Assembly: GCF_009725985.1 (NCBI RefSeq)
Contig: NZ_RCNR01000019.1
Coordinates: forward strand, 1 to 64,000
DNA: 64,000 bases
Source of the DNA: Zobellia amurskyensis
GTDB lineage: Bacteria > Bacteroidota > Bacteroidia > Flavobacteriales > Flavobacteriaceae
Direction of reading: 5' to 3'
Positions 1 to 64,000 of the stretch are shown here, piece by piece (the first letter of the stretch is position 1; each line of letters opens with the position of its first letter). The notes beneath the pieces were generated by a model that had not been told where the DNA came from, searched no databases, and saw only the letters and a list, made by a program, of their open reading frames with translations. The position numbers and the translations under genes are program-made.

Positions 1-18
1 AAGAAGATTCTGAAGATA

Positions 19-822
19 ATGTTGCGATTACCGAGGAAGAGTTTTTTTAATTATGTCTATAAGGGTGAAACTGTAAACATAGATAACTGGACTGGACAAA
101 AAGTAGAAAATACATTAAGCATCACCGCTTCGGGCTCAGATGGGAACAGTATTAATTTGCTATTCAATACATTTGGAGACCAAGGAAAAATATCTTCATA
201 TTCCACAACTGATTTTGATTTTCCTTCATCAGGAAATTTTGCTTACTTCACGTCTAATTTTTTCACGTTCGAGTTGGTTAATATTGATGAAGTTAATAAA
301 AAGGTTGAGGTTCAATTCTCAGGAAAATTATACGAGGATGAGTATGATATAGAATCTGCCTCTCATGAAGTGGAAGGGAGTTTTATAGCCAGTTACGTTG
401 AAACGGAACCTAGTATTGCAAATTTGGGAGCTTATGCCCAAATAGATGGAGAATCTTGGTATGAAACAGGTAGCTTTCAGACAGGAGGATTTGTTAGTGG
501 TTCTGACATAACACTTCACCAATTAAGTGATAATGAACACCTAATATCTATTACGATTAACCATGAGGAAACGGAAGAAGGTACTTTCATTTTTAATGCA
601 GACAGTAGTGTTAATTCAGTTGCCCTTTCGCGTTATGATGTAATTGCTCATGAATTTGTATCGTATGAAAGCTCTGGTACCTTGGTTATTACCGCAAAAG
701 AGGTAGGGCCGCAACTAACCCTGTTAAAAGGAAAATTTAGTCTAACAGGAATAGATAATACGGACAGCACAACCACAGAAGTTACTGATGGTACTTTTTC
801 TCTAGTTTATGCAAATTACTAA
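19..822 (+). CDS. C-terminal part of a two-domain beta-rich lipoprotein, apparent frameshift near its 5' end
   Basis: I do not recognise a function. The protein looks like two tandem copies, each about 115-130 residues, of a beta-strand-rich domain. Each copy opens with a G-x-x-x-W/V-type strand and ends in a strand pair such as GTFSL or GSFIA, resembling small DUF6252-like domains of Bacteroidetes lipoproteins (weak resemblance). The in-frame ATG at 19 gives MLRLPRKSF, which is not a plausible N-terminus. The frame beginning at base 3 reads EDSEDNVAITEEEFF and then stops at 48-50, just after a run of seven T (42-48). Removing one T joins the two frames into an acidic linker typical of lipoproteins followed by the domains. 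The real gene therefore probably starts upstream of the window, and the frame break is either a sequencing error or a mutation. It is convergent with the permease gene 17 bases downstream. Confidence 0.55.
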   Translation: MLRLPRKSFFNYVYKGETVNIDNWTGQKVENTLSITASGSDGNSINLLFNTFGDQGKISSYSTTDFDFPSSGNFAYFTSNFFTFELVNIDEVNKKVEVQFSGKLYEDEYDIESASHEVEGSFIASYVETEPSIANLGAYAQIDGESWYETGSFQTGGFVSGSDITLHQLSDNEHLISITINHEETEEGTFIFNADSSVNSVALSRYDVIAHEFVSYESSGTLVITAKEVGPQLTLLKGKFSLTGIDNTDSTTTEVTDGTFSLVYANY

Positions 823-839
823 AGACAAGATTTACATTT

Positions 840-2258
840 TTAATTAGCAGTTTTTTTCTGAAACGATTTGCTGAATACCAAAAATAAAGCGCCGCAGAGC
901 AACCATGCAGGTAGTGTTACAAAGGATAGGAATACATCAAATTGAATTGAAATAAAGTAAAACAATCCAAAACTGATGGCCCACGCTAAGAACACCGACT
1001 TGTTGAATTTGATATTCGCTACTTCAGCATAGTTTTTTACGATTCCCGCTTGTTTATGGAAAAAGTGCTCAAATACGATTACGGCACCAAAGGGAGCTAA
1101 GATAAATCCGTAAAGCGCAACAAAACCAAGTAATTTCATGGCAAAAGCGGGAAACAATCCGGCAATCGTGGCTACTGTTCCCGCTATAATGGTAACCCAA
1201 AACGTAGACAGCTTAGGCATAATGGCCTGAAAGGCTAATCCAGCTCTGTAAATAGTGGGGTTTGCCGTTGTCCATCCCGCTAAAACTACTGCAATAATCC
1301 CGAATATTCCAATAGCATTGTTTGCCAGAGGCCCTGGGGCTACCGGTGGTGCTTCTCCATTGGAAAGGAATGCTTGGGCTTCAGGAGACTTTAAATAGAC
1401 GGCATAGAGCAAGGCAGCGGCAATCCACGCCATATAATGACCCACGTACATTCCTGCAGCGGTTGTCCAACCTGCATTGGCTGTTTTAGCGAATCTGAAT
1501 ACCGATAAATCTGACATACCTACGTGCATGGCAGCATTGGCAAACCATGACCATATCACTACGTGCCAAAAAGTGTATTTTAATTGTCCGGGAAAGGGTT
1601 CCGAGCCTTCTCCCCATATATTCCAAAAATCAGCAAAACTCGTAACACCTAATTGATTTAGAGCAACAATTCCACAGGCCAAAAAAGCAAGGACAATTAC
1701 GGGCGACATATAATTAGCGGCTTTGGATACCGTATCATATCCTTTAGAGGCAATCAATGAAATTACCGCACCAATGAGTATTACAATAATTACCCATGTA
1801 GCACCATTAGGCGTGGTGTCGGTCAGTTTTGGCATTTCCATATCAAAGGGAATACCAACAGCGGTGGCTGATACCGTTATCATGGCACCGGCAAGAAAAC
1901 AGAATAAAATGCCGTTGGCCAGATTATAACCAATGACCAGTTTTTTACCACAGATTTTTTCAAATTGATAGTAAAGTGTCAACCTATTTTCTACGGCTAT
2001 TTTTGCGGTTAGAAACCTCCAACTTAATACTGCAAGAAGATTTCCTATCAATAAGCCCACAATCAAATCAAAAGCACTGACACCGGCAGTCAAAAATAAT
2101 GGGCCAATCATAAATTCGGTTCCTGCAGCATGCTCTCCGGCATACATTCCTAAAAAACTTTTCCAGCTTTTTAGTTTTGAAGCGGGTACAGGCTCTCTTT
2201 CGAATTCGCCACCAACCAATTCTTCAATTAGTTCTTCTTCGTGATGATTTTGGCTCAT
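840..2258 (-). CDS. NCS1-family (purine-cytosine permease-like) transporter in the rhamnose operon
   Basis: This is a 472-residue inner-membrane protein with about 12 hydrophobic segments and a soluble, acidic N-terminus. The first membrane segments (GMYAGEHAAGTEFMIGPLF, then the SAFDLIVGLLIGNLLAVLSW stretch) match the layout of nucleobase:cation symporter-1 (PF02133) proteins. It is the last gene of the minus-strand rhamnose operon, 15 bases after the lactate dehydrogenase gene. Known NCS1 substrates are nucleobases, hydantoins and vitamins. The context suggests a different cargo, most simply L-rhamnose, or lactate/lactaldehyde overflow, because no other inner-membrane sugar transporter is present in the window. 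That substrate assignment is inference; the family assignment is fairly secure. Confidence 0.8.
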   Translation of the reverse strand: MSQNHHEEELIEELVGGEFEREPVPASKLKSWKSFLGMYAGEHAAGTEFMIGPLFLTAGVSAFDLIVGLLIGNLLAVLSWRFLTAKIAVENRLTLYYQFEKICGKKLVIGYNLANGILFCFLAGAMITVSATAVGIPFDMEMPKLTDTTPNGATWVIIVILIGAVISLIASKGYDTVSKAANYMSPVIVLAFLACGIVALNQLGVTSFADFWNIWGEGSEPFPGQLKYTFWHVVIWSWFANAAMHVGMSDLSVFRFAKTANAGWTTAAGMYVGHYMAWIAAALLYAVYLKSPEAQAFLSNGEAPPVAPGPLANNAIGIFGIIAVVLAGWTTANPTIYRAGLAFQAIMPKLSTFWVTIIAGTVATIAGLFPAFAMKLLGFVALYGFILAPFGAVIVFEHFFHKQAGIVKNYAEVANIKFNKSVFLAWAISFGLFYFISIQFDVFLSFVTLPAWLLCGALFLVFSKSFQKKTAN

Positions 2259-2273
2259 AATGGTGGTGGTTAT

Positions 2274-3422
2274 TTATTTAATAAGATGTTTTGGCAAATC
2301 TTCTACACGTTCACAGCACAACTGGTCCATAACCTGTTTGAACTGTGTTTTTAACATGGATATCGTATGGTCTCCACCGTTGTTGCCTAATGCGCTACAA
2401 CCATAGAGAAAAGATCGCCCCATAAACGTGAATTTCGCTCCACTAGCCATAGTCCTGGCAATGTCCGGTCCTGAGCGTAGCCCACTATCCATCATAATTT
2501 CTATCTGGTCGCCATATTTTTGGGTAATCTCAGATAGGGAGTTTATTGTAGATTGAGCAGCATCTAGCTGTCTGCCTCCATGATTGGATACGATAATACC
2601 ATCAAATCCCATACGAATGGCATCTTGGGTATCTTGTTCAGAGGCAACTCCTTTAAGGACTAATTTTCCTTTCCATTTATCTCGAATAGGTTTTATTCGT
2701 TCTTCGTTTAATCTACCAGAAAAAGTTTTGTCCATAAACTGCCCTAATTGCCTTAAATTAAGTCCTTCTGGTGTATAGGGTTTTAATGTTTCAAAAGTGG
2801 GTTGGCCATATTTTAAAGTGTTCAGTGCCCAGGTGGGTTTGCCTAAAATTTGTAAAATATTGGTCAATGACATTTTAGGAGGTAAGGCCAATCCATTACG
2901 TATATCTCTAGGCCTGTAGCCAAAAGTAGGTACATCACAAAGCAATACTAATACTGGGCATCCAGCAGCTTCCGCTCTATTAATAATGTCATCTCTTAAA
3001 GCATCCTCAGCAGGATTGTACAACTGAAACCATGCATTGCCTTCGGTCAATTCACTTGCCCGCTCAATACTCATTGTAGTTACCGTACTGAGAATAAAAG
3101 GGATGTTATTTTTGAAAGCCGATTTAGCTAAAATCTCTGGAGAATTGGGCCACATTAGGCCTTGAAGACCAACGGGAGCAATCCCAAAAGGCGCATCAAA
3201 CTCCATACCCAATACTTTTGTCTTGGTTGAGCTAACCCCTTGGTTTCTTAGATATCTAGGTTGTAGTTGCACTTCACGAATTTCTGAAGTGTTTCTGGTA
3301 ATACTGACATCTTCATTACAGCCACCATCTAAATATTCAAAAGCGAATTTAGGTATACGCTTCATAGCCTTATTTCTCAAATCATCCATTGAAGGGTAAG
3401 CCGGGTTGAATTCCTTAGTCAT
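2274..3422 (-). CDS. lldD: FMN-dependent L-lactate dehydrogenase / alpha-hydroxy-acid oxidizing protein
   Basis: This 382-residue flavoprotein of the FMN-dependent alpha-hydroxyacid dehydrogenase family oxidises L-lactate to pyruvate. Visible marks are the N-terminal FEYLDGG segment, the PFGIAPVGLQGL segment of the FMN pocket, and SNHGGRQLD near residue 279, whose His281 is the expected catalytic base. GLRSGPDI near residue 320 and GRSFLYG near residue 340 bind the FMN phosphate. The length is normal for the family. It lies 9 bases after the kinase gene in the rhamnose operon. There it would oxidise the L-lactate made from L-lactaldehyde by the dehydrogenase half of RhaEW, so all six rhamnose carbons enter central metabolism. 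The exact physiological acceptor cannot be read from the sequence. Confidence 0.88.
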   Translation of the reverse strand: MTKEFNPAYPSMDDLRNKAMKRIPKFAFEYLDGGCNEDVSITRNTSEIREVQLQPRYLRNQGVSSTKTKVLGMEFDAPFGIAPVGLQGLMWPNSPEILAKSAFKNNIPFILSTVTTMSIERASELTEGNAWFQLYNPAEDALRDDIINRAEAAGCPVLVLLCDVPTFGYRPRDIRNGLALPPKMSLTNILQILGKPTWALNTLKYGQPTFETLKPYTPEGLNLRQLGQFMDKTFSGRLNEERIKPIRDKWKGKLVLKGVASEQDTQDAIRMGFDGIIVSNHGGRQLDAAQSTINSLSEITQKYGDQIEIMMDSGLRSGPDIARTMASGAKFTFMGRSFLYGCSALGNNGGDHTISMLKTQFKQVMDQLCCERVEDLPKHLIK

Positions 3423-3431
3423 ATCATTGGT

Positions 3432-4805
3432 TTATTTAAGGATAAATGGACGATGGTTTTTAACAGCGTAATTTTTGTCTAAAAATGTAGCTTCCAATAC
3501 TACATCAGAAATAACGATTGCCGCGCCCAAGGCAGACCCCAAAGAAGAATCTGTGGTACTAAGCTTCATATTCCCCATGTATTGTGAGAGCAATTGAATA
3601 TAAATTTCATTGTCACTGAAGCCGCCATCAACATAAAGTTGGTTTATTGCAGAATTTCCTATAGCCGCCCTAATACTTTTTTCTTGAAGCAAAACCAATT
3701 CTAACATTAACTGATGATAGGCATGCTCAAATTTGTCATAAGATATGGTGGTCTCATTGGGCATATCTTCGGAAGACATGGTAGACCATTTGAACATGTG
3801 AGTAAAATCTTTGTTGATCTCAAAAAAAGTATCCTGATTAAATTTCACTTTTTTATGAGCATCAGGAGAGACATTAAAATGGTCGGACAAAGCTTTAACT
3901 TGAAGCTTATATTCATTACCCAAAAACAAGCGGGAAACTTTTACCGGACTACCGTCAATTCTCATATTGAACAACGAGTCGTTCTCTATATCCTCCGCAG
4001 TAAGCATTCCTTCGTTGAAAGGGTTAATAGAAATACTCCATGTTCCTGTAGAAATAAGAAGAAATGGTTTGTTTACGCTTCTAATATAGGGTAACAGGGC
4101 AGAAGAGCTATCATGGATTCCAACCCCCATTTTAATTGTTTTCCCCTTGTAATTTATGAGTGCGGTTTTTCTAGAGGAATCAATAGGAGGTAATTTTTTA
4201 TCGATTCCTTCTTGATAGACCCATGAATGATAATCTTTTTTTTCAAAGTCCCATAGCATGGTGTGGCAACCAATGCTGGTATATTCGCTTACTGGAATAC
4301 CTGTAAACAAATAGCTCAGGTATTGCGGTAGATGAAGGGAGTATTTTATTTTTTTAAAAGTTTCTGGCTGAGTGTTCTTCAACCAATATAAGTGCATGCC
4401 GGTATTTAACATACCCAGTTTTGGAGAGCCTGTAACTCTTGATAATTCGTTCTCCGGCCCGTATGCCCCATAAAAGGAATTAAAAATATCATCCTTTAAA
4501 GGCTTCATGTAGTTGTAAAGGGGCGTGAGTGGTTTCCCATTTTCATCAATATGTACCCAGCTTGCTCCGTAACATGAGAAATTTAAAGCTTCAATTTCAT
4601 ATGTTTCGGAATCGAGCATTTTATCAAATACTTCTTTTACCCATTTTTCTAAAGCCGCAAGGTTTTCCGTAGGGTAACCGTCCTCATCTTCAATTTCATC
4701 AAAACGATTATATTCACGATGAACTTCTTGAAAATTCTCGTCAAAAAGAAAGAACTTTTTGTTGGTCCTTCCAATATCAAATACAGCCGTTACTTTAATT
4801 TTCAT
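3432..4805 (-). CDS. rhaB: Rhamnulokinase, FGGY carbohydrate kinase family
   Basis: The 457-residue cytoplasmic kinase has the actin-like ATPase fold. The N-terminal phosphate-binding strand is VFDIGRTNKKFFLFD (residues 8-22), the probable catalytic Asp lies in GIHDSSSALLPY (about residue 230), the second phosphate loop is LISTGTWSIS, and the C-terminal adenosine motif is YVDGGFSDN. It would phosphorylate L-rhamnulose to L-rhamnulose-1-phosphate, the substrate of the RhaEW aldolase. Placement between the isomerase and lactate dehydrogenase genes, with gaps of 9-10 bases, supports rhamnulose over other FGGY substrates. FGGY kinases cannot be told apart safely by motif alone, so the substrate rests mainly on context. 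Confidence 0.85.
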   Translation of the reverse strand: MKIKVTAVFDIGRTNKKFFLFDENFQEVHREYNRFDEIEDEDGYPTENLAALEKWVKEVFDKMLDSETYEIEALNFSCYGASWVHIDENGKPLTPLYNYMKPLKDDIFNSFYGAYGPENELSRVTGSPKLGMLNTGMHLYWLKNTQPETFKKIKYSLHLPQYLSYLFTGIPVSEYTSIGCHTMLWDFEKKDYHSWVYQEGIDKKLPPIDSSRKTALINYKGKTIKMGVGIHDSSSALLPYIRSVNKPFLLISTGTWSISINPFNEGMLTAEDIENDSLFNMRIDGSPVKVSRLFLGNEYKLQVKALSDHFNVSPDAHKKVKFNQDTFFEINKDFTHMFKWSTMSSEDMPNETTISYDKFEHAYHQLMLELVLLQEKSIRAAIGNSAINQLYVDGGFSDNEIYIQLLSQYMGNMKLSTTDSSLGSALGAAIVISDVVLEATFLDKNYAVKNHRPFILK

Positions 4806-4815
4806 GGTATTGTAA

Positions 4816-6096
4816 TTATAGTCCGGATGCTACGGAGTTAGCGCCTCTTTCTTTGATTAAACTCTCTCTTACTTTTAAAGACCGATAAGCATCTATTGGG
4901 CTTAAAGCTCCACCTCTATTTAATCTTGCTTTTTCCAATAGTGGTCTAACATCTGTCCGGTAGGCATCTTGAAGAATCTCTTGACATTTAACAACATCAT
5001 GATTCAGTTGCGCCTCGGTTAATAATTCTTGATCAACAAGCAGTGCTTTTGCGTGCGCTTCTTGTATGGCCTCTAAAGATTGAATTAAATCTTCTAATGG
5101 GTCTTTTATATTATGACTGGCATCTATCATCCAGGCTGGATATGGATTCTGGGGATTATTTTCCATTCCATAAACCAATGCATTGAAAATCAAAAATAGG
5201 GCATAAGGTTTAACACTACCAACGGTAAGGTCATCATCGCCATATTTACTATCATTAAAATGGAACCCGCCCAGTTTTCCCTTTAGCATTAATGTTGAAA
5301 CAATTTGTTCAATATTAGTATTGGGTAAATGATGTCCTAAATCTACTAAAGTATATGCTTTGTCACCACATGCATTGGCAAGCATGAATGAGGTTCCCCA
5401 ATCTTGGATTACCGTACTGTAGAAATTAGGCTCGTAAGGCTTATATTCAATGAACATTTTCCAGTCCTCAGGAAGAGTTTTGTAAATATCCTTAAGACTA
5501 TCTTCTGTATTTTGGAATGCAGATTGAAAATTGGTTTGTCCGGGAAAATTAGAACCGTCTGCCAACCAGACCGTTAAACTTTTGGAACCTAGTTTATCTC
5601 CAATTTTTATTACTTCTATATTGTGTGCTATAGCTTGTTCGCGAGAAGCTTTACTTGTGTTGCTCAAAGAACCAAACTTGTAACTTTCCTTAGCGTTCTT
5701 TTGATCTTGAAAAGTGTTTGAGTTTACTGCATCAAATAGGATATTATGAGAGTTTGCTAAATCTTTGATAGCATTGTAATCCGTTGGAACATCCCATGGA
5801 ATATGCAATGATATAGCGCCCGCAGTTTGTGTGAGTGAATGAATCAATCCAACGTCATCAATTTTCAGTTCCAGACTTGAAGGTTCTCCTTGAAATCCAA
5901 AACGCCCGAATCTTGTGCCACCAGCACCCAAGGCCCAACTAGGTATTGCTACTTGAAAGTCTTGAAGTTTTTTGATAATGGCGTTAACATCTTTACCTTT
6001 TTTGGTAAGGGTATATCCTAAAAAATCGAAACGCTCATTATGCTCGGTGATACCTTTTTTATTGGTGTCACCAAGTTGGTTTTTATCTATTCTCAT
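4816..6096 (-). CDS. rhaI: L-rhamnose isomerase, Pseudomonas-type (RhaI)
   Basis: A TIM-barrel sugar isomerase of about 426 residues converts L-rhamnose to L-rhamnulose. Expected metal ligands are visible in order: Glu in FIEYKPYEPNFYS, Asp in LVDLGHHLPN, His in GFHFNDSKYGDDD and Asp in WMIDASHN. This matches the Glu-Asp-His-Asp set of the Pseudomonas stutzeri-type enzyme rather than E. coli RhaA. An in-frame ATG at 6144 would add 16 residues, but that extension lies inside a hairpin at 6120-6150. The start at 6096 (MRIDKNQLG) is therefore preferred. It is 78 bases downstream of rhaEW and 10 bases before rhaB in the same operon. Confidence 0.88.
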   Translation of the reverse strand: MRIDKNQLGDTNKKGITEHNERFDFLGYTLTKKGKDVNAIIKKLQDFQVAIPSWALGAGGTRFGRFGFQGEPSSLELKIDDVGLIHSLTQTAGAISLHIPWDVPTDYNAIKDLANSHNILFDAVNSNTFQDQKNAKESYKFGSLSNTSKASREQAIAHNIEVIKIGDKLGSKSLTVWLADGSNFPGQTNFQSAFQNTEDSLKDIYKTLPEDWKMFIEYKPYEPNFYSTVIQDWGTSFMLANACGDKAYTLVDLGHHLPNTNIEQIVSTLMLKGKLGGFHFNDSKYGDDDLTVGSVKPYALFLIFNALVYGMENNPQNPYPAWMIDASHNIKDPLEDLIQSLEAIQEAHAKALLVDQELLTEAQLNHDVVKCQEILQDAYRTDVRPLLEKARLNRGGALSPIDAYRSLKVRESLIKERGANSVASGL

Positions 6097-6119
6097 AAAG
6101 TTCTTGATTTTGGAAAAAT

Positions 6120-6150
6120 ACTTCCATGAACCGATCCGGTCCATGGAAGT
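6120..6150 (-). terminator. Intergenic hairpin between rhaEW and rhaI (attenuator or mRNA-stabilising stem)
   Basis: The arms ACTTCCATG (6120-6128) and CATGGAAGT (6142-6150) pair perfectly. After one mismatch, ACCG (6130-6133) pairs with CGGT (6137-6140) around a three-base loop. Read on the minus strand the stem is followed by A and five T, so it could act as a partial terminator or as a processing and stability element that sets the ratio of RhaEW to the downstream enzymes. The structure is seen directly; the role is inferred. Confidence 0.6.
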
Positions 6151-6174
6151 AAAAACAAACTAACTCAAAACAAA

Positions 6175-8280
6175 CTATCTTACAAATGCGTTGGCCATAC
6201 CGCCATCTACATTAATAATATTTCCTGTAGTCTTATTCAATACACCAACACAGGCAAAGACCCCATCAGCAATATCTTTCGGATAAATAATTTCGTTCAA
6301 TAGGTTACGTTTGGCGTAATGGGCTGGAAGTTCTTCAACCGTAATTCCGTATGCTTTAGCACGTCCTTCGGCCCAATCACCTTCCCATATTTTACTGCCA
6401 ACAATAACCCCATCAGGATTAACCGTGTTCACTCTTATTTTATCGCCTCCTAGTTCTGCCGCCAATAAACGCGCCATATGCTGTTGGGCAGCTTTTGCCG
6501 TTCCGTAAGCCACATTATTAGGTCCTGAAACCAAGCCGTTTTTACTGGCTATACTAATAAAGTCACCACCCAAGCTTTGCTTGCGCATAATTTCTACGGC
6601 TTGTTTAGCTAATTCAAATTGGCCTTTTACAAGAACATTTTGAAGTATATCCCAGTCTTTCTCCGTAGTGTCTTCTAAAGGTTTTGAAATGGCAAGACCG
6701 GCACTATGTACAACGATGTCTACACCACCAAAATCTAAACATGCCTTTTTATAAGCATCCACTACCGATTCACTTTTTGTTACATCACAAACGGCATAGC
6801 TAGCAGTATCTCTAGCATATGTGGCAACGCCTTCTTTTAGCCTGTCTTCAGCAATGTCAGTCAATACCACATTAGCACCTTCTTCGGCTAACTTATCGGC
6901 AATTGCTTTGCCAATACCACCACCTGCACCTGTAACCAAAGCTACCTTACGGGATAAAGGTTTTTCTTTTGGCATTCGCTGTAATTTTGCTTCTTCTAGC
7001 AACCAATATTCAATATCAAAAGCTTCTTGTCTTGGTAGTGATGTGTATTCCGTAATAGCTTCTGCACCACGCATTACGTTAATGGCATTTACGTAGAATT
7101 CATTGGCAACACGTGTGGTCTGCTTATTTTTTGCAAAGCTGAACATACCTACGCCTGGGTAGATAATTATAACCGGACTGGCATCTCTAACGCCAGGGCT
7201 ATTAGCACGTTTATGGTTGTCATAATAGGATTGATATTCCTTTCTGTACTGTTCAAAATCAGGGCGTAATTTGGCAAGAACGGCTTCCGTATCAGAAAGG
7301 TCTTCTTTAGCATCTAATTTTAATACTAAAGGCTGAATTTTAGTTCTCAAAAAGTGATCAGGACAAGAGGTGCCCATAGGCGCCAAACGTTCCAAATCAT
7401 TACTGTTAATGTACTCAAGAACAACATCACTATCATTAAAATGACCTATCATTCTATTTTCAGAAGAACATAGTCCTCTTAACATAGGCATAAGTTGAGC
7501 TGCTTTTTCCAAACGCTCCTCTTTTGCAAGACTTTCTATTTTTTGGCCACCAAATACACTTCCGTTTTCCGCAATCTTTTTTTCTATGTACTCTGAAGCC
7601 ATTTCAATAACTTCAAGACTGTTCATGTAACATTCATGAGAAGTGTCTCCCCAAGTAAAAAGTCCGTGGCTACCTAAAACTATCCCACGAATTCCAGGGT
7701 TATCGTTCAGACATTTCTCCAGTTGAAGCCCCAAATCAAAACCTGGTCTTTGCCAAGGTACCCAGCCCATTGTATCTCCCCAAATCTCTTTGGTTACTTT
7801 TTCACTGTCCTTTGCCGCAGCAACTGCAATTAATGCATCTGGGTGTAGGTGATCTATGTGTTTGAACGGAAGCAAACCATGTAAAGGAGTATCAATAGAA
7901 GGTGCTTTACTGTCCAGGTCATAAATACAATGGTTAAAAAGACCCACCATGCGGTCTTCGTCTTCTAAACCGCCATAAACATTCTTTAAATTTCTTAATC
8001 GCTCGGTATAAAGACCCGCTATTCCAGCCTTGGTCAACGTACCAATATCTCCACCAGAACCTTTGATCCACATTACTTCCACATCCTCATTGGTCAATGG
8101 ATCTTTTTCAATGGTTTTGCAACTCGTATTTCCACCACCATAGTTCGTTATTCTTAAATCTGCTCCAAGAATATTTGAGCGATAAAGAAATAAAGCTACT
8201 TGGTCATCACCTAGATCTGCTGCTTTCTTTTCATCCCAAAGATGATTTACATACTTGAATTGTTGTGTTGTATTTTTCAT
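6175..8280 (-). CDS. rhaEW: Bifunctional rhamnulose-1-phosphate aldolase / L-lactaldehyde dehydrogenase (RhaEW)
   Basis: This protein of about 701 residues joins two enzymes. The N-terminal half (about residues 20-420) is a class II aldolase/adducin-type domain with MWIKGSGGDIG and the zinc-ligand region KHIDHLHPDALIA. It splits L-rhamnulose-1-phosphate to DHAP and L-lactaldehyde. The C-terminal 250 residues are a short-chain dehydrogenase with the Rossmann motif TGAGGGIGKAI, the NVLVKG/SIASKNG segments and the catalytic YGTAK. It oxidises lactaldehyde to L-lactate. This fusion is the known RhaEW (YuxG-like) arrangement. The ATG at 8307 adds nine poorly typical residues, so the start at 8280 (MKNTTQQFKY) is preferred. 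It is the first gene of the operon, 25 bases from the promoter box at 8305-8312. Confidence 0.9.
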   Translation of the reverse strand: MKNTTQQFKYVNHLWDEKKAADLGDDQVALFLYRSNILGADLRITNYGGGNTSCKTIEKDPLTNEDVEVMWIKGSGGDIGTLTKAGIAGLYTERLRNLKNVYGGLEDEDRMVGLFNHCIYDLDSKAPSIDTPLHGLLPFKHIDHLHPDALIAVAAAKDSEKVTKEIWGDTMGWVPWQRPGFDLGLQLEKCLNDNPGIRGIVLGSHGLFTWGDTSHECYMNSLEVIEMASEYIEKKIAENGSVFGGQKIESLAKEERLEKAAQLMPMLRGLCSSENRMIGHFNDSDVVLEYINSNDLERLAPMGTSCPDHFLRTKIQPLVLKLDAKEDLSDTEAVLAKLRPDFEQYRKEYQSYYDNHKRANSPGVRDASPVIIIYPGVGMFSFAKNKQTTRVANEFYVNAINVMRGAEAITEYTSLPRQEAFDIEYWLLEEAKLQRMPKEKPLSRKVALVTGAGGGIGKAIADKLAEEGANVVLTDIAEDRLKEGVATYARDTASYAVCDVTKSESVVDAYKKACLDFGGVDIVVHSAGLAISKPLEDTTEKDWDILQNVLVKGQFELAKQAVEIMRKQSLGGDFISIASKNGLVSGPNNVAYGTAKAAQQHMARLLAAELGGDKIRVNTVNPDGVIVGSKIWEGDWAEGRAKAYGITVEELPAHYAKRNLLNEIIYPKDIADGVFACVGVLNKTTGNIINVDGGMANAFVR

Positions 8281-8304
8281 TTGAAGGGTTATTACGTTTG
8301 AGAG

Positions 8305-8349
8305 CAAAAGTATATGATGAAATAAAGCTTTGTGTCCTGTACTGTACCG
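8305..8349 (-). promoter_or_regulatory. Promoter of the rha operon with upstream 16-bp regulatory element
   Basis: On the minus strand the element CGGTACAGTACAGGAC (8334-8349) is followed, exactly 22 bp on, by TACTTTTG (8312 down to 8305), a perfect Bacteroidetes -7 box of the form TAnnTTTG. The rhaEW start codon follows 25 bases later. The same arrangement recurs at seven other places in the window, always in this orientation and spacing. The element overlaps where a -33 box would be, which fits an activator touching RNA polymerase. Confidence 0.75.
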
Positions 8350-8456
8350 CTTAGTTGAAAAATAAATATGTGTATTTTGGGTAAATTACCAAATTACATC
8401 TTTACTATTGTGATATTATATGGCCATTAAAATTGAAAAAATAAAGACTTCAGCTG

Positions 8457-9503
8457 ATGAATATATTTAATTTTATTAAAATAAACGAGAACTCAAGAGT
8501 ACCCAAATATAGACAGATTGTGGACTCGATCATCTATAATATCTCTGCTGGAAATCTAAAGATGGATGATAAAATCCCGTCTATTAATATGTTTAGTGAA
8601 GAGTACCTTCTTTCTAGGGATACGGTAGAAAAAGCCTATAGTATTCTAAGGGAGCGGAAAGTTATTATTTCTATAAGAGGTAAGGGGTATTACATAGCAC
8701 GAACCAAATTAATTTCAAAGGTCAATATTCTTTTTCTCATCAATAAATTGAGTTCGTATAAGATGCGGATTTATAATTCTTTTATAGATAGTATTGGAGG
8801 AACGGCACACACCAATCTTTTCATTTACCATTGTGAAGAAGAACTTTTTCTTAACCTTCTGGAAAAAAATAGAAACGCATACGATTACTATGTAATCATG
8901 CCTCATTTTAAAACCGAAAAATTAAAACATACCAGTTACACCCCTAAAGTAATTAAAGCCATTGACCAAATTCCAAAGGAGAAATTGATTATAATGGATA
9001 ACCCTGTGTCTGAGATAAAGGGTAATTATATTGAGATTTATCAGGATTTTGAGAATGATATTTACAATGCACTTAAGGAAGGTTTTGGTAAAATATCAAA
9101 ATATGAAAAACTGGTCATTACGTACCCTGAAGAATCCGTTTACCCTTATCCCAAAAGAATTTTACACGGATTTAGGAAGTTTTGCAGTGAACATAATATA
9201 GATTTTGAAGTGCTGGACGAAATCTATGATGATATGATTTTGAAAAAAGGCGATTTGTTTATAACCATAAGCGAGTCGGATCTAGTAAATCTTGTGAATC
9301 AGATACGTAACCAAGAATTTGAGTTGGGCAATGATATTGGTGTTATATCCTATAACGACACGCCGTTAAAGCAATTGTTGGGAATTACCTGTATCTCTAC
9401 TGATTTTAAAGTAATGGGAGAAACTGCGGCCCGCATGATAATGGACAAGAAAAAAGGAAAGGTTAAAAACCCATTTCACTTTATAGATAGAGATTCAATT
9501 TAA
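8457..9503 (+). CDS. GntR-type transcriptional regulator with a LacI-like sugar-binding C-terminal domain (candidate rhamnose regulator)
   Basis: The 348-residue protein starts with a GntR winged helix (about residues 10-80; PKYRQIVDSIIYNISAGNL, DKIPSINMFSEEY, LSRDTVEKAYSIL, ISIRGKGYYI). About 260 residues follow that resemble the periplasmic-binding-protein-like effector domain of LacI proteins, ending with GVISYNDTPLKQLLGITCIS and MGETAARMIMDKKKG. This AraR-like architecture responds to a small sugar or sugar phosphate. It is transcribed divergently from the rhamnose operon across a 176-base region that contains one copy of the 16-bp element. It is therefore the leading candidate for a local rhamnose-responsive regulator. 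Whether it binds that element is not shown: GntR proteins usually bind palindromes and the element is not one. Confidence 0.85.
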   Translation: MNIFNFIKINENSRVPKYRQIVDSIIYNISAGNLKMDDKIPSINMFSEEYLLSRDTVEKAYSILRERKVIISIRGKGYYIARTKLISKVNILFLINKLSSYKMRIYNSFIDSIGGTAHTNLFIYHCEEELFLNLLEKNRNAYDYYVIMPHFKTEKLKHTSYTPKVIKAIDQIPKEKLIIMDNPVSEIKGNYIEIYQDFENDIYNALKEGFGKISKYEKLVITYPEESVYPYPKRILHGFRKFCSEHNIDFEVLDEIYDDMILKKGDLFITISESDLVNLVNQIRNQEFELGNDIGVISYNDTPLKQLLGITCISTDFKVMGETAARMIMDKKKGKVKNPFHFIDRDSI

Positions 9504-9518
9504 TTTATGAAGGAGTAT

Positions 9519-10430
9519 CTAAAGGTATCCTAGATATTCTATTTTGTCAAGATTTTTATGTGTTTTTTGTTCATAGAGGTCATAAATAAGACCGTCTTTC
9601 AACCCTACTTTAGGCACTAAAATTTGGTCGCTTCCCATTTCCTTCAGCACCCTTAAATAGATTTCAGAAGCAGGAACAATAACATCGGCACGATCAGGGT
9701 TCATTTTTAAAATGGACATACGTTGTTCATAGGAAAATTCACTTACGTAGGCTCGTAACGCTTTTAATTCAGCAAATGAGATGGCCATGTTTGAAGCTTT
9801 GTTAGCTAGTCCGTAAAGTCGGTTTATATTGCCCCCGGTACCTATACCTACTATATTTTTTGATTTATGAAAACTTGTGGAGTGAATCCATTCTCTCATA
9901 GAGGCGAAAACGTCAGCACGTTCTTTTGCAGTCAGTTGCCGAACGGATCCTATTTTAAAGGATTTACTTTGTACCAGTTTACCGCTCTCCAATAGATTTA
10001 ATTCGGTACTACCACCACCCACATCAATATGCACGTACTTTCTATCTTTTAGGGTGGGCTTAATTGCTTTGTTTAGAATACTAGCTTCTTTTTTACCGGT
10101 AATGATATTGATTTTCATACCAACATCATTAAAAATTAGATTGCTAACCTCTTTTCCATTACTTGCTTCCCGCATAGCGGAAGTGGCTACGGCATAGTAA
10201 TCTTCCACTTCGTACAGGTCTATTAAATGTTTAAAGGTGCTCATTAACTTAATGAATTTCTCCTTTGTAGGCTGTGATATTTTTCCTTGTGAAAACACAT
10301 CGTGGCCCAACCGCAAAGGGAATCGTAATAATTGAAGGTTTTTAAAACTTACTAAATCTTCGTCCTCATAAACCTTAACGACCTGCAGGCGTATGGCGTT
10401 AGACCCAATATCTATTGATGCTAGTTTCAT
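9519..10430 (-). CDS. Exopolyphosphatase / pppGpp phosphatase family protein (Ppx/GppA)
   Basis: The 303-residue cytoplasmic protein has the ASKHA phosphatase fold. SIDIGSNAIRLQVV at the N-terminus and HIDVGGGSTELNLL near residue 140 are the two phosphate-binding loops, and GIGTGGNINRLYGLA near residue 198 is the third. Its length matches the short one-module form common in Flavobacteriia, lacking the extra HD-like domain of E. coli Ppx. It could hydrolyse polyphosphate or pppGpp; the sequence alone cannot decide. It is convergent with the GntR gene with only 15 bases between them. Its promoter carries a copy of the regulon element (10457-10501), an unexpected link between a housekeeping-type phosphatase and rhamnose genes. 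Confidence 0.87.
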   Translation of the reverse strand: MKLASIDIGSNAIRLQVVKVYEDEDLVSFKNLQLLRFPLRLGHDVFSQGKISQPTKEKFIKLMSTFKHLIDLYEVEDYYAVATSAMREASNGKEVSNLIFNDVGMKINIITGKKEASILNKAIKPTLKDRKYVHIDVGGGSTELNLLESGKLVQSKSFKIGSVRQLTAKERADVFASMREWIHSTSFHKSKNIVGIGTGGNINRLYGLANKASNMAISFAELKALRAYVSEFSYEQRMSILKMNPDRADVIVPASEIYLRVLKEMGSDQILVPKVGLKDGLIYDLYEQKTHKNLDKIEYLGYL

Positions 10431-10456
10431 TTAAAATAAATTTGGTTTTATCCTCT

Positions 10457-10501
10457 CAAAGGTATTTTTGATTTCCGGTCAAACCATCTTGTGCTATCCT
10501 G
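10457..10501 (-). promoter_or_regulatory. Promoter of the ppx gene with 16-bp regulatory element
   Basis: On the minus strand the element reads CAGGATAGCACAAGAT (10486-10501), followed 22 bp on by TACCTTTG (10464 down to 10457), a perfect TAnnTTTG box. The ppx start codon lies 27 bases past the box, giving a leader of roughly 20 bases. The element has one base, A for G in the CAGGAT core, unlike most copies. Confidence 0.65.
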
Positions 10502-10506
10502 TCGGA

Positions 10507-10551
10507 CGGTATAGAGCAGGATGGTCAACTAGAATTCCATACTTAGTTTAG
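10507..10551 (+). promoter_or_regulatory. Divergent promoter towards the sulfatase gene with a weaker 16-bp element
   Basis: The sequence CGGTATAGAGCAGGAT (10507-10522) matches the element less well than the others (12 of 16 against the rha operon copy). It points the opposite way to its neighbour, five bases away. Exactly 22 bp downstream is TAGTTTAG (10544-10551), one base off TAnnTTTG. The spacing argues that it is real. It would drive the sulfatase gene at 10706 with a leader of about 150 bases. Confidence 0.5.
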
Positions 10552-10705
10552 CTGCAATTTAACACCTTATTCAATACGTATTCAGACATCTGCCTTGTTT
10601 TTTATAGCGAAAAATACGGTTTAATAAGTTTTTAAGCACTCAAGATGATATATCTGTAAGGGCGTAATCATACACATTATAAAACTATAACCAATATTAC
10701 TAAAA

Positions 10706-12406
10706 ATGACAAAATCAAAAATAGTAGCCATGTGCTTCCTAATTAATTTTGCAATTGGGTGTAAAAATAAAACGGAAGTAACAGCACCAAAAGAACCAAC
10801 TCTGGAAAGGCCGAATGTTATTTTTATTCTAGCGGATGATTATGGCATAATGGATAGCCAAGCTTATGCTCATAAATTTTCAGGTGCGGAAACATCTGCT
10901 ATGTATTATGAAACACCCAATATAGATCGTTTAGTAAAGGAAGGTGTGGCGTTTTCACAAGCGTATGCTAATCAGCTGTGTTCACCAACACGAGCAAGTA
11001 TCATGACCGGTAAATATGCAAGTAGGCTTGGTTTTACAACAGCCATGCCGCCAAGAGAGACTTATTATAATCAAAATTTACCGGTACCTAACGGTTATTA
11101 TGCGAATGATGTTCTAGAGCACAAAGACCCTATAAAAATTGAACAAGCATTGAGGAATGGAGTTTCTAATTCCGCCGTTCCTGCAGGTTCTATTGTTGAC
11201 GGTGGTAATGATGAGCTTTCCATTGCGGAAGCCCTGAAAGCATATCATTCCGCCTTTATTGGAAAGTGGCATATTGGTGGTTTTGGAGCAGAAGGTTACC
11301 AACCATCTAACCAAGGTTTTGAACCTTTAGCTTGGTTTGATGCAGGAGGCTCGGTATACTATAATTGGAAAAAAGGATGGAACAATAAAGAGAAGACTCG
11401 TTTTCCTAAAATGCCACAAGAATTTTCTGAAATAGGAGATTCCGGACAAGAAACGGGTGAAGATTACTTAACGAACGACCTTACTGTTCAGGCTCTAAAT
11501 TATATTGATAAAAGGTCAAAAATAAAGGAAGAACCTTTTTTTCTTTATTTCTCCCATTTTGCCGTGCATTCTCCTTATCAAGGAAAAGAAGATGAAATCA
11601 ATTATTTTAAAAATAAAGCAACTAAAGGCTGGAACAATCATAAGGATCCAACTTATGCTTCTATGATTAAAACTTTGGATTGGTCAGTTGGTCAAATTTT
11701 GGGAAAACTAGAAGAAACAGGGCTTGACGAAAATACATTGATTGTTTTTATGTCTGACAACGGTGGTATAGATTCTAAAATTACACCAAGAGGAGAAGGT
11801 ACGGATAACAGCCCCTTTCTAGGAGGTAAAGCTTGTCTTACAGAAGGGGGTATTAGAGTGCCCCTCATTTTTAGATGGAAGGGAAAACTAAAAGAAGGGC
11901 AATGGGTAGATGTCCCTATTGATTGTACGGATATTTACCCCACTATACTAGAGGCTGCAGGGTACGATTCAAAATCTATTTCCCAAAAGAAGTCCTTAGA
12001 CGGGCAAAGTGTTTTAGGTTTATTGACAGACACTAAGAACGAACAGAATACCTATACTAAAACAACACATTATTGGCATTACCCTTTTAATGTTATCTAT
12101 AATAGTCCTTACGAACCTTACGCGCTAACACCTCATTCCGCTATACGTGACGGAGATTATAAGTTGATATTTGATTGGTACGGACGAATACATCTTTATA
12201 ATATAGCTGAGGACCCATTTGAGAAAAATGACTTGGCTCTAGAAAAAGAAAATTTAAAAAAACAGCTTTTTGATAAATTAATGGTTTGGGTAACAGCAAA
12301 TATTGAGGAGCGATATTGGCCCACAATTAATCCTGATTACAACGCGGCCGAAGAAGTTAGAAAGAACCCTTTTCAAGATTTGTTCTCTGCCTATACGAAT
12401 CCTTAG
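10706..12406 (+). CDS. Sulfatase, formylglycine-dependent S1 family, lipoprotein
   Basis: This 566-residue enzyme removes sulfate esters from polysaccharide fragments, probably on the cell surface or in the periplasm. A short lipoprotein signal ends at Cys19 (FAIGC). The alkaline-phosphatase-like fold starts with RPNVIFILADDYG, where the Asp pair binds the metal. CSPTRASIMTG carries Cys92, to be converted to formylglycine, and FMSDNGG near residue 350 supplies further metal ligands. The C-terminal subdomain ends with the usual RDGDYKLIFDW and LYNIAEDPFEKNDLA motifs. A 60-residue insertion between the start of the fold and GKWHIGGFG is unusual. The subfamily and sugar target cannot be read reliably. 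The nearby rhamnose genes suggest sulfated rhamnose or a neighbouring residue. Confidence 0.88.
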   Translation: MTKSKIVAMCFLINFAIGCKNKTEVTAPKEPTLERPNVIFILADDYGIMDSQAYAHKFSGAETSAMYYETPNIDRLVKEGVAFSQAYANQLCSPTRASIMTGKYASRLGFTTAMPPRETYYNQNLPVPNGYYANDVLEHKDPIKIEQALRNGVSNSAVPAGSIVDGGNDELSIAEALKAYHSAFIGKWHIGGFGAEGYQPSNQGFEPLAWFDAGGSVYYNWKKGWNNKEKTRFPKMPQEFSEIGDSGQETGEDYLTNDLTVQALNYIDKRSKIKEEPFFLYFSHFAVHSPYQGKEDEINYFKNKATKGWNNHKDPTYASMIKTLDWSVGQILGKLEETGLDENTLIVFMSDNGGIDSKITPRGEGTDNSPFLGGKACLTEGGIRVPLIFRWKGKLKEGQWVDVPIDCTDIYPTILEAAGYDSKSISQKKSLDGQSVLGLLTDTKNEQNTYTKTTHYWHYPFNVIYNSPYEPYALTPHSAIRDGDYKLIFDWYGRIHLYNIAEDPFEKNDLALEKENLKKQLFDKLMVWVTANIEERYWPTINPDYNAAEEVRKNPFQDLFSAYTNP

Positions 12407-12784
12407 GGAATCCATTTTTTTACTGATTTATTTAAAGAGAATAGAGCTTCAAAACCAAATTATTTCAATTCTGTAATATCCATTTATGTGACAATTAGTT
12501 TACTGTGAAAAGTCACAGACCGAGTTGGTTTTGATGTTGAATTGGATATCTAGGGTTTGGAACAACAAATACTATCCGAGCTTTAAGTTCTGAAAATATA
12601 ATAAGAATACAATTTTAGCAACGAATAAGATTGTGACCCAAATGTGGGATAAACCTTCATGTAAATTTTAGAATCGAAAAATTGGTCATGTCCAAACTGC
12701 AGTTTAGCAGAATTTAACATTGCTTTTAAGTTTTTAAAATGTTTAACCGGAATTAACCCTAGATCTTTTTTTTGAGTAGATAAG
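12407..12784. other. Intergenic region without a gene, upstream of the SusC 1 promoter
   Basis: No coding region is supported here. It contains a perfect six-base inverted repeat with a four-base spacer, CTGTGA-AAAG-TCACAG at 12503-12518, and a nearby extra TGTGAC. The palindrome resembles a CRP-type site, but with a spacer two bases too short. No terminator for the upstream sulfatase gene stands out. Confidence 0.4.
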
Positions 12785-12849
12785 CAGGACAGTACAGGAC
12801 ACTACAGCATGGTACAGGATGAGTTTCAAGTATCACCCGTATACATTTG
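12785..12849 (+). promoter_or_regulatory. Promoter of SusC/SusD pair 1 with two tandem 16-bp regulatory elements
   Basis: Two copies of the element lie in the same orientation 20 bp apart: CAGGACAGTACAGGAC (12785-12800) and CAGCATGGTACAGGAT (12805-12820). The promoter-proximal copy ends 22 bp before TACATTTG (12842-12849), an exact TAnnTTTG box. The susC start at 12917 gives a leader of about 60 bases. A 20-bp period puts both copies on the same face of the DNA helix, as expected for cooperative binding. Confidence 0.75.
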
Positions 12850-12916
12850 AATACATCTTAAGATACCGCTCAATATTTTAAGGATAATTTATAACTCAAC
12901 TAAATAATTCAACATT

Positions 12917-15900
12917 ATGAAAAAAAGGTTAGGAAGAAATTCTCAGGGATTTCTAATTATTATGACCCTATTATGGGGTTTTGGAATGCAGGCACAAAGC
13001 ATTACAGTATCTGGTACTGTGATTTCTGCAGACGATTCGCAAGCCTTGCCCGGGGTTAACGTAGTCGTTAAAGGTACAACTACCGGGTCTGTAACAGATT
13101 TTGACGGGAACTACAGTATTGTGGCTCCAAATGCCAATAGTGTTTTGGTATTTACTTATTTAGGCTTTACTACCCAAGAGATTTCGGTTAGTGGTAAAAG
13201 TCAGATAGATGTATCCATGACGGAAGACGCGGCACTTCTAGATGAAGTTGTGGTGGTTGGGTACGGAACCCAGATTAAACGCCAGGTAACTGGTGCGGTT
13301 TCTACGATTCAAGCCAATGAACTTGCGGATATACCTGTTTCTCAGGTTACCCAAAAAATACAAGGTAGATTACCAGGGGTTCAAATTAATCAGGCTACGG
13401 GTAAACCGGGTCAGGGAATGTCGGTTCGGATAAGAGGTCAACTATCGGTTTCTGGTGGAAGTGATCCATTGTACGTGGTAGATGGTTTCCCAATTTCTGG
13501 AGGCATAAATACTATAAACCCTGATGAAATTCAAGACATTACAGTGCTAAAAGATGCAGCGTCTACGTCGCTCTATGGATCTAGAGCTGCAAATGGTGTG
13601 GTATTGATTACCACTAAAAGTGGTAGAGCAGGCGAAACAAGTGTGAGCCTAAATATGACCACCAGCATGCAGAGCGTTCCGCAACGTGGAAGAATAGAGA
13701 TGATGGACGCTGTTGAATTCGCTCAATTCAAAAAAGAATATTATGAGGACCAAGGTAGTCCTGTTCCGGATATTTTTCAGAATCCGGCTCAATATGAAGG
13801 TCAGACCAATGATTGGTATGATGCACTTTTGAGAACTGCACCTATGACCAATTATAATCTTAGTATTACTTCTAACAAAGAAAAATTAAAAACAACGGTA
13901 GTGTTGGGTTTCTTTGATCAAGAAGGAGTTGTGCTAGGATCGGATTATAAGCGATATTCGCTTCGTGCAAATTTAGATTATGCCTTATCCGATAAGATTC
14001 GTGTTGGGGTAAATATTGCACCTAATCACATCATAGATAACGTGCCAAGAACGGATGGTACTAGAGGTACTGGTCTTTTGTTCAACGCATTGCACACATG
14101 GCCAATTATGCCTATTTATAATCCGGATGGTACAAGAACGGAGTTTAATAGATTTCCAGCAGATACGGGTAATATCTTTTCTTACGCCAACTGGTTGAAT
14201 TCTGCAGAACGTATAAAAGATGAAACTAAGAGCGTCAACCTTTTGACGAATGCTTTTCTTGAGTACAAACCAATAGAAGGTCTTGCCATAAAAACGAGTT
14301 TGAATGCAGAATTATATAATGAGCAATATGAATTCTTCAGTCCAACTAACGCAACCTATTCAATCAATAGACCCGTACCAACTAATAACGAAGCCATTTG
14401 GGACGACCGAAATACATTTTCTTGGTTGAACGAAAATACGGTTACATATGATAAGAGCATAGGAGACCATACATTTTCCGTTTTAGGAGGTTTTACGTAT
14501 CAAAAATACCGTCAGGACCGCAACAGAGTTCAGGCGTCTGATTTTGCCGATGATCGTTTGCCAACTATACAAGGGGCAACTAATATCAACAGAAATGGAA
14601 CATTTGATGAAGTAAGGGAATGGAGTTTAGTCTCTTTTCTATCTAGACTTACTTATAATTATAAAGGAAAATATTTGTTGACCGGATCTATACGTAGTGA
14701 TGGGTCGTCAAGATTTGGGTCAGAGAACCGTTGGGGTACGTTCCCTTCTGTATCGGCAGGTTGGATAGCTTCAGATGAATCTTTCTTAGAAAATTCAGAG
14801 ACTATATCATTGTTAAAATTAAGAGGTAGTTATGGTGTTACAGGGAACAATAATATTGGTAATTACACCCAGTACGCCTTAATTGATAATACGGTAAATG
14901 CGGTTTTTGGTGATACTTTTGCACCAGGTTCAGCGGTAAATTCGCTTTCTAATTCAAACTTAGGTTGGGAGACGACCAAACAATTTGATGTAGGACTTGA
15001 TTTAAGTCTATTTAATGATAGGGTTTCTTTTGTTTATGATTATTACACAAAGAATACAACCAACTTACTTTATAATGTTCAAGTTGCCCGCGAATCCGGG
15101 TTTTCCAATTTTAGTGATAACATTGGTGAGATTCGTTTCTGGGGACATGAATTTGCTTTGAATACAGTAAATACAACCGGTAAATTTCAGTGGACTACCA
15201 ATGCCAATATTTCTTTTAACCGAAATAGGGTAGAAGCGTTAGCTGATGGAATTGATCGGGTATATGGTCCAGGAGGATGGCATATTACCCAAGTAGGACA
15301 ACCTTTTGGTCAGTTTTATGGTCATGTGTCGGATGGTGTATATCTAAATCAGCAAGATTTGGATAGCTCACCACAGGTTCCAGGTCGTTCAACAGTTGGT
15401 AGTATAAAGCTCGTTGATGTTAATGGTGATGGTATTATTACAAATGGAGGAGATTTTGATGACCGTGCTATTACCGGAAGTCCTTTTCCGGATTTTACCT
15501 ACGGTATTACAAACACTATTAAATATGGTAATTTAGACTTTTCAGTAGTGGGAACGGGTTCTCAAGGGAACGAATTATTAGTGCGCCACTTGTACAGTAC
15601 TACAAATCTTGATGGTGTTTTTAATCTTTTGCAAGATGTTGAAAATCGTTTTAGGTCGGTAGAAAACCCTGGCGACGGTTTTTATGGAACAACCGTTGGT
15701 GGTGGTAATGTTACTGGTATTGAAAGAGACTGGATAAACGATCGTTTTGTGGCTGATGCTTCTTATTTCAATATTAGAAATATCACCTTGGGGTATACTT
15801 TACCAGGGGTGGAGAAATATTTCAAGTCGGCTCGTATATACGGATCTATTCAAAATGTACACATATTTACCAAATATTGGGGTGGACCAAACCCTGAAGT

Positions 15901-16012
15901 GAGTGTGCAGAACGATGGAGATGGAGATGGTGGTAACCTTGCTTCCGGGGTGGATATCTCTGGGTATCCTGTTCCAAGAATCTTTAGTGTTGGTTTAAAC
16001 TTAAACTTTTAA
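12917..16012 (+). CDS. SusC/RagA-type TonB-dependent outer-membrane transporter (pair 1)
   Basis: The 1031-residue outer-membrane barrel imports oligosaccharides with its SusD partner, using TonB energy. A signal peptide ends near residue 27 (GFGMQAQ). It is followed by a carboxypeptidase-D regulatory-like domain (about 30-115; VSGTVISADDSQALPGVNV, TDFDGNYSI), then DEVVVVGYGTQ, and a plug domain with YVVDGFPI and AASTSLYGSRAANGVVLITTK (about 125-235). The 22-strand barrel ends in VGLNLNF. It has no STN domain, so it should not signal directly to an anti-sigma factor, unlike pair 2. The susD gene follows immediately. The promoter carries two regulon elements, so expression is expected to follow the rhamnose operon. 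Confidence 0.93.
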   Translation: MKKRLGRNSQGFLIIMTLLWGFGMQAQSITVSGTVISADDSQALPGVNVVVKGTTTGSVTDFDGNYSIVAPNANSVLVFTYLGFTTQEISVSGKSQIDVSMTEDAALLDEVVVVGYGTQIKRQVTGAVSTIQANELADIPVSQVTQKIQGRLPGVQINQATGKPGQGMSVRIRGQLSVSGGSDPLYVVDGFPISGGINTINPDEIQDITVLKDAASTSLYGSRAANGVVLITTKSGRAGETSVSLNMTTSMQSVPQRGRIEMMDAVEFAQFKKEYYEDQGSPVPDIFQNPAQYEGQTNDWYDALLRTAPMTNYNLSITSNKEKLKTTVVLGFFDQEGVVLGSDYKRYSLRANLDYALSDKIRVGVNIAPNHIIDNVPRTDGTRGTGLLFNALHTWPIMPIYNPDGTRTEFNRFPADTGNIFSYANWLNSAERIKDETKSVNLLTNAFLEYKPIEGLAIKTSLNAELYNEQYEFFSPTNATYSINRPVPTNNEAIWDDRNTFSWLNENTVTYDKSIGDHTFSVLGGFTYQKYRQDRNRVQASDFADDRLPTIQGATNINRNGTFDEVREWSLVSFLSRLTYNYKGKYLLTGSIRSDGSSRFGSENRWGTFPSVSAGWIASDESFLENSETISLLKLRGSYGVTGNNNIGNYTQYALIDNTVNAVFGDTFAPGSAVNSLSNSNLGWETTKQFDVGLDLSLFNDRVSFVYDYYTKNTTNLLYNVQVARESGFSNFSDNIGEIRFWGHEFALNTVNTTGKFQWTTNANISFNRNRVEALADGIDRVYGPGGWHITQVGQPFGQFYGHVSDGVYLNQQDLDSSPQVPGRSTVGSIKLVDVNGDGIITNGGDFDDRAITGSPFPDFTYGITNTIKYGNLDFSVVGTGSQGNELLVRHLYSTTNLDGVFNLLQDVENRFRSVENPGDGFYGTTVGGGNVTGIERDWINDRFVADASYFNIRNITLGYTLPGVEKYFKSARIYGSIQNVHIFTKYWGGPNPEVSVQNDGDGDGGNLASGVDISGYPVPRIFSVGLNLNF

Positions 16013-16070
16013 ATCATAAACTACGATGTCAAAACATATTTCACTTTCGACAAAATTTAAAACTGAAAAA

Positions 16071-17567
16071 ATGAAAAAGATATTCTACTGTATCGTAGCG
16101 TCCATGACCTTTTTGGTCAGCAGTTGCGATGACGAATTAACTATATTTCCCGAGGACTCATTAAGTGTTCCTACGTTCTTTAAAACCGAAACGGATTTTA
16201 CGCAAGCAGTTAACGGTGCTTACGTTCCGTTGCGCCTGATTAACAATCAGGCAAAGCCTTATTTAGCGGAAATGCATTCCGATAATACGTATTTTGCGCG
16301 TAACACCGCCTTTGGTGCAACGGATAATCAAGAAGATATTGCGGACCACTCTATACCTAGTGACGGCGGCATTACGGCCAATACTTGGGTGGAACAGATA
16401 TACCGCGAATATTATCAGATTGTAGCTCGTACCAATCAAATTCTAACCACTATTGATGATGCGGAATTTGATGAAACACCCAAGGCTAATCTTAAGGGTC
16501 AGGCTCTCTTTTTAAGAGCATATGCTTATTTTGAACTAACGCAGTTGTTTGGTAGTGTGCCTATGCACCTAGAACCTGTATTAGATCGTGATGGGGCAGC
16601 TTTACCTCTTTCTAGCGAGGACGAACTTTATGCGCAAATTATTGAGGATGCTAAAGGGGCTGCAGGATTATTACCGCTTAAATCAGACCAAGAACCGGGT
16701 AGGGCTACCTCGGGTGCGGCCCAAACACTTTTGGCCAATGTTTATATGGTGCGTGAGCAATGGAGCGAGGCAGAAACTTTACTAAAAGCCGTTGTAGCCA
16801 GTAATGAATACATGCTAATGCCTAATTATGAAGATGCTTTCTCCGGAAATAGTGAAAACAAGAACAACATGGAGTCTGTTTTTGAAATTCAATATAGAGA
16901 AGGTGCAGAAGGTTTAAATGGCAGCTTTTTATATAACTTCCTTCCAAGACCTATTACTGCAGAAGAAGTTGGTGCTATTACGGGAACATCTAACGCTCAG
17001 CCGGTTAATGGAGAGGGAAACAATATTCCTACACCGGACATAATTGATGCTTACGAAGATGGAGATCTAAGGGAAGATGCTTCAATTATGTACGTAACTA
17101 TTAGCGAAAGTTTTTGGGAAGATGGTGTTTACCCAATTATTAAAAAATATGTTGAGCCACATGCATTACATGGTAACCATGGTATGAACTGGCCAGTATA
17201 TAGGTATTCCGAAGTTTTGTTGTTTTTAGCGGAAGCTTTGGAAGAACAAGGTAAAGGGGGCGAAGCTCTTCCTTACCTAAACGAGGTTCGTACACGTGCC
17301 GGTCTTGGTGCACCTACAGGTGATCTAGGTGAAGCAATTTTTAATGAAAGAAGGGTAGAGCTTGCTTTTGAGAACAAAAGATGGTTTGACTTGGTAAGAA
17401 CTGGACGTGCAATAGATGTGATTACGGCCCATGGTAATAAGATAAAGGCAAACCCAATTGACTATTACTATCCTGCAGGAGTAGAACCACGTGGTAATGT
17501 CTTTACCAATATTTCTGAACGATACGCTCTTCCTGCTTCGGAGTCCTCTCTGAATCCTAATTTTTAA
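16071..17567 (+). CDS. SusD/RagB-type surface glycan-binding lipoprotein (pair 1)
   Basis: A surface lipoprotein of about 498 residues acts as the lid on its SusC barrel and binds oligosaccharides. An in-frame ATG at 16026 exists, but the proper lipoprotein signal begins at 16071 (MKKIFYCIVASMTF), with the lipobox LVSSC, so that start is preferred. SusD marks include LKGQALFLRAYAYFELTQLFG (a TPR-like helix), ATSGAAQTLLANVYM, YRYSEVLLFLAEALEEQG, LNEVRTRAGL and FNERRVELAFENKRWFDLVR. Its start lies 58 bases after the end of susC and a hairpin follows the gene, so the pair forms its own transcript. Confidence 0.93.
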   Translation: MKKIFYCIVASMTFLVSSCDDELTIFPEDSLSVPTFFKTETDFTQAVNGAYVPLRLINNQAKPYLAEMHSDNTYFARNTAFGATDNQEDIADHSIPSDGGITANTWVEQIYREYYQIVARTNQILTTIDDAEFDETPKANLKGQALFLRAYAYFELTQLFGSVPMHLEPVLDRDGAALPLSSEDELYAQIIEDAKGAAGLLPLKSDQEPGRATSGAAQTLLANVYMVREQWSEAETLLKAVVASNEYMLMPNYEDAFSGNSENKNNMESVFEIQYREGAEGLNGSFLYNFLPRPITAEEVGAITGTSNAQPVNGEGNNIPTPDIIDAYEDGDLREDASIMYVTISESFWEDGVYPIIKKYVEPHALHGNHGMNWPVYRYSEVLLFLAEALEEQGKGGEALPYLNEVRTRAGLGAPTGDLGEAIFNERRVELAFENKRWFDLVRTGRAIDVITAHGNKIKANPIDYYYPAGVEPRGNVFTNISERYALPASESSLNPNF

Positions 17568-17604
17568 TTAAATTACCGGGAGAGATTTATTGAATAAAAA
17601 GTTG

Positions 17605-17628
17605 AAGGTCATGGTTATCCATGACCTT
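17605..17628 (+). terminator. Probable terminator after SusD 1
   Basis: AAGGTCATGG (17605-17614) and CCATGACCTT (17619-17628) form a perfect ten-base stem with a TTAT loop 38 bases after the susD stop codon. The following tract TTAATTAT is only moderately T-rich, so termination may be partial. Confidence 0.65.
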
Positions 17629-17802
17629 TAATTATACAAAAAGGTTCACTTGTAATCCGTCATTTATAAGTGCTGGATATTAGAGAATAGATTAACAGCG
17701 ATTATAAATACGGATAACCTGCAAAAGAGGCCTTCAGGTTTCTTAATTTCAGGGAGATTATCAATAGGGAAAAATGACAATCAAAAAAAATATAAAAGCA
17801 TT

Positions 17803-18618
17803 ATGAGTAAAAATAGTAGAGCATCTAAATTAGTGGCAAAGAGCCTTTTTGCTTTAACACTACTGTTATGTTTTCAATCTTGTAAAGAAAAAAAACAGGA
17901 AAATATTAGTGAAGCCACAGTTGAAGATCAAGAAATAGGAGATGGCTTTGTAAGCATCTTTGATGGTAAAACCTTAACGGATTGGAAAGGTGATAGTACA
18001 TATTGGCGTGTTGAAAATGGAAATTTAGTAGGTGAGGTAACCCCTGAAACTCTGTTAAAAAGTAATACTTTTATTATTTGGCAAGGAGGTCAACCAGATG
18101 ATTTTGAATTGAAGTTGGAATTTAAAATCGCTGAATCAGGGAATAGTGGTATTAATTATAGAAGTGATTTGATTGATACAATTCCAAATGCCATGAAAGG
18201 GTACCAAGCAGATATTGACGGTAAGAGAAGATATACAGGTCAAAACTATGAGGAGAAAAAAAGAGCCACCTTAGCCTATCGTGGTGAGAAAGTGATTATA
18301 AATAGTCAAGATAACCCTGAAGTTGAAGGTTCTTTGAGAGCCAATGTGAAAAGCAACTGTTGGCAGAGTAGGGAAGTGGTTGGTTCTTTGGGCGAATCAG
18401 ATTCCCTTAAGAGCAAAATAAAGAGTGAAGACTGGAACGAGGTACACCTTGTTATTAAAGGTAATAGACTTCAACATTATGTAAATGGAGTTTTAATGAG
18501 TGATGTTAATGATGAAGACACTGTAAATAGAAAGTTAAAAGGACATTTAGGAGTACAAGTTCATGTAGGCCCACCAATGAAGGTAGAATATAGAAATATT
18601 AGGCTGAAGAATTTGTAA
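17803..18618 (+). CDS. DUF1080 / 3-keto-disaccharide hydrolase-like lipoprotein
   Basis: The 271-residue lipoprotein (signal ending LLCFQSC) carries one concanavalin-like beta-sandwich domain of the DUF1080 (PF06439) type. Typical marks are GDGFVSIFDGKTLTDWKGD near residue 46, WRVENGNLVGE, FELKLEFKIAESGNSGINYRS, and the ending WNEVHLVIKGNRLQHYVNGVLMSDVND and PMKVEYRNIRLKNL. Some members cleave 3-keto-glycosides made by Gfo/Idh/MocA-type dehydrogenases. Such a dehydrogenase lies 4.5 kb downstream on the same strand, which supports that role here. The peroxiredoxin gene follows after 31 bases and probably shares its transcript. The actual substrate is unknown. Confidence 0.82.
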   Translation: MSKNSRASKLVAKSLFALTLLLCFQSCKEKKQENISEATVEDQEIGDGFVSIFDGKTLTDWKGDSTYWRVENGNLVGEVTPETLLKSNTFIIWQGGQPDDFELKLEFKIAESGNSGINYRSDLIDTIPNAMKGYQADIDGKRRYTGQNYEEKKRATLAYRGEKVIINSQDNPEVEGSLRANVKSNCWQSREVVGSLGESDSLKSKIKSEDWNEVHLVIKGNRLQHYVNGVLMSDVNDEDTVNRKLKGHLGVQVHVGPPMKVEYRNIRLKNL

Positions 18619-18649
18619 CAGTATAAATTAGTAAAGAAAGATAATTACA

Positions 18650-19225
18650 ATGAGTGAATTACAAGATTTTCAAAAGTTGGTTATTTCAAATGCAAGTCAT
18701 GTTAAGGGATTAGCAGTGGGTGATAAAGCTCCTGATTTTACCTTGCCCAATGCATTAGGTAAAGATATTTCGCTTTCTGAAATGCTGAAGTCGGGCATTG
18801 TAATTATCAAATTTTATAGAGGGGAATGGTGTCCTATTTGTAATTTGGATTTGAAGGAGGTACAAAGTAAGTTACCGGAGATTAAATCTTACGGAGCTTC
18901 CTTTTTAGCAATAAGTCCGCAAAACCCTGATGGAGCATTAACGGCAAAAGAAAAAAACAGTCTGGACTTTGAGGTGCTTAGTGATGCGAATCAAAATGTC
19001 ATTAAAGCATACAACCTTCAGTTTGATCCAGGTGAAGATTATCACGCACGGCGCGATTTGACTCTTCTAAATGGTAATGGTTCAAAAACACTTCCTGTTC
19101 CAGCTACTTTTATAATTAATATCAATCAAATAATAGAGGCGGCTCATGTAGAAGCTAATTACACAGAAAGAATGGGCGTATCTGAAATCCTTACTGTACT
19201 TAAAGATTTGGCGGACAGGAATTAA
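18650..19225 (+). CDS. Peroxiredoxin-like (AhpC/TSA) thiol protein
   Basis: The 191-residue thioredoxin-fold protein has no signal peptide, so it is probably cytoplasmic. GDKAPDFTLPNALGKDISLSE opens the AhpC/TSA domain, and GEWCPICNLDL carries a CxxC pair (Cys61, Cys64) at the peroxidatic position. The cis-Pro segment is PVPATFIININ. Peroxiredoxin-like proteins of this kind reduce peroxides or disulfides. Its place after the DUF1080 gene (31-base gap) is unusual for a polysaccharide locus. It might protect against peroxide arising from sugar oxidation, but that is speculation. The next gene has its own regulated promoter starting about 50 bases downstream. Confidence 0.82.
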   Translation: MSELQDFQKLVISNASHVKGLAVGDKAPDFTLPNALGKDISLSEMLKSGIVIIKFYRGEWCPICNLDLKEVQSKLPEIKSYGASFLAISPQNPDGALTAKEKNSLDFEVLSDANQNVIKAYNLQFDPGEDYHARRDLTLLNGNGSKTLPVPATFIININQIIEAAHVEANYTERMGVSEILTVLKDLADRN

Positions 19226-19277
19226 CTTGTTGGACGAGTCTAAAATATGAATAGAAAGAAGTAAACCCATGCATTCT

Positions 19278-19322
19278 CAGGACAGCACAGGATGGGTAAT
19301 GACGCTATAACATATAAGTTTG
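19278..19322 (+). promoter_or_regulatory. Promoter of the sulfatase-rhamnosidase fusion gene with 16-bp element
   Basis: CAGGACAGCACAGGAT (19278-19293) ends 22 bp before TAAGTTTG (19315-19322), an exact TAnnTTTG box. The start codon at 19395 leaves a leader of about 65 bases. Orientation and spacing equal those at the rha operon and SusC 1 promoters. Confidence 0.75.
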
Positions 19323-19394
19323 GGAAAGATTTTTTTCAACTTCTTAGTTTGAACTAAAAATCTAAGTTCATCGAATTTAATAAATACCGAATTT

Positions 19395-22300
19395 ATGAGA
19401 ATAAGAGTTCTAGCAGCAACCTTTCTTTGCGGGTGCATACTACCATTAACGGCGCAAAAAGCGACGCAAGAACAGCAGGCCGAAAAGCCTAACATTATTT
19501 TTATTTTAACGGATGATCAACGTTTTGATGCGTTGGGTTATGCAGGCAATAAATTCATTTCTACACCTGAAATGGATAAATTGGCAAAAGACGGTACCTA
19601 TTTTGAAAATGCCATGGTGACCACTCCCATCTGTGCCGCCAGTAGAGCTAGCATTCTAACCGGACTTTATGAACGTACACATAGCTTTAATTTTCAGACA
19701 GGAAATATTAGAGAGTCATATATGGCAGAATCCTATCCTTCCATTTTAAAGGAGAATGGATATTTTACCGGTTTTTATGGTAAATACGGAGTTAGGTACG
19801 ATAATCTAGAAAATCAATTTGACGAATATGAGTCTTATGACCGTAACAATCAATATAAAGACAGACGCGGCTATTACTATAAAACCCTAGGTAAGGATAC
19901 GGTTCATTTAACACGATATACAGGACAAAAAGCAATTGATTTTATTGCAGATGTAAAGACAGATGAGCCTTTTTGTCTTTCCTTGAGTTTTAGTGCTCCT
20001 CATGCCCATGATGGGGCTGAGGACCAATATTTCTGGCAAGGGGAGTCAGATGCTTTGCTTCAGAATATCAATATGCCCAAAGCGGATTTGGGAGAGGATA
20101 AATACTTTGAGGCCCAACCTAAGTTTGTGCGTGATGGTTTTAACCGTTTGCGATGGACGTGGAGGTACGATACTCCCGAAAAATATCAACATAGCGTAAA
20201 GGGCTATTACCGAATGATTTCTGGTATAGATCGGGAAATTGCCAAAATAAGGACTGAGCTAGAAAAGAAAGGACTTGCAGATAACACGGTTATTATTCTA
20301 ATGGGAGATAACGGTTATTTTTTAGGGGAGCGCCAGCTTGCGGGTAAATGGTTGTTATATGATAACTCTGTTCGCGTGCCTTTAATTGTATATGACCCAA
20401 GGGTAAAAAGACAAAAAGATAGTGATGCATTGGCATTGAATATAGATGTGCCTTCTACCATTTTAGATTTAGCTGGAATAGCCCCGCCAAAAACATGGCA
20501 AGGAAAAAGTCTTATGCCTATCGTAGAAAAATCGAAGAAAGACTTTAAGCGGGATACGGTATTGATCGAACACCTTTGGGAGTTTGATCATATTCCACCA
20601 AGCGAAGGAGTCCGCACTAAAGATTGGAAATACTTCCGCTATGTAAACGACCAGTCTTTTGAAGAACTTTACAATTTAGAAGACGACCCTAAAGAGATTA
20701 ACAATCTTGCAAAAGACTCAAAATATGCGGAAAAGTTAGCAGCATTTCGCAACAAAACCAATAGTCTTATACTTGAGCTTTCCGATGACTATTCCAAAGG
20801 CCCGAGCGATTTGGTTATAGAATGGATACGAAACACGGAAGGGGTTACGGTAATTGATACGAAACCAGAATTTGGATGGGTAGTGCCGGACGGAGCGGTT
20901 TCACAATCGGCCTATCAAATACTGGTGGCTTCATCCAAAGAAAAGATAAACAACAATATTGGTGATGTTTGGGATAGTGAACAAATAAGAACCAGCGCGT
21001 CATCAGAAATAGAACATGGAAGTACTGAGTTGAAAAGCGGAGAGACCTATTTCTGGAAAGTGCGTATTTGGGACCAAGACAATCGGCTTTCAAGGTATTC
21101 TCAAAGTCAGTCTTTTACAATGGGAAGTCCTAAGGCTACAATAACTACACCCAACAGTTTTCAAATCGATAAAATTCAACCCGTCAAATTTGAAAAAAGA
21201 GGCGAAACCTATTTCATGGATTTTGGAAAAGCAGCTTTTGCAACTCTAGACTTTACATATAAAACTAAAGTGAGTGACAGCCTTACTTTTAGAATAGGAG
21301 AACAGCTAGATGGTGAAAACATTAACAGAACACCTTTCCATAGAAGCCATATCAGATATCAAGAAATTAAAATGGCTGTAAACCCTAATCAAACAGAATA
21401 CCAACTTCAGGTACAAGTAGATGAAAGAAATACAAGACCAGGCAAGGCGCTACCACTTCCAAAAGATTTTCCGGTTTTGATGCCGTTTAGATATGTTGAG
21501 GTAGATGGTGTAAAAGAATCTGTTACAGCAGAAGATTTTACATTATTGGCTCATCATAGTTATTGGGAAGATGATGCTAGTAGTTTCAAAAGCTCGGATG
21601 ATATTTTGAACCAAGTTTGGGAAATCTGTAAATACACGATTAAGGCCACTACTTTTAATGGACTCTATGTAGATGGTGACCGTGAGCGTATTCCGTACGA
21701 GGCAGATGCGTATTTGAACCAATTGAGCCATTATACCACTGATCGTGAGTATGCTATTGCTAGACAGACCATAGAATACTTTATGGAGCACCCAACATGG
21801 CCTACCGAATGGCAGCAGCACGTGGCGCTTATGTTTTATGCAGATTACATGTATACCGGTAATACGGAGCTAATTGAGAAATATTATGACCGTTTAAAAT
21901 ACAAGACACTTTATGAGCTTTCTAATGAAGAAGGGCTGATAACTTCTACTAAAATGACACCGGAGTTAATGAAGAACCTTGGTTTTTCTCCGCAATTGAA
22001 AGAGACCTTTAGAGATATTGTAGATTGGCCGTCTGCCGGTTGGGGTGGAGACCCATCTAATAAAGGGGAACGGGATGCTTACGTTTTTAAGGATTACAAC
22101 ACTGTGGTAAATGCATTCTATTATCAGAATATGAATATCATGGCCGAATTTGCAAAAGTTTTAGGTAAAACAGAGGAAGCAAGAGATTTTGAACTCCGTG
22201 CTTTAAAAGCGAAAAAAGCGGTCAATGAAAATATGTTCGATTCGGAGCGAGGTGTTTATGTAGATGGTATAGGAACAGACCATGCTGCCCTGCATGCCAA

Positions 22301-22916
22301 TATGCTGCCTTTAGCTTTCAATATGGTGCCGGAGGAGCATATTTCTTCTGTTGTGGAACATGTAAAATCGCGTGGAATGGCATGTAGTGTTTACGGTTCA
22401 CAATATTTAATGGACGGACTTTATAACGCAGGAGCAGCAGATTACGCTTTAGAATTGCTAACGGACACCAGTGATAGAAGTTGGTACAACATGATTCGTA
22501 TCGGGTCTACAATGACTTTGGAAGCTTGGGATTTGAAGTATAAGAATAATCTAGATTGGAACCATGCTTGGGGTGCTGTGCCAGCTAACGCAATTCCACG
22601 TGGACTTTGGGGTATTCAACCTAAAACGCCAGGATTTGGAATTGCTACTATAAAACCTCAAATGAGCGATTTAAAAAATAGCAGCATTGAAGTACCTACT
22701 ATAAAAGGAACGATAAAAGGAAGCTACAAATATGAAACTCCTAGGCTTCAAATTTTTGAAATTGAGATTCCTGCCAATATGGTTGCGGAATTTGAAATTG
22801 CCCCGTCGCCCGGTAAAGAACTTATGCACAATGGTAAGAAAGTAAATGCTGCTTTTGGCTCAGTACGTTTGGAACCAGGTAAGCATGAAATTAAATTAGT
22901 GGTCAATTCTTTTTAA
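19395..22916 (+). CDS. Two-domain enzyme: S1 sulfatase fused to GH78 alpha-L-rhamnosidase
   Basis: The 1173-residue exported protein has a signal peptide ending near ILPLTAQ. Residues about 30-465 form a sulfatase: [15 protein letters not shown], the formylglycine motif [11 protein letters not shown] (Cys80; Ala replaces the usual Pro, which the sulfatase consensus allows), [16 protein letters not shown] and [15 protein letters not shown]. From about residue 475 a GH78 rhamnosidase follows: an Fn3-like part ([20 protein letters not shown]), a beta-sandwich, and the alpha/alpha barrel with [11 protein letters not shown] holding the likely acid Glu, [14 protein letters not shown] and TMTLEAWD. 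One chain could desulfate a rhamnose and then release it. A similar sulfatase-GH78 fusion is known, as I recall, from the ulvan locus of Formosa agariphila. The upstream promoter carries the regulon element. Confidence 0.92.
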
Positions 22917-23106
22917 AGATTCTTTATTTTTTTAATTGTAAAGGGTACATTTATAAAATGCAAATCAATTTATTTTTATACTTATATAAAAATATATGTA
23001 TAGAGATTGACCAAATTTTTGGAGTAGCTAAACCCGGAAATATCCAGTTGTAAGGCTATGGCAACCAAATTTTATCACAAGATTATAAAATTAAAGAATT
23101 ACAATA

Positions 23107-24444
23107 ATGAAAACATCTAGAAGAAGTTTTATTCAGAAAACAGCATTGGGAACTACGGGTGCTATATTGGGTAGTTCTAGCTTATCGGCTAAGAGTTACA
23201 GAAAAGTGATGGGTGCTAATGATAGAATCCAAGTAGCCATTGCAGGTCTGGGACGACGTGTTAGTGCTATGTATACACCAATAGAGTTAAAGAGTAACAA
23301 TGTAGAGCTGTTATACCTTTGCGATGTTATGGAGAGTCAGCGTGTAAAAGCGGCTTCGGAAATGTCCAAGCGATTAGGCTATACTCCAAAACTTGAAAAC
23401 GATATTAGAAAAGTTCTTGAAGATAAAAAAGTAGATGCGTTGTTTAACTTAACTCCTGATCATTGGCATGCTCCAGGTTCTATAATGGCGTTAAAGGAAG
23501 GAAAACATGTTTACGTAGAAAAGCCATGTAGCCATAATATGGCCGAAAATGAATTACTTGTGGCGGCTCAGAAAAAGTACGATCGTGTGGTGCAAATGGG
23601 GAACCAACAACGTTCTGCGGAGCATAGCATTGATATTATAAAGCAAATTCATAATGGTGTAATCGGTAAGCCATATAAGGCGGTTGCTTTTTTTAGTAGT
23701 AAACGAGGAGAGGTGCCACTTCAAAAAGCAGCACCCATTCCTGCAGGTCTGGATTGGGAATTATTTCAGGGACCTGCTGTTCGTCGTGATTATACTTCTG
23801 AAACGTGGAATTACAATTGGCATTGGTACGGATGGAATTATGGTACGGCAGAATTAGGTAATAACGGTACGCATGAGTTAGATGTAGCGCGTTGGGCATT
23901 GCAAGTGGATTTTCCAAATCATGTAGAAGCAGATGGTATTAAATCAGCTTTTGTTGATGATGGTTGGGAAATGTACGATACTATGGAAGCTACTTTTAAG
24001 TTCGATAATAATACAACCATTAAATGGGATGGTAAAAGTAGAAATGGATATTCTACCTATGGTGGAGGTCGTGGTACCATTATATACGGTAGCGAAGGTA
24101 GTGTTTATGTAAACCGAAACTTGTACAAGTTGTATGACAGAGAGGGTAACTTGGTAAAAACAGTTAACGCAAAAACGAAAGAAGGCGGAATAGAGCTTGG
24201 CGGCGGTGGCGGAATGACTACCGTACACGTTGGTAATTTTTTCAATACAATTAGAGGAAAAGAAACATTACAAGCACCAATAGACGATGCATCAAAAAGT
24301 ATGGCATTAGTTCACTTCGGTAATGTAGCGTATAGAATTGGTAATGGTTTTGATATAGATTCCAAAACCGGGCGAATGCTAGACCGTAAAGCATTGGCTT
24401 TATGGGGTAGGGAATATGCCAAAGGCTGGGATGTAAAACTTTAA
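23107..24444 (+). CDS. Tat-exported Gfo/Idh/MocA-family oxidoreductase
   Basis: The 445-residue NAD(P)-dependent sugar dehydrogenase family protein begins with a twin-arginine signal (SRRSFIQK, then a Gly/Ala/Ser-rich stretch), so it is exported folded with its cofactor. The Rossmann motif is VAIAGLGRRVSAMY near residue 42. The family lysine lies in VYVEKPCSHN near residue 141, and the catalytic-region helix is WNYGTAELGNNGTHELDVARWAL. Periplasmic members with this layout oxidise or transiently oxidise sugars, some at C3. With the DUF1080 protein upstream this hints at oxidative glycoside cleavage (inference). It is 190 bases downstream of the sulfatase-GH78 gene and ends at a strong terminator. 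Confidence 0.86.
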   Translation: MKTSRRSFIQKTALGTTGAILGSSSLSAKSYRKVMGANDRIQVAIAGLGRRVSAMYTPIELKSNNVELLYLCDVMESQRVKAASEMSKRLGYTPKLENDIRKVLEDKKVDALFNLTPDHWHAPGSIMALKEGKHVYVEKPCSHNMAENELLVAAQKKYDRVVQMGNQQRSAEHSIDIIKQIHNGVIGKPYKAVAFFSSKRGEVPLQKAAPIPAGLDWELFQGPAVRRDYTSETWNYNWHWYGWNYGTAELGNNGTHELDVARWALQVDFPNHVEADGIKSAFVDDGWEMYDTMEATFKFDNNTTIKWDGKSRNGYSTYGGGRGTIIYGSEGSVYVNRNLYKLYDREGNLVKTVNAKTKEGGIELGGGGGMTTVHVGNFFNTIRGKETLQAPIDDASKSMALVHFGNVAYRIGNGFDIDSKTGRMLDRKALALWGREYAKGWDVKL

Positions 24445-24460
24445 TTTTAATAAGTAATGA

Positions 24461-24507
24461 AATCGGGGGTAATATAGCTAAAAGCTATATTACCCCCGAT
24501 TTTTTTT
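24461..24507 (+). terminator. Strong rho-independent terminator at the end of region B
   Basis: A perfect 19-base stem (24461-24479 with 24483-24501) has the core GGGGGTAATATAGCT, an AAA loop, and runs into a continuous T tract to 24507. It separates two converging genes and may also stop the minus-strand sulfatase transcript, though the T tract favours the plus strand. Confidence 0.92.
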
Positions 24508-24534
24508 ATCAATTTTTAGATTTGCCAAAACAGA

Positions 24535-25998
24535 TTAATTGGTATAGGGAACCGTCCCTGTTTCATCAATGGGATATCCCCATTTTTTAATGTATTCCAA
24601 ACCGGGAAGAAACTCATCCCCAGTTTCTTTCAACCTTTGAGATAGTAATTTTTCCATATCATCTTGCACAGAAGTATACCCTTCATTACCCACAAGGTTA
24701 TTCAGTTGGTAAGGGTCTATTTTATTATCAAAAAGTAACCATGGGCCTGACAAACTTCTTGCATAAGTGTACTGTTGCGTAATTATGGCTCGGTACTCTC
24801 TACCACCATGTTGTACCTTGTTCCATTGTCCAAATGGCTGTACACAGGTTAGCAATGTATATTGTCCCACTTGCTCTTTTCCTTCTAAATAAGGTCTGTA
24901 GTCAATCCCTTCTACAGTATCGGGTATGGTAATGTCACACAGACTTAAAAGAGTAGGCATGATATCTTCGGAATTCATCAAAGCATCCCTTTCACCGGTA
25001 GCTATTTTAAGTTTTTCAGGAATGTGGTAGAGCATAGGTACGCGTGCAGATTCTTCATAGGGCTGCTGCTTTTTATAAGCTCCGTGAGAACCAAGTAAAT
25101 CGCCATGGTCTGCAGTAAAAACAATAATGGTATTGTCATACTGTCCGGAATCTTTCAGGTTTTTGATGAGCTTACCGATCATATCGTCAAGTGCGGCTAT
25201 GTGGGCGTAATACCCGGCTAAATCTTTCTTAGCCTGTTCCTTTAGGTTATCAGGTACATTTCTGCGGAGTTTAATTTTAGCGGGATCAAACCGATTTCTG
25301 TATTCTTCGGGAGCGGTATGATATGGGGCGTGCGGAGTGCCATAGGAAAGAATCATCATATAAGGATTCTCTGAAGAATTTCTATTTTTGATATAGTCGA
25401 TGGCGGCATCGGTCTGTTCAAAGGTATCATAGCTATCCCAGATTTTCCGGTCCGGGTCATCATTGTCATAGTAAACGGATTCATTATAATCATGGGTACA
25501 TTCATTGCCTTTCCAGAATTTGAATCCTTGCCTTCTTTTGCCGGGAGCAACATTTTGTAATCTCCCATGGCCATCTAAATGCCATTTACCAATGTACCCC
25601 GTATCATATCCTTCCTTATTGAATACTTTTGCAATAGTCACCGCATTGGTGTCCAACTGTACATCGTTCATAAAGACTCCATGTGTCAATGGGCGTTGTC
25701 CCGTTAAGAGCGAAGCCCTAAAAGGTGAACAAACCGGCATTCCGGATACGGCATTTTTAAAATTCACGCTTGTTGCTGCCAATTCATCTAGATTGGGAGT
25801 GTTAACATTAGGGTCTCCTGCATAGCCCGTAGCTTGCGCCCGCCACTGATCTGTTAGGATAACGAGTACGTTAGGACGGCTGGTTTCTTGAGACTCCACA
25901 ACGGTTTCTTTTTTCTTTTCACTACAAGAGACTCCAAAGGTTAATATGCATACTAAGAGTAAATAGTGATAAAAGGTTATTCGGAATTTATTTTTCAT
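24535..25998 (-). CDS. Sulfatase, formylglycine-dependent S1 family, lipoprotein
   Basis: The 487-residue exported enzyme has a lipoprotein signal ending TFGVSC. RPNVLVILTDQWRAQATGY opens the fold, and CSPFRASLLTGQRPLTHG carries Cys90 for formylglycine. GYIGKWHLDGHGR and FTADHGDLLGSHGAYKK provide substrate and metal-site residues. The chain ends with LLFDNKIDPYQLNNLVG. The sequence style (PNVLVILTDQWRAQA) resembles the S1_16-like sulfatases common in algal loci, but I cannot fix the subfamily. It lies downstream of SusC/SusD pair 2 on the same strand but is separated by a terminator hairpin (26082-26124). It is therefore likely transcribed from its own promoter in 25999-26080, where no copy of the 16-bp element is visible. 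Confidence 0.9.
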   Translation of the reverse strand: MKNKFRITFYHYLLLVCILTFGVSCSEKKKETVVESQETSRPNVLVILTDQWRAQATGYAGDPNVNTPNLDELAATSVNFKNAVSGMPVCSPFRASLLTGQRPLTHGVFMNDVQLDTNAVTIAKVFNKEGYDTGYIGKWHLDGHGRLQNVAPGKRRQGFKFWKGNECTHDYNESVYYDNDDPDRKIWDSYDTFEQTDAAIDYIKNRNSSENPYMMILSYGTPHAPYHTAPEEYRNRFDPAKIKLRRNVPDNLKEQAKKDLAGYYAHIAALDDMIGKLIKNLKDSGQYDNTIIVFTADHGDLLGSHGAYKKQQPYEESARVPMLYHIPEKLKIATGERDALMNSEDIMPTLLSLCDITIPDTVEGIDYRPYLEGKEQVGQYTLLTCVQPFGQWNKVQHGGREYRAIITQQYTYARSLSGPWLLFDNKIDPYQLNNLVGNEGYTSVQDDMEKLLSQRLKETGDEFLPGLEYIKKWGYPIDETGTVPYTN

Positions 25999-26081
25999 AG
26001 AAATAGGTTGGTTTTAATACTCTAATTTAGTTAAAAAAAGAAGTGCTAAAGTCTAAATCCTTTTAGTTATTGCTTAGTTAT

Positions 26082-26124
26082 AAAAAAACAATGGGATTAC
26101 AGTTTATCACCTCCTCCCATTGTT
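26082..26124 (-). terminator. Rho-independent terminator after SusD 2
   Basis: On the minus strand AACAATGGGA-type arms (26087-26096 and 26115-26124) pair perfectly over ten bases around an 18-base loop. The stem leads into seven T on that strand (A run 26082-26088). It lies 43 bases past the susD stop codon. Confidence 0.8.
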
Positions 26125-26166
26125 ATTCAACAAAACTAATTCAACTATTTAGAAATAATTTTCTAT

Positions 26167-27654
26167 TTAATATCCTGGATTTTGACTTAATTCATTTACA
26201 AGAATTTGTTCCGCTGGTATGGGAGACAAAAGTTTATAAGGAGCAATTTCATAGGCATTATTAAAAAGAAATGACTTTTCTTCATTCTGACGAATACCGT
26301 GGGCAGTCATCACATCAATAGCTTTTTCCGTACGCTTTAAATCGTACCAACGGTGGTTTTCAAAACAAAGTTCTACCTGACGTTCTTTTGCTATTAATGT
26401 CTCTAAATCTGGTTTGCTTAGACCTGCTAGAGCATTAGTTAAACCAGCTCTGTTACGAACTTGTTCAACATAAGGAATGGCCTCATCAGTTCTACCTAGC
26501 TCATTCAAGACTTCTGCATACATAAGCAAAACGTCTGAGTACCTAAGTATAGGGAGATTATCTCCAGTACGATCATCCGGTGCAGAAACAGGAGCGTTGT
26601 ATTTTCCAACATATGGTATATCTCGTATTACGTCATCATAATCTGGTCCTGTCCAAAATTTGACTGAAACGTCTTTTCTTAGATCTCCCGGCTCAAAGGC
26701 TTCAATCATATCAACAGTTGGTTGGTTCCAACCTGCAGAAATAATATTAATATTTGGTCTTCCTGTTACTTCCCCTTTTGATGTCCATGGAGCAAAGTAG
26801 AATATGAATCGGTTCGAAAGTTCCGTACTGTTTTCGGAATATTGGATTGCAAAAATAATTTCTGATAAGGCAGTATCGGGAGAGTTGAAAACATCGGAAT
26901 AATTAGGAACAAGACTATAAGTACCTTCGTTTATCAAAGAAGCTAAAACAGTTTCAGCTTCAGTATAATTTTTTCTAGTCAAATATACTTTTCCTAGTAA
27001 AGCTGCGGATGCATCACCATTGGCCCTTCCTGTTTCGAGTGCTCCAGTTGCACTTTCAAAATGCATTATGGCGCTTCGTAGGTCTGCTATGATACTTTCA
27101 TAGACAACATCTTCTGCCGACCTTTTTGTGTTAAATGCTTCTTGTGGAGTAATCGGCTCTAAAACTAACGGGATATCTCCAAATTGTCTAACGAGATTAA
27201 AGTTGTATAGCGCTCTTAAAAAGAGCACTTCCCCTATTGTTCTATTTCTGATTGAATCATCGGACCAAACTACTTCAGGCCGCTCTATTTCTGATAATAG
27301 TTTATTACAACGTGTAATGCCATCGTAAGATAAATCCCAAAATCGTGAATAGGCACGATTAGCTGGGGTGAAAATAAACTGGTCAATTACTCCTCTTACC
27401 GCTTCTCCTGTTCTGGTATTAAATTGAAAGCTGGTATTATCTGATATCAGTTCAGATAGAACCCAATGAGTATCCTTTTCATAGTCTCTCATTGGTGTAT
27501 AACAACCATTTGCTAAAAGAATAAATTCTTTTTCCGATTGATAAAAATTGCCCTCACTAGAGGTTGTTTCCGGATATATTTCTAAAAAATCATCAGAGCA
27601 AGAAATCGCTAAGGCAAACCCGAGAATGATTAAAAGATTAGTTATTTTTTTCAT
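26167..27654 (-). CDS. SusD/RagB-type surface glycan-binding lipoprotein (pair 2)
   Basis: The lipoprotein of about 495 residues starts best at 27654 (MKKITNLLIILGF), four codons inside an in-frame ATG at 27666. Its lipobox is LAISC. SusD motifs include IGEVLFLRALYNFNLVRQFGD, DASAALLGKVYLTRKNYTEAE, LRYSDVLLMYAEVLNELG, VEQVRNRAGLTN and AKERQVELCFENHRWYDLKR. It is 65 bases downstream of susC 2 and belongs to the unit governed by the ECF sigma/FecR system upstream. The ligand is unknown; the adjoining GH78 gene suggests a rhamnose-containing glycan. Confidence 0.93.
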   Translation of the reverse strand: MKKITNLLIILGFALAISCSDDFLEIYPETTSSEGNFYQSEKEFILLANGCYTPMRDYEKDTHWVLSELISDNTSFQFNTRTGEAVRGVIDQFIFTPANRAYSRFWDLSYDGITRCNKLLSEIERPEVVWSDDSIRNRTIGEVLFLRALYNFNLVRQFGDIPLVLEPITPQEAFNTKRSAEDVVYESIIADLRSAIMHFESATGALETGRANGDASAALLGKVYLTRKNYTEAETVLASLINEGTYSLVPNYSDVFNSPDTALSEIIFAIQYSENSTELSNRFIFYFAPWTSKGEVTGRPNINIISAGWNQPTVDMIEAFEPGDLRKDVSVKFWTGPDYDDVIRDIPYVGKYNAPVSAPDDRTGDNLPILRYSDVLLMYAEVLNELGRTDEAIPYVEQVRNRAGLTNALAGLSKPDLETLIAKERQVELCFENHRWYDLKRTEKAIDVMTAHGIRQNEEKSFLFNNAYEIAPYKLLSPIPAEQILVNELSQNPGY

Positions 27655-27719
27655 GATATTTTTCAAGTCTTAATATTAATATATAGTCTTAGACATGCTT
27701 ATAGAAGAAAACCTATGTT

Positions 27720-30700
27720 TTAAAATGTGATGTTCGTGCCTATAGATATGGTTCTAGGTAGGGGATAGGATGACATATCAAAACCTGGAGCCAATGTATT
27801 GTTTTGGTTTATTGCTTGACCCTCTGGATTTCCGCCACTATAGTTAGTAAACATGGCTAGGTTTTGAACGGAACCGTAAAGGCGCAATCCTTTGACAAAA
27901 CCACTCTTTTCAACAATCTCTGTTGGTAATGTATATCCTAAGGTCAAATTGGCAATTCTAAGGTAAGAGGCATCCTCAACCCATAGGGAAGAGACCCTAT
28001 GTCCCCAACTGGGTCTTGCGGTTGGAATTCCAGAATGAATTCCGTCACCTGGTTGTTCTTCGCTTCTATATCTGTCCACCCATTCTTCACTTACATTAAA
28101 AAATCCTTGTAAGTTGTCTATGGTTTGTCTAAGCCCGTTCATTACTTGACCTCCGTATTGACCGTTTACAATAACACCTAGGTCAACACTTTTATAAGAA
28201 AAATTGTTAGTGAAACCGAAAATGAAATCAGGGTGTGGGTTTCCAATTATAGTGTAGTCTAACACATCATTTACAATACCATCGCCATCTACATCTTTAT
28301 ACTTAACATTTCCGACATATACTTGATTCGAATTAATAACCGAAGGGTCTTGAAGGTCTTCCGAGGTATAAACTCCTTCTAACTCAAAGCCATAAAATTG
28401 ACCTATAGGTTTTCCAACTACAGATACATGAGTAGGGTTACCGTCATTTGAACCTGCTAAAATTCTTTCTGTATTATCATTTAGGGAAAGTATCTTATTT
28501 CTGTTAATACTCATGTTCGCGTTGAGGTCCCAATTGAAGTCGCCTTGGATAATAGAGGCACCTAACGCTATTTCAAAACCTTTATTACTGACACTACCTT
28601 GGTTTATTGTTTGTGTCCCAAAACCTGAAGTAGTAGGTATGACATCATTCAATAACATATCATTACTTTTTCTATTATAGTAATCTAAGGTTAATGAAAT
28701 TCTATTATTGAACAACTCAAGATCAAGACCTACATCAAACTGACCAGATTCTTCCCATGTCAAGAATGGATTTGAAATCCCTAAATATGAAGCAGTAACT
28801 TGATTATTTCCAAAGATATATGCTCCGGCATTTACGGATGCCAAATGAGAATAATTACCTATATTATTATTACCACTCTTTCCATAACTAACCCGTAATT
28901 TCATGGAATTGACAAAATTGTTTTCGGTAAAAAACTCTTCTTCTGACACCCTCCAAGCACCAGCAATGGATGGGAAAAATGCAAACCTATTTTCTGAACC
29001 AAACCTAGACGAGCCGTCTGATCTAAAAGTGGCCGTTAAAAGATAGCGGTCATCAAAACCGTAATTTACACGGCCCAAATAAGAAATCATACTCCATTCG
29101 TTGACACTTTCTCCCCAAGAACCTATAGCCTGTGCAGCATTTATAGTTCGTATAAGATCGTTGGAAAATGGACCGGCATTGATGCTTATACTATTTGCTT
29201 TTGATTTTTGAGCGGTATAACCTAACAGACCATTTATACGATGTTTTCCAAAAACATTTTCATATTTTATGGTGTTTTCGGTAAGCCAGTTAAAGCTGTC
29301 GCTACGTGTGTTTGCTGAAGATCCAGTCCCTTCTATAGGAGGTCTGTTTGCCCCCCCTACAGTACTTGGAACATATGCATAGAATTTAGAAGCGCTAAAT
29401 ATGGTGTTAAATGATGACCTCACATTTAAACTAGGTGTAATGTCCCATTCAACATAAGCAATACCTAAGTTTTGAAATGTTTTTGAATTACGGGTAGATT
29501 CTTGTAATTCAAAAAGCGGGTTTGCAAAACTCCATGTAGAATGATATGGACTTTGAGGCGTTGTTATATAGGGTACTAAGTTACCATTTTCATCATGGCT
29601 TTTAGAAATTGGATTAGCCCAAAGACTAACACCAATAACATCACTACGGTTTTGATTAGTGTTGGCCCTATCCTGATTTATAAACGTAGGTTGTAGGGAG
29701 GCTCCAATCTTAAATTGCTCTCCCAAATCTAATTCTACTCCTATTTTACTGCTTATTCTTTCTACGCCCGTATGACGTAAAACACCGTCCTGCTTAAAAT
29801 ATCCAAGATTAAAGTCCATCCTAGAGTTTTCTGTACCTTTTAAAAGACTAAAATTATAATCTTGGGTTGGTGCGGCCTGCAATATTAAATCATACCAGTC
29901 AGTACCCTTTCCTACCAAAGCATCTAGGTCTCTATATTCCTCAGGGTAGTCCGCATTTACAGGTTCTCTATTTTCACGCTGTCTGACTTCAATATCAATT
30001 CTATCTCGTTGAAATTCTGCAAACTGCCGTTGATTCATTAAGTCAGGTCTTCCTTGAGATGGTACTTGTTGAATCCCATAACTAGAAGTGAAATTAATTT
30101 GAGTTAGACCGGCTTTACCTTTTTTTGTGGTAATCATGATTACTCCGTTCGCACCTCTAGACCCGTAAATTGCAGTAGAAGAAGCATCTTTTAAGATGGT
30201 AATGGACTCAATATTATTTGGGTTGATAAAGACTAAGGGGTTCAAATTTTGATTTAGACCAGAGGAATAGGGCATACCATCTACTACGTAAAGAGGTTCA
30301 TTACCAGCTCCTAAAGATCCACTACCACGAATTTTAACGGAAGTTCCTCCACCTGGGGCACCAGATACTTGTTGTATTTGAACTCCAGGTAATTGTCCCA
30401 CGAGTTGCTGGTCAACCGATGATACTGGAAGATCTTGAATTTTTTTCTGGTCTATGGTTGAAATAGCACCAGTTAAATCTTTAGAACGTTGTGTTCCGTA
30501 GCCTATTAGAACTACCTCATCTAAACTTGCTGCACTCTCTGTCAAAGTTATAACAAGATTAGTTTGGCCATTAATCGGAACTTCATTGGTGGCAAACCCA
30601 ATATAGGAAACCACTAGAATGGCATCGTCATTGGAAACCTCCATAGAGAAATTACCGTCAAAATCTGCAGTAACCCCATTGGTAGTACCTTTCTCCACAA

Positions 30701-31154
30701 TGTTCGCCCCGGGCAAGGGCAAACCACCTGAATCGGTTACCGTACCTGTAACGGATTGTTGGACTCTCTTGTTCTGGACATTTTTAGGGTTTTTCTTTAA
30801 GAAGATAGACCCGTTCTCATCAAACTTGAACTGAAGGTCCGTTAGAGTAGCACATCTATTGAGCAAATCCCCGACCTTTACAGTACCTTTTTTAATGTTG
30901 ACGAGTGGACTACCGACGAACAGATCTGATCGATAGATAAAATTATAATCTGTCTGCTTTTTGACAACCTCCAGAACTTCTTCAATAGAAAGTTGGGCAT
31001 CTTCGGTAAACGTAATCTTCTTATTTTGTGAAAATCCTATTTCTGCGGTAAACCCGAACGAAAGGACCGAAAAGAAAAAGATGAAAATTTTCATAGTTAA
31101 AAGTAGGGATGACTTGACACAGCCAAGGGGACTCCCATTTGGTTTAGTTTTCAT
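27720..31154 (-). CDS. SusC-type TonB-dependent transducer with STN domain (pair 2)
   Basis: The 1144-residue outer-membrane transporter has, after its signal peptide, an STN domain (about residues 45-115; SIEEVLEVVKKQTDYNFIYR, GDLLNRCATLTDLQFKF). This domain talks to a FecR anti-sigma factor in the periplasm. Next come a carboxypeptidase-D-like domain (VTGTVTDSGGLPLPGANI, TADFDGNFSM), DEVVLIGYGTQRSKDLTGAIS, a plug with YVVDGMPYSS and STAIYGSRGANGVIMITTKKG, and a barrel ending ISIGTNITF. FecR and ECF sigma genes lie directly upstream on the same strand, so ligand uptake should be coupled to its own transcription. Pairs 1 and 3 lack the STN domain. Confidence 0.94.
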   Translation of the reverse strand: MKTKPNGSPLGCVKSSLLLTMKIFIFFFSVLSFGFTAEIGFSQNKKITFTEDAQLSIEEVLEVVKKQTDYNFIYRSDLFVGSPLVNIKKGTVKVGDLLNRCATLTDLQFKFDENGSIFLKKNPKNVQNKRVQQSVTGTVTDSGGLPLPGANIVEKGTTNGVTADFDGNFSMEVSNDDAILVVSYIGFATNEVPINGQTNLVITLTESAASLDEVVLIGYGTQRSKDLTGAISTIDQKKIQDLPVSSVDQQLVGQLPGVQIQQVSGAPGGGTSVKIRGSGSLGAGNEPLYVVDGMPYSSGLNQNLNPLVFINPNNIESITILKDASSTAIYGSRGANGVIMITTKKGKAGLTQINFTSSYGIQQVPSQGRPDLMNQRQFAEFQRDRIDIEVRQRENREPVNADYPEEYRDLDALVGKGTDWYDLILQAAPTQDYNFSLLKGTENSRMDFNLGYFKQDGVLRHTGVERISSKIGVELDLGEQFKIGASLQPTFINQDRANTNQNRSDVIGVSLWANPISKSHDENGNLVPYITTPQSPYHSTWSFANPLFELQESTRNSKTFQNLGIAYVEWDITPSLNVRSSFNTIFSASKFYAYVPSTVGGANRPPIEGTGSSANTRSDSFNWLTENTIKYENVFGKHRINGLLGYTAQKSKANSISINAGPFSNDLIRTINAAQAIGSWGESVNEWSMISYLGRVNYGFDDRYLLTATFRSDGSSRFGSENRFAFFPSIAGAWRVSEEEFFTENNFVNSMKLRVSYGKSGNNNIGNYSHLASVNAGAYIFGNNQVTASYLGISNPFLTWEESGQFDVGLDLELFNNRISLTLDYYNRKSNDMLLNDVIPTTSGFGTQTINQGSVSNKGFEIALGASIIQGDFNWDLNANMSINRNKILSLNDNTERILAGSNDGNPTHVSVVGKPIGQFYGFELEGVYTSEDLQDPSVINSNQVYVGNVKYKDVDGDGIVNDVLDYTIIGNPHPDFIFGFTNNFSYKSVDLGVIVNGQYGGQVMNGLRQTIDNLQGFFNVSEEWVDRYRSEEQPGDGIHSGIPTARPSWGHRVSSLWVEDASYLRIANLTLGYTLPTEIVEKSGFVKGLRLYGSVQNLAMFTNYSGGNPEGQAINQNNTLAPGFDMSSYPLPRTISIGTNITF

Positions 31155-31250
31155 AAATTTGAATGTTAGTTATTTTTTAATTAATGATTCCGGGGGTGGA
31201 GGTTTAAATTTTCCAGATCTAGACTCCATTCCCTTTTTTGAGGTTTACTT

Positions 31251-32384
31251 CTACTTCATTGTGATTATTTTTTCATTTATTTCATAATTTACTTCGTTGG
31301 TATTCTGTATGATATTCAATATTTCATTGAGCTCTAGCGTTTTTCTAAAAACGCCGTTGAAGGTCAAATTCTTTATACTTTCATTTTGAAAAGTAACGTC
31401 AATGTCATACCAGCGCGAAAGCACTTTCATAATATCCTCTAAGGATTGGTTTTTAAAGCTGAAAAGACCATCTTTCCAAGATATTACGTTGTAGACATCT
31501 ACCGTAGAAACGACTAACTTATTTGTAGTACGGTCAATTTTTGATTGATGCCCGGGAGTAAGGCTTTTAGAGTCATTTCCGTTTTTGACCAAAACCTTGC
31601 CTTCCACTAAGGTCGTGGATATCTGGTCATCATCGCCATAGGCTTTAATGTTGAACTCCGTGCCCAGTACTTCTATTTTTTGATTTTCTGTTTTTACAAT
31701 AAATTGAGAACCATTGTGTTCAGTGCTAGGAGAAACATCAAAATAGGCCTCGCCATATACCAATTCTATTTCCCTGGTTTTATCAGCGGTAAAGGCTACG
31801 GGATATTTTATCTGTGTTCCAGAGTTGACCCATACCTTGGTGCCATCATTAAGGACTAAAAAAAACTGGCCTCCCCTGGGAATGGTAAGGATATTTTTAC
31901 TTGTGCTTTCTTCGGGCACTCTCCTCTTGTTGTAGACCAATTGCTCGCCATTGCTTGACGCTTTATCCGTTTCAAAGCTTTCTCCTTTTTCTAAAAGAAT
32001 TTTTGATCCATCCTCTAAGGTAAGTGTTGCTTTTTCCGAACCAATACGAATCTGTTTTTTATGAACAACAGTAGGTTCTAAGGTGGGTGTTATTTCGGTA
32101 TTTTCTATGTTCCAGTACCATGTCAGGATAGTTGAAAAAAGTAAGACAACGGCGGCAGCATATTTATAAGACGAATAACTTTTTTTCTTTTTTTTGATTT
32201 TTATAGAAACATCGGCCCAACCTTTTTGAACATCAACTATATCAATCCCTTTAGAATAATTGTTTTTAACTTTATCAAAGTAGTCTCGGTGAACTTTGGA
32301 TTCGCTATACCAAGCCTCGAAAATTTCGTTTTCTTCCGTGGTTAGGGTATTGTTAACTTTCTTTAGAATCAGTTTGAAATCCAT
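31251..32384 (-). CDS. FecR-family anti-sigma factor
   Basis: The 377-residue inner-membrane protein has a cytoplasmic N-terminal part (about 1-70) that should hold the sigma factor. One membrane segment follows near residues 75-92 (YAAAVVLLFSTILTWYW). The periplasmic FecR domain (about 140-240) includes LTIPRGGQFFLVLNDGTKVWV and GEAYFDVSP. The C-terminal DUF4974-like domain (from about 305) includes GLFSFKNQSLEDIMKVLSRWYDIDVTF and receives the signal from the STN domain. It sits between the sigma gene (121-base gap) and susC 2 (96-base gap), the standard order sigma - FecR - SusC. Confidence 0.93.
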   Translation of the reverse strand: MDFKLILKKVNNTLTTEENEIFEAWYSESKVHRDYFDKVKNNYSKGIDIVDVQKGWADVSIKIKKKKKSYSSYKYAAAVVLLFSTILTWYWNIENTEITPTLEPTVVHKKQIRIGSEKATLTLEDGSKILLEKGESFETDKASSNGEQLVYNKRRVPEESTSKNILTIPRGGQFFLVLNDGTKVWVNSGTQIKYPVAFTADKTREIELVYGEAYFDVSPSTEHNGSQFIVKTENQKIEVLGTEFNIKAYGDDDQISTTLVEGKVLVKNGNDSKSLTPGHQSKIDRTTNKLVVSTVDVYNVISWKDGLFSFKNQSLEDIMKVLSRWYDIDVTFQNESIKNLTFNGVFRKTLELNEILNIIQNTNEVNYEINEKIITMK

Positions 32385-32505
32385 TAGTGTGTGATTACTT
32401 ATATCTATAGGACAATCAAATTCTTAAAATGGGTGACAAAAAATTGTAAAAAAACTAAATTTAAGCTTGAATATATGAGGATATGATGTTTTGAAAGGTG
32501 TTTTA

Positions 32506-33066
32506 CTATAGAGAAAATAATAGAATAGCCAAAGAAACGGTAAGTTCCCCCAACTTGGCCTTGGCCCGTTTTAATTGGGTCTTTACGGTGTTTATAGAGA
32601 CATTTAACTCGTCTGCTATTTCTTTATATCGATAGTTCTCCCTAAAACGTAGTTCTACAATAGAGCGCATTCTTAGCGGTAAATTCTCTATGATATTTAG
32701 AGCCTGTTGATTTCGGATTTCCTTTTCTTGCTCAATGGACCAATCTGGCTCCTGGTCAAATGATAAAGAAATTTGTGCATTTAATATATTTGAATCATCT
32801 GTAATTCTTAATGCCTTTAACTTATTCAAACATTTATTGCGCACCATAGCGTACAAATAGGCTTTCAGGTTTGTTTTAAGATTAATTCTATTGGATTTCT
32901 CCCAAAGACGAACAAAAACTTCTTGCACCGCATCTTCGCTTGAAGACTTATCAAAAAGATAACCATGGGCATAGGTTACCAACTCATGGTACATACCATC
33001 AAATAGCCTTTTAAAAGCAAAATGATTTTTATTTTGTATTTCTCCTAAGATGGTTTCTAAATCCAA
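32506..33066 (-). CDS. ECF sigma-70 family RNA polymerase sigma factor
   Basis: The 186-residue protein has sigma region 2 at about residues 15-85 (FKRLFDGMYHELVTYAHGYLFD, SEDAVQEVFVRLWEK). Region 4 lies at about 125-180 (LPLRMRSIVELRFRENYRY, EIADELNVSINTVKTQLKRA). It should direct RNA polymerase to the susC 2 operon when freed by the FecR protein next to it. The C-terminus ends in a short hydrophobic tail (SLAILLFSL). Its own promoter carries a 16-bp regulon element (33089-33133), placing this sigma factor under the rhamnose-linked regulator. Confidence 0.92.
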   Translation of the reverse strand: MDLETILGEIQNKNHFAFKRLFDGMYHELVTYAHGYLFDKSSSEDAVQEVFVRLWEKSNRINLKTNLKAYLYAMVRNKCLNKLKALRITDDSNILNAQISLSFDQEPDWSIEQEKEIRNQQALNIIENLPLRMRSIVELRFRENYRYKEIADELNVSINTVKTQLKRAKAKLGELTVSLAILLFSL

Positions 33067-33088
33067 GATAATTAATTCAATGGTATAT

Positions 33089-33133
33089 CAATTATAAAGA
33101 ATATCAATATCAAGAGTATCCTGTACTGTGCTG
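33089..33133 (-). promoter_or_regulatory. Promoter of the ECF sigma gene with 16-bp regulatory element
   Basis: On the minus strand CAGCACAGTACAGGAT (33118-33133) is followed 22 bp on by TATAATTG (33096 down to 33089), one base off TAnnTTTG. The sigma start codon at 33066 is 23 bases past the box. The element is the closest of all copies to the consensus. It is itself bracketed by a long inverted repeat (33104-33163). Confidence 0.7.
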
Positions 33134-33163
33134 ATGAACACTTTGTTTAGTACTTGATATTGA
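33104..33163. repeat. 11-bp perfect inverted repeat bracketing the sigma-gene regulatory element
   Basis: TCAATATCAAG (33104-33114) and CTTGATATTGA (33153-33163) are perfect reverse complements separated by 38 bp. The 16-bp element lies between them. No other promoter of the set shows this, so it may be a binding site for a second regulator or a DNA/RNA structure specific to the sigma gene. Confidence 0.7.
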
Positions 33164-33214
33164 GTTTATAGTGAGGTCTTTTAAACTAATTTTAAAAATA
33201 AATTAATTGTCAAA

Positions 33215-35977
33215 TTACATTCTCACGCTAAAAACATAAGTTCCCGAACCGACCTCAACGATAGTTTCTTTTTCGTTTGAGTTTAATATTTTAATGGATT
33301 CATTTTTAGAGAGACTTGTATTCCCTTCTTTTATATCGGACAGTACCGATGTGGGAATATGAACTTTAGCTTTCGTATTGACTGGTATTTTTATGTTCAT
33401 AAGAACCCTGTTGCCTTTCCAGTTCCAAGCAGATGCTATGGTGCCATTAATGCTTTTATAGCTACCTTCTATGAAGTCCATTTCTCTGGTTATAGCTGGC
33501 TTTATAATAATATTTCTATATCCAGAATCTTCAGTGTCTATTCCTACGGCATGTTGAAACATCCATTCTGCAACTGAACCGAAAGCGTAATGACTAAAGG
33601 AGTTCATTTTAGCGTTCAAGTCCGAATTCTCCGTATCATCTTTGGTATAGCTGTTCCAACGTTCCCAAATAGATGTACTCCCGTTTTCTACGGAATACCC
33701 CCAACTGGGGTACTCGGTCTGCTGGAAGATTTTATAGGAGATGTCGTTGTACCCATATTTAGACAAGGCCAACATAACATGTTTAGTGCCTAGAAACCCT
33801 GTGGCAAATTTGTATCCGTTCTTTTCTATTTTTTCTGCTAATCTAGCAGCTCCTTTTTTAGCTAGATTGTCTGGGTACAGATCAAAGTACAAAGCTAGGG
33901 CATACGTAGTTTGTGTATCTTCTGTGGTCCGCCCGTTCGCTAAAATATACTTTTTGGCAAATGCTTTTTTAATATTTTCAAATAGATTTCTGTAACTAGC
34001 TGCATCTTTGGTTTTCCCCAATGCTTCGGCCATTTCGGCCATAAGTTTAGCATCGTATCCATAAAATGAAGAACCTATGAAATCATGGCTCGTTTCTTCG
34101 TTAACAGCAAGCCAGTCTCCCCAATTGTTGCCTCCACCTGGCCTTAAATAATCTGTGCTCGCGTCTTCTTGGAACTCCATGAACTTTTGCATGCCTTCAT
34201 ACATAAAATCTAGGGCACGGGTATCATTATACACTTTGTACATGTTATATGGAATAATGATTCCTACATCCATCCATGCCGGTGCATATTGATTGGGTCT
34301 TGAATAAGGGAAAGGAGCAAAATTCGGATAGGCTCCGTACCATCGTTGCGCATCATCAAGGTCTACCAAGAATTTGGTCATGAAGGCGGCCACGTCTGAA
34401 TTGTAGGTAGCGGAACGCATATAGATTTGAGCATCTCCGGTCCAACCTAATCGTTCGTCCCTCTGTGGGCAATCCGTTGGAATTTCAAAAAAATTGGCAC
34501 TTTGTGTGGTGTTTATATTTTTGAACAGGGTATTGTTCATTGTATTGGATGAATTGAAGGTACTGGCATCGGTTTCAATGGAGCTTAAGACTAGTCCTGT
34601 AATGGCATCCAAAGTAGGTTTTCCTGGATACCCTGTTACTTCTATATACTGAAAGCCATGATAGGTGAATTTTGGCTGCCAAGTTTCTAGACCCTCACCT
34701 TTCAGAATATAAGTGTCGGTAGCTCTTGCTTTTCTCAGGTTTTCGGTCTGAATTTGACCATCACTTTTTAGAATTTCTCCAAAACGCAATTGTACCTTTG
34801 TTCCTTTTGGGCCTTTCACCTTGAGTTCGGCAATCCCGGCAATATTCTTGCCGAGATTAAAAACATAGGTTCCAGGGCTGGGTTCCGTAATTTCAATAGG
34901 TTTCAATTGCTCTACATTTTTAACCTTCGTACCTGGATGGGCTTCTAATTCTCCATTGGGGTAGGTGTATATTTTTGGATTTTCCCATCCGCTATCATCA
35001 TAATTTGGAGTATCCCAACCTGAATTTTCCAATCGAGCATCGTAAGTCTCTCCCATTATAATATCGGCTTCACGAATAGCCCCTACATTTGATTTCCAGG
35101 AACGGTCCGAAGCTATAATTTCTGTTGAACCATCTTCATATTCAATGTGTATTTGTCCCATGAAAGAAGGGTTGACCCCGTAAAACTCCCTTACCTTATC
35201 CAAGCGTACCAAAAGAGCATATCCTATATAGCCAGCGTACCATCCATCCGCAATAACCGCCCCAACTACGTTCTCACCTTCTTGAAGTCTGTCCGTAATA
35301 TCAAAAGTTTGATAGTATAGCCTTTTGTTGTAATCCGTCCATCCGGGTAGAAAATAATCGTCGCCAACTTTTTTGCCGTTCAATCTAAGTTCGTAAAGTC
35401 CTAAAGCCGTAGTGTATGCAGTAGCCTTTTTTAGTTTTTTGTTTAATGTAAAAGATTTACGTAGGTATCTAGCAGATGGTAAATACAGACTATCATATTT
35501 ATCGGTTTTGTCGTAACCTACGTCATGGCCAATAAAAAGCCCTTTCCAGTTAGAGAAATTTAAAAGCCCCATGGACCAATGCGCCGGTGAACTCCATTCC
35601 GTCGTGTTATTTGATTCATCCCAAATTTTTACCTTCCAATAATATTTTGAATCTGATTTTAATGAAATTCCATCGTATTCTATTTGATTGGTATGGTTGG
35701 AGTTTACTTTTCCGCTGTCCCAAACATCAGCTTCGTTTTTTATAAGTTTTTCTGAGGAGGAAGCCACTATGATTTGATAAGCGGACTGAAACCTATTTCT
35801 ACCTTCTCCTTTCAAAATCCAACTGAATCGAGGTCGTGGAGCATCAATACCCTCTGGATTTTCAAAGTATTCCACTCTAACATCATGTATAGAAAGAGCG
35901 TCAAATTTGGTGTTTTGTGAGTAGGAATTGCTGAAAGCTAGCAAGGTTATAATTAGGATAGTAAATTGAAATTTCAT
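33215..35977 (-). CDS. GH78 alpha-L-rhamnosidase
   Basis: The 920-residue exported glycoside hydrolase has a signal peptide ending SNSYSQ. In order: an N-terminal Fn3-like domain (PRFSWILKGEGR, YYWKVKIWDES), carbohydrate-binding beta-sandwiches (YELRLNGKKVGDDYFLPGWTDY, VVGAVIADGWYAGYIG), and the alpha/alpha barrel with DCPQRDERLGWTGDAQIYM. Glu508 there is the expected general acid. A C-terminal beta-sandwich follows. It releases terminal alpha-L-rhamnose with inversion. The acidic motif is the standard GH78 type, different from [11 protein letters not shown] in the fused enzyme at 19395, so the two rhamnosidase domains belong to distinct branches. It precedes the sigma gene on the same strand but both have their own promoter. 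Confidence 0.93.
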   Translation of the reverse strand: MKFQFTILIITLLAFSNSYSQNTKFDALSIHDVRVEYFENPEGIDAPRPRFSWILKGEGRNRFQSAYQIIVASSSEKLIKNEADVWDSGKVNSNHTNQIEYDGISLKSDSKYYWKVKIWDESNNTTEWSSPAHWSMGLLNFSNWKGLFIGHDVGYDKTDKYDSLYLPSARYLRKSFTLNKKLKKATAYTTALGLYELRLNGKKVGDDYFLPGWTDYNKRLYYQTFDITDRLQEGENVVGAVIADGWYAGYIGYALLVRLDKVREFYGVNPSFMGQIHIEYEDGSTEIIASDRSWKSNVGAIREADIIMGETYDARLENSGWDTPNYDDSGWENPKIYTYPNGELEAHPGTKVKNVEQLKPIEITEPSPGTYVFNLGKNIAGIAELKVKGPKGTKVQLRFGEILKSDGQIQTENLRKARATDTYILKGEGLETWQPKFTYHGFQYIEVTGYPGKPTLDAITGLVLSSIETDASTFNSSNTMNNTLFKNINTTQSANFFEIPTDCPQRDERLGWTGDAQIYMRSATYNSDVAAFMTKFLVDLDDAQRWYGAYPNFAPFPYSRPNQYAPAWMDVGIIIPYNMYKVYNDTRALDFMYEGMQKFMEFQEDASTDYLRPGGGNNWGDWLAVNEETSHDFIGSSFYGYDAKLMAEMAEALGKTKDAASYRNLFENIKKAFAKKYILANGRTTEDTQTTYALALYFDLYPDNLAKKGAARLAEKIEKNGYKFATGFLGTKHVMLALSKYGYNDISYKIFQQTEYPSWGYSVENGSTSIWERWNSYTKDDTENSDLNAKMNSFSHYAFGSVAEWMFQHAVGIDTEDSGYRNIIIKPAITREMDFIEGSYKSINGTIASAWNWKGNRVLMNIKIPVNTKAKVHIPTSVLSDIKEGNTSLSKNESIKILNSNEKETIVEVGSGTYVFSVRM

Positions 35978-36020
35978 TGGTTTTCTATATTTTATTGAAG
36001 AAATAGAATTGCATTTTGGA

Positions 36021-36065
36021 GCAAGGTAATTGGCTTCGTTTCTAAAAGTATCCTGTACTATGTGG
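36021..36065 (-). promoter_or_regulatory. Promoter of the GH78 gene with 16-bp regulatory element
   Basis: On the minus strand CCACATAGTACAGGAT (36050-36065) is followed 22 bp on by TACCTTGC (36028 down to 36021), which keeps TAnnTT but not the last two bases of the box. The GH78 start codon at 35977 lies 44 bases past it. The spacing is the same as at the stronger promoters. Confidence 0.55.
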
Positions 36066-36109
36066 TCTATAGGCCAGTAAAACTTTAAAATTTAATTATT
36101 CCATTTTAA

Positions 36110-36154
36110 CAGCATTGTACAGGATACATGACTGTTTTTCTAGCTTTATTTTTG
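36110..36154 (+). promoter_or_regulatory. Divergent promoter towards the sulfatase gene at 36586, with 16-bp element
   Basis: CAGCATTGTACAGGAT (36110-36125) ends 22 bp before TATTTTTG (36147-36154), an exact TAnnTTTG box on the plus strand. It faces away from the GH78 promoter 45 bp to its left. The next plus-strand gene starts only at 36586, giving a leader of about 425 bases. Confidence 0.7.
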
Positions 36155-36585
36155 CGTATATCATGCTTTGGACGGAATGATTTATGCCTACTAATTTTTG
36201 TAGCAAGGGGAGGTAGCTATTTTTCCGTTAGATATTTTGATTAAAATCTTTATATGACACTTTCACTAAATAGATTTTAAGGAGGTTTGTGAGTGGCAAT
36301 TTCAAGGTTTAGTGGTTATTCTATAACCTAGGGTCTACTGTGTATTTCTCTAAACAAATGCTTTGCGACCAGTGCTTATTTTGATAAGTTTTTTCAGTAT
36401 TTTCTTTGTTTAACCAAGTTCGGTGAATATTAAAATTGAAGAATAAAAATGTTGATTTTTTTAGTCATCCATTATAAACCAAAAATTTGGCCTCTCGGGT
36501 AGGGACAGTGGTAGATTTGTACGTCATTAATTTGATGAGTTATAATAGTTTGTATAGAAAGCAATATTTAAAACCGTAAAGTTTT
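36155..36585 (+). other. Long untranslated leader upstream of the sulfatase gene
   Basis: About 430 bases follow the promoter at 36110-36154 with no supported open reading frame on either strand. I see no clear terminator-like hairpin or known riboswitch. Either the leader is regulatory or a second promoter lies closer to 36586. Confidence 0.4.
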
Positions 36586-38226
36586 ATGAGTCAAGTTAAA
36601 AAAGTAGATAATCTATTCAAGGTTTATAAACGAGAACAGACGGCCCAACTGAAAGATTTTATTCTACTGGGTGTACTAGTTCTCACGTTTTTTTCTTGCA
36701 AAGAAAAACCAGCTGTAGTTTCTGAGAAAAAAGCGGAAAGACCTAATATACTTTTTATTATGGCAGATGATCATACTTCGCAAGCATGGGGTATTTATGG
36801 TGGAATCTTAGAAGATTATGTACATACTCCCAACATAAAAAGATTGGCAAAAGAAGGTACGGTTCTTGAAAATTGTCTGGTATCCAATTCTATTTGCACT
36901 CCAAGCCGAGCCACTATTCTTACGGGTCAATATAGCCATGTAAATGGAGTGACTACATTGGGTGCAGGCTTATCCCCAGAGTACAATAACATTGCTAAAG
37001 AATTACAAAAAGGGGGATATCAAACTTCGGTTATTGGTAAGTGGCATCTTAAACAAGAACCAGGAGGTTTTGATTATTATTGCGTATTACCAGGGCAGGG
37101 AGAGTATTGGAACCCTGTGCTAAAAACAAAGGAAAACTGGGAAGACTATTATGCTGGTGGTGAGCAGTACACGGGCTTTAGTACCGATTTAATTGCGGAT
37201 AAAACCATAGATTGGATAGAGAAGAGAGACAAAGACAAACCATTTATGGCAATGTGTCATTTTAAAGCTACACACGAGCCTTTTGACTATCCAGAACGGT
37301 TTAGTCATTTGAATAGGGATGTAACCCTTCCAATACCAGCCTCTTTTTATGATAATTCTGCAGAAGAAACGGGTAGATCCTTTCTAGGTCAATCTATTGA
37401 TAATTTAAAACAACGTTATCTAGATGCTACGGCAGATCCATCTCTACGAAAGGATTTCATGAATTACCCCGAACTTCCTTTTTCTGTAGACGGACTGAGC
37501 CAAGATGAAGCACGAATGAAAACCTATCAAAAATATGTAAAGGATTTTATACGTTGCGGAGCGGCGGCAGATGATAACATTGGTAAATTATTGGATTATT
37601 TAGATGAATCGGGATTAGCGGAAAATACTGTTGTAATCTACACAGCGGATCAAGGGTATTTTTTAGGGGAACACGGGTGGTTTGATAAGCGATTAATATT
37701 TGAAGAATCCATTCATATGCCCTTTGTAATTAGGTATCCAAAAGAAATTAGGGCGGGTGCCAGAAATAAGGATTTGATTGAAAACGCCGATTTTTCGGCT
37801 TTGTTCGCAGATTATGCCAATATCCCGTATCCTGAAACCATGCAGGGGCGAAGTTTTAGAGAAAACTTAAAGGGAGATACCCCGGAAGATTGGCGTCAAT
37901 ACGGCTACTATCGTTATTGGGATCATTCCAAACAACGTCCCGGTCATTTTGGTATTAGAGGTAAACGATATAAACTGGTATTTTTTTACGGAAATGGTCT
38001 AAAAGTAAATGATTATGCACCAATTGAACTTCCTACTAAATATTGGGATTTTTATGATTTGCAAGAAGACCCAAATGAGTTGCATAATGCTTATGAAGAT
38101 CCCAAATACAAAGATGTTATAGCGGATTTTAAAAATGAAATTTTATCGCAACGGAAGATGCTAGGTGATTTGGATGCAGATAATCCTGAAATCCTAGATA
38201 TTATAGAGAAACACTGGGATGATTAG
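36586..38226 (+). CDS. Sulfatase, formylglycine-dependent S1 family, lipoprotein
   Basis: The 546-residue enzyme has a lipoprotein signal whose hydrophobic core (ILLGVLVLTFFSC) begins only around residue 25. The N-terminus before it (MSQVKKVDNLFKVYK) is longer than usual, and no later ATG offers a shorter start. The sulfatase fold shows RPNILFIMADDHTSQAWGIYG, CTPSRATILTGQYSHVNG with Cys104 for formylglycine, TSVIGKWHLKQEPGGFDYY, and TADQGYFLGEHGWFDKR. The C-terminal motif is FYDLQEDPNELHNA. It resembles N-sulfoglucosamine or S1_11-like enzymes in style, but the substrate is not certain. It is divergent from GH78 and its probable promoter carries a regulon element. Confidence 0.9.
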   Translation: MSQVKKVDNLFKVYKREQTAQLKDFILLGVLVLTFFSCKEKPAVVSEKKAERPNILFIMADDHTSQAWGIYGGILEDYVHTPNIKRLAKEGTVLENCLVSNSICTPSRATILTGQYSHVNGVTTLGAGLSPEYNNIAKELQKGGYQTSVIGKWHLKQEPGGFDYYCVLPGQGEYWNPVLKTKENWEDYYAGGEQYTGFSTDLIADKTIDWIEKRDKDKPFMAMCHFKATHEPFDYPERFSHLNRDVTLPIPASFYDNSAEETGRSFLGQSIDNLKQRYLDATADPSLRKDFMNYPELPFSVDGLSQDEARMKTYQKYVKDFIRCGAAADDNIGKLLDYLDESGLAENTVVIYTADQGYFLGEHGWFDKRLIFEESIHMPFVIRYPKEIRAGARNKDLIENADFSALFADYANIPYPETMQGRSFRENLKGDTPEDWRQYGYYRYWDHSKQRPGHFGIRGKRYKLVFFYGNGLKVNDYAPIELPTKYWDFYDLQEDPNELHNAYEDPKYKDVIADFKNEILSQRKMLGDLDADNPEILDIIEKHWDD

Positions 38227-38387
38227 AGCGTCTAAATTCATCTTTAAAAGTGCTTCGTCATAAGAAAGGACTAGTTTACACTTTAAATTAAAATTGGTTT
38301 TTCTATTCTTTTAAAGCATCTTTTCGTAGATTTTGTGTGCAAATTACTGCAGGCATTTGCCCGCTAGTAACAAAGTCCAATCCGTAC

Positions 38388-41300
38388 ATGGTTACCGCTA
38401 AACCTATTTATTTTTTCCTATTTCTTCTCTCAACAACATTGAGCGCACAGTTCAATACACTTAAGTTTGAAAATTTTGAAACACCGGAAGGTCTCTCTAG
38501 TAGTACGTGTTCAGAAATATTTCAAGATAAAGAAGGTTTTCTTTGGTTTGGTACTATTGACGGTCTCAATAGATACAATGGATATGAGTTTGAGATATTT
38601 AGGTCTGTTTTAAACGATACTACTTCCATAAGTAACAACAGAATAAATACTATAACCGAAGATAGGTATGGAAAACTATGGGTGGGAACTAATAATGGTT
38701 TAAATGTCTATGATAAAGAAACCGATAAATTCACACTTATTGACCTATATGGACCTTTGTCCTTGTCAACTAGCCCCAGAAAAATCATTAATGATGTAGA
38801 GTATGATACAGTTGGGAACGCTATTTGGGTGGCCACTGAAAATGGAGTGGTTAAAATAGAACTAACAGATTCCGATACTTTTCAAGATCTAAAATTTTCA
38901 TACTACCTAAACGATACTACTAATGATAGGTCCTTAGATTCTAACGGTGTAAATGCTATTGTAATTGATAGGGAAGAAGAACTATGGATTACAACAGATG
39001 GCCAATACCTTAATAAGTATGACCGGTCCAAGGATGATTTTGATAGGGTATTTATTGATAGTGGAGATCCGTATGAACTCAACCATATTCCTAAAAGAGT
39101 ATTTGTTGATCAGGATGGTGATTTTTTAATAGGAAATGACCTGTCGGACATGATATTTTGGATTCGGGATAAAAACGAATTTGAGCATCTTTCTTTGGTA
39201 GATTTTCATATTCCCGTTAGTAATATCTATCAAGATGATAATGGTATTTTTTGGCTGTCTACAGATGGTCATGGCATTTATTTGTATGACAAGAAACAGG
39301 AAAAAATAACCCAACAGATATTAAATAACCTTTTTGATCCTTTTTCGCTCGCGAACGACAAACCTTCTATAATTTATGAAGACCGTAACGATATTTTATG
39401 GATAGGTAGTTATGATAAGGGTGTTAGTAAATTAGACCCTTCCAAGTATTCATTTGGGCACTATTACTATCAACCTAATAGTGAACAAGGACTTAGTGAG
39501 AAAATAGTGCAATCCGTATTGCAAGATGCCAAGGGGCGCATTTGGTTGGGTGCTTATAATGGAGGTCTAGATTTATTTGATGAGGAAAATGAATCATACA
39601 AGCATTATAACAACATTCCGGGGAATGAAAATTCACTTTCTTCCAATAAGATTCTATATACGTTTGAATCGGCCGACGGTAAAATTTGGATATGTACTTT
39701 AGATGGGGGACTAAATAGTTTTGATCCTGAGAAGGAGGTTTTTAAACGGTATGAAAATGACGTGTTCAATCCAAAATCTATAGGACAAAACTCCGTATGG
39801 GCAGGTCTGGAAGATTTTGAAAAAAGAATTTGGATTGGCCTGCGTACAGATGGTCTAAACCTTCTAGACCCTAAAACGGGAGTATTTAGTAGTTATAGGA
39901 ATACATCCTTAAAGGATATAGGTTTAACTAGTAATATTATCCTGTACTTATATGTAGATTCTAAAAAACGGTTGTTAATAGGCACTACCCTTGGGTTAAA
40001 TGTGGTTGAGCTAGATAAGCTTCAAGAATTTGCACCAAAGGAAATAAATTTTGAAAGGGTACATGAAAAAGGGGTAGAGGGAAACAGAATAAATTACATA
40101 ACCGAAGATCATAAAGATAATATATGGCTGGGTACGGATTCAGGAATTTTTGTTCTTGACCAAAATCTGAAACAAATAAAATCATATTCTTCTCATGACG
40201 GGCTTCCTAATAATTTAGTAGTTGGTTTAGAGGAAGACGATAATCATAATTTTTGGATAACCACAAAAAGTGGACTTACCTTTCTTAATCCTGAAACCAA
40301 TGAGATAAGAAATTTCAACGCTCACGATGGACTTCAAGGAACTGAGTTTCAAACAAAATCAATAGACAAGACCAAGGATGGTAGAATCTTGGCGGGAGGG
40401 CTTAACGGATTCAATATATTTCATCCAGACCATATAAAATTACCTGCAGACGTAAAGTTACAGCCACTAATTACAAGCTTTAAACTCAACAATAAAAAAG
40501 TAGTTAAAGGCGATTCTATAAATGGGCGTGTATTGATTAACAGTGCGTTGGATTCTATAGGGAATATCAGATTGAAGTATGATGAAAATTACATCTCTTT
40601 TGAATTTGTGGCGTTGAATTTTGAGAACCCGGAACAAGTGCAGTACGCATATAAAATGCACGGGCTAGATGATGATTTTGTTAATATAGGAAGCAACAGG
40701 GTCGTAAACCATTCTAATTTAGAACCGGGAGACTACATGTTTGAAGTAAAATCTTCCATTGATGGAAAATGGGCTAACGCCGGGTCTGCCAAATTGAATA
40801 TTGAGATTCAACCTCCTTTTTGGAAAACTTGGTGGATGTATTTTATTTATTCAATTGCAGGTGGTCTGCTTCTATGGGCTATAATGTATTATTATACGCA
40901 AAAGGTTAGGGAAGATCAGAAACATGAGTTGGATCAGATGAAACTTCAGTTTTTTGTAAATGTTTCGCATGAGTTTAGAACCCCGTTAACTTTAATATTG
41001 AATCCGGTAGATAAGATTCTATCGAGCATTAATGAGTCTAGCCCAATGATGAATTCGGCGCAGACCATACAACGCAGTGCTAGAAGGCTATTGCATTTGG
41101 TAAATCAGCTTTTGGATTATAGGAAAATGGATGTAGGTATGATGCCTTTGCAGTTGGAGAAAGGTAACATTGTTAAGTTCTCAGAGGACATTTTTCTTCT
41201 ATTTAAAGATTTAGCAGACCAAAAGGAGTTGAGTTATACGTTTACAGCAGATTCAAAAAAAATACAGGCCCATTTTGACTTGGATAAGGTGGAAAAAATC

Positions 41301-42560
41301 ATAACCAACTTAATTTCCAATGCCATAAAGTTCACTCCATCAGAAGGAACTATTGAAGTATCGATTAGTAAGGTTGCCAAAAAAGTAAAAACATACGAAT
41401 CCGTCCTTTTTATTAGAGAGAAGATGGGCGATTATGTAGAAATTATAGTGAAAGATACTGGTAGAGGATTGGATAAAGTACAGTTAAAAAACATTTTCTC
41501 AAGGTTCTATAATTTAGATCCATCAAAAACAGGGACGGGTATTGGGCTAAACTTTAGTAAAGCTTTAGCTGAAATGCACGGAGGTGATATATCTGTAGAA
41601 AGTCAGTCTAAAAAAGGAAGCAAATTTATAGTTAGGTTACCCTTAAACCTTGATAAGGAAGCCACGGAAACGGAAAACATTAAGAACGAGTTCCGTATTA
41701 ATTCCATGAAAGCGGTTGAGTATGAAATGCTCACCACCAATGAGTTGGTGACAAGTAAAGATTTTAAAGAACAGACAGGAGATAAAGACCGCCCAACCGT
41801 TCTGGTTGTTGAAGACAATAAAGAGTTGCGGACACATTTGGTAAATGATTTAAGGGAATATTATCAAGTAAAGCAGGCAGCCAATGGAGAAAAGGGGCTG
41901 AAGATGGCTAAAAAGCATTTGCCGGATATTATTATAAGCGATGTAATGATGCCCTTAATGGACGGTTTTGAGCTATGCAAAAACATTAAAAACGAATTTG
42001 AAACCTGTCATATTCCTGTACTATTGTTAACCGCTAAAAGTTTGGATGATGATAGGGTAGAGGGGTACCATAGCGGGGCGGATGGTTATTTGTCAAAACC
42101 TTTTGTAACTAGGGTATTGATTGCTCGTATCGATAACCTGTTGGAAACCAAAAAGAGACTTAGACAACGGTTCTCTGAAATTGGGGGTATCTTTCCTGCA
42201 AGTGAGGTTACCACCAATAATATTGATGAGGTGTTTTTGGATAAGGTCACAAAAACTATTTTGGATAATGTTGGCGATATGGATTTTAAACAAGAAGATC
42301 TCTTAAAAGAGTTGGGTATTGGCAGGTCTCAATTGTACCGAAAAATAAATTCGTTAACGGGAAAAAATCCAAGTCACTATATGCGTACCGTACGCTTACG
42401 CTATGCCTCAGAGTTATTAAAAGAGAACCAATATTCCGTTAAGGAAATATCCTATATGGCAGGATTTAATTCTACGGCATATTTTAGCAAAACATTCCGA
42501 GAGCTTTTTGATGTTACCCCTACGGAATTTATGGACCAACAAGAAAGCCAAGATACCTAA
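38388..42560 (+). CDS. Hybrid two-component system sensor-regulator (HTCS)
   Basis: This protein of about 1390 residues senses a polysaccharide fragment and switches on its locus. The preferred start is 38388 (MVTAKPIYFFLFLLSTTLSAQ, a signal peptide); an upstream in-frame ATG at 38337 adds 17 atypical residues. The periplasmic sensor is built of beta-propeller repeats (GFLWFGTIDGLNRYNG, KLWVGTNNGLNVYD and so on) and a Y_Y_Y domain. A membrane segment lies near WWMYFIYSIAGGLLLWAIMYY. A histidine kinase follows (His861 in NVSHEFRTPL; NLISNAIKF; GTGIGLNFSKALAEMHGG), then a receiver (Asp1185 in ISDVMMPLMDGFE) and an AraC-type DNA-binding domain (ELGIGRSQLYRKIN, AGFNSTAYFSKTFRE). It is convergent with SusC/SusD pair 3 and probably controls that pair and the enzyme genes from 48485 onward. 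Confidence 0.95.
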   Translation: MVTAKPIYFFLFLLSTTLSAQFNTLKFENFETPEGLSSSTCSEIFQDKEGFLWFGTIDGLNRYNGYEFEIFRSVLNDTTSISNNRINTITEDRYGKLWVGTNNGLNVYDKETDKFTLIDLYGPLSLSTSPRKIINDVEYDTVGNAIWVATENGVVKIELTDSDTFQDLKFSYYLNDTTNDRSLDSNGVNAIVIDREEELWITTDGQYLNKYDRSKDDFDRVFIDSGDPYELNHIPKRVFVDQDGDFLIGNDLSDMIFWIRDKNEFEHLSLVDFHIPVSNIYQDDNGIFWLSTDGHGIYLYDKKQEKITQQILNNLFDPFSLANDKPSIIYEDRNDILWIGSYDKGVSKLDPSKYSFGHYYYQPNSEQGLSEKIVQSVLQDAKGRIWLGAYNGGLDLFDEENESYKHYNNIPGNENSLSSNKILYTFESADGKIWICTLDGGLNSFDPEKEVFKRYENDVFNPKSIGQNSVWAGLEDFEKRIWIGLRTDGLNLLDPKTGVFSSYRNTSLKDIGLTSNIILYLYVDSKKRLLIGTTLGLNVVELDKLQEFAPKEINFERVHEKGVEGNRINYITEDHKDNIWLGTDSGIFVLDQNLKQIKSYSSHDGLPNNLVVGLEEDDNHNFWITTKSGLTFLNPETNEIRNFNAHDGLQGTEFQTKSIDKTKDGRILAGGLNGFNIFHPDHIKLPADVKLQPLITSFKLNNKKVVKGDSINGRVLINSALDSIGNIRLKYDENYISFEFVALNFENPEQVQYAYKMHGLDDDFVNIGSNRVVNHSNLEPGDYMFEVKSSIDGKWANAGSAKLNIEIQPPFWKTWWMYFIYSIAGGLLLWAIMYYYTQKVREDQKHELDQMKLQFFVNVSHEFRTPLTLILNPVDKILSSINESSPMMNSAQTIQRSARRLLHLVNQLLDYRKMDVGMMPLQLEKGNIVKFSEDIFLLFKDLADQKELSYTFTADSKKIQAHFDLDKVEKIITNLISNAIKFTPSEGTIEVSISKVAKKVKTYESVLFIREKMGDYVEIIVKDTGRGLDKVQLKNIFSRFYNLDPSKTGTGIGLNFSKALAEMHGGDISVESQSKKGSKFIVRLPLNLDKEATETENIKNEFRINSMKAVEYEMLTTNELVTSKDFKEQTGDKDRPTVLVVEDNKELRTHLVNDLREYYQVKQAANGEKGLKMAKKHLPDIIISDVMMPLMDGFELCKNIKNEFETCHIPVLLLTAKSLDDDRVEGYHSGADGYLSKPFVTRVLIARIDNLLETKKRLRQRFSEIGGIFPASEVTTNNIDEVFLDKVTKTILDNVGDMDFKQEDLLKELGIGRSQLYRKINSLTGKNPSHYMRTVRLRYASELLKENQYSVKEISYMAGFNSTAYFSKTFRELFDVTPTEFMDQQESQDT

Positions 42561-42593
42561 ATCTTACCGTTATCTTCTAACTAAGAATAAGCC

Positions 42594-42632
42594 AAAAAAA
42601 AGACAGCTGTACGTGGAGTACAACTGCCTTTT
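42594..42632 (-). terminator. Bidirectional terminator between the HTCS gene and SusD 3
   Basis: On the minus strand an 11-base stem with two G-U pairs (42628-42618 with 42612-42602) and a five-base loop leads into eight T (A run 42594-42601), ending the SusC/SusD 3 transcript. On the plus strand the same stem, with two mismatches, is followed by CCTTTTA, so it could also stop the sensor gene transcript. Confidence 0.8.
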
Positions 42633-42690
42633 ACTAAACTAACTCAAAACTAAACAAACAATTTATCCATATAAATGGATGCTCAAAATT

Positions 42691-44481
42691 TTAATATCCA
42701 GGGTTTTGTAACAAGGATTCGTTTAAACCTATTTCATTTGTTGGTAAAGGAAATAGATAATTATCTATAGAAAAGTTACGTATTGATGAGGGTTGAACAA
42801 CCACTGCTCTTCTGGCTCCAACTCCTGTTGATGCAACTTCTTCAGGAAATCCATATAGAGACGGGTCATATAAATCTGTGTCGGTTTCCCAAACGGTACC
42901 TTCAACTACAGCGCCAAATATGGTTTCATTTAACTCTTCTTCAGCAATACCCCAACGCTTTAAGTCATTGAACCGTGTTGCTCCTTCTGCATAAAGTTCA
43001 ATAGTACGCTCCCTTCTAATCTCATCTAAAATATCCAGATTATTGGTGGCGGCAAAAGCATTGCTAAGTGGTGGCAATCCCGCTCTAGCTTTAACCAAGT
43101 TAATTGATTCATTAAGTTGAGCATCTGTAATGCTACCATTTAGCTCGTACAAAGCCTCGGCATACATTAAATATACTTCTGCCAGACGTATAAAAGGCAT
43201 ATCAAAACTTTCGGTCATAGTTTCTCTATAGGCTAAATCTGTTCCCCAGTTCCAACTCATGAACTTAGCATTAAAATACCCGTAGTTATTGGTGCCGCTT
43301 AACCTTAATTGGTCATTATTCTCAATTGTGGGGATTGTTCCAAGGTCTTTATGATCTGTAAAATAAGCCGTCATCCTAAGGTCTCTATTCTGAAACTCAT
43401 CTTCTGGGTTGGTATAGCCTTGAAATTTTGGAGATTGATCAATGGGTAGACCGTCATCACTCAAAAATAAGTCCATCATTTTTCTACTCGGTTTTACCCT
43501 TCCTTGGTACACATGACTCAACAACGTACCTGCCTGTCTAAAGGTAAAATCGTATTTACCATAAAAAATAAACTCTTTATTGGTTGCTTTGTCCAATCCG
43601 GCTGGGTTTGATCCTCCATCTTCTAAGATAAATAAGAAATTGGAACTCAAATTATCTAGAACATCATTGTAGTTCCACAGTTCAAATGTACCGGAATCCA
43701 TTATCGATTTGCATAAAGTAACGACCTCCTGGAAATATGCGTTAATATCAGAAGCATTTTCTCCTGCACTACCTGCACCAGTAGAAGTACCATCACCATC
43801 TGTAACAGTGCCTACATATTTCATCCAAGTAGCTTCATGCAATAAAACATCAGCTTTAAAAGCCATGGCTGCCTCTTTACTTATTTTACCCTTATCCTCT
43901 GATGGTATGGCGGCTTCGTTAGGTAGACCGGCTATGGCTTGGTCCAAATCTTTTAAAATTTGGGCAACTACCTCATATCTACTGTTTCGTGGGGCATTTA
44001 ACTCTTCCGAGTCTACATCCAAAGGCTCTGTCACTAATGGAACACCACCAAACCGTTGTACTAAAAAGAAATATTGATAAGCTCTATGAAAGTATGTTGC
44101 TGCCACATACGGCCCAATATCATCTCCTTCGTAGTCTTCTGCCCTTACCAATAACAGGTTCATGTCTCTAATTGCGGAGTAGGCACTACTATAGTAACCA
44201 TCAGATGCAGGTGCTTGGGTTTCCCCTCTACTATATGCTTGCATTGCACTGGCTTCTTCGTAACCTACCAAATCCGAACCGTGATCGGCATAAATTCCTT
44301 GATCGTTCCAATTAAGTAAGTCTGTATAAAAGCTGTTTGCCGATTGCTTAAAGTGATCAGCTTCAGTGAAAAAAACGGCATCTGTAATTGCAGCAGGAGG
44401 AGTTAAGTCTATAAATTCATCCTCACAAGATGTAAAGAGCACTGCAATGCATGGCAGTAGTTTATATATTATATTTTTCAT
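42691..44481 (-). CDS. SusD/RagB-type surface glycan-binding lipoprotein (pair 3)
   Basis: The 596-residue lipoprotein is longer than the SusD proteins of pairs 1 and 2. Its signal ends AVLFTSC. SusD motifs include YVAATYFHRAYQYFFLVQRFGGVPLV, ISKEAAMAFKADVLLHEATWMKY, PFIRLAEVYLMYAEALYELNG, INLVKARAGLPPL and RRERTIELYAEGATRFNDLKRWG. The larger insertion in the middle resembles SusD proteins that bind bigger or branched ligands (inference). It follows susC 3 after 27 bases and ends before a strong terminator. Control is probably by the adjacent hybrid sensor. Confidence 0.93.
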   Translation of the reverse strand: MKNIIYKLLPCIAVLFTSCEDEFIDLTPPAAITDAVFFTEADHFKQSANSFYTDLLNWNDQGIYADHGSDLVGYEEASAMQAYSRGETQAPASDGYYSSAYSAIRDMNLLLVRAEDYEGDDIGPYVAATYFHRAYQYFFLVQRFGGVPLVTEPLDVDSEELNAPRNSRYEVVAQILKDLDQAIAGLPNEAAIPSEDKGKISKEAAMAFKADVLLHEATWMKYVGTVTDGDGTSTGAGSAGENASDINAYFQEVVTLCKSIMDSGTFELWNYNDVLDNLSSNFLFILEDGGSNPAGLDKATNKEFIFYGKYDFTFRQAGTLLSHVYQGRVKPSRKMMDLFLSDDGLPIDQSPKFQGYTNPEDEFQNRDLRMTAYFTDHKDLGTIPTIENNDQLRLSGTNNYGYFNAKFMSWNWGTDLAYRETMTESFDMPFIRLAEVYLMYAEALYELNGSITDAQLNESINLVKARAGLPPLSNAFAATNNLDILDEIRRERTIELYAEGATRFNDLKRWGIAEEELNETIFGAVVEGTVWETDTDLYDPSLYGFPEEVASTGVGARRAVVVQPSSIRNFSIDNYLFPLPTNEIGLNESLLQNPGY

Positions 44482-44508
44482 TTGTATATTGTTTTTTAGT
44501 TATCTGAA

Positions 44509-47500
44509 TTAAAGTGATACTCTTAGACCTAATGCCCAAGTTCGCATAAACGGGTAAGCGCTACCATTTGAGTTCGGGTTAAATTCAGGGTCATAACCAT
44601 CTTTCACAGAAGAAGTCTCCCATAAATCATTGCCGGAAAAATATATACGCGCATTAATAGGGGTATTTTTTAGATTAAATTCTGGGATGTTATAACCTAT
44701 AATAAGTGATTTTAATCTTAGGTATTTGTTGTTTTGTAAAATGTGATCTTTACTTCTGTAGTTCCAGGCAGATAACCCACGTTGTGTTGATAATCTTGGA
44801 AATTCTGCATCTCTATTGTCTTCGGTCCAAGTTCTACCTAACCAAGCATTGGATTGATTTTGCCATTCCGCTTGAAAAGGTTGAGCAAAATAGCCTGTTC
44901 TATATATGGTATGCTCTAGTTGACCTTGAAAAAAGGCACTTAAATCCCAATTTTTATATTTAATGTCAAAATTTGCTCCAAACACATAATGGTTGCCATT
45001 ATCCCCATGATAGGTTAAATCATCAACATCAAGTGTTCCATCTCCGTTGGTATCTACAACGATCATATCTCCAGGGCGCAGTGCGTCGTTAGACGTTTGT
45101 GCCGGTAAGATACCTCCAGGATTTAAATTAGCATAATAGGCATCAACTTCAGCTTGAGAATCAAAATAACCGGCTGTCTCCCACATGTAGAAAGAGTTAA
45201 TAGGTTTTCCTTCAATTATTTCGGAATCATCCGCTGCATTAAGGTTTTCCGTAGGAACGCCTATAAAGCCTTCTTCGTCATAAAATTCAACAACTTCATT
45301 TCTACTGTCACTCATATTGGCACTTACACCAAGATCAAAATCACCTATTTTGTCTCTCCAGCCTACTTGAACTTCCCAACCTTTAGCTTCTAGGACACCT
45401 TCGTTTGTAAAAGGTGTAGCAGTACCTAAAATTGATGGACTTTGCTTTCTAATAAGCATTCCAATATTCTTTTTCTTAAAGAGGTCTACAGAGCCAAATA
45501 CTTTATTGTTGAATAATCTAAAGTCTAATCCAATTTCACTATTCTCAATACGTTCCCAAGTTGTGGAATTACTAAACAGGCTACTTGCTCTTGCGGTACC
45601 CTGCTGTGTTGCATTGGTTTGCCCAAAAACAGTAGTGCCAAATCCGACAGTGGATAAGAATCCGAAATTACCTATACCTGAAGTACTTCCTAATTCACCA
45701 TAACCACCACGCAATTTTAAGAATGATATGATGCTGCTGTCTTTAAGGAAGTTCTCTTCACTTAAAACCCAACCCCCAGAAACACTGAAGTAATTTGACC
45801 ATTTTTGCCCATCAGCAAATCGTGACGATCCGTCTCTTCTTCCTTGAAATTCTACTAGATATTTATTTTTATAATCGTAGTTTAAACGGCCAATGTAACC
45901 GAAAAAGCCCCATTGGGTACCACCACCGCTGGTAGTAATAAGTTGGTCAGTAGCTCCTAAGTTTAGGTCGTACACGCCATAATCAACAAAACCGTTTCTT
46001 CTGGCAAAAAGTTCCTTAACCTCATTTCTTTCTCCTTCAATTGCTACTAATCCAGAAATGTTATGATCTCCAAAACTATTGCTATAATTTAATGCTCCTT
46101 TATAATTCTTATAGGTAATGTTACCGTCATTGTTATCGGGTCCGGTACCTTCAGAGATATAAGGTTGCGTGTTTATACTAGCAGGGGCCAAATCACCAAA
46201 CCAATTGTATTGAAGAACATTGACCGTATAGGTTTGATTAAAAGATTTTTGTTGACTAAGAGCGTAAGATCCTGTGATATTTAAATGATCTGTAATTTTA
46301 TAAGTAGCTAGTGCAGATAATCTTAATTGCTCATTTCGATCTAGTTCGCGTCCACCATCAGTAACCCTTGCTACAGAATTTCTTCCACCGGCAAGATTAC
46401 CACCAAAATTGGCGTACCATTCTCCCTGAGGGTTTTTAGATGGAAATAAAGGAGCATCATAAGTAATAGCTTCTCTGTCAAGCCCGCCCTGCGGGCCGTT
46501 CACTTCATTATGAAAATAAGAGACAGTTGTATTTAAGCTTAATCGCTCACTCAAATTAATATTATAGTTAGCAGCAAAATTATATCTATCTGCAATATCA
46601 TCTACAGTTTGTAGGCCTCCAACATTTTGATCGTAACCTGCTGAAATCCTGAAATTACTTGTTTCATCACCTCCGGATACGCTGATGTTATGTTGGCTAG
46701 AGTATGAGTTGCCAAACATTTCATCAAACCTGTTACCGGCGTTACCAAGAAAGACATCTCCAAGAAGACTTAAATTATAAATACCTTCTTCTCCATTGGC
46801 AATCCTTCCTAGATTTTCTCGGTTGTCCCAAAAGAAATAACGAGGCGGTTTACCAGCAGCAATATCTTCATCGGCTGCTGCTGCGTAAAGTTGTCCATAT
46901 TCAGACATGCTTGGTGATGGAGGACGAATACCTATAGTACCCATACGGGTAATAGTACTTATATCCACTTTAACTTTTCCTTTTCCTTTTTTGGTGGTAA
47001 CCAAAACTACACCACCAGCAGCACGAGACCCATAAACTGATGCCGAGCCACCTTTTAACACACTAATGCTTTCAATGTCATTAGGGTTCATATCATTAAA
47101 AGATGATGAGTTTATAGCTGGAATACCATCAATAACTATAAGCGGAGCTATACCGTTTATAGAAGATTCCCCCCTGATTAAGAAATTAATGTTTTCGTCT
47201 CCAGGTCTAGAAGAATTACGGGTTACAACCAATCCTGGTGTTCTTCCTTGTAGTGCCAAAGCCGGGCTACCGGTTGCAATATCTTCAAAAGCTTCGGCCT
47301 TGACCTGTTCAACGGAACCGGTTAAAGTTTCCTTCTTGGCGGTACCGTAACCTACCACAACTACTTCATCAAGAGCGGCAACATCCGTGTCCAATGAAAC
47401 ATTGATTGTAGAGTTGCTCCCAACTGGTACTTCTTTTTGTGCAAACCCTATAGATGAGAATATGAGTACACTATTAGAGGCAGGAACATTAATGGAAAAA

Positions 47501-47757
47501 TTCCCGTCAAAATCTGTAGTAGTCCCGGTTTGGGTTCCTTTTACTATAACGTTGGCCCCGGGGATCGGCATTCCGTCTTCAGCTCCAATTACAGTACCTG
47601 TAATGGTTAAATCTTGAACTTCCGCAATGTCAAGAATAATACGGCTGCTTGGTGCAGCGTATAAATTTGCGCATGCACCGCTAATTAGAAACCCTAAGAT
47701 TCCTAATAGACCAGCTACATACTTTAAGTTGGTTCGATTTCTTTTTTCAGTGGTCAT
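44509..47757 (-). CDS. SusC/RagA-type TonB-dependent outer-membrane transporter (pair 3)
   Basis: The 1082-residue protein has an export signal in LLGILGFLISGACANLYAA and no STN domain. The carboxypeptidase-D-like domain follows directly (ITGTVIGAEDGMPIPGANV, TTDFDGNFSI). Then come DEVVVVGYGTAKKETLTGSV, the plug with LIVIDGIPAINSS and ASVYGSRAAGGVVLVTTKKGKG, and the barrel ending LGLRVSL. The initial LIVIDGIP replaces the more common LYVVDGVP. It is the first gene of a two-gene operon with susD 3. No 16-bp regulon element is found upstream, so it probably belongs to the HTCS regulon rather than to the rhamnose-linked one. Confidence 0.93.
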   Translation of the reverse strand: MTTEKRNRTNLKYVAGLLGILGFLISGACANLYAAPSSRIILDIAEVQDLTITGTVIGAEDGMPIPGANVIVKGTQTGTTTDFDGNFSINVPASNSVLIFSSIGFAQKEVPVGSNSTINVSLDTDVAALDEVVVVGYGTAKKETLTGSVEQVKAEAFEDIATGSPALALQGRTPGLVVTRNSSRPGDENINFLIRGESSINGIAPLIVIDGIPAINSSSFNDMNPNDIESISVLKGGSASVYGSRAAGGVVLVTTKKGKGKVKVDISTITRMGTIGIRPPSPSMSEYGQLYAAAADEDIAAGKPPRYFFWDNRENLGRIANGEEGIYNLSLLGDVFLGNAGNRFDEMFGNSYSSQHNISVSGGDETSNFRISAGYDQNVGGLQTVDDIADRYNFAANYNINLSERLSLNTTVSYFHNEVNGPQGGLDREAITYDAPLFPSKNPQGEWYANFGGNLAGGRNSVARVTDGGRELDRNEQLRLSALATYKITDHLNITGSYALSQQKSFNQTYTVNVLQYNWFGDLAPASINTQPYISEGTGPDNNDGNITYKNYKGALNYSNSFGDHNISGLVAIEGERNEVKELFARRNGFVDYGVYDLNLGATDQLITTSGGGTQWGFFGYIGRLNYDYKNKYLVEFQGRRDGSSRFADGQKWSNYFSVSGGWVLSEENFLKDSSIISFLKLRGGYGELGSTSGIGNFGFLSTVGFGTTVFGQTNATQQGTARASSLFSNSTTWERIENSEIGLDFRLFNNKVFGSVDLFKKKNIGMLIRKQSPSILGTATPFTNEGVLEAKGWEVQVGWRDKIGDFDLGVSANMSDSRNEVVEFYDEEGFIGVPTENLNAADDSEIIEGKPINSFYMWETAGYFDSQAEVDAYYANLNPGGILPAQTSNDALRPGDMIVVDTNGDGTLDVDDLTYHGDNGNHYVFGANFDIKYKNWDLSAFFQGQLEHTIYRTGYFAQPFQAEWQNQSNAWLGRTWTEDNRDAEFPRLSTQRGLSAWNYRSKDHILQNNKYLRLKSLIIGYNIPEFNLKNTPINARIYFSGNDLWETSSVKDGYDPEFNPNSNGSAYPFMRTWALGLRVSL

Positions 47758-48484
47758 AAAAGTGTTATTTAATAGTTTTTGTTGAATTAATTTTTTTGGA
47801 CTCTTGCTGTAGAATAAGCGTTACCAAAAATTGTTAAGCCAATGTTAAAAATAATTGAAGCCCGTATCGATAAATTATCATTCATTGATTATAAATTATT
47901 GTTCATTATCAGTTTGAATTGCCTTAAAATGGGGTATTCGCAAAAATTGAGGGTAGAAAACTTCAAATTAATAGGGCAAGGATTGCATCATTTTAAAGCA
48001 AAAATCCATGCAAATTTTGGTAGGTATTTGAGAAGGTAAAATGAGCGAGTTCAATTTATAGCGGTCTTGAATAGCTCGCTAGTGTTGTAAACAGGGCTGT
48101 TTTATTGGGTTGTAAGATGTTTTAAAGAAAAATAGGATTAAAAAAAATCTGATGATTAAACCTAATAGCTAATACAGAATTTTAAGATTTAAGCGTGCAC
48201 TTCTACCTTAACAAAGCGTAGTTCTAAAAAACATAAGAAATTGCATAGAGATTTATACTTAACGTGTAAATATTGCTCTCAAGAGCTACAAAAGGCTAAT
48301 ATTTTATAGCTTATGAATCATAATTTATGAGTCTTTATCTTCATTCTGGGTAAAATTGTAGAGAGCGAAAACTCCACTTAGACCCGTGTTAAGTTTATAG
48401 CGGATTTATTGGTTTTGGAACTTTTCATTTTCAGTTAATCAATCAACTTTAATGATATCCTTAGGGTATCGAAAAATACTTCAG
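47758..48484. other. Divergent intergenic region between SusC 3 and the GH88 gene
   Basis: About 700 bases hold the promoters for the minus-strand susC 3 and the plus-strand enzyme run. No gene is convincing; a 65-codon plus-strand frame at 47842-48039 has no recognisable features. A small palindrome GCTCT-CA-AGAGC (48275-48286) is present. No copy of the 16-bp element is visible. HTCS binding sites would be expected here but I cannot name one. Confidence 0.4.
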
Positions 48485-49678
48485 ATGAGAGTAAGGCTAC
48501 ATTTAATTTTATTTGTTTCGTTTTTAATGTTTTCATGTGCTTCCCAAAAAAAGGAAGTTGTCCAATTCTCTGCTGAGAAGGTGCTTGATGAAAATGCACA
48601 GAAAATTAAGGTTGTACAAGAAACTATAAAAAGTGAAAATCAGTTTCCTAGAAATATTCCAAAAGGGCAGACCAATTGGGAAATGGTAGGAGCACGAGAT
48701 TGGTGTAGCGGTTTTTGGCCTGGTGTATTGTGGTACGCCTATGAGCAGTCCAATGATTCTGGGTTAAAGGAAAGTGCAATGAAATCTACCGAGGCGTTAA
48801 GACAGATAGCTTATAGTCCTGCAGAAAATCATGATATTGGGTTTATGCTGTATTGTAGTTATGGTAATGGGTACAGATTAACGGGCAATGAAGATTATAA
48901 AAAGGTATTGTTGGCCGCTGCAGATACGTTGGCCACTCTTTACAATCCTAAAGTGGGAAGTATTTTATCATGGCCTATTAAGAAAAGTGAATTTGATCAT
49001 AATACTATAGTTGATAATATGATGAACTTAGAACTCCTTTTTTGGGCAGCTAAGAATGGAGGTAGTCAAGATCTATACGATTTATCTGAAAGTCATGCCC
49101 AGTTAACTATGGATTATTTAGTTAGAGAAGATGGCTCTATGTTTCACTTAGGTTCTTTTGATAGTGAAACAGGTGAGTTCCTAAAAGGAATGACTCACCA
49201 AGGGTATGCAGATGATTCTATGTGGGCCAGGGGGCAGACATGGGGTATGTATGGTTTTGCCATTGCTTATAGGGAAACAAGCAACAAAGATTTCTTAAAT
49301 ACATCAATCAAACTATCTGATCACTTTTTAGAGCGTTTACCTAAAGATGGCATTCCTTACTGGGATTTTGATGACCCCAAGATTCCGAATTCACCTAAAG
49401 ATGCTTCTGCAGCTGCTGTGGCCGCTTGTGGCTTGTTGGAGCTTTCAGGACTTGTTGAAGATGTTAGTTTAAAACAAAAATATATTGATGCAGCTAAAGA
49501 TTTATTAGAGAAATTATCCAGGGAACCTTATTATAGTGGAGATACAAATCAATCTCTTCTGTTACATTCTACAGGACATCACCCTAATAACTCGGAAATA
49601 GATATGCCAATTGTTTATGCGGATTATTATTATATGGAAGCTTTATTACGATTGAAAAAACTTGAAGCATCTAAATAA
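48485..49678 (+). CDS. GH88 unsaturated glucuronyl hydrolase, lipoprotein
   Basis: This protein of about 397 residues has a lipoprotein signal ending FLMFSC. An in-frame ATG at 48452 adds 11 residues, but the start at 48485 (MRVRLHLILF) suits the signal better. The alpha/alpha barrel shows NWEMVGARDWCSGFWPGVLWYAY, NHDIGFMLYCSYGNGYR, VDNMMNLELLFWAA (likely catalytic Asp), GYADDSMWARGQTWGMYGFA and SAAAVAACGLLEL. GH88 enzymes remove the 4,5-unsaturated uronic acid left by polysaccharide lyases, here most likely from products of the heparinase-fold lyases downstream. GH105 is the nearest alternative family, but the motifs fit GH88 better. It is the first gene of the plus-strand enzyme run. Confidence 0.87.
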   Translation: MRVRLHLILFVSFLMFSCASQKKEVVQFSAEKVLDENAQKIKVVQETIKSENQFPRNIPKGQTNWEMVGARDWCSGFWPGVLWYAYEQSNDSGLKESAMKSTEALRQIAYSPAENHDIGFMLYCSYGNGYRLTGNEDYKKVLLAAADTLATLYNPKVGSILSWPIKKSEFDHNTIVDNMMNLELLFWAAKNGGSQDLYDLSESHAQLTMDYLVREDGSMFHLGSFDSETGEFLKGMTHQGYADDSMWARGQTWGMYGFAIAYRETSNKDFLNTSIKLSDHFLERLPKDGIPYWDFDDPKIPNSPKDASAAAVAACGLLELSGLVEDVSLKQKYIDAAKDLLEKLSREPYYSGDTNQSLLLHSTGHHPNNSEIDMPIVYADYYYMEALLRLKKLEASK

Positions 49679-49837
49679 TTTTGATGTAAGGGTAATGGTT
49701 TTGCGTCACAAAGAATGTGGAGTAGAAGCACATATAGGTTTGCTATGCAAAGGATAGCTGCTACATGTATCGGGAGAAGTGGAATTGTAAAATAAGAACC
49801 GAATGAAAAAATTTAAAATAAAATCTTACCGGTATTA

Positions 49838-50674
49838 ATGTTTTTGGTGTTGGCTGCAGCAAGCGGTCAAGAAAGCAATGTGTCAATTCCATCTTTGCCA
49901 GATGAGATTATTTATAAAATTATTGATGGAGATACGCTAAAAATGCAAATGCTATATCCTGAAAACCTAAAACCAAAGAAGGAGTATCCTGCTATAGTAT
50001 TCTTTTTTGGTGGCGGATGGAACGGCGGAACTACAAAGCAATTTGAGGACCAGGCAAAATACTTTGCTTCTAGGGGTATGGTTGGATTTTTGGTTGACTA
50101 TCGTGTGAAATCTAGACACCAGACTACACCATTTGAAGCGGTAAGTGATGCAAAATCGGCTATTAGGTTTGTGAGGGGTAATGCAGCTAAATTTCAAATT
50201 GACCCTAATAAAATTGTAGCTTCAGGAGGTTCTGCTGGCGGACATTTGGCTGCCGCAGCGGCAACATTAGAAGGTTTAGATGAATCTACAGACGACCTTT
50301 CTGTAAGTGCAAAACCTAATGCCTTGGTGCTTTACAACCCGGTAATCGATAATGGTCCTGACGGGTTCGAATACAAGCGGATGAACGGCCGTCATATGGA
50401 AATATCCCCAAAGCATAATATTAAAAAGGGAACTGCACCTACTATAATTTTTCTGGGTACAAAAGATGCATTAATACCGGTATCTACAATGGAAAAGTAT
50501 AAAGCAAAAATGGAGGAAGTAGGAAGCAGGTGTGAGCTCTTTTTGTACGAAGATCAAACCCATGGTTTTTTTAATAAACCCAGAAGTAACGGCGAGTTTT
50601 ATGTTAAGACTACGAGGGAAGCTGATAAGTTTCTGCAATCGATAGGATACCTGAAAGGAAAGCCTACAATTTAA
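49838..50674 (+). CDS. Alpha/beta-hydrolase (carbohydrate esterase-like), apparent frameshift in its signal peptide
   Basis: The 278-residue alpha/beta-hydrolase has the oxyanion motif IVFFFGGGWNGG near residue 50, the nucleophile Ser132 in ASGGSAGGHLAAA, and the catalytic Asp/His region IFLGTKDALIPVS and EDQTHGFFNKP. It resembles secreted esterases that remove acyl groups from polysaccharides. The open frame starts at 49838 (MFLVLAAASGQ), which is only the end of a signal peptide. An ATG at 49803 reads MKKFKIK and then leaves frame; one extra A in the A4 run at 49820-49823 would join it to ILPVLMFLVLAAASGQ, a perfect signal. Either the base is missing through sequencing error or the gene is really mutated. 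It ends 5 bases before the next sulfatase gene. Confidence 0.82.
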   Translation: MFLVLAAASGQESNVSIPSLPDEIIYKIIDGDTLKMQMLYPENLKPKKEYPAIVFFFGGGWNGGTTKQFEDQAKYFASRGMVGFLVDYRVKSRHQTTPFEAVSDAKSAIRFVRGNAAKFQIDPNKIVASGGSAGGHLAAAAATLEGLDESTDDLSVSAKPNALVLYNPVIDNGPDGFEYKRMNGRHMEISPKHNIKKGTAPTIIFLGTKDALIPVSTMEKYKAKMEEVGSRCELFLYEDQTHGFFNKPRSNGEFYVKTTREADKFLQSIGYLKGKPTI

Positions 50675-50679
50675 TTACT

Positions 50680-52158
50680 ATGGAAAAGAGACGTGTTGGA
50701 GCTATAAAAATACTGGTAACATTAATAGGATTTGGTGTTTTTTTTTCTTGTAAAACTACCAAAGAGGAGGTATTTGCTCAGAAATTGGAACAACCTAATA
50801 TTATTGTTTTGTTAAGTGATGATTTAGGGTATGGCGACCTTTCTTCTTTTGGACATCCTTTTATAGAAACACCTAATTTAGATGCATTGGCGGAGTCGGG
50901 TATAAAACTGACTAGCTTTTATTCGGCCGCACCCGTTTGCTCACCTTCCAGAATAGGTCTTTTAACAGGAAGAAGCCCTAATAGGGCCGGACTGTACGAT
51001 TTTATAGTAGGTGGAAATACGCAAAGAGAAGACCTAAAGGATTTAGTGCATTTGCGTGCCGAAGAGGAAACTATTCCAGGGTTGCTCAAAGAGGTGGGGT
51101 ATAGTACTTGTCTAGTGGGCAAATGGCACGGAAGTTCGTTGTTCAATTCGGAAAAACAACCGCAACCTGATCATTTCGGTTTTGAACATTGGTTTGCTAC
51201 TCATAACAATGCCTCGCCAACACATGAAAATCCCAAGAATTTTGTTCGTAATGGTTCTAAAGTAGGACAGTTGGAAGGTTTTAGTAGCCAACTAATTGTA
51301 GATGAAGCCATAGATTGGCTTGATAAAAAAGAAGGGGAAAACCCTTTCTTTCTTGAAGTGGCATTTCATGAACCACATGAGCCCATAGCCTCGCCGGAAA
51401 ATTTGGTTAATAAGTACCTGGAGTTCACGGATATTAAGGAAGAAGCCGAGTTTTTTGCCAATGTTGAAAATGTTGATATAGCTGTTGGACGTTTGCTAGC
51501 TTACTTAAAGGAAAAGGGATTAGATTCAAATACATTAGTCGTTTTTACTTCAGATAATGGACCTGAAACTTTGAACAGATATTCCAAGGCAAAACGCTCT
51601 TTTGGCTCTCCTGGCGATTTAAAAGGTATGAAATTATGGACCACCGAAGCGGGTTTTAGAGTTCCTTGTATTATTAATTGGTTGGGTAAGGACACGTTTA
51701 ATGGAACTACGGATGCGGTTATATCAGCCTTAGATTTTTTACCCACTTTTTCTGAATTGGCAGGAGCTGGGTTACCTAAAAAGAAATTAGACGGTCAGTC
51801 CTTTGCTTCATTTTTAAAAACGGGAAATATACAACGTGAGAAACCATTAGTGTGGAGTTTTTATAATGCGCTTAACGAACGTGTGGTAGCTATGCGTAGT
51901 GACGATTGGAAGATAATGGCCCAACTTAAAACAAAGGAGGGATACTTACCAAAAATCCTGAATGTCCATAGCGGAAATGAGGCTTTGGTGAAAAATGCGG
52001 AGCTCTCAGATTTTGTACTGTATAATTTAAAGAAAGATGTTCAGGAAAGTCAAGATGTGTCAAAAAAACATCCTGAGGTTTTTGAACAGATGAAAATTCA
52101 GTTGAGCCAAGAGTACCAGGAGCTATTGAATGATAGCCATATTTGGGCTCGTAATTAA
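50680..52158 (+). CDS. Sulfatase, formylglycine-dependent S1 family, lipoprotein
   Basis: The 492-residue lipoprotein (signal ending FGVFFSC) is an arylsulfatase-A-like enzyme. QPNIIVLLSDDLGYGDLSSFG holds the metal-binding Asp pair. CSPSRIGLLTGRSPNRAG carries Cys87 for formylglycine, and TCLVGKWHGSSLF and FTSDNGPETLNRYSKAKRSFG complete the active site. DDWKIMAQLKT lies near the end. The start at 50680 follows the esterase gene by 5 bases, so the two are probably translated from one message. The GSPGDLKGMKLWTTEAGFRVP segment resembles GalNAc-6-sulfatase-like members. The sugar attacked is unknown. Confidence 0.9.
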   Translation: MEKRRVGAIKILVTLIGFGVFFSCKTTKEEVFAQKLEQPNIIVLLSDDLGYGDLSSFGHPFIETPNLDALAESGIKLTSFYSAAPVCSPSRIGLLTGRSPNRAGLYDFIVGGNTQREDLKDLVHLRAEEETIPGLLKEVGYSTCLVGKWHGSSLFNSEKQPQPDHFGFEHWFATHNNASPTHENPKNFVRNGSKVGQLEGFSSQLIVDEAIDWLDKKEGENPFFLEVAFHEPHEPIASPENLVNKYLEFTDIKEEAEFFANVENVDIAVGRLLAYLKEKGLDSNTLVVFTSDNGPETLNRYSKAKRSFGSPGDLKGMKLWTTEAGFRVPCIINWLGKDTFNGTTDAVISALDFLPTFSELAGAGLPKKKLDGQSFASFLKTGNIQREKPLVWSFYNALNERVVAMRSDDWKIMAQLKTKEGYLPKILNVHSGNEALVKNAELSDFVLYNLKKDVQESQDVSKKHPEVFEQMKIQLSQEYQELLNDSHIWARN

Positions 52159-52210
52159 GAATACTGTAGAAGGGTTTCAGATTAAACTCATGAAATAATT
52201 AATTACTAAA

Positions 52211-54202
52211 ATGATTAAGATTATACATTTTCTAAAATATAAGATTCAGATTCTTGTAGTCTTAGTGTCATTTTACTCGTGTACTTCATCTGAGAAAACA
52301 GAACTAAAATCGCCTGACGGGACTAAAGAAATAAGGATTTTAACTGAAAATGACCAAATAGAGTTTGCTGTTTTTTACAATGGAAACTCAGTCTTATTAC
52401 CATCAACCTTAGAAATTATATCAGAGCAGTTGCCTTTTAGCGGCTCTTTGTCAGTATTGAATACAGAACACACTTCCGAATCAAACACGTGGCATTCGGA
52501 TTTTCTTGATAATAGCAGTTTTCATGACAACTATAACCAGCTCAAGGTTCTATTGGATAAGGGTGGTAATCAGATAAACTTAATAGTTAGGGCTTATAAT
52601 GAAGGTATTGCTTTGGCTTACGAAATACCCGAGCAAGGCGGAATTACCGAAATTGATTTGGACGAAAAAATCAATTATAATTTTAAAGAGGATTATAAAT
52701 TATGGTCAACACCCAAAAGGGAGAAGGGTGTTTTAACGGCACAAGGAGCATATAGAAAGATTCCGATATCTCAATTGCAAAAAGGATGCGAACGCCCATT
52801 GGTTATAGAAATGGGAGACAGTTTAATGATTGCCTTGGCCGAAGCAAAGTTGGTAGATTTTGCTCGTCTTAGCTTTGATAAAGGTTCAAGTTCAGAATTT
52901 AGTATTGTTTCTTCATTAGACAGTAAGATGGGAGAACAACAGCAGGATACCATTACCGGTGCGGTAATCTCCGAACAGCTTGAAGGTAAGATGAAAGTTC
53001 ATAAAAAATTACCATTTCAATCGCCATGGCGTGTAGTAATGATGGCAGAAAACGAAGGGCAATTATTAACCAATAATTCCATCATTCAAAATTTGAACGA
53101 TGCTTCTGAAATAAAAGATGAATCTTGGATCAAACCGGGAAAGGTAATCAGAGAAGCAACATTGACCACAGAAGGTGGTTTTGTCACGGTAGACTTTGCA
53201 GCAAAACACAATATGCAATATGTGTTGTTTGATGCTGGTTGGTACGGCAATGAAATGTATGACTCATCAGATGCCACTACCATAACGGTAGACCCTAATC
53301 GTTCAAAAGGGCCATTGGACTTAAAGGCCGTGATTGATTATGGAAAAACTAAAAACATAGGCATTATCTTATATGTCAATAGACGTGCTCTCGAAAAACA
53401 ATTAGATGAAGTTCTAGAACTTTTCCAATCATGGGGAGTGGCAGGTATTAAATTCGGATTTGTTAGAGTAGGAGACCAAGATGCAACGGCATGGCTGCAC
53501 GAGGCAATAAAAAAAGCAGCAAGTTATAAATTGGTAGTTGATGTGCATGATGAGTATCGCCCAACAGGTTTCTCAAGAACCTACCCTAATTTTTTAACGC
53601 AAGAAGGTATTGCCGGAGATGAAACTACGGTAACCAATCAGCATACTCTAATAACTATGTTCACAAGAATGCTGGCCGGTGCGGCAGATAATACGGTTTG
53701 CTATTATAATTCTAGGGTAGATGTAATGGGGTCACATGCTTCTCAACTAGCAAAAACTGTCTGTATTTTTAGTCCGTTACAATTTCTGTATTGGTATGAT
53801 AAACCTTTGGATTCTCCGGAAAAGAATGATGGTCTTTGGGGAGATACAAGACATATAGGAAACGAACCGGAACTGGATTTTTTTGATGCTGTACCTACCA
53901 CATGGGACGAAACCAAGGTGTTAGAAGCACAAATTGGAGGAATAGGAGTGATTGCTCGTAGAAAGGGGAGCGATTGGTTTATTGGAGGTATCAATGGAAA
54001 TCAAGGAAGAACCGTTGAACTTGATTTTTCTTTTTTAGATAAAACCACCGCTTATAAGGCAAAATTGTATACCGATGATAAAGCGGTGCAAACGCGAACT
54101 CACGTTAAGATCGAGGAAAAAGAATTGGATTCGAATAGTTTAATTAAATTGAACATTGAAAGAAATAACGGATTCGCTATGCGTATTCAAAAAATCAATT
54201 AA
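52211..54202 (+). CDS. GH97 glycoside hydrolase (alpha-glucosidase/alpha-galactosidase family), lipoprotein
   Basis: The 663-residue lipoprotein (signal ending SFYSC) has the GH97 layout. An N-terminal beta-sandwich (SPDGTKEIRILTENDQIEFAV to about 280) is followed by a TIM barrel (about 290-560; YVLFDAGWYGNEMYDSSDATT, VAGIKFGFVRVGDQDATAW, VDVHDEYRPTGFSRTYPNFL, QEGIAGDE). A C-terminal sandwich follows. Where retaining members have an Asp nucleophile this protein has Gly416, and HDEYRPTG provides Glu448. This fits the inverting SusB-like branch (alignment by eye). GH97 enzymes cut alpha-linked glucose or galactose; xylose- or rhamnose-rich algal glycans would be a new substrate. It lies 52 bases after a sulfatase gene and 17 bases before another. 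Confidence 0.9.
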   Translation: MIKIIHFLKYKIQILVVLVSFYSCTSSEKTELKSPDGTKEIRILTENDQIEFAVFYNGNSVLLPSTLEIISEQLPFSGSLSVLNTEHTSESNTWHSDFLDNSSFHDNYNQLKVLLDKGGNQINLIVRAYNEGIALAYEIPEQGGITEIDLDEKINYNFKEDYKLWSTPKREKGVLTAQGAYRKIPISQLQKGCERPLVIEMGDSLMIALAEAKLVDFARLSFDKGSSSEFSIVSSLDSKMGEQQQDTITGAVISEQLEGKMKVHKKLPFQSPWRVVMMAENEGQLLTNNSIIQNLNDASEIKDESWIKPGKVIREATLTTEGGFVTVDFAAKHNMQYVLFDAGWYGNEMYDSSDATTITVDPNRSKGPLDLKAVIDYGKTKNIGIILYVNRRALEKQLDEVLELFQSWGVAGIKFGFVRVGDQDATAWLHEAIKKAASYKLVVDVHDEYRPTGFSRTYPNFLTQEGIAGDETTVTNQHTLITMFTRMLAGAADNTVCYYNSRVDVMGSHASQLAKTVCIFSPLQFLYWYDKPLDSPEKNDGLWGDTRHIGNEPELDFFDAVPTTWDETKVLEAQIGGIGVIARRKGSDWFIGGINGNQGRTVELDFSFLDKTTAYKAKLYTDDKAVQTRTHVKIEEKELDSNSLIKLNIERNNGFAMRIQKIN

Positions 54203-54219
54203 TTACAAATCAGCCATAT

Positions 54220-55740
54220 ATGAAAAGGAGAATTCTTGTCTTTGTTATTACCATGTTGCTACTGTCCCCAAACCCTAGTTTCGGATTTCAGCAACCTCAA
54301 AAAATTAAAAAGACCAACCTAAATTTAAAGAAGGTTAAGGGGCAAAAGAAGCGGAATGTAATTTTCATCTTAACAGACGATCACCGTTATGATTTTATGG
54401 GCTTTACAGGTAAGGTGCCGTGGCTAAAGACTCCTAATATGGATAAGATGGCAGCAGAAGGTGCCCACATGAAAAATGCCTTTGTAACTACGTCTTTGTG
54501 TTCGCCAAGTAGAGCTAGTATTCTAACGGGAGAATATTCGCATGTGCATACCATAGTAGATAATGTAGCTCCAAACCCTGGGAATCTAACGTTCTTTCCG
54601 GAGTACCTTCAGAAAGCAGGATATCAAACTTCCTTTTTTGGAAAATGGCATATGGGAGACCATAATGATAAGCCAAGACCGGGCTTTGACCACTGGGAAA
54701 GTTTTGCGGGTCAAGGAGATTACTATGCTCCTAATCTTAACATCAACGGAAAAAATACGCAATACGATAAAGAGACTTACGTAACAGATTTGTTGACGGA
54801 GCACGCAGTGGATTGGTTAGATAATAGAGATGCTGAGAAACCATTTTTTATGTACCTCTCTCATAAGGCAGTTCACGCCATGTTTAAACCGGCCAAGCGT
54901 CATGAGGGTATGTATGCGGGTAAAAAAATAGTGAAACCGGACTCGTATACGCAAACTATTGGTAGTGCTTACAAAAAGTTGAATTGGCCAGAATGGGTTA
55001 AAAAACAACGAGATAGCTGGCATGGTGTAGATTACATGTATCACGGAAAGGCAGAAGGCACTTTTGATGATTTGGTACAGCGCTATTGCGAAACTTTAAT
55101 GGGTGTTGATGAAAGTGTAGGCACCGTTATGGAATGGTTGAAGGCTAATGGTCTTGATGAGTCTACCATGGTTATTTATATGGGTGATAATGGATTTAGT
55201 TGGGGTGAGCATGGCTTGATAGACAAACGCCATTTTTACGAAGAATCGGTTAAAGTACCTATGTTGGTACGTTGTCCAGAGATTTTTGAAGGAGGACAGA
55301 CTATAGAAAGAATGGTGCAAAATGTAGATATAGCCCCTACTATTTTAGAGTGTGCCGGACTGGAAAAACCTGATTATATGCCAGGTAAATCATTTGTTCA
55401 ATTGCTTAAGGGTGATGAGAATAACTGGCGCGATAAGATATTCTATGAGTATTATTTTGAATATGATTTTCCAATGACACCAACCGTTTTCGGTGTACGA
55501 ACTGATAAATATAAATACATACGCTACAATGGTATTTGGGATACGAACGAGCTTTATGATATAGAGAACGATCCTAATGAAATTGTCAACCTTATTGACA
55601 AACCAGAATTACAACCCATGATAAAGGATTTTGCCAATAGCCTTTATGATTGGTTAGAGAATAGCGATGGCATGCAGATACCTTTAAAAAGGAATGTATA
55701 TCACAGAATAGGGGATTACGAACACCCTAACCAATATTAG
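54220..55740 (+). CDS. Sulfatase, formylglycine-dependent S1 family, secreted
   Basis: The 506-residue enzyme has an ordinary signal peptide (FVITMLLLSPNPSFGFQ) rather than a lipobox, so it should be soluble in the periplasm or secreted. KRNVIFILTDDHRYDFMGFTG opens the fold, [17 protein letters not shown] carries Cys94 for formylglycine, and TSFFGKWHMGDHND and YMGDNGFSWGEHGLIDKRHFYEE complete the active site. LYDIENDPNEIVNLIDKPEL lies near the C-terminus. It begins 17 bases after GH97 and sits 47 bases before the lyase gene, so it is well inside the operon-like run. The WGEHG-type signature is shared with many algal-polysaccharide sulfatases; the target sugar is unresolved. Confidence 0.9.
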   Translation: MKRRILVFVITMLLLSPNPSFGFQQPQKIKKTNLNLKKVKGQKKRNVIFILTDDHRYDFMGFTGKVPWLKTPNMDKMAAEGAHMKNAFVTTSLCSPSRASILTGEYSHVHTIVDNVAPNPGNLTFFPEYLQKAGYQTSFFGKWHMGDHNDKPRPGFDHWESFAGQGDYYAPNLNINGKNTQYDKETYVTDLLTEHAVDWLDNRDAEKPFFMYLSHKAVHAMFKPAKRHEGMYAGKKIVKPDSYTQTIGSAYKKLNWPEWVKKQRDSWHGVDYMYHGKAEGTFDDLVQRYCETLMGVDESVGTVMEWLKANGLDESTMVIYMGDNGFSWGEHGLIDKRHFYEESVKVPMLVRCPEIFEGGQTIERMVQNVDIAPTILECAGLEKPDYMPGKSFVQLLKGDENNWRDKIFYEYYFEYDFPMTPTVFGVRTDKYKYIRYNGIWDTNELYDIENDPNEIVNLIDKPELQPMIKDFANSLYDWLENSDGMQIPLKRNVYHRIGDYEHPNQY

Positions 55741-55787
55741 AATATAAAAGACCTTGAAGTAACTGATTGATACGGTATAGAACACCC

Positions 55788-58604
55788 ATGAATTTTAGAA
55801 AGATGATGAAGAAAATGAAAAGGAAAGAAGTATGGATTTCGGCATGTATTTTATTTGTATCAATCATTGTTACGGGGCAAACAACAGAACACCCAAGAAT
55901 TTACGTCACCGATCAAGAAAAAGAAGCCTTTGTAGAATCGGTAGAGAACGTTGAATGGAAAAAGGAACTTGTAGATAAAAAGAGGAAGCGTTTAGAAAAG
56001 TATATGACGTACTGGGAGAATGACCCGGAATGGTTGGTTTCAAGGCTTCAAATGAACTGGAACACCAAGCATACTAAAGTTTTTCTAAAGGGAGGAGATT
56101 TTTCGCATTCGGAAGGAAAGGCTCCTGTTGCTACAGTTAGATATTCTGGTACAAGAGACTGGGCAACGGATTATGAGCGCCCAAAGTTAGAAGATGTACA
56201 ACTTTATTTTGATGATTCTCGTGGTCTGTATTTAAAGCACAAGGAAACCGGGAAAATGGAATGGGTACATCCTTCTAAATCCGGTTTTGCAATCGATAAG
56301 ATCAACGAGCAGATAATGGAATTGGTTTCAGATGCTGCTTTTCTATATTGGCTTACCGGTGAACAGAAGTATGCAGATTTTGCGGCTCCCGTTTTCTTTA
56401 CCTACATGGAGGGAATGTATTACAGAGATGCTCCTATTGATCTAGAAAAATCCGAACAGGCCAACATATCCGGCCTTGCTACTTTTGAAGTTATTCATGA
56501 AGGTATTGTGGTTTCATTGGTTACTACCTATGATTTTCTATTCAACTATTTTAAGACGAATAATAAAAAGCTAGACACATCGGTAGCCGTGCTTCAGAAA
56601 TGGGGAGACCAGATAATCAATAAGGGGATTCCTGATAATAATTGGAACTTATTCCAAGCTAGGTTTCTTACCTATATTGGTTTGGTTTTAGAGGGAAATC
56701 AAAATTATAAGAACGGGAAAGGACAGGAGTATTTTTTAGATCACACCTTCAATATTTCTACGGATAGGCAAATAGCTATTAAAGAGAGTTTATTGGTTTA
56801 TGACCAGGAAAATGCCATGTGGCCTGAGTGTGCGTCGTATTCCGTACATGTCATCACTACCTTTTTACGAATTTTCACTTTGTTGGATCATGCTACGAAT
56901 GCCAATGAATTTGCTAATTATCCTATGGTAGAAAAAGCAGCTTTAGCCTCTTTTCAGTATTTGTTTCCAAGTGGTTATATGGTTGGTTTTGGAGATTCAC
57001 ATCATAAAATGTTGCCGCCTGAAAATTTTGAGCTTTTAGTTTCAAACTATAAAAAGTACGGTCAGGAGGATAAAGAAAAATTGATATCAGGGCTTTTGTC
57101 CCAAATGGTAAATGATGGTTCGTACGACCGAAAAGCAAAAGATTTCTTTGAGTTGTTTTTCTATACAGATAATTTGATTGATAGTAATTCTGAAGATATA
57201 AATACAGACAAGCTCATATCTCCAACTTTTTATGCGCCTAACGTTAGTATGGTTAACCAACGTATGGGAGATGCGGAAAATGCTGTAATGGCATCCACAG
57301 TGGGGTCTTTTGGCAATCACGCTCATGCCAATGGTATTTCATTGGAGTTGTATGCAAATAATTATGTTTTGGGCACTGATATGGGACGTGGCTCTAGTTA
57401 CTGGCATCCAGATCATAGGGAGTTCTATTCACGGTTTCCGGCACATAATACGGTAGTCGTAGACGGTAAATCTGATTATGCGGCAATGCGGACTTATTTT
57501 CCATTTAAGCTAGAAAATGTATTTCCTAAATCTGGGGAAAGACCTTCTTTTGATAAGGTAACCTTCTCTAAGGTATCCTTTGTTGAGCCCAAGACGGTTT
57601 CAGAACAGCAGCGTTTTACGGCAATAATCGCTTCCAACACTAAAAAACCGTATGTTATTGATGTATTTCGCTCTAAAAAGCAAAAAGAAGGAAAGCAGAA
57701 GCACGAATATATCTACCATAACCTAGGACAATCGTTAGATGTTTTTGATGCAAAAAAGAATCTTTTAAATACGGTTCCAACAGATGATTTATCTTCTCAA
57801 AAGGGAGATTTAAAAGGCTATGATTATTTTATGGATAAAAGTAAAGTGGTCAATTCTGGTGATATTCAGGCCATTTTTACGCTAAAAAGTAGTGAAAGTC
57901 CTGACAATTTCATGAAAATGTGGGTAAAAGGAAGCGAAAACCAAACCTTGTATAAAGTCAATTCGCCAAAATCTAATGCCCTTAGTGAGGGTTCCGCTCC
58001 TAAAGAGGTTCTTGAAAAGCCCATACCTACATTAATTTTAAAAAGAGACGAAGCAGCTTGGAAGAATCCGTTCGCGGTAATTTTCAATCCGTTTATAGAA
58101 GGGGAAACCAACCCCATAGCAAATGTGTCTTTTTCATCTTTAAAAGAGTATCCCAATACGCAGATTATAGATGTATTGTTAAATGATAAAACCACCTTGG
58201 ATCGGACGGTTTTAAATGCCTCGGAAAGTGATATTGCAGCCAAAGAAGGTTTCTATCAAAAAGGATTGTTGTCCATATTACGATTGACAAATAACGAGGC
58301 CGATATCGAATTCATGTTTTTATCCGGAATGGAGAAATTTGAATCGCACGGGTGGGACATTGTTTCATCGGGTAAACCATTTTCGTTTTCGATTGAAAAA
58401 ACTACGAATGGGTATGCGGTAAGTAATGACAATCCTATAACCATCAATATGCCTCTACCAAAGGAGGGAAGCCAACCTGAAATACAACTGTTCGAGGATG
58501 GGGAACTCGTAGCGGGCAGAAAGGGAACAACTAACAGGAACAACTCAGGTCAAGTCGTGTTTAAGCTTTCCAAAGGGTATGACAAGATTTTGATTACCTA
58601 TTAA
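55788..58604 (+). CDS. Heparinase II/III-fold polysaccharide lyase, resembling PL40 ulvan lyase
   Basis: This secreted protein of about 938 residues has a signal segment around SACILFVSIIVTGQ. In-frame ATGs at 55767 and 55788 compete; 55788 (MNFRKMMKK) is preferred. The N-terminal alpha/alpha toroid includes WKKELVDKKRKRLEKYMTYW, FLYWLTGEQKYADFAAPVFF and PDNNWNLFQARFLTYIGL. The heparinase II/III beta-sandwich has SFGNHAHANGISLELYANN (His511, His513) and SYWHPDHREFYSRFPAHNTVVVDG, the usual catalytic region. The length, HAHANG motif and setting with GH88, sulfatases and rhamnosidases fit long ulvan lyases of family PL40. That exact family is a judgement from memory. It would cut at uronic acids beside sulfated rhamnose, creating the unsaturated ends removed by GH88. 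Confidence 0.8.
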   Translation: MNFRKMMKKMKRKEVWISACILFVSIIVTGQTTEHPRIYVTDQEKEAFVESVENVEWKKELVDKKRKRLEKYMTYWENDPEWLVSRLQMNWNTKHTKVFLKGGDFSHSEGKAPVATVRYSGTRDWATDYERPKLEDVQLYFDDSRGLYLKHKETGKMEWVHPSKSGFAIDKINEQIMELVSDAAFLYWLTGEQKYADFAAPVFFTYMEGMYYRDAPIDLEKSEQANISGLATFEVIHEGIVVSLVTTYDFLFNYFKTNNKKLDTSVAVLQKWGDQIINKGIPDNNWNLFQARFLTYIGLVLEGNQNYKNGKGQEYFLDHTFNISTDRQIAIKESLLVYDQENAMWPECASYSVHVITTFLRIFTLLDHATNANEFANYPMVEKAALASFQYLFPSGYMVGFGDSHHKMLPPENFELLVSNYKKYGQEDKEKLISGLLSQMVNDGSYDRKAKDFFELFFYTDNLIDSNSEDINTDKLISPTFYAPNVSMVNQRMGDAENAVMASTVGSFGNHAHANGISLELYANNYVLGTDMGRGSSYWHPDHREFYSRFPAHNTVVVDGKSDYAAMRTYFPFKLENVFPKSGERPSFDKVTFSKVSFVEPKTVSEQQRFTAIIASNTKKPYVIDVFRSKKQKEGKQKHEYIYHNLGQSLDVFDAKKNLLNTVPTDDLSSQKGDLKGYDYFMDKSKVVNSGDIQAIFTLKSSESPDNFMKMWVKGSENQTLYKVNSPKSNALSEGSAPKEVLEKPIPTLILKRDEAAWKNPFAVIFNPFIEGETNPIANVSFSSLKEYPNTQIIDVLLNDKTTLDRTVLNASESDIAAKEGFYQKGLLSILRLTNNEADIEFMFLSGMEKFESHGWDIVSSGKPFSFSIEKTTNGYAVSNDNPITINMPLPKEGSQPEIQLFEDGELVAGRKGTTNRNNSGQVVFKLSKGYDKILITY

Positions 58605-58619
58605 ATAGATCGAAAAAAA

Positions 58620-60992
58620 ATGCAAAAACTGAATAAAATTCTATTTCTAGTCGGCTTTATGGTTCTTCTTTTTTCGTGCACTCAAGAAGAGAAAACCATA
58701 GAGATTTATGTTTCTAAAACCGAAGAAAATGACAAGGCAGATGAGGTTAATTATAAAACTTTAGAAGGGGCAATTCAGAAAGCATCGGAATTAAAAAAAG
58801 ATAGCCCAGAAGCTCATATAATTATCAATATCCTTCCAGGAACGTATTACTTATCTAAACCAATTACAATACCCGCTTCATTGAGTAATTTGACCATTAA
58901 AGGCTCGGGAGCTTCAGAAGTTACTTTAAAAGGAGCTGTTCCCATACAATTGAATTGGCAGAAATATGAAGACCATATTTATGTAGCCAATGTGGATCAG
59001 ACCTCAGGTTTCGACCAATTTATGGTCAATGGCAAACCACAGATTTTAGCCCGATATCCCAATTACGACGAAACTGTACAGTACTGGCAAGGCTTCGCGG
59101 AAGATGTTTTGTCTGAAGAACGTGTGACATCATGGAAGAACCCCGTTGGAGCATATTTTCATGCTTTACATGGTGGTAGATGGGGTGGTTTTCATTTTCG
59201 TATTACAGGTCTTGATACCGATGGGAATCCAATTTTTGAAGGCGGGCATCAAAATAATAGAGCGTCCGAACCGCACAAAGAATTCCGCATGGTGGAGAAT
59301 GTCTTTGAGGAACTAGATAGCCCTGGAGAATGGTACTTAAATACGAAGGAAAATAAGCTTTATTATTGGCCTTTGGACGGTATAGATTTGAATGCAGCTA
59401 AACTTGAGGTTTCGGTATTGAAAAATCTAATTCAAGTTGTGGGTACATTGGATAATCCAGTAAAAAATATAACCATAGAAGGACTAAAGTTTGAAAACTC
59501 CCAACGCACTTTTATGGACGAATACGAGCCTCTTTTAAGAAGCGATTGGATGATATACCGAGGAGGAGCCGTTTTCTTTGAAGGAACGGAGAATTGCAAG
59601 GTTACCAATAACGAATTCACAAACCTTGGTGGCAATGTAATCTTGGCAAGTAAGTATAATAAAAACCTTGAGATCAAAGGAAATCACATTCATGATTCTG
59701 GTGCTAGTGCCGTCTCTTTTATAGGTGACCCTTCGGCAGTGAGGTCTCCTGCTTTTACTTATAAAGAGTTTGTTTCGGTAACCGAAATGGATACCGTATC
59801 GGGTCCTAAAAATGAACTGTACCCAAGGGAGTGTTTGGTGGAGGATAACCTCATTTATAGAATAGGCAGAATAGAAAAGCAAACGGCTGGCGTTCAAATT
59901 TCTATGGCTATGGATATTACTGTTCGGCATAATAGTATTTATGATGTACCTAGAGCGGGTATCAATATTGGTGATGGTACGTGGGGCGGACATATTTTAG
60001 AGTATAATGATGTATTCAATACCGTATTGGAAACCAGTGATCATGGGTCTTTCAATTCGTGGGGAAGAGATAGATTTTGGCATCCCAAAAGAGGTGTAAT
60101 GGATAGTTTAACTGATGCAAACCCCAATATGTGGAAATGGGATGCCGTGCATACCACCATCATTCGTAATAACCGTTTTCGTTGTGATCACGGTTGGGAT
60201 ATTGATTTAGACGATGGGTCTTCCAATTACCATATATACAACAATTTGCTGTTGAACAATGGCCTTAAATTAAGGGAAGGATTTGCTAGGGTAGCCGAGA
60301 ATAACATTATGGTCAACAACTCCCTGCATCCCCATGTATGGTTCAAAAACAGCCAAGATGTATTTCGGCACAACATTGTCCAAAAGTCATATCAAGATAT
60401 TAGGTTAGACGGTTGGGGAAAGGAATTGGATTATAACTTGTTCCCTAATGAAGTAACCATGATGAAATCTAGAGTGTATGATAGGGATTTGAACAGTGCT
60501 TATGGAGATCCATTATTCAAGGATCCTGCGCATCTTAATTTTTCCGTTCTAGAAAACTCGCCTGCTTTCAAAATAGGATTTAAAAACTTCCCAATGGACA
60601 AATTTGGCGTGCAAAAGCCCGAATTGAAAGCACTTGCCAAAACACCTGAAGTACCAGAGCTAAAAAATGAATCGGAGAAAGGAACGGAAACTACACCGGT
60701 TGTAACCTGGTTACGAAATAAACTCAAAAATGTATCCTCAAAAGAAGAGCAATCTGCCTACGGTTTAAAAACAACCCAAGGGGTAATTATCCTTAGCGTT
60801 TGGGCAGAAAGCCCAGCAGTCCAGAACAACGGCCTAAAAACTGGGGATGTAATTATACAAGCTAATGGCGAAAAAGTTGAAGGAATAACAGATTTTTTTA
60901 AAGTTGTTTTGGAAACTAAAACACAGGAGAAATTAGACATTATTGTCGTTAGAAATCAATCTGAACATAAATTATCAATTAGAACCAAGTAA
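58620..60992 (+). CDS. Right-handed parallel beta-helix lipoprotein with C-terminal PDZ domain (GH141-like candidate)
   Basis: The 790-residue lipoprotein (signal ending VLLFSC) is a long right-handed beta-helix at about residues 30-690. Repeated coils include NLTIKGSGASEVTL, NITIEGLKFENS, CKVTNNEFTNLGGNVIL, LEIKGNHIHDSGASAVSF, ITVRHNSIYDVPRAGINIG and NYHIYNNLLLNNGLKL. Glycoside hydrolases of family GH141 and several polysaccharide lyases have this look; WDIDLDDGSSNYH resembles an acidic active-site coil. The last ~95 residues form a PDZ domain (AYGLKTTQGVIILSVWAESPA, GLKTGDVIIQANGEKVEG), which is uncommon in carbohydrate enzymes. It may tether the enzyme to a partner or recognise a peptide end. 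It lies 16 bases after the lyase gene. Confidence 0.78.
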   Translation: MQKLNKILFLVGFMVLLFSCTQEEKTIEIYVSKTEENDKADEVNYKTLEGAIQKASELKKDSPEAHIIINILPGTYYLSKPITIPASLSNLTIKGSGASEVTLKGAVPIQLNWQKYEDHIYVANVDQTSGFDQFMVNGKPQILARYPNYDETVQYWQGFAEDVLSEERVTSWKNPVGAYFHALHGGRWGGFHFRITGLDTDGNPIFEGGHQNNRASEPHKEFRMVENVFEELDSPGEWYLNTKENKLYYWPLDGIDLNAAKLEVSVLKNLIQVVGTLDNPVKNITIEGLKFENSQRTFMDEYEPLLRSDWMIYRGGAVFFEGTENCKVTNNEFTNLGGNVILASKYNKNLEIKGNHIHDSGASAVSFIGDPSAVRSPAFTYKEFVSVTEMDTVSGPKNELYPRECLVEDNLIYRIGRIEKQTAGVQISMAMDITVRHNSIYDVPRAGINIGDGTWGGHILEYNDVFNTVLETSDHGSFNSWGRDRFWHPKRGVMDSLTDANPNMWKWDAVHTTIIRNNRFRCDHGWDIDLDDGSSNYHIYNNLLLNNGLKLREGFARVAENNIMVNNSLHPHVWFKNSQDVFRHNIVQKSYQDIRLDGWGKELDYNLFPNEVTMMKSRVYDRDLNSAYGDPLFKDPAHLNFSVLENSPAFKIGFKNFPMDKFGVQKPELKALAKTPEVPELKNESEKGTETTPVVTWLRNKLKNVSSKEEQSAYGLKTTQGVIILSVWAESPAVQNNGLKTGDVIIQANGEKVEGITDFFKVVLETKTQEKLDIIVVRNQSEHKLSIRTK

Positions 60993-61008
60993 TCTTAAGT
61001 ACAAGAAC

Positions 61009-62994
61009 ATGAAAGTAATAATGAAAGTGGTATTGTTCGCATTCGTTGCGATGTTGACTTTGGGACAAGGATTAGCCCAAGAAAAAGAAGTAAAAAAACT
61101 GTCTGATGATGAGCGCATGGAATGGTGGCGCGATGCCAAATTTGGTATGTTCATCCACTGGGGTGTGTATTCTATTCCGGGTGGCGAAAGAAACGGAGAA
61201 GTTTGCGGTGGTGGCGCCGAATGGATTATGGATAAATTGGACTATACTATTGAGGAGTATGAAAAATTACCACCCGTATTTGATCCAGTAAAGTTTGATG
61301 CCGATGAGTGGGTAGCTATGGCCAAAGATGCCGGAATGAAGTATATTGTAATCACTTCAAAGCACCATGATGGCTTTGGTCTGTGGGATTCAAAAGTATC
61401 TGATTACGATATCATGGATTCTTCTCCTTTTAAAAGAGACGTCATCAAAGAATTATCGGATGCGTGTAAAAAGCAAGATATTATCTTCTGTTTTTATCAC
61501 TCAATAGTAGATTGGCACCATCCTCAGGCGCAGGGCAATTTATTCCCTAATTATAATGCAGGTCAAAAAGACCAAACTGTTGTGAACCCAGAATTTCCAG
61601 AATACTTTAAAGATTATCTGAAACCACAAGTAAAGGAACTATTGACCAATTATGGAGATATAGGTGTCGTTTGGTTTGATGGTGATTGGATCGCAGATTA
61701 CACGACCGAAATGGGTAAGGAAATGTATGATTTTATCAGGGAGATTCAACCCAATACTATTATCAACAATAGAGTGGATAAGGGCCGTATGGGAATGGAA
61801 GGAATGGACCGAGAAGGTAATTTTGCGGGCGATTTTGGTACTCCTGAACAAGAAATACCGGCTACTGGAATTGATTCTGATTGGGAGTCTTGTATGACTA
61901 TGAACGGGTCTTGGGGATACAAACCATCTGATGATAACTGGAAAAGCAGCGAAAAGTTGATTCAAAATTTGGTTGATATCGTATCAAAAGGAGGGAACTT
62001 CTTATTGAATATAGGCCCTGACGGTCTTGGTCAGTTTCCCCCAGAGAGCGTAGAAAGGTTAAAGGCAATGGGAGACTGGACGGATGTAAACGGTGAAGCC
62101 ATTTACGGAAGTAGCGCAAGTCCTTATGATAGACCTGAGTGGGGCCGTTATACAATTAAGGATGATATTCTTTATGCTCATGTTTTTGACTGGCCAGAAG
62201 ATGGTAACCTAGTTATAAATAGCGATATCAAATTACAGAGAGCTACTTTATTGGCAGACGGAACCAAATTGAAAGCAGGTCTTACCGATAAAGGGTTGAC
62301 CATTCAGCTTCCAAAAACGGCCCCTGATGTTGCGGTTAGCGTAATTAAAATGACTTTGCTGTCTAATGATGATTGGGCGAACTTTGGAAAATATAAAGCT
62401 GCAAATGAGCAGTTGAAAGCACCTGCTAAAAAAGAGAACCGTGTGGTTTTTATGGGGAATTCCATTACCGAAGGTTGGGGCAAGCACAATCCTGAGTTTT
62501 TTGAAAAAAATCCTTCATATATCAATAGGGGAATAAGCGGTCAGGTAACACAACAAATGTTGTTGCGTTTTAGTCCAGATGTTATTGATTTGAACCCTAA
62601 AGCTGTTGTTATTCTTGCTGGTACGAATGACATCGCCGGAAACCGTGGTCCCATCAGTATGGACCAGATTGCAAAGAATATATTCTCAATGGCTCAGTTA
62701 GCCAAAGCAAATGGTATTAAAGTGGTTCTGGCATCGGCATTACCGGCTAATAGTTATTCTTGGAGTCCATCTATTTCACCTGCTGATCAGATTGTTGAAC
62801 TGAACAAAAGAATTAAGGGATATGCGGATAAAAACAATATAGTCTACCTAGATTATTATACGCCAATGGTAGATGCGGAAAAGGGCTTAAAAAGCGAGTA
62901 TGGTAGAGATAGTGTACATCCAAATCTAGAAGGATACAACGTTATGGCTCCATTGGTTAATGAAGCTATTGCCAAAGCACTAAAAAAGAAATAA
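61009..62994 (+). CDS. GH29 alpha-L-fucosidase-type hydrolase fused to an SGNH/GDSL esterase
   Basis: The secreted protein of about 661 residues has a signal ending MLTLGQGLAQ. The in-frame ATG at 60943 overlaps the upstream gene and lacks a signal, so 61009 is preferred (61021 is possible). Residues 30-440 are GH29: MEWWRDAKFGMFIHWGVYSIPGG, MKYIVITSKHHDGFGLWDS, VVWFDGDW with nucleophile Asp224, and GGNFLLNIGPDGLGQFPPES. From about residue 475 an SGNH hydrolase follows: FMGNSITEGW with Ser485, the AGTNDIAGN block, and RDSVHPNLEGY with Asp634 and His637. One chain could thus cleave a fucose- or related deoxysugar-type bond and remove an ester such as acetyl. It starts 16 bases after the beta-helix gene. 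Confidence 0.92.
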   Translation: MKVIMKVVLFAFVAMLTLGQGLAQEKEVKKLSDDERMEWWRDAKFGMFIHWGVYSIPGGERNGEVCGGGAEWIMDKLDYTIEEYEKLPPVFDPVKFDADEWVAMAKDAGMKYIVITSKHHDGFGLWDSKVSDYDIMDSSPFKRDVIKELSDACKKQDIIFCFYHSIVDWHHPQAQGNLFPNYNAGQKDQTVVNPEFPEYFKDYLKPQVKELLTNYGDIGVVWFDGDWIADYTTEMGKEMYDFIREIQPNTIINNRVDKGRMGMEGMDREGNFAGDFGTPEQEIPATGIDSDWESCMTMNGSWGYKPSDDNWKSSEKLIQNLVDIVSKGGNFLLNIGPDGLGQFPPESVERLKAMGDWTDVNGEAIYGSSASPYDRPEWGRYTIKDDILYAHVFDWPEDGNLVINSDIKLQRATLLADGTKLKAGLTDKGLTIQLPKTAPDVAVSVIKMTLLSNDDWANFGKYKAANEQLKAPAKKENRVVFMGNSITEGWGKHNPEFFEKNPSYINRGISGQVTQQMLLRFSPDVIDLNPKAVVILAGTNDIAGNRGPISMDQIAKNIFSMAQLAKANGIKVVLASALPANSYSWSPSISPADQIVELNKRIKGYADKNNIVYLDYYTPMVDAEKGLKSEYGRDSVHPNLEGYNVMAPLVNEAIAKALKKK

Positions 62995-63122
62995 TAAGAT
63001 TAGCGGATAGTATTATTTTGCAGAAGCAAATATAAAATCGCTGTCATATAAAAAATAGATGTATAAAAACCATTGAAATTTTGATAAGAATAATAACTGA
63101 TTTTTATTTTAAAAAACCTCTT

Positions 63123-63152
63123 TATAGCCCATTATACAAGTAATGGGCTATA
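63123..63152 (+). terminator. First hairpin after the GH29-SGNH gene
   Basis: TATAGCCCATTA (63123-63134) and TAATGGGCTATA (63141-63152) form a perfect 12-base stem with a TACAAG loop. The following ATTTATATG is only moderately T-rich, so this may be a partial terminator or a 3' stabilising stem. Confidence 0.65.
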
Positions 63153-63185
63153 ATTTATATGTCTTGAACACTATATTATATTATA

Positions 63186-63236
63186 AAAAGCCAAGAACCA
63201 ATAACATTGTAATGAGATTGGTTTTTGGCTTTTTTT
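63186..63236 (+). terminator. Rho-independent terminator ending the enzyme operon
   Basis: AAAAGCCAA-G-AACCAAT pairs with ATTGGTT-T-TTGGCTTTT (63186-63202 with 63217-63233; one G-U pair) around a 14-base loop. The stem runs into seven T (63230-63236). Together with the hairpin before it, it ends the run of genes from 48485 and isolates the next gene. Confidence 0.85.
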
Positions 63237-63297
63237 AGATATGGTTAGTAATACTAAATGAGCCTTGTAGCTTATCGTTTTAAGTAATAATGAAAAT

Positions 63298-64000
63298 ATG
63301 ATGAAGAGAACACTTCTGTTTTTATGCTGCTTTTTGACATTTGTAATAAATGCTCAAGAAAGGAATTATCTTCTACACACCGAGGACAATATTAAACAAC
63401 TCAAAAATCAGATTTCTACTAACGAAGCGGTTCGTAAGAGTTGGGAAGAGCAATATAAAACTGCAGAAAAATTACTTAAAAAAGACAAGTTAAAAGCAGC
63501 AGACTGCCAACTATTGGGTCTAGCGTATCGCATGACCGGCAAGCCTAAATTTGCAGAAGCTATAAAAGCTATTTTAATTGACTACACAAAAAAGGATACT
63601 TGGGAAGGGAAAGCCCTTCTTAGTAGAAGTCCACAATGGCAAGGAGGTTTAAAAACCTCCCATACCAGTTTCTATATTGCTATAGGTTATGATTGTATTT
63701 ATAACTATTTGGAAAAAAATGAACGACAAGAAATTGCGGAAGATTTTGTTAAGGTAGGTATAACACCCGCTCGTAAAGATTGGTTGCTCCCCAATACCGA
63801 TTTTCATACGTTCGATACCATGGGCCACAACTGGTGGAGTGCCTGTGTGTATATGGCAGGTTTTAGTGCTTTGGCCATTAGAGATGAAATTCCCGAAGCC
63901 CAAAAATGGGTAGATGAGATTGCGGATACCGCCAAAGAATGGGTAGATTATTCCGGTAGCGTACTTCAAAATAAGCCTCCTACTTTTGATAAGGATGGTG
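63298..64000 (+). CDS. Start of a heparinase II/III-family protein (lyase or dehydratase), cut by the window end
   Basis: The frame is open from 63298/63301 (two adjacent ATGs) to the window end, giving the first ~234 residues. A signal peptide (RTLLFLCCFLTFVINAQE) is followed by an alpha-helical toroid: ADCQLLGLAYRMTGKPKFAEA, SFYIAIGYDCIYNYLEKNERQ, FHTFDTMGHNWWSACVYMAG and WVDEIADTAKEWVDYSG. This is the N-terminal half of a heparinase II/III-like protein. Its beta-sandwich would lie outside the window. Related proteins include PL lyases and, as I recall, an ulvan oligosaccharide dehydratase from Formosa; the fragment cannot decide. Two hairpins upstream (63123-63236) suggest it has its own promoter. 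Confidence 0.75.
   Translation, partial: MMKRTLLFLCCFLTFVINAQERNYLLHTEDNIKQLKNQISTNEAVRKSWEEQYKTAEKLLKKDKLKAADCQLLGLAYRMTGKPKFAEAIKAILIDYTKKDTWEGKALLSRSPQWQGGLKTSHTSFYIAIGYDCIYNYLEKNERQEIAEDFVKVGITPARKDWLLPNTDFHTFDTMGHNWWSACVYMAGFSALAIRDEIPEAQKWVDEIADTAKEWVDYSGSVLQNKPPTFDKDG

Follow-up and report, generated by a model that had tools for sequence, protein, structure and literature searches.

A possible composite of two 3-keto-glycoside cleavage modules in a P36-type ulvan/rhamnan locus of Zobellia amurskyensis

Does Zobellia amurskyensis, a marine bacterium associated with seaweed, use an oxidative route to break glycosidic bonds in rhamnose-rich algal glycans? The question is raised by a PUL within a 64,000-nucleotide stretch of its DNA (the window), in which genes for a DUF1080 lipoprotein, a peroxiredoxin, a sulfatase-rhamnosidase and a Tat-type Gfo/Idh/MocA oxidoreductase (Gfo) lie in a row. 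An original prediction from the sequence had taken the oxidoreductase and the DUF1080 protein as a pair that oxidizes a sugar at C3 and cleaves the glycosidic bond by elimination, with the peroxiredoxin perhaps handling oxidative by-products. Its identification of the four genes and their families agrees with the ORF ends (all four as originally given, all on the forward strand), with Pfam and with motifs read by eye, as were the lipobox, the twin-arginine motif and the signal peptides throughout. The genes at 840..8307 are read as rhamnose catabolism because of the set that they form (Table 1). The four genes may plausibly be one transcription unit, since the single terminator-like site on the forward strand between 17803 and 24444 is a weak one within the fusion gene, at 20032, and a hairpin with a perfect 20-bp stem follows the oxidoreductase gene.

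Table 1. Features of the window, with strand and basis of assignment.
Feature	Position	Strand	Basis or remark
ORF without Pfam match	840-2258	-	part of the gene set read as rhamnose catabolism (840..8307)
FMN dehydrogenase	2274-3422	-	Pfam; same set
FGGY kinase	3432-4805	-	Pfam; same set
TIM-barrel isomerase-like	4816-6144	-	Pfam; same set
Aldolase II/short-chain dehydrogenase fusion	6175-8307	-	Pfam; same set
S1 sulfatase, PUL head	10706..12406	+	Pfam PF00884 E 1e-47
SusC-like transporter	12917..16012	+	read from sequence
SusD-like lipoprotein	16026..17567	+	read from sequence
Single-domain DUF1080 lipoprotein, N-type	17803..18618	+	271 aa; PF06439 3keto-disac_hyd E 3.8e-38
AhpC/TSA peroxiredoxin-like protein	18650..19225	+	191 aa; AhpC-TSA E 1.6e-28
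S1_25-like sulfatase-GH78 alpha-L-rhamnosidase fusion, P36 type	19395..22916	+	1173 aa; Pfam, 6hr5
Gfo/Idh/MocA oxidoreductase, candidate glycoside 3-dehydrogenase	23107..24444	+	445 aa; GFO_IDH_MocA E 1.1e-11
Intrinsic-terminator-like hairpin	24459..24503	+	perfect 20-bp stem, then T's; directly 3' of the oxidoreductase gene

The oxidoreductase carries the twin-arginine motif SRRSFIQK, of which R5, R6 and F8 are invariant in all 23 aligned rows. Its nearest solved relatives by sequence are the Alistipes glucoside-3-dehydrogenases 8tdf and 8tdh (97 and 95 bits), and the BT_2158 glycoside 3-dehydrogenase model NF058561 scores 140.9 bits over residues 4-276, below its cut-off of 750, so that the protein is, as judged by its sequence, a relative of that family and not a member. 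Lys139 and His256, the EKP lysine and following histidine in common with AL3, are invariant in the 23 rows and align to the K and H of 8tdf; four residues before the His an Asn (Asn252) stands where 8tdf has Asp. Comparison by fold places the protein near many Gfo/Idh/MocA enzymes, with AL3 just 14th by E-value. The predicted 3-oxidation type gains support from the sequence neighbours; to our knowledge, no activity is known for any member of this subfamily or of that of the DUF1080 protein.

The conserved partner of this oxidoreductase is a gene encoding two DUF1080 domains (tandem DUF1080). Of 54 Flavobacteriaceae neighbourhoods, 48 have it immediately upstream of the Gfo orthologue, and one of the six misses (L209) is cut by a contig end. 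Outside this family, the tandem gene adjoins Gfo in seven of ten genomes, and an eighth has one DUF1080 ORF of 238 aa. Left out of these counts are 38 of the 93 Gfo matches, which are weaker (about 44-52% identity); in 27 of these 38, too, the tandem gene lies within 3 kb. Gfo is present in 52 of 299 genomes, all 52 of which have a tandem-DUF1080 match (two of them partial); p-values for such profiles take no account of phylogeny or of the enrichment that sugar-degrading genes have in common. In four neighbourhoods without the tandem gene (L161, L176, L279 and L280), the place beside Gfo is taken by a TIM-barrel protein that resembles xylose isomerase and has a signal seen by eye. The original prediction had named a lack of co-occurrence of the two families beyond the window as one finding that would refute it, and it withstands that check, both in these 48 neighbourhoods and in S1_25-GH78 loci. 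In the window, no tandem DUF1080 gene lies upstream of Gfo. At one further locus (L189), LacABC was rejected as the identity of the genes beside the pair, which on reading look like ilv genes. A few kb further in that locus, Pfam finds a cluster of GMC oxidoreductase, gluconate-dehydrogenase-subunit-3, DUF1080 and TIM-barrel genes.

The single-domain DUF1080 protein belongs to a different setting. A close PVC-type cytochrome dehydrogenase occurs in 13 genomes; all 13 have a single-domain DUF1080 gene, in 11 of them within 6 kb of the dehydrogenase gene, a count that leaves out 20 more distant PVC matches (42-47% identity) of 33. The reverse association is looser, the PVC gene occurring in only 11 of 35 single-DUF1080 neighbourhoods (neighbourhoods were drawn for all 37 matches but two, the window itself and G176, which lies within L179). 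In relatives the operon runs SusC, SusD, PVC cytochrome, FG-GAP, DUF1080; it is headed by orthologues of the window SusC (77-87% identity), and its SusD is orthologous to that of the window (72-86% identity). No PVC-type dehydrogenase lies beside the window DUF1080 gene.

Could the window DUF1080 protein nonetheless serve the oxidoreductase next to it? Its lipobox (...LLCFQSC, Cys27) retains Ser-Cys in 13 aligned orthologues of at least 66% identity, PF06439 scores 131.9 bits against a cut-off of 26.8, and its fold matches 4jqt (Z 19.9) and 9fbe (Z 17.9, 2.6 A over 184 residues). An HPDA motif, to which a function can be ascribed only by inference, is present in AL2 (8v31), in 4hxc and in domain 2 of 4jqt, with MPDA instead in 3h3l, a comparison that covers these four and not BT2157 itself. 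It occurs in 38 of 45 C domains and 0 of 45 N domains of the tandem proteins, and was not found in the window protein or in any of 51 distinct single-domain orthologues of at least 50% identity. The window protein is thus a candidate 3-keto-glycoside eliminase/hydratase or binding protein, and may only bind sugar, because it lacks HPDA and its fold is also near CBM66 and galectin-like proteins (Z 15.4-15.7).

That lectin-like fold would suit a reading in which the DUF1080 protein is a sugar-binding lipoprotein and Gfo a stand-alone, NAD-recycling glycosidase of GH109 or GH188 type, oxidizing, eliminating, hydrating and reducing within one site. Gfo/Idh/MocA glycosidases do exist, one of them (8qc6) is among the fold matches of the window Gfo, and self-recycling would be convenient for a periplasmic enzyme without a free NAD pool. 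We consider this quite improbable: against the scores for 8tdf and 8tdh, the GH109 enzyme 6t2b reaches 23.2 bits, and that Gfo is so often found with DUF1080 or a TIM-barrel protein speaks for elimination by a second protein.

The pairing as originally proposed, in which the window Gfo and single DUF1080 are self-sufficient, oxidizing rhamnose at C3 once S1_25 has removed the 3-sulfate and then eliminating the rhamnosidic bond, is also unlikely. The two genes do share one putative transcription unit, the combination of DUF1080, fusion and Gfo recurs in Arenibacter palladensis (L082) and in two other Zobellia species (L017, L080), and desulfation by S1_25 leaves O3 of the non-reducing rhamnose exposed (PMC8511951). 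On the other hand, only 3 of 55 Gfo matches have this DUF1080 within 12 kb, the named fusion loci that hold both number 3 of 79, each protein has another conserved partner (for Gfo the tandem form), and the window DUF1080 is without HPDA. Oxidation of rhamnose at C3 would also compete with the fused rhamnosidase, because GH78 would hydrolyse off that same rhamnose.

Relatives of both usual partners sit elsewhere in the same genome, neither being in cis in the window. A PVC operon without DUF1080 lies on contig C16, its PVC protein a 73% relative of that of L082. A tandem DUF1080, split by the ends of contigs C77 and C32 into pieces that are probably one gene, lies beside a Gfo paralogue (47% identical). 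Genome-wide there are 16 DUF1080 matches, 6 of them at most 5 kb from a Gfo match; with 33 Gfo matches spread at random over 5.14 Mb, arithmetic would give about one. The two window proteins might then be co-regulated but separate, DUF1080 acting in trans with the C16 dehydrogenase and Gfo with the C77/C32 protein, and the two brought into one locus only by having products of a common polysaccharide as substrates. In a congener (G001, locus L246), DUF1080 shares an operon with the PVC gene, and the adjoining genes resemble the window rhamnose set, which speaks for such an arrangement. Still, the trans partners are assigned by family alone and the tandem DUF1080 of this genome adjoins its own Gfo paralogue, and we regard this arrangement as rather doubtful.

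How firmly is the oxidoreductase tied to the fusion? The latter is of P36 type, with Sulfatase (E 6e-48) and Bac_rhamnosid6H (E 2e-46) domains, CAASR as its C-x-A/S-x-R sulfatase site, and 747 bits between its sulfatase half (residues 15-466) and PDB 6hr5, 'Alpha-L-rhamnosidase/sulfatase (GH78)'. Gfo lies within 12 kb of 14 of 31 fusion copies and tandem DUF1080 within 12 kb of 12, leaving out 7 of 38 matches that are partial (one GH78 half, six sulfatase only). Twelve of 79 named fusion loci have a Gfo orthologue, which the tandem gene abuts in eight, and 67 have none. Conversely, a complete fusion lies within 12 kb of Gfo in 13 of 54 neighbourhoods and none does in 41, a homologue of the GH78 half alone (L207) and a fusion cut by the locus edge (L193) not being counted as complete. 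Therefore neither needs the other. Yet fusion loci cluster on the Gfo tree, where their label changes 5 times; shuffled labels give 17.4 changes, and none of 500 shuffles was as low as 5. The six members of the window clade are all fusion-linked. The broader proposal of an oxidative module in rhamnan/ulvan loci gains support, because the Gfo/tandem-DUF1080 pair recurs beside the S1_25-GH78 fusion; the window pair and the peroxiredoxin do not carry over.

The peroxiredoxin is judged a bystander. No signal peptide was seen in it by eye and just 5 of the 79 fusion loci have it, which speaks against its being a member of the system; in all five it directly precedes the fusion, with DUF1080 or Gfo nearby in three and neither nearby in two. 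Gfo enzymes are NAD-linked, and peroxide production is not expected of them.

From the gene identities, gene order, conserved partnerships and lineage laid out above, we read the segment, at about even odds (roughly 0.5), as a composite of two modules for 3-keto-glycoside cleavage that a P36-type ulvan/rhamnan locus has taken in. Module A would comprise a Tat-exported glycoside 3-dehydrogenase (Gfo) and a tandem DUF1080 eliminase/hydratase; in module B a single-domain DUF1080 lipoprotein would go with a PVC-type cytochrome dehydrogenase and an FG-GAP protein. From A the window would retain Gfo and from B the DUF1080 protein, with the usual partner adjoining neither. Oligosaccharides would enter the periplasm, where the S1_25-GH78 enzyme would desulfate them and trim non-reducing rhamnose. 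Gfo, carrying its own NAD, would oxidize an exposed sugar at C3, which may be C3-desulfated rhamnose or whatever is left once GH78 has taken that rhamnose off. The glycosidic bond would then be broken by elimination across C1-C2, hydration would give a 3-keto sugar, and this would finally be reduced. The eliminating and hydrating protein could be the local DUF1080 or, in trans, the tandem DUF1080 of C77/C32 or another DUF1080.

The BT2157-type pathway was reportedly the subject of a 2024 paper in Nature. Like the composite proposed here, the BT2157/BT2158 (Bacteroides) and AL2/AL3 (Alistipes) pairs combine a Gfo-type 3-dehydrogenase with a DUF1080 eliminase/hydratase, the families agreeing by Pfam, sequence and fold. 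BT2158 is given as a periplasmic glycoside 3-dehydrogenase in PMC11300592. The window Gfo differs in falling far under the NF058561 cut-off, the usual DUF1080 partner of Gfo is tandem and the window has an N-type single domain instead of it, and the set lies, unlike either pair, in a sulfated-polysaccharide PUL. Deleting BT2157 and BT2158 left growth on raffinose-family oligosaccharides without a defect (PMC11501099), which speaks against the pathway being general. P36 of the Formosa agariphila ulvan PUL has the same two domains as the window fusion, which differs in sitting beside Gfo and DUF1080. LacA of Caulobacter is a GMC enzyme, whereas the dehydrogenase here is a Gfo (module A) or a PVC-type cytochrome (module B). 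Caulobacter uses disaccharides with a similar combination, LacABC joining a dehydrogenase to a DUF1080 protein (CCNA_01705) that has a putative signal peptide (PMC9007349). The OGE/HYD/Gfo operon of Agrobacterium follows the same oxidize-eliminate-hydrate-reduce logic, and its TIM-barrel protein, a demonstrated 3-keto-glycoside beta-eliminase, shares the fold family of the Gfo neighbour in L161, L176, L279 and L280; in contrast to the window, that eliminase is not a DUF1080 protein and the operon lies outside a polysaccharide locus (PMC10628242).

In the accessible main text of PMC8511951, ulvan degradation is described in terms of lyases, hydrolases, sulfatases and a dehydratase, and the word oxidoreductase occurs 0 times; the wider literature searched, largely without subscription papers and in part as excerpts, yielded no description of a Gfo/DUF1080 module in ulvan loci. 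Tentatively, and well short of even odds, the Gfo/tandem-DUF1080 pair may have entered S1_25-GH78 loci repeatedly and evolved fusion-locus lineages, Zobellia swapping the eliminase for the DUF1080 of the cytochrome-linked module, in a recurrent and unrecognised branch of green-algal sulfated polysaccharide catabolism. The pair to test on ulvan oligosaccharides is Gfo with tandem DUF1080, not the pair first proposed. If true, ulvan degradation would gain, through a conserved 3-dehydrogenase/DUF1080 module in its loci, a step that breaks bonds by redox chemistry, and the genes hint that oxidation may serve to cleave algal sugars besides the ordinary water-adding enzymes.

The window is best read as pairing the oxidoreductase from one putative oxidative module with the DUF1080 from a second. 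The four genes of the original prediction, namely DUF1080, peroxiredoxin, an S1_25-GH78 fusion (sulfatase-rhamnosidase) and a Tat-type Gfo/Idh/MocA oxidoreductase (hereafter Gfo), are present as ORFs with the predicted ends on one strand, and Pfam places them in the families named. The unit is preceded by an S1 sulfatase and a SusC/SusD pair, in that order on the strand. The peroxiredoxin, proposed to handle oxidative by-products, we set aside: it has no signal peptide by eye and occurs in 5/79 fusion loci among the matches listed.

Assignment to a rhamnan/ulvan-type locus is reasonable on the strength of the rhamnose-type genes and the fusion, which matches 6hr5 ("alpha-L-rhamnosidase/sulfatase (GH78)", solved for the sulfatase half) with 747 bits; against it stands a sole lyase-like match, a heparinase II/III-like protein, among the 27 Pfam-scanned ORFs (41 listed). 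As excerpted, PMC8511951 describes Formosa agariphila P36 as S1_25 and GH78 domains performing consecutive steps on ulvan oligosaccharides, desulfation first and then removal of the non-reducing rhamnose. The locus is an accessory one in this genus: at the threshold applied, the fusion has no match in the congeners G001 and G236. Contig C39 of the 5.14-Mb genome, of which the window is contig C19, encodes another S1_25-like sulfatase, which shares 68% identity with the sulfatase half of the fusion and lacks the GH78 half. With 96% identity between its fusion protein and the Zobellia barbeyronii one, the genome resembles Zobellia.

By sequence, the best solved relatives of Gfo are structures of the Alistipes glucoside-3-dehydrogenase AL3 (8tdf, 97 bits; 8tdh, 95 bits). 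By fold, many Gfo/Idh/MocA enzymes match; among the 50 matches listed, AL3 is 14th by E-value and has the highest query TM-score (0.68). Among NCBIfam models, BT_2158 glycoside 3-dehydrogenase scores best, but with 140.9 bits against a cut-off of 750 bits Gfo is a relative and no member. Across a 23-row alignment, K139, H256 and the twin-arginine motif do not vary.

The usual partner of Gfo is a tandem, two-domain DUF1080. Orthologues (E <= 1e-150) number 55 in 52 of 299 Flavobacteriaceae genomes; with the window itself left out, the tandem gene immediately precedes Gfo, on the same strand, in 48 of 54 neighbourhoods, and a second Gfo immediately follows it in 22. Among the other six, a contig end interrupts L209, L161 and L176 carry a TIM-barrel (AP_endonuc_2) gene directly downstream of Gfo, and L157, L175 and L181 have neither partner beside it. 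Beyond the family, ten matches from 295 genomes of the same class (E <= 1e-110) were examined: seven adjoin a tandem DUF1080, once on the opposite strand, one has a 238-aa DUF1080 ORF, and two have a TIM-barrel gene. Because a TIM-barrel enzyme is a demonstrated 3-keto-glucoside beta-eliminase (PMC10628242, in excerpt), such a gene in place of DUF1080 would be consistent with elimination as a step of its own, and one eliminase fold may have been exchanged for another in L161, L176, L279 and L280.

The window DUF1080 belongs to a different lineage. Orthologues occur in 36/299 genomes (E <= 1e-60), within 12 kb of only 3/55 Gfo matches. Its fold model (pLDDT 78.9) is nearest BT3469 (4jqt, Z 19.9) and 3-keto-glycoside eliminase/hydratase entries (9fbe, Z 17.9), though CBM66 and a galectin-like protein also score Z 15.4-15.7; by profile it is N-type (76.7 versus 37.7 bits). 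The HPDA motif, found in 38/45 C domains and 0/45 N domains of tandem DUF1080s and seen in the displayed sequences of AL2, of 4hxc and of domain 2 of 4jqt, is missing from the window protein and from all 51 distinct single-domain orthologues; we infer that it matters for catalysis.

Its own company is a PVC-type cytochrome dehydrogenase, in the recurrent order SusC-SusD-PVC-FG-GAP-DUF1080. Within three genes of the orthologue, PVC occurs in 14 and FG-GAP in 11 of 19 fusion loci among the matches listed; 35 further neighbourhoods contain PVC in 11, FG-GAP in 11, Gfo in 1 and, in 3, a gene closely related to the rhamnose-type aldolase/dehydrogenase of the window. All 13 of the 299 genomes with a close PVC gene (>=70%) have the DUF1080, within 6 kb in 11, the exceptions being this genome and G236. 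In G001 (L246; gene families transferred from L231) the operon reads PVC-DUF1080-DUF4432-p402-TIM-hydrolase-TIM-levoglucosan-dehydrogenase-like, adjoining rhamnose-type genes; the same operon lies on C16 here, minus DUF1080. Its 402-aa protein, 94% identical between genera, has no Pfam or NCBIfam match. The operon has the look of an entire route for sugar oxidation, and we know of no such pathway.

Linkage of Gfo to the fusion is partial. In 79 fusion loci (one scan, best 80 matches), a Gfo orthologue (62-98% identity) occurs in 12 and was not found in 67 within the stretch covered, among the matches listed; a tandem DUF1080 overlaps or abuts it in 8 of the 12, the two-domain architecture being confirmed with Pfam for L041. 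Across the 299 genomes, Gfo lies within 12 kb of 14/31 complete fusion copies and tandem DUF1080 of 12/31; the p-values for such co-occurrence correct neither for common descent nor for the overall abundance of sugar-degrading genes in these genomes. Conversely, a complete fusion lies within 12 kb of 14/55 Gfo matches, the window's included; since none was found in that range in 41/54 examined neighbourhoods, the Gfo module is not ulvan-specific. In a phylogeny of 65 Gfo proteins, 20 of them fusion-linked and three of them outgroup paralogues, the fusion-linked label changes 5 times versus 17.4 with shuffled labels (0/500 as low). The window's six-member clade is entirely fusion-linked; because L156 alone within it and the sister L158 retain the tandem DUF1080, loss in Zobellia, L082 and L157 was probably secondary.

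Features and their coordinates (window positions unless a locus or contig is given)
Feature	Position	Basis or remark
DUF1080	17803-18618	+ strand
Peroxiredoxin	18650-19225	+ strand
S1_25-GH78 fusion	19395-22916	+ strand
Gfo	23107-24444	+ strand
Terminator-like hairpin, perfect 20-bp stem	24459-24503	3' end of four-gene unit
Rhamnose catabolism genes	840-8307	reading of gene set
ECF sigma factor; putative FecR-type anti-sigma factor	31251-33066	Pfam; reading
Hybrid two-component regulator (Reg_prop, HisKA, receiver, AraC)	38337-42560	Pfam
Second PUL-like block	48452-62994	Pfam
Heparinase II/III-like protein	55767-58604	
S1_25-like sulfatase	C39:14143-15807	own genome
TIM-barrel (AP_endonuc_2) genes adjoining Gfo	L161:8390-9253; L176:10644-11549; L279:8034-8891; L280:10564-11427	tandem DUF1080 missing
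PVC operon (PVC, DUF4432, 402-403-aa protein, two TIM-barrels, hydrolase, levoglucosan-dehydrogenase-like Gfo)	L265:7252-16317; L246:6625-16587	L265, own genome C16
402-aa protein	L231:11342-12550	
GH115_C-containing and ThuA-family proteins	L082:15255-18278	Pfam; beside fusion, Gfo/DUF1080 genes

Elsewhere in the window, the ORFs for the sigma factor and the putative anti-sigma factor adjoin a minus-strand SusC/SusD-like pair, and the hybrid regulator, immediately 3' of a sulfatase, is a probable sensor for the locus. The second PUL-like block encodes GH88, an esterase, two S1 sulfatases, GH97, the heparinase II/III-like protein, a PDZ-containing beta-helix protein, and a fusion of a GH29 alpha-L-fucosidase with a GDSL esterase. 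L019, L020, L074 and L156 likewise contain relatives of the GH115_C protein, the ThuA protein or both; ThuA is linked to 3-keto sugar use in Agrobacterium.

Arenibacter palladensis L082, with the PVC module complete (its PVC protein contains a cytochrome c domain, passes TIGR02603 and matches TIGR02604 under cut-off), the fusion, and a Gfo lacking the tandem DUF1080, may be an intermediate toward the window arrangement. Both absent partners have relatives at other sites in the genome: C16 carries the PVC operon, and beside a Gfo paralogue on C77/C32 there is a tandem DUF1080, interrupted by both contig ends, the two pieces probably forming one gene. To our knowledge, no activity is established for either this Gfo or this single-domain DUF1080 subfamily, and the open-access literature searched, in the portions available, yielded no description of a Gfo/DUF1080 module in ulvan loci. 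As we envisage the composite, the candidate Gfo would oxidise C3 of ulvan-derived oligosaccharides, with elimination and hydration then carried out by the local DUF1080 or by one acting in trans. That C3-desulfated rhamnose is what is oxidised, as first proposed, we doubt, because the fused GH78 takes off that very rhamnose; the next exposed residue, xylose or uronate, would be an equally plausible substrate.
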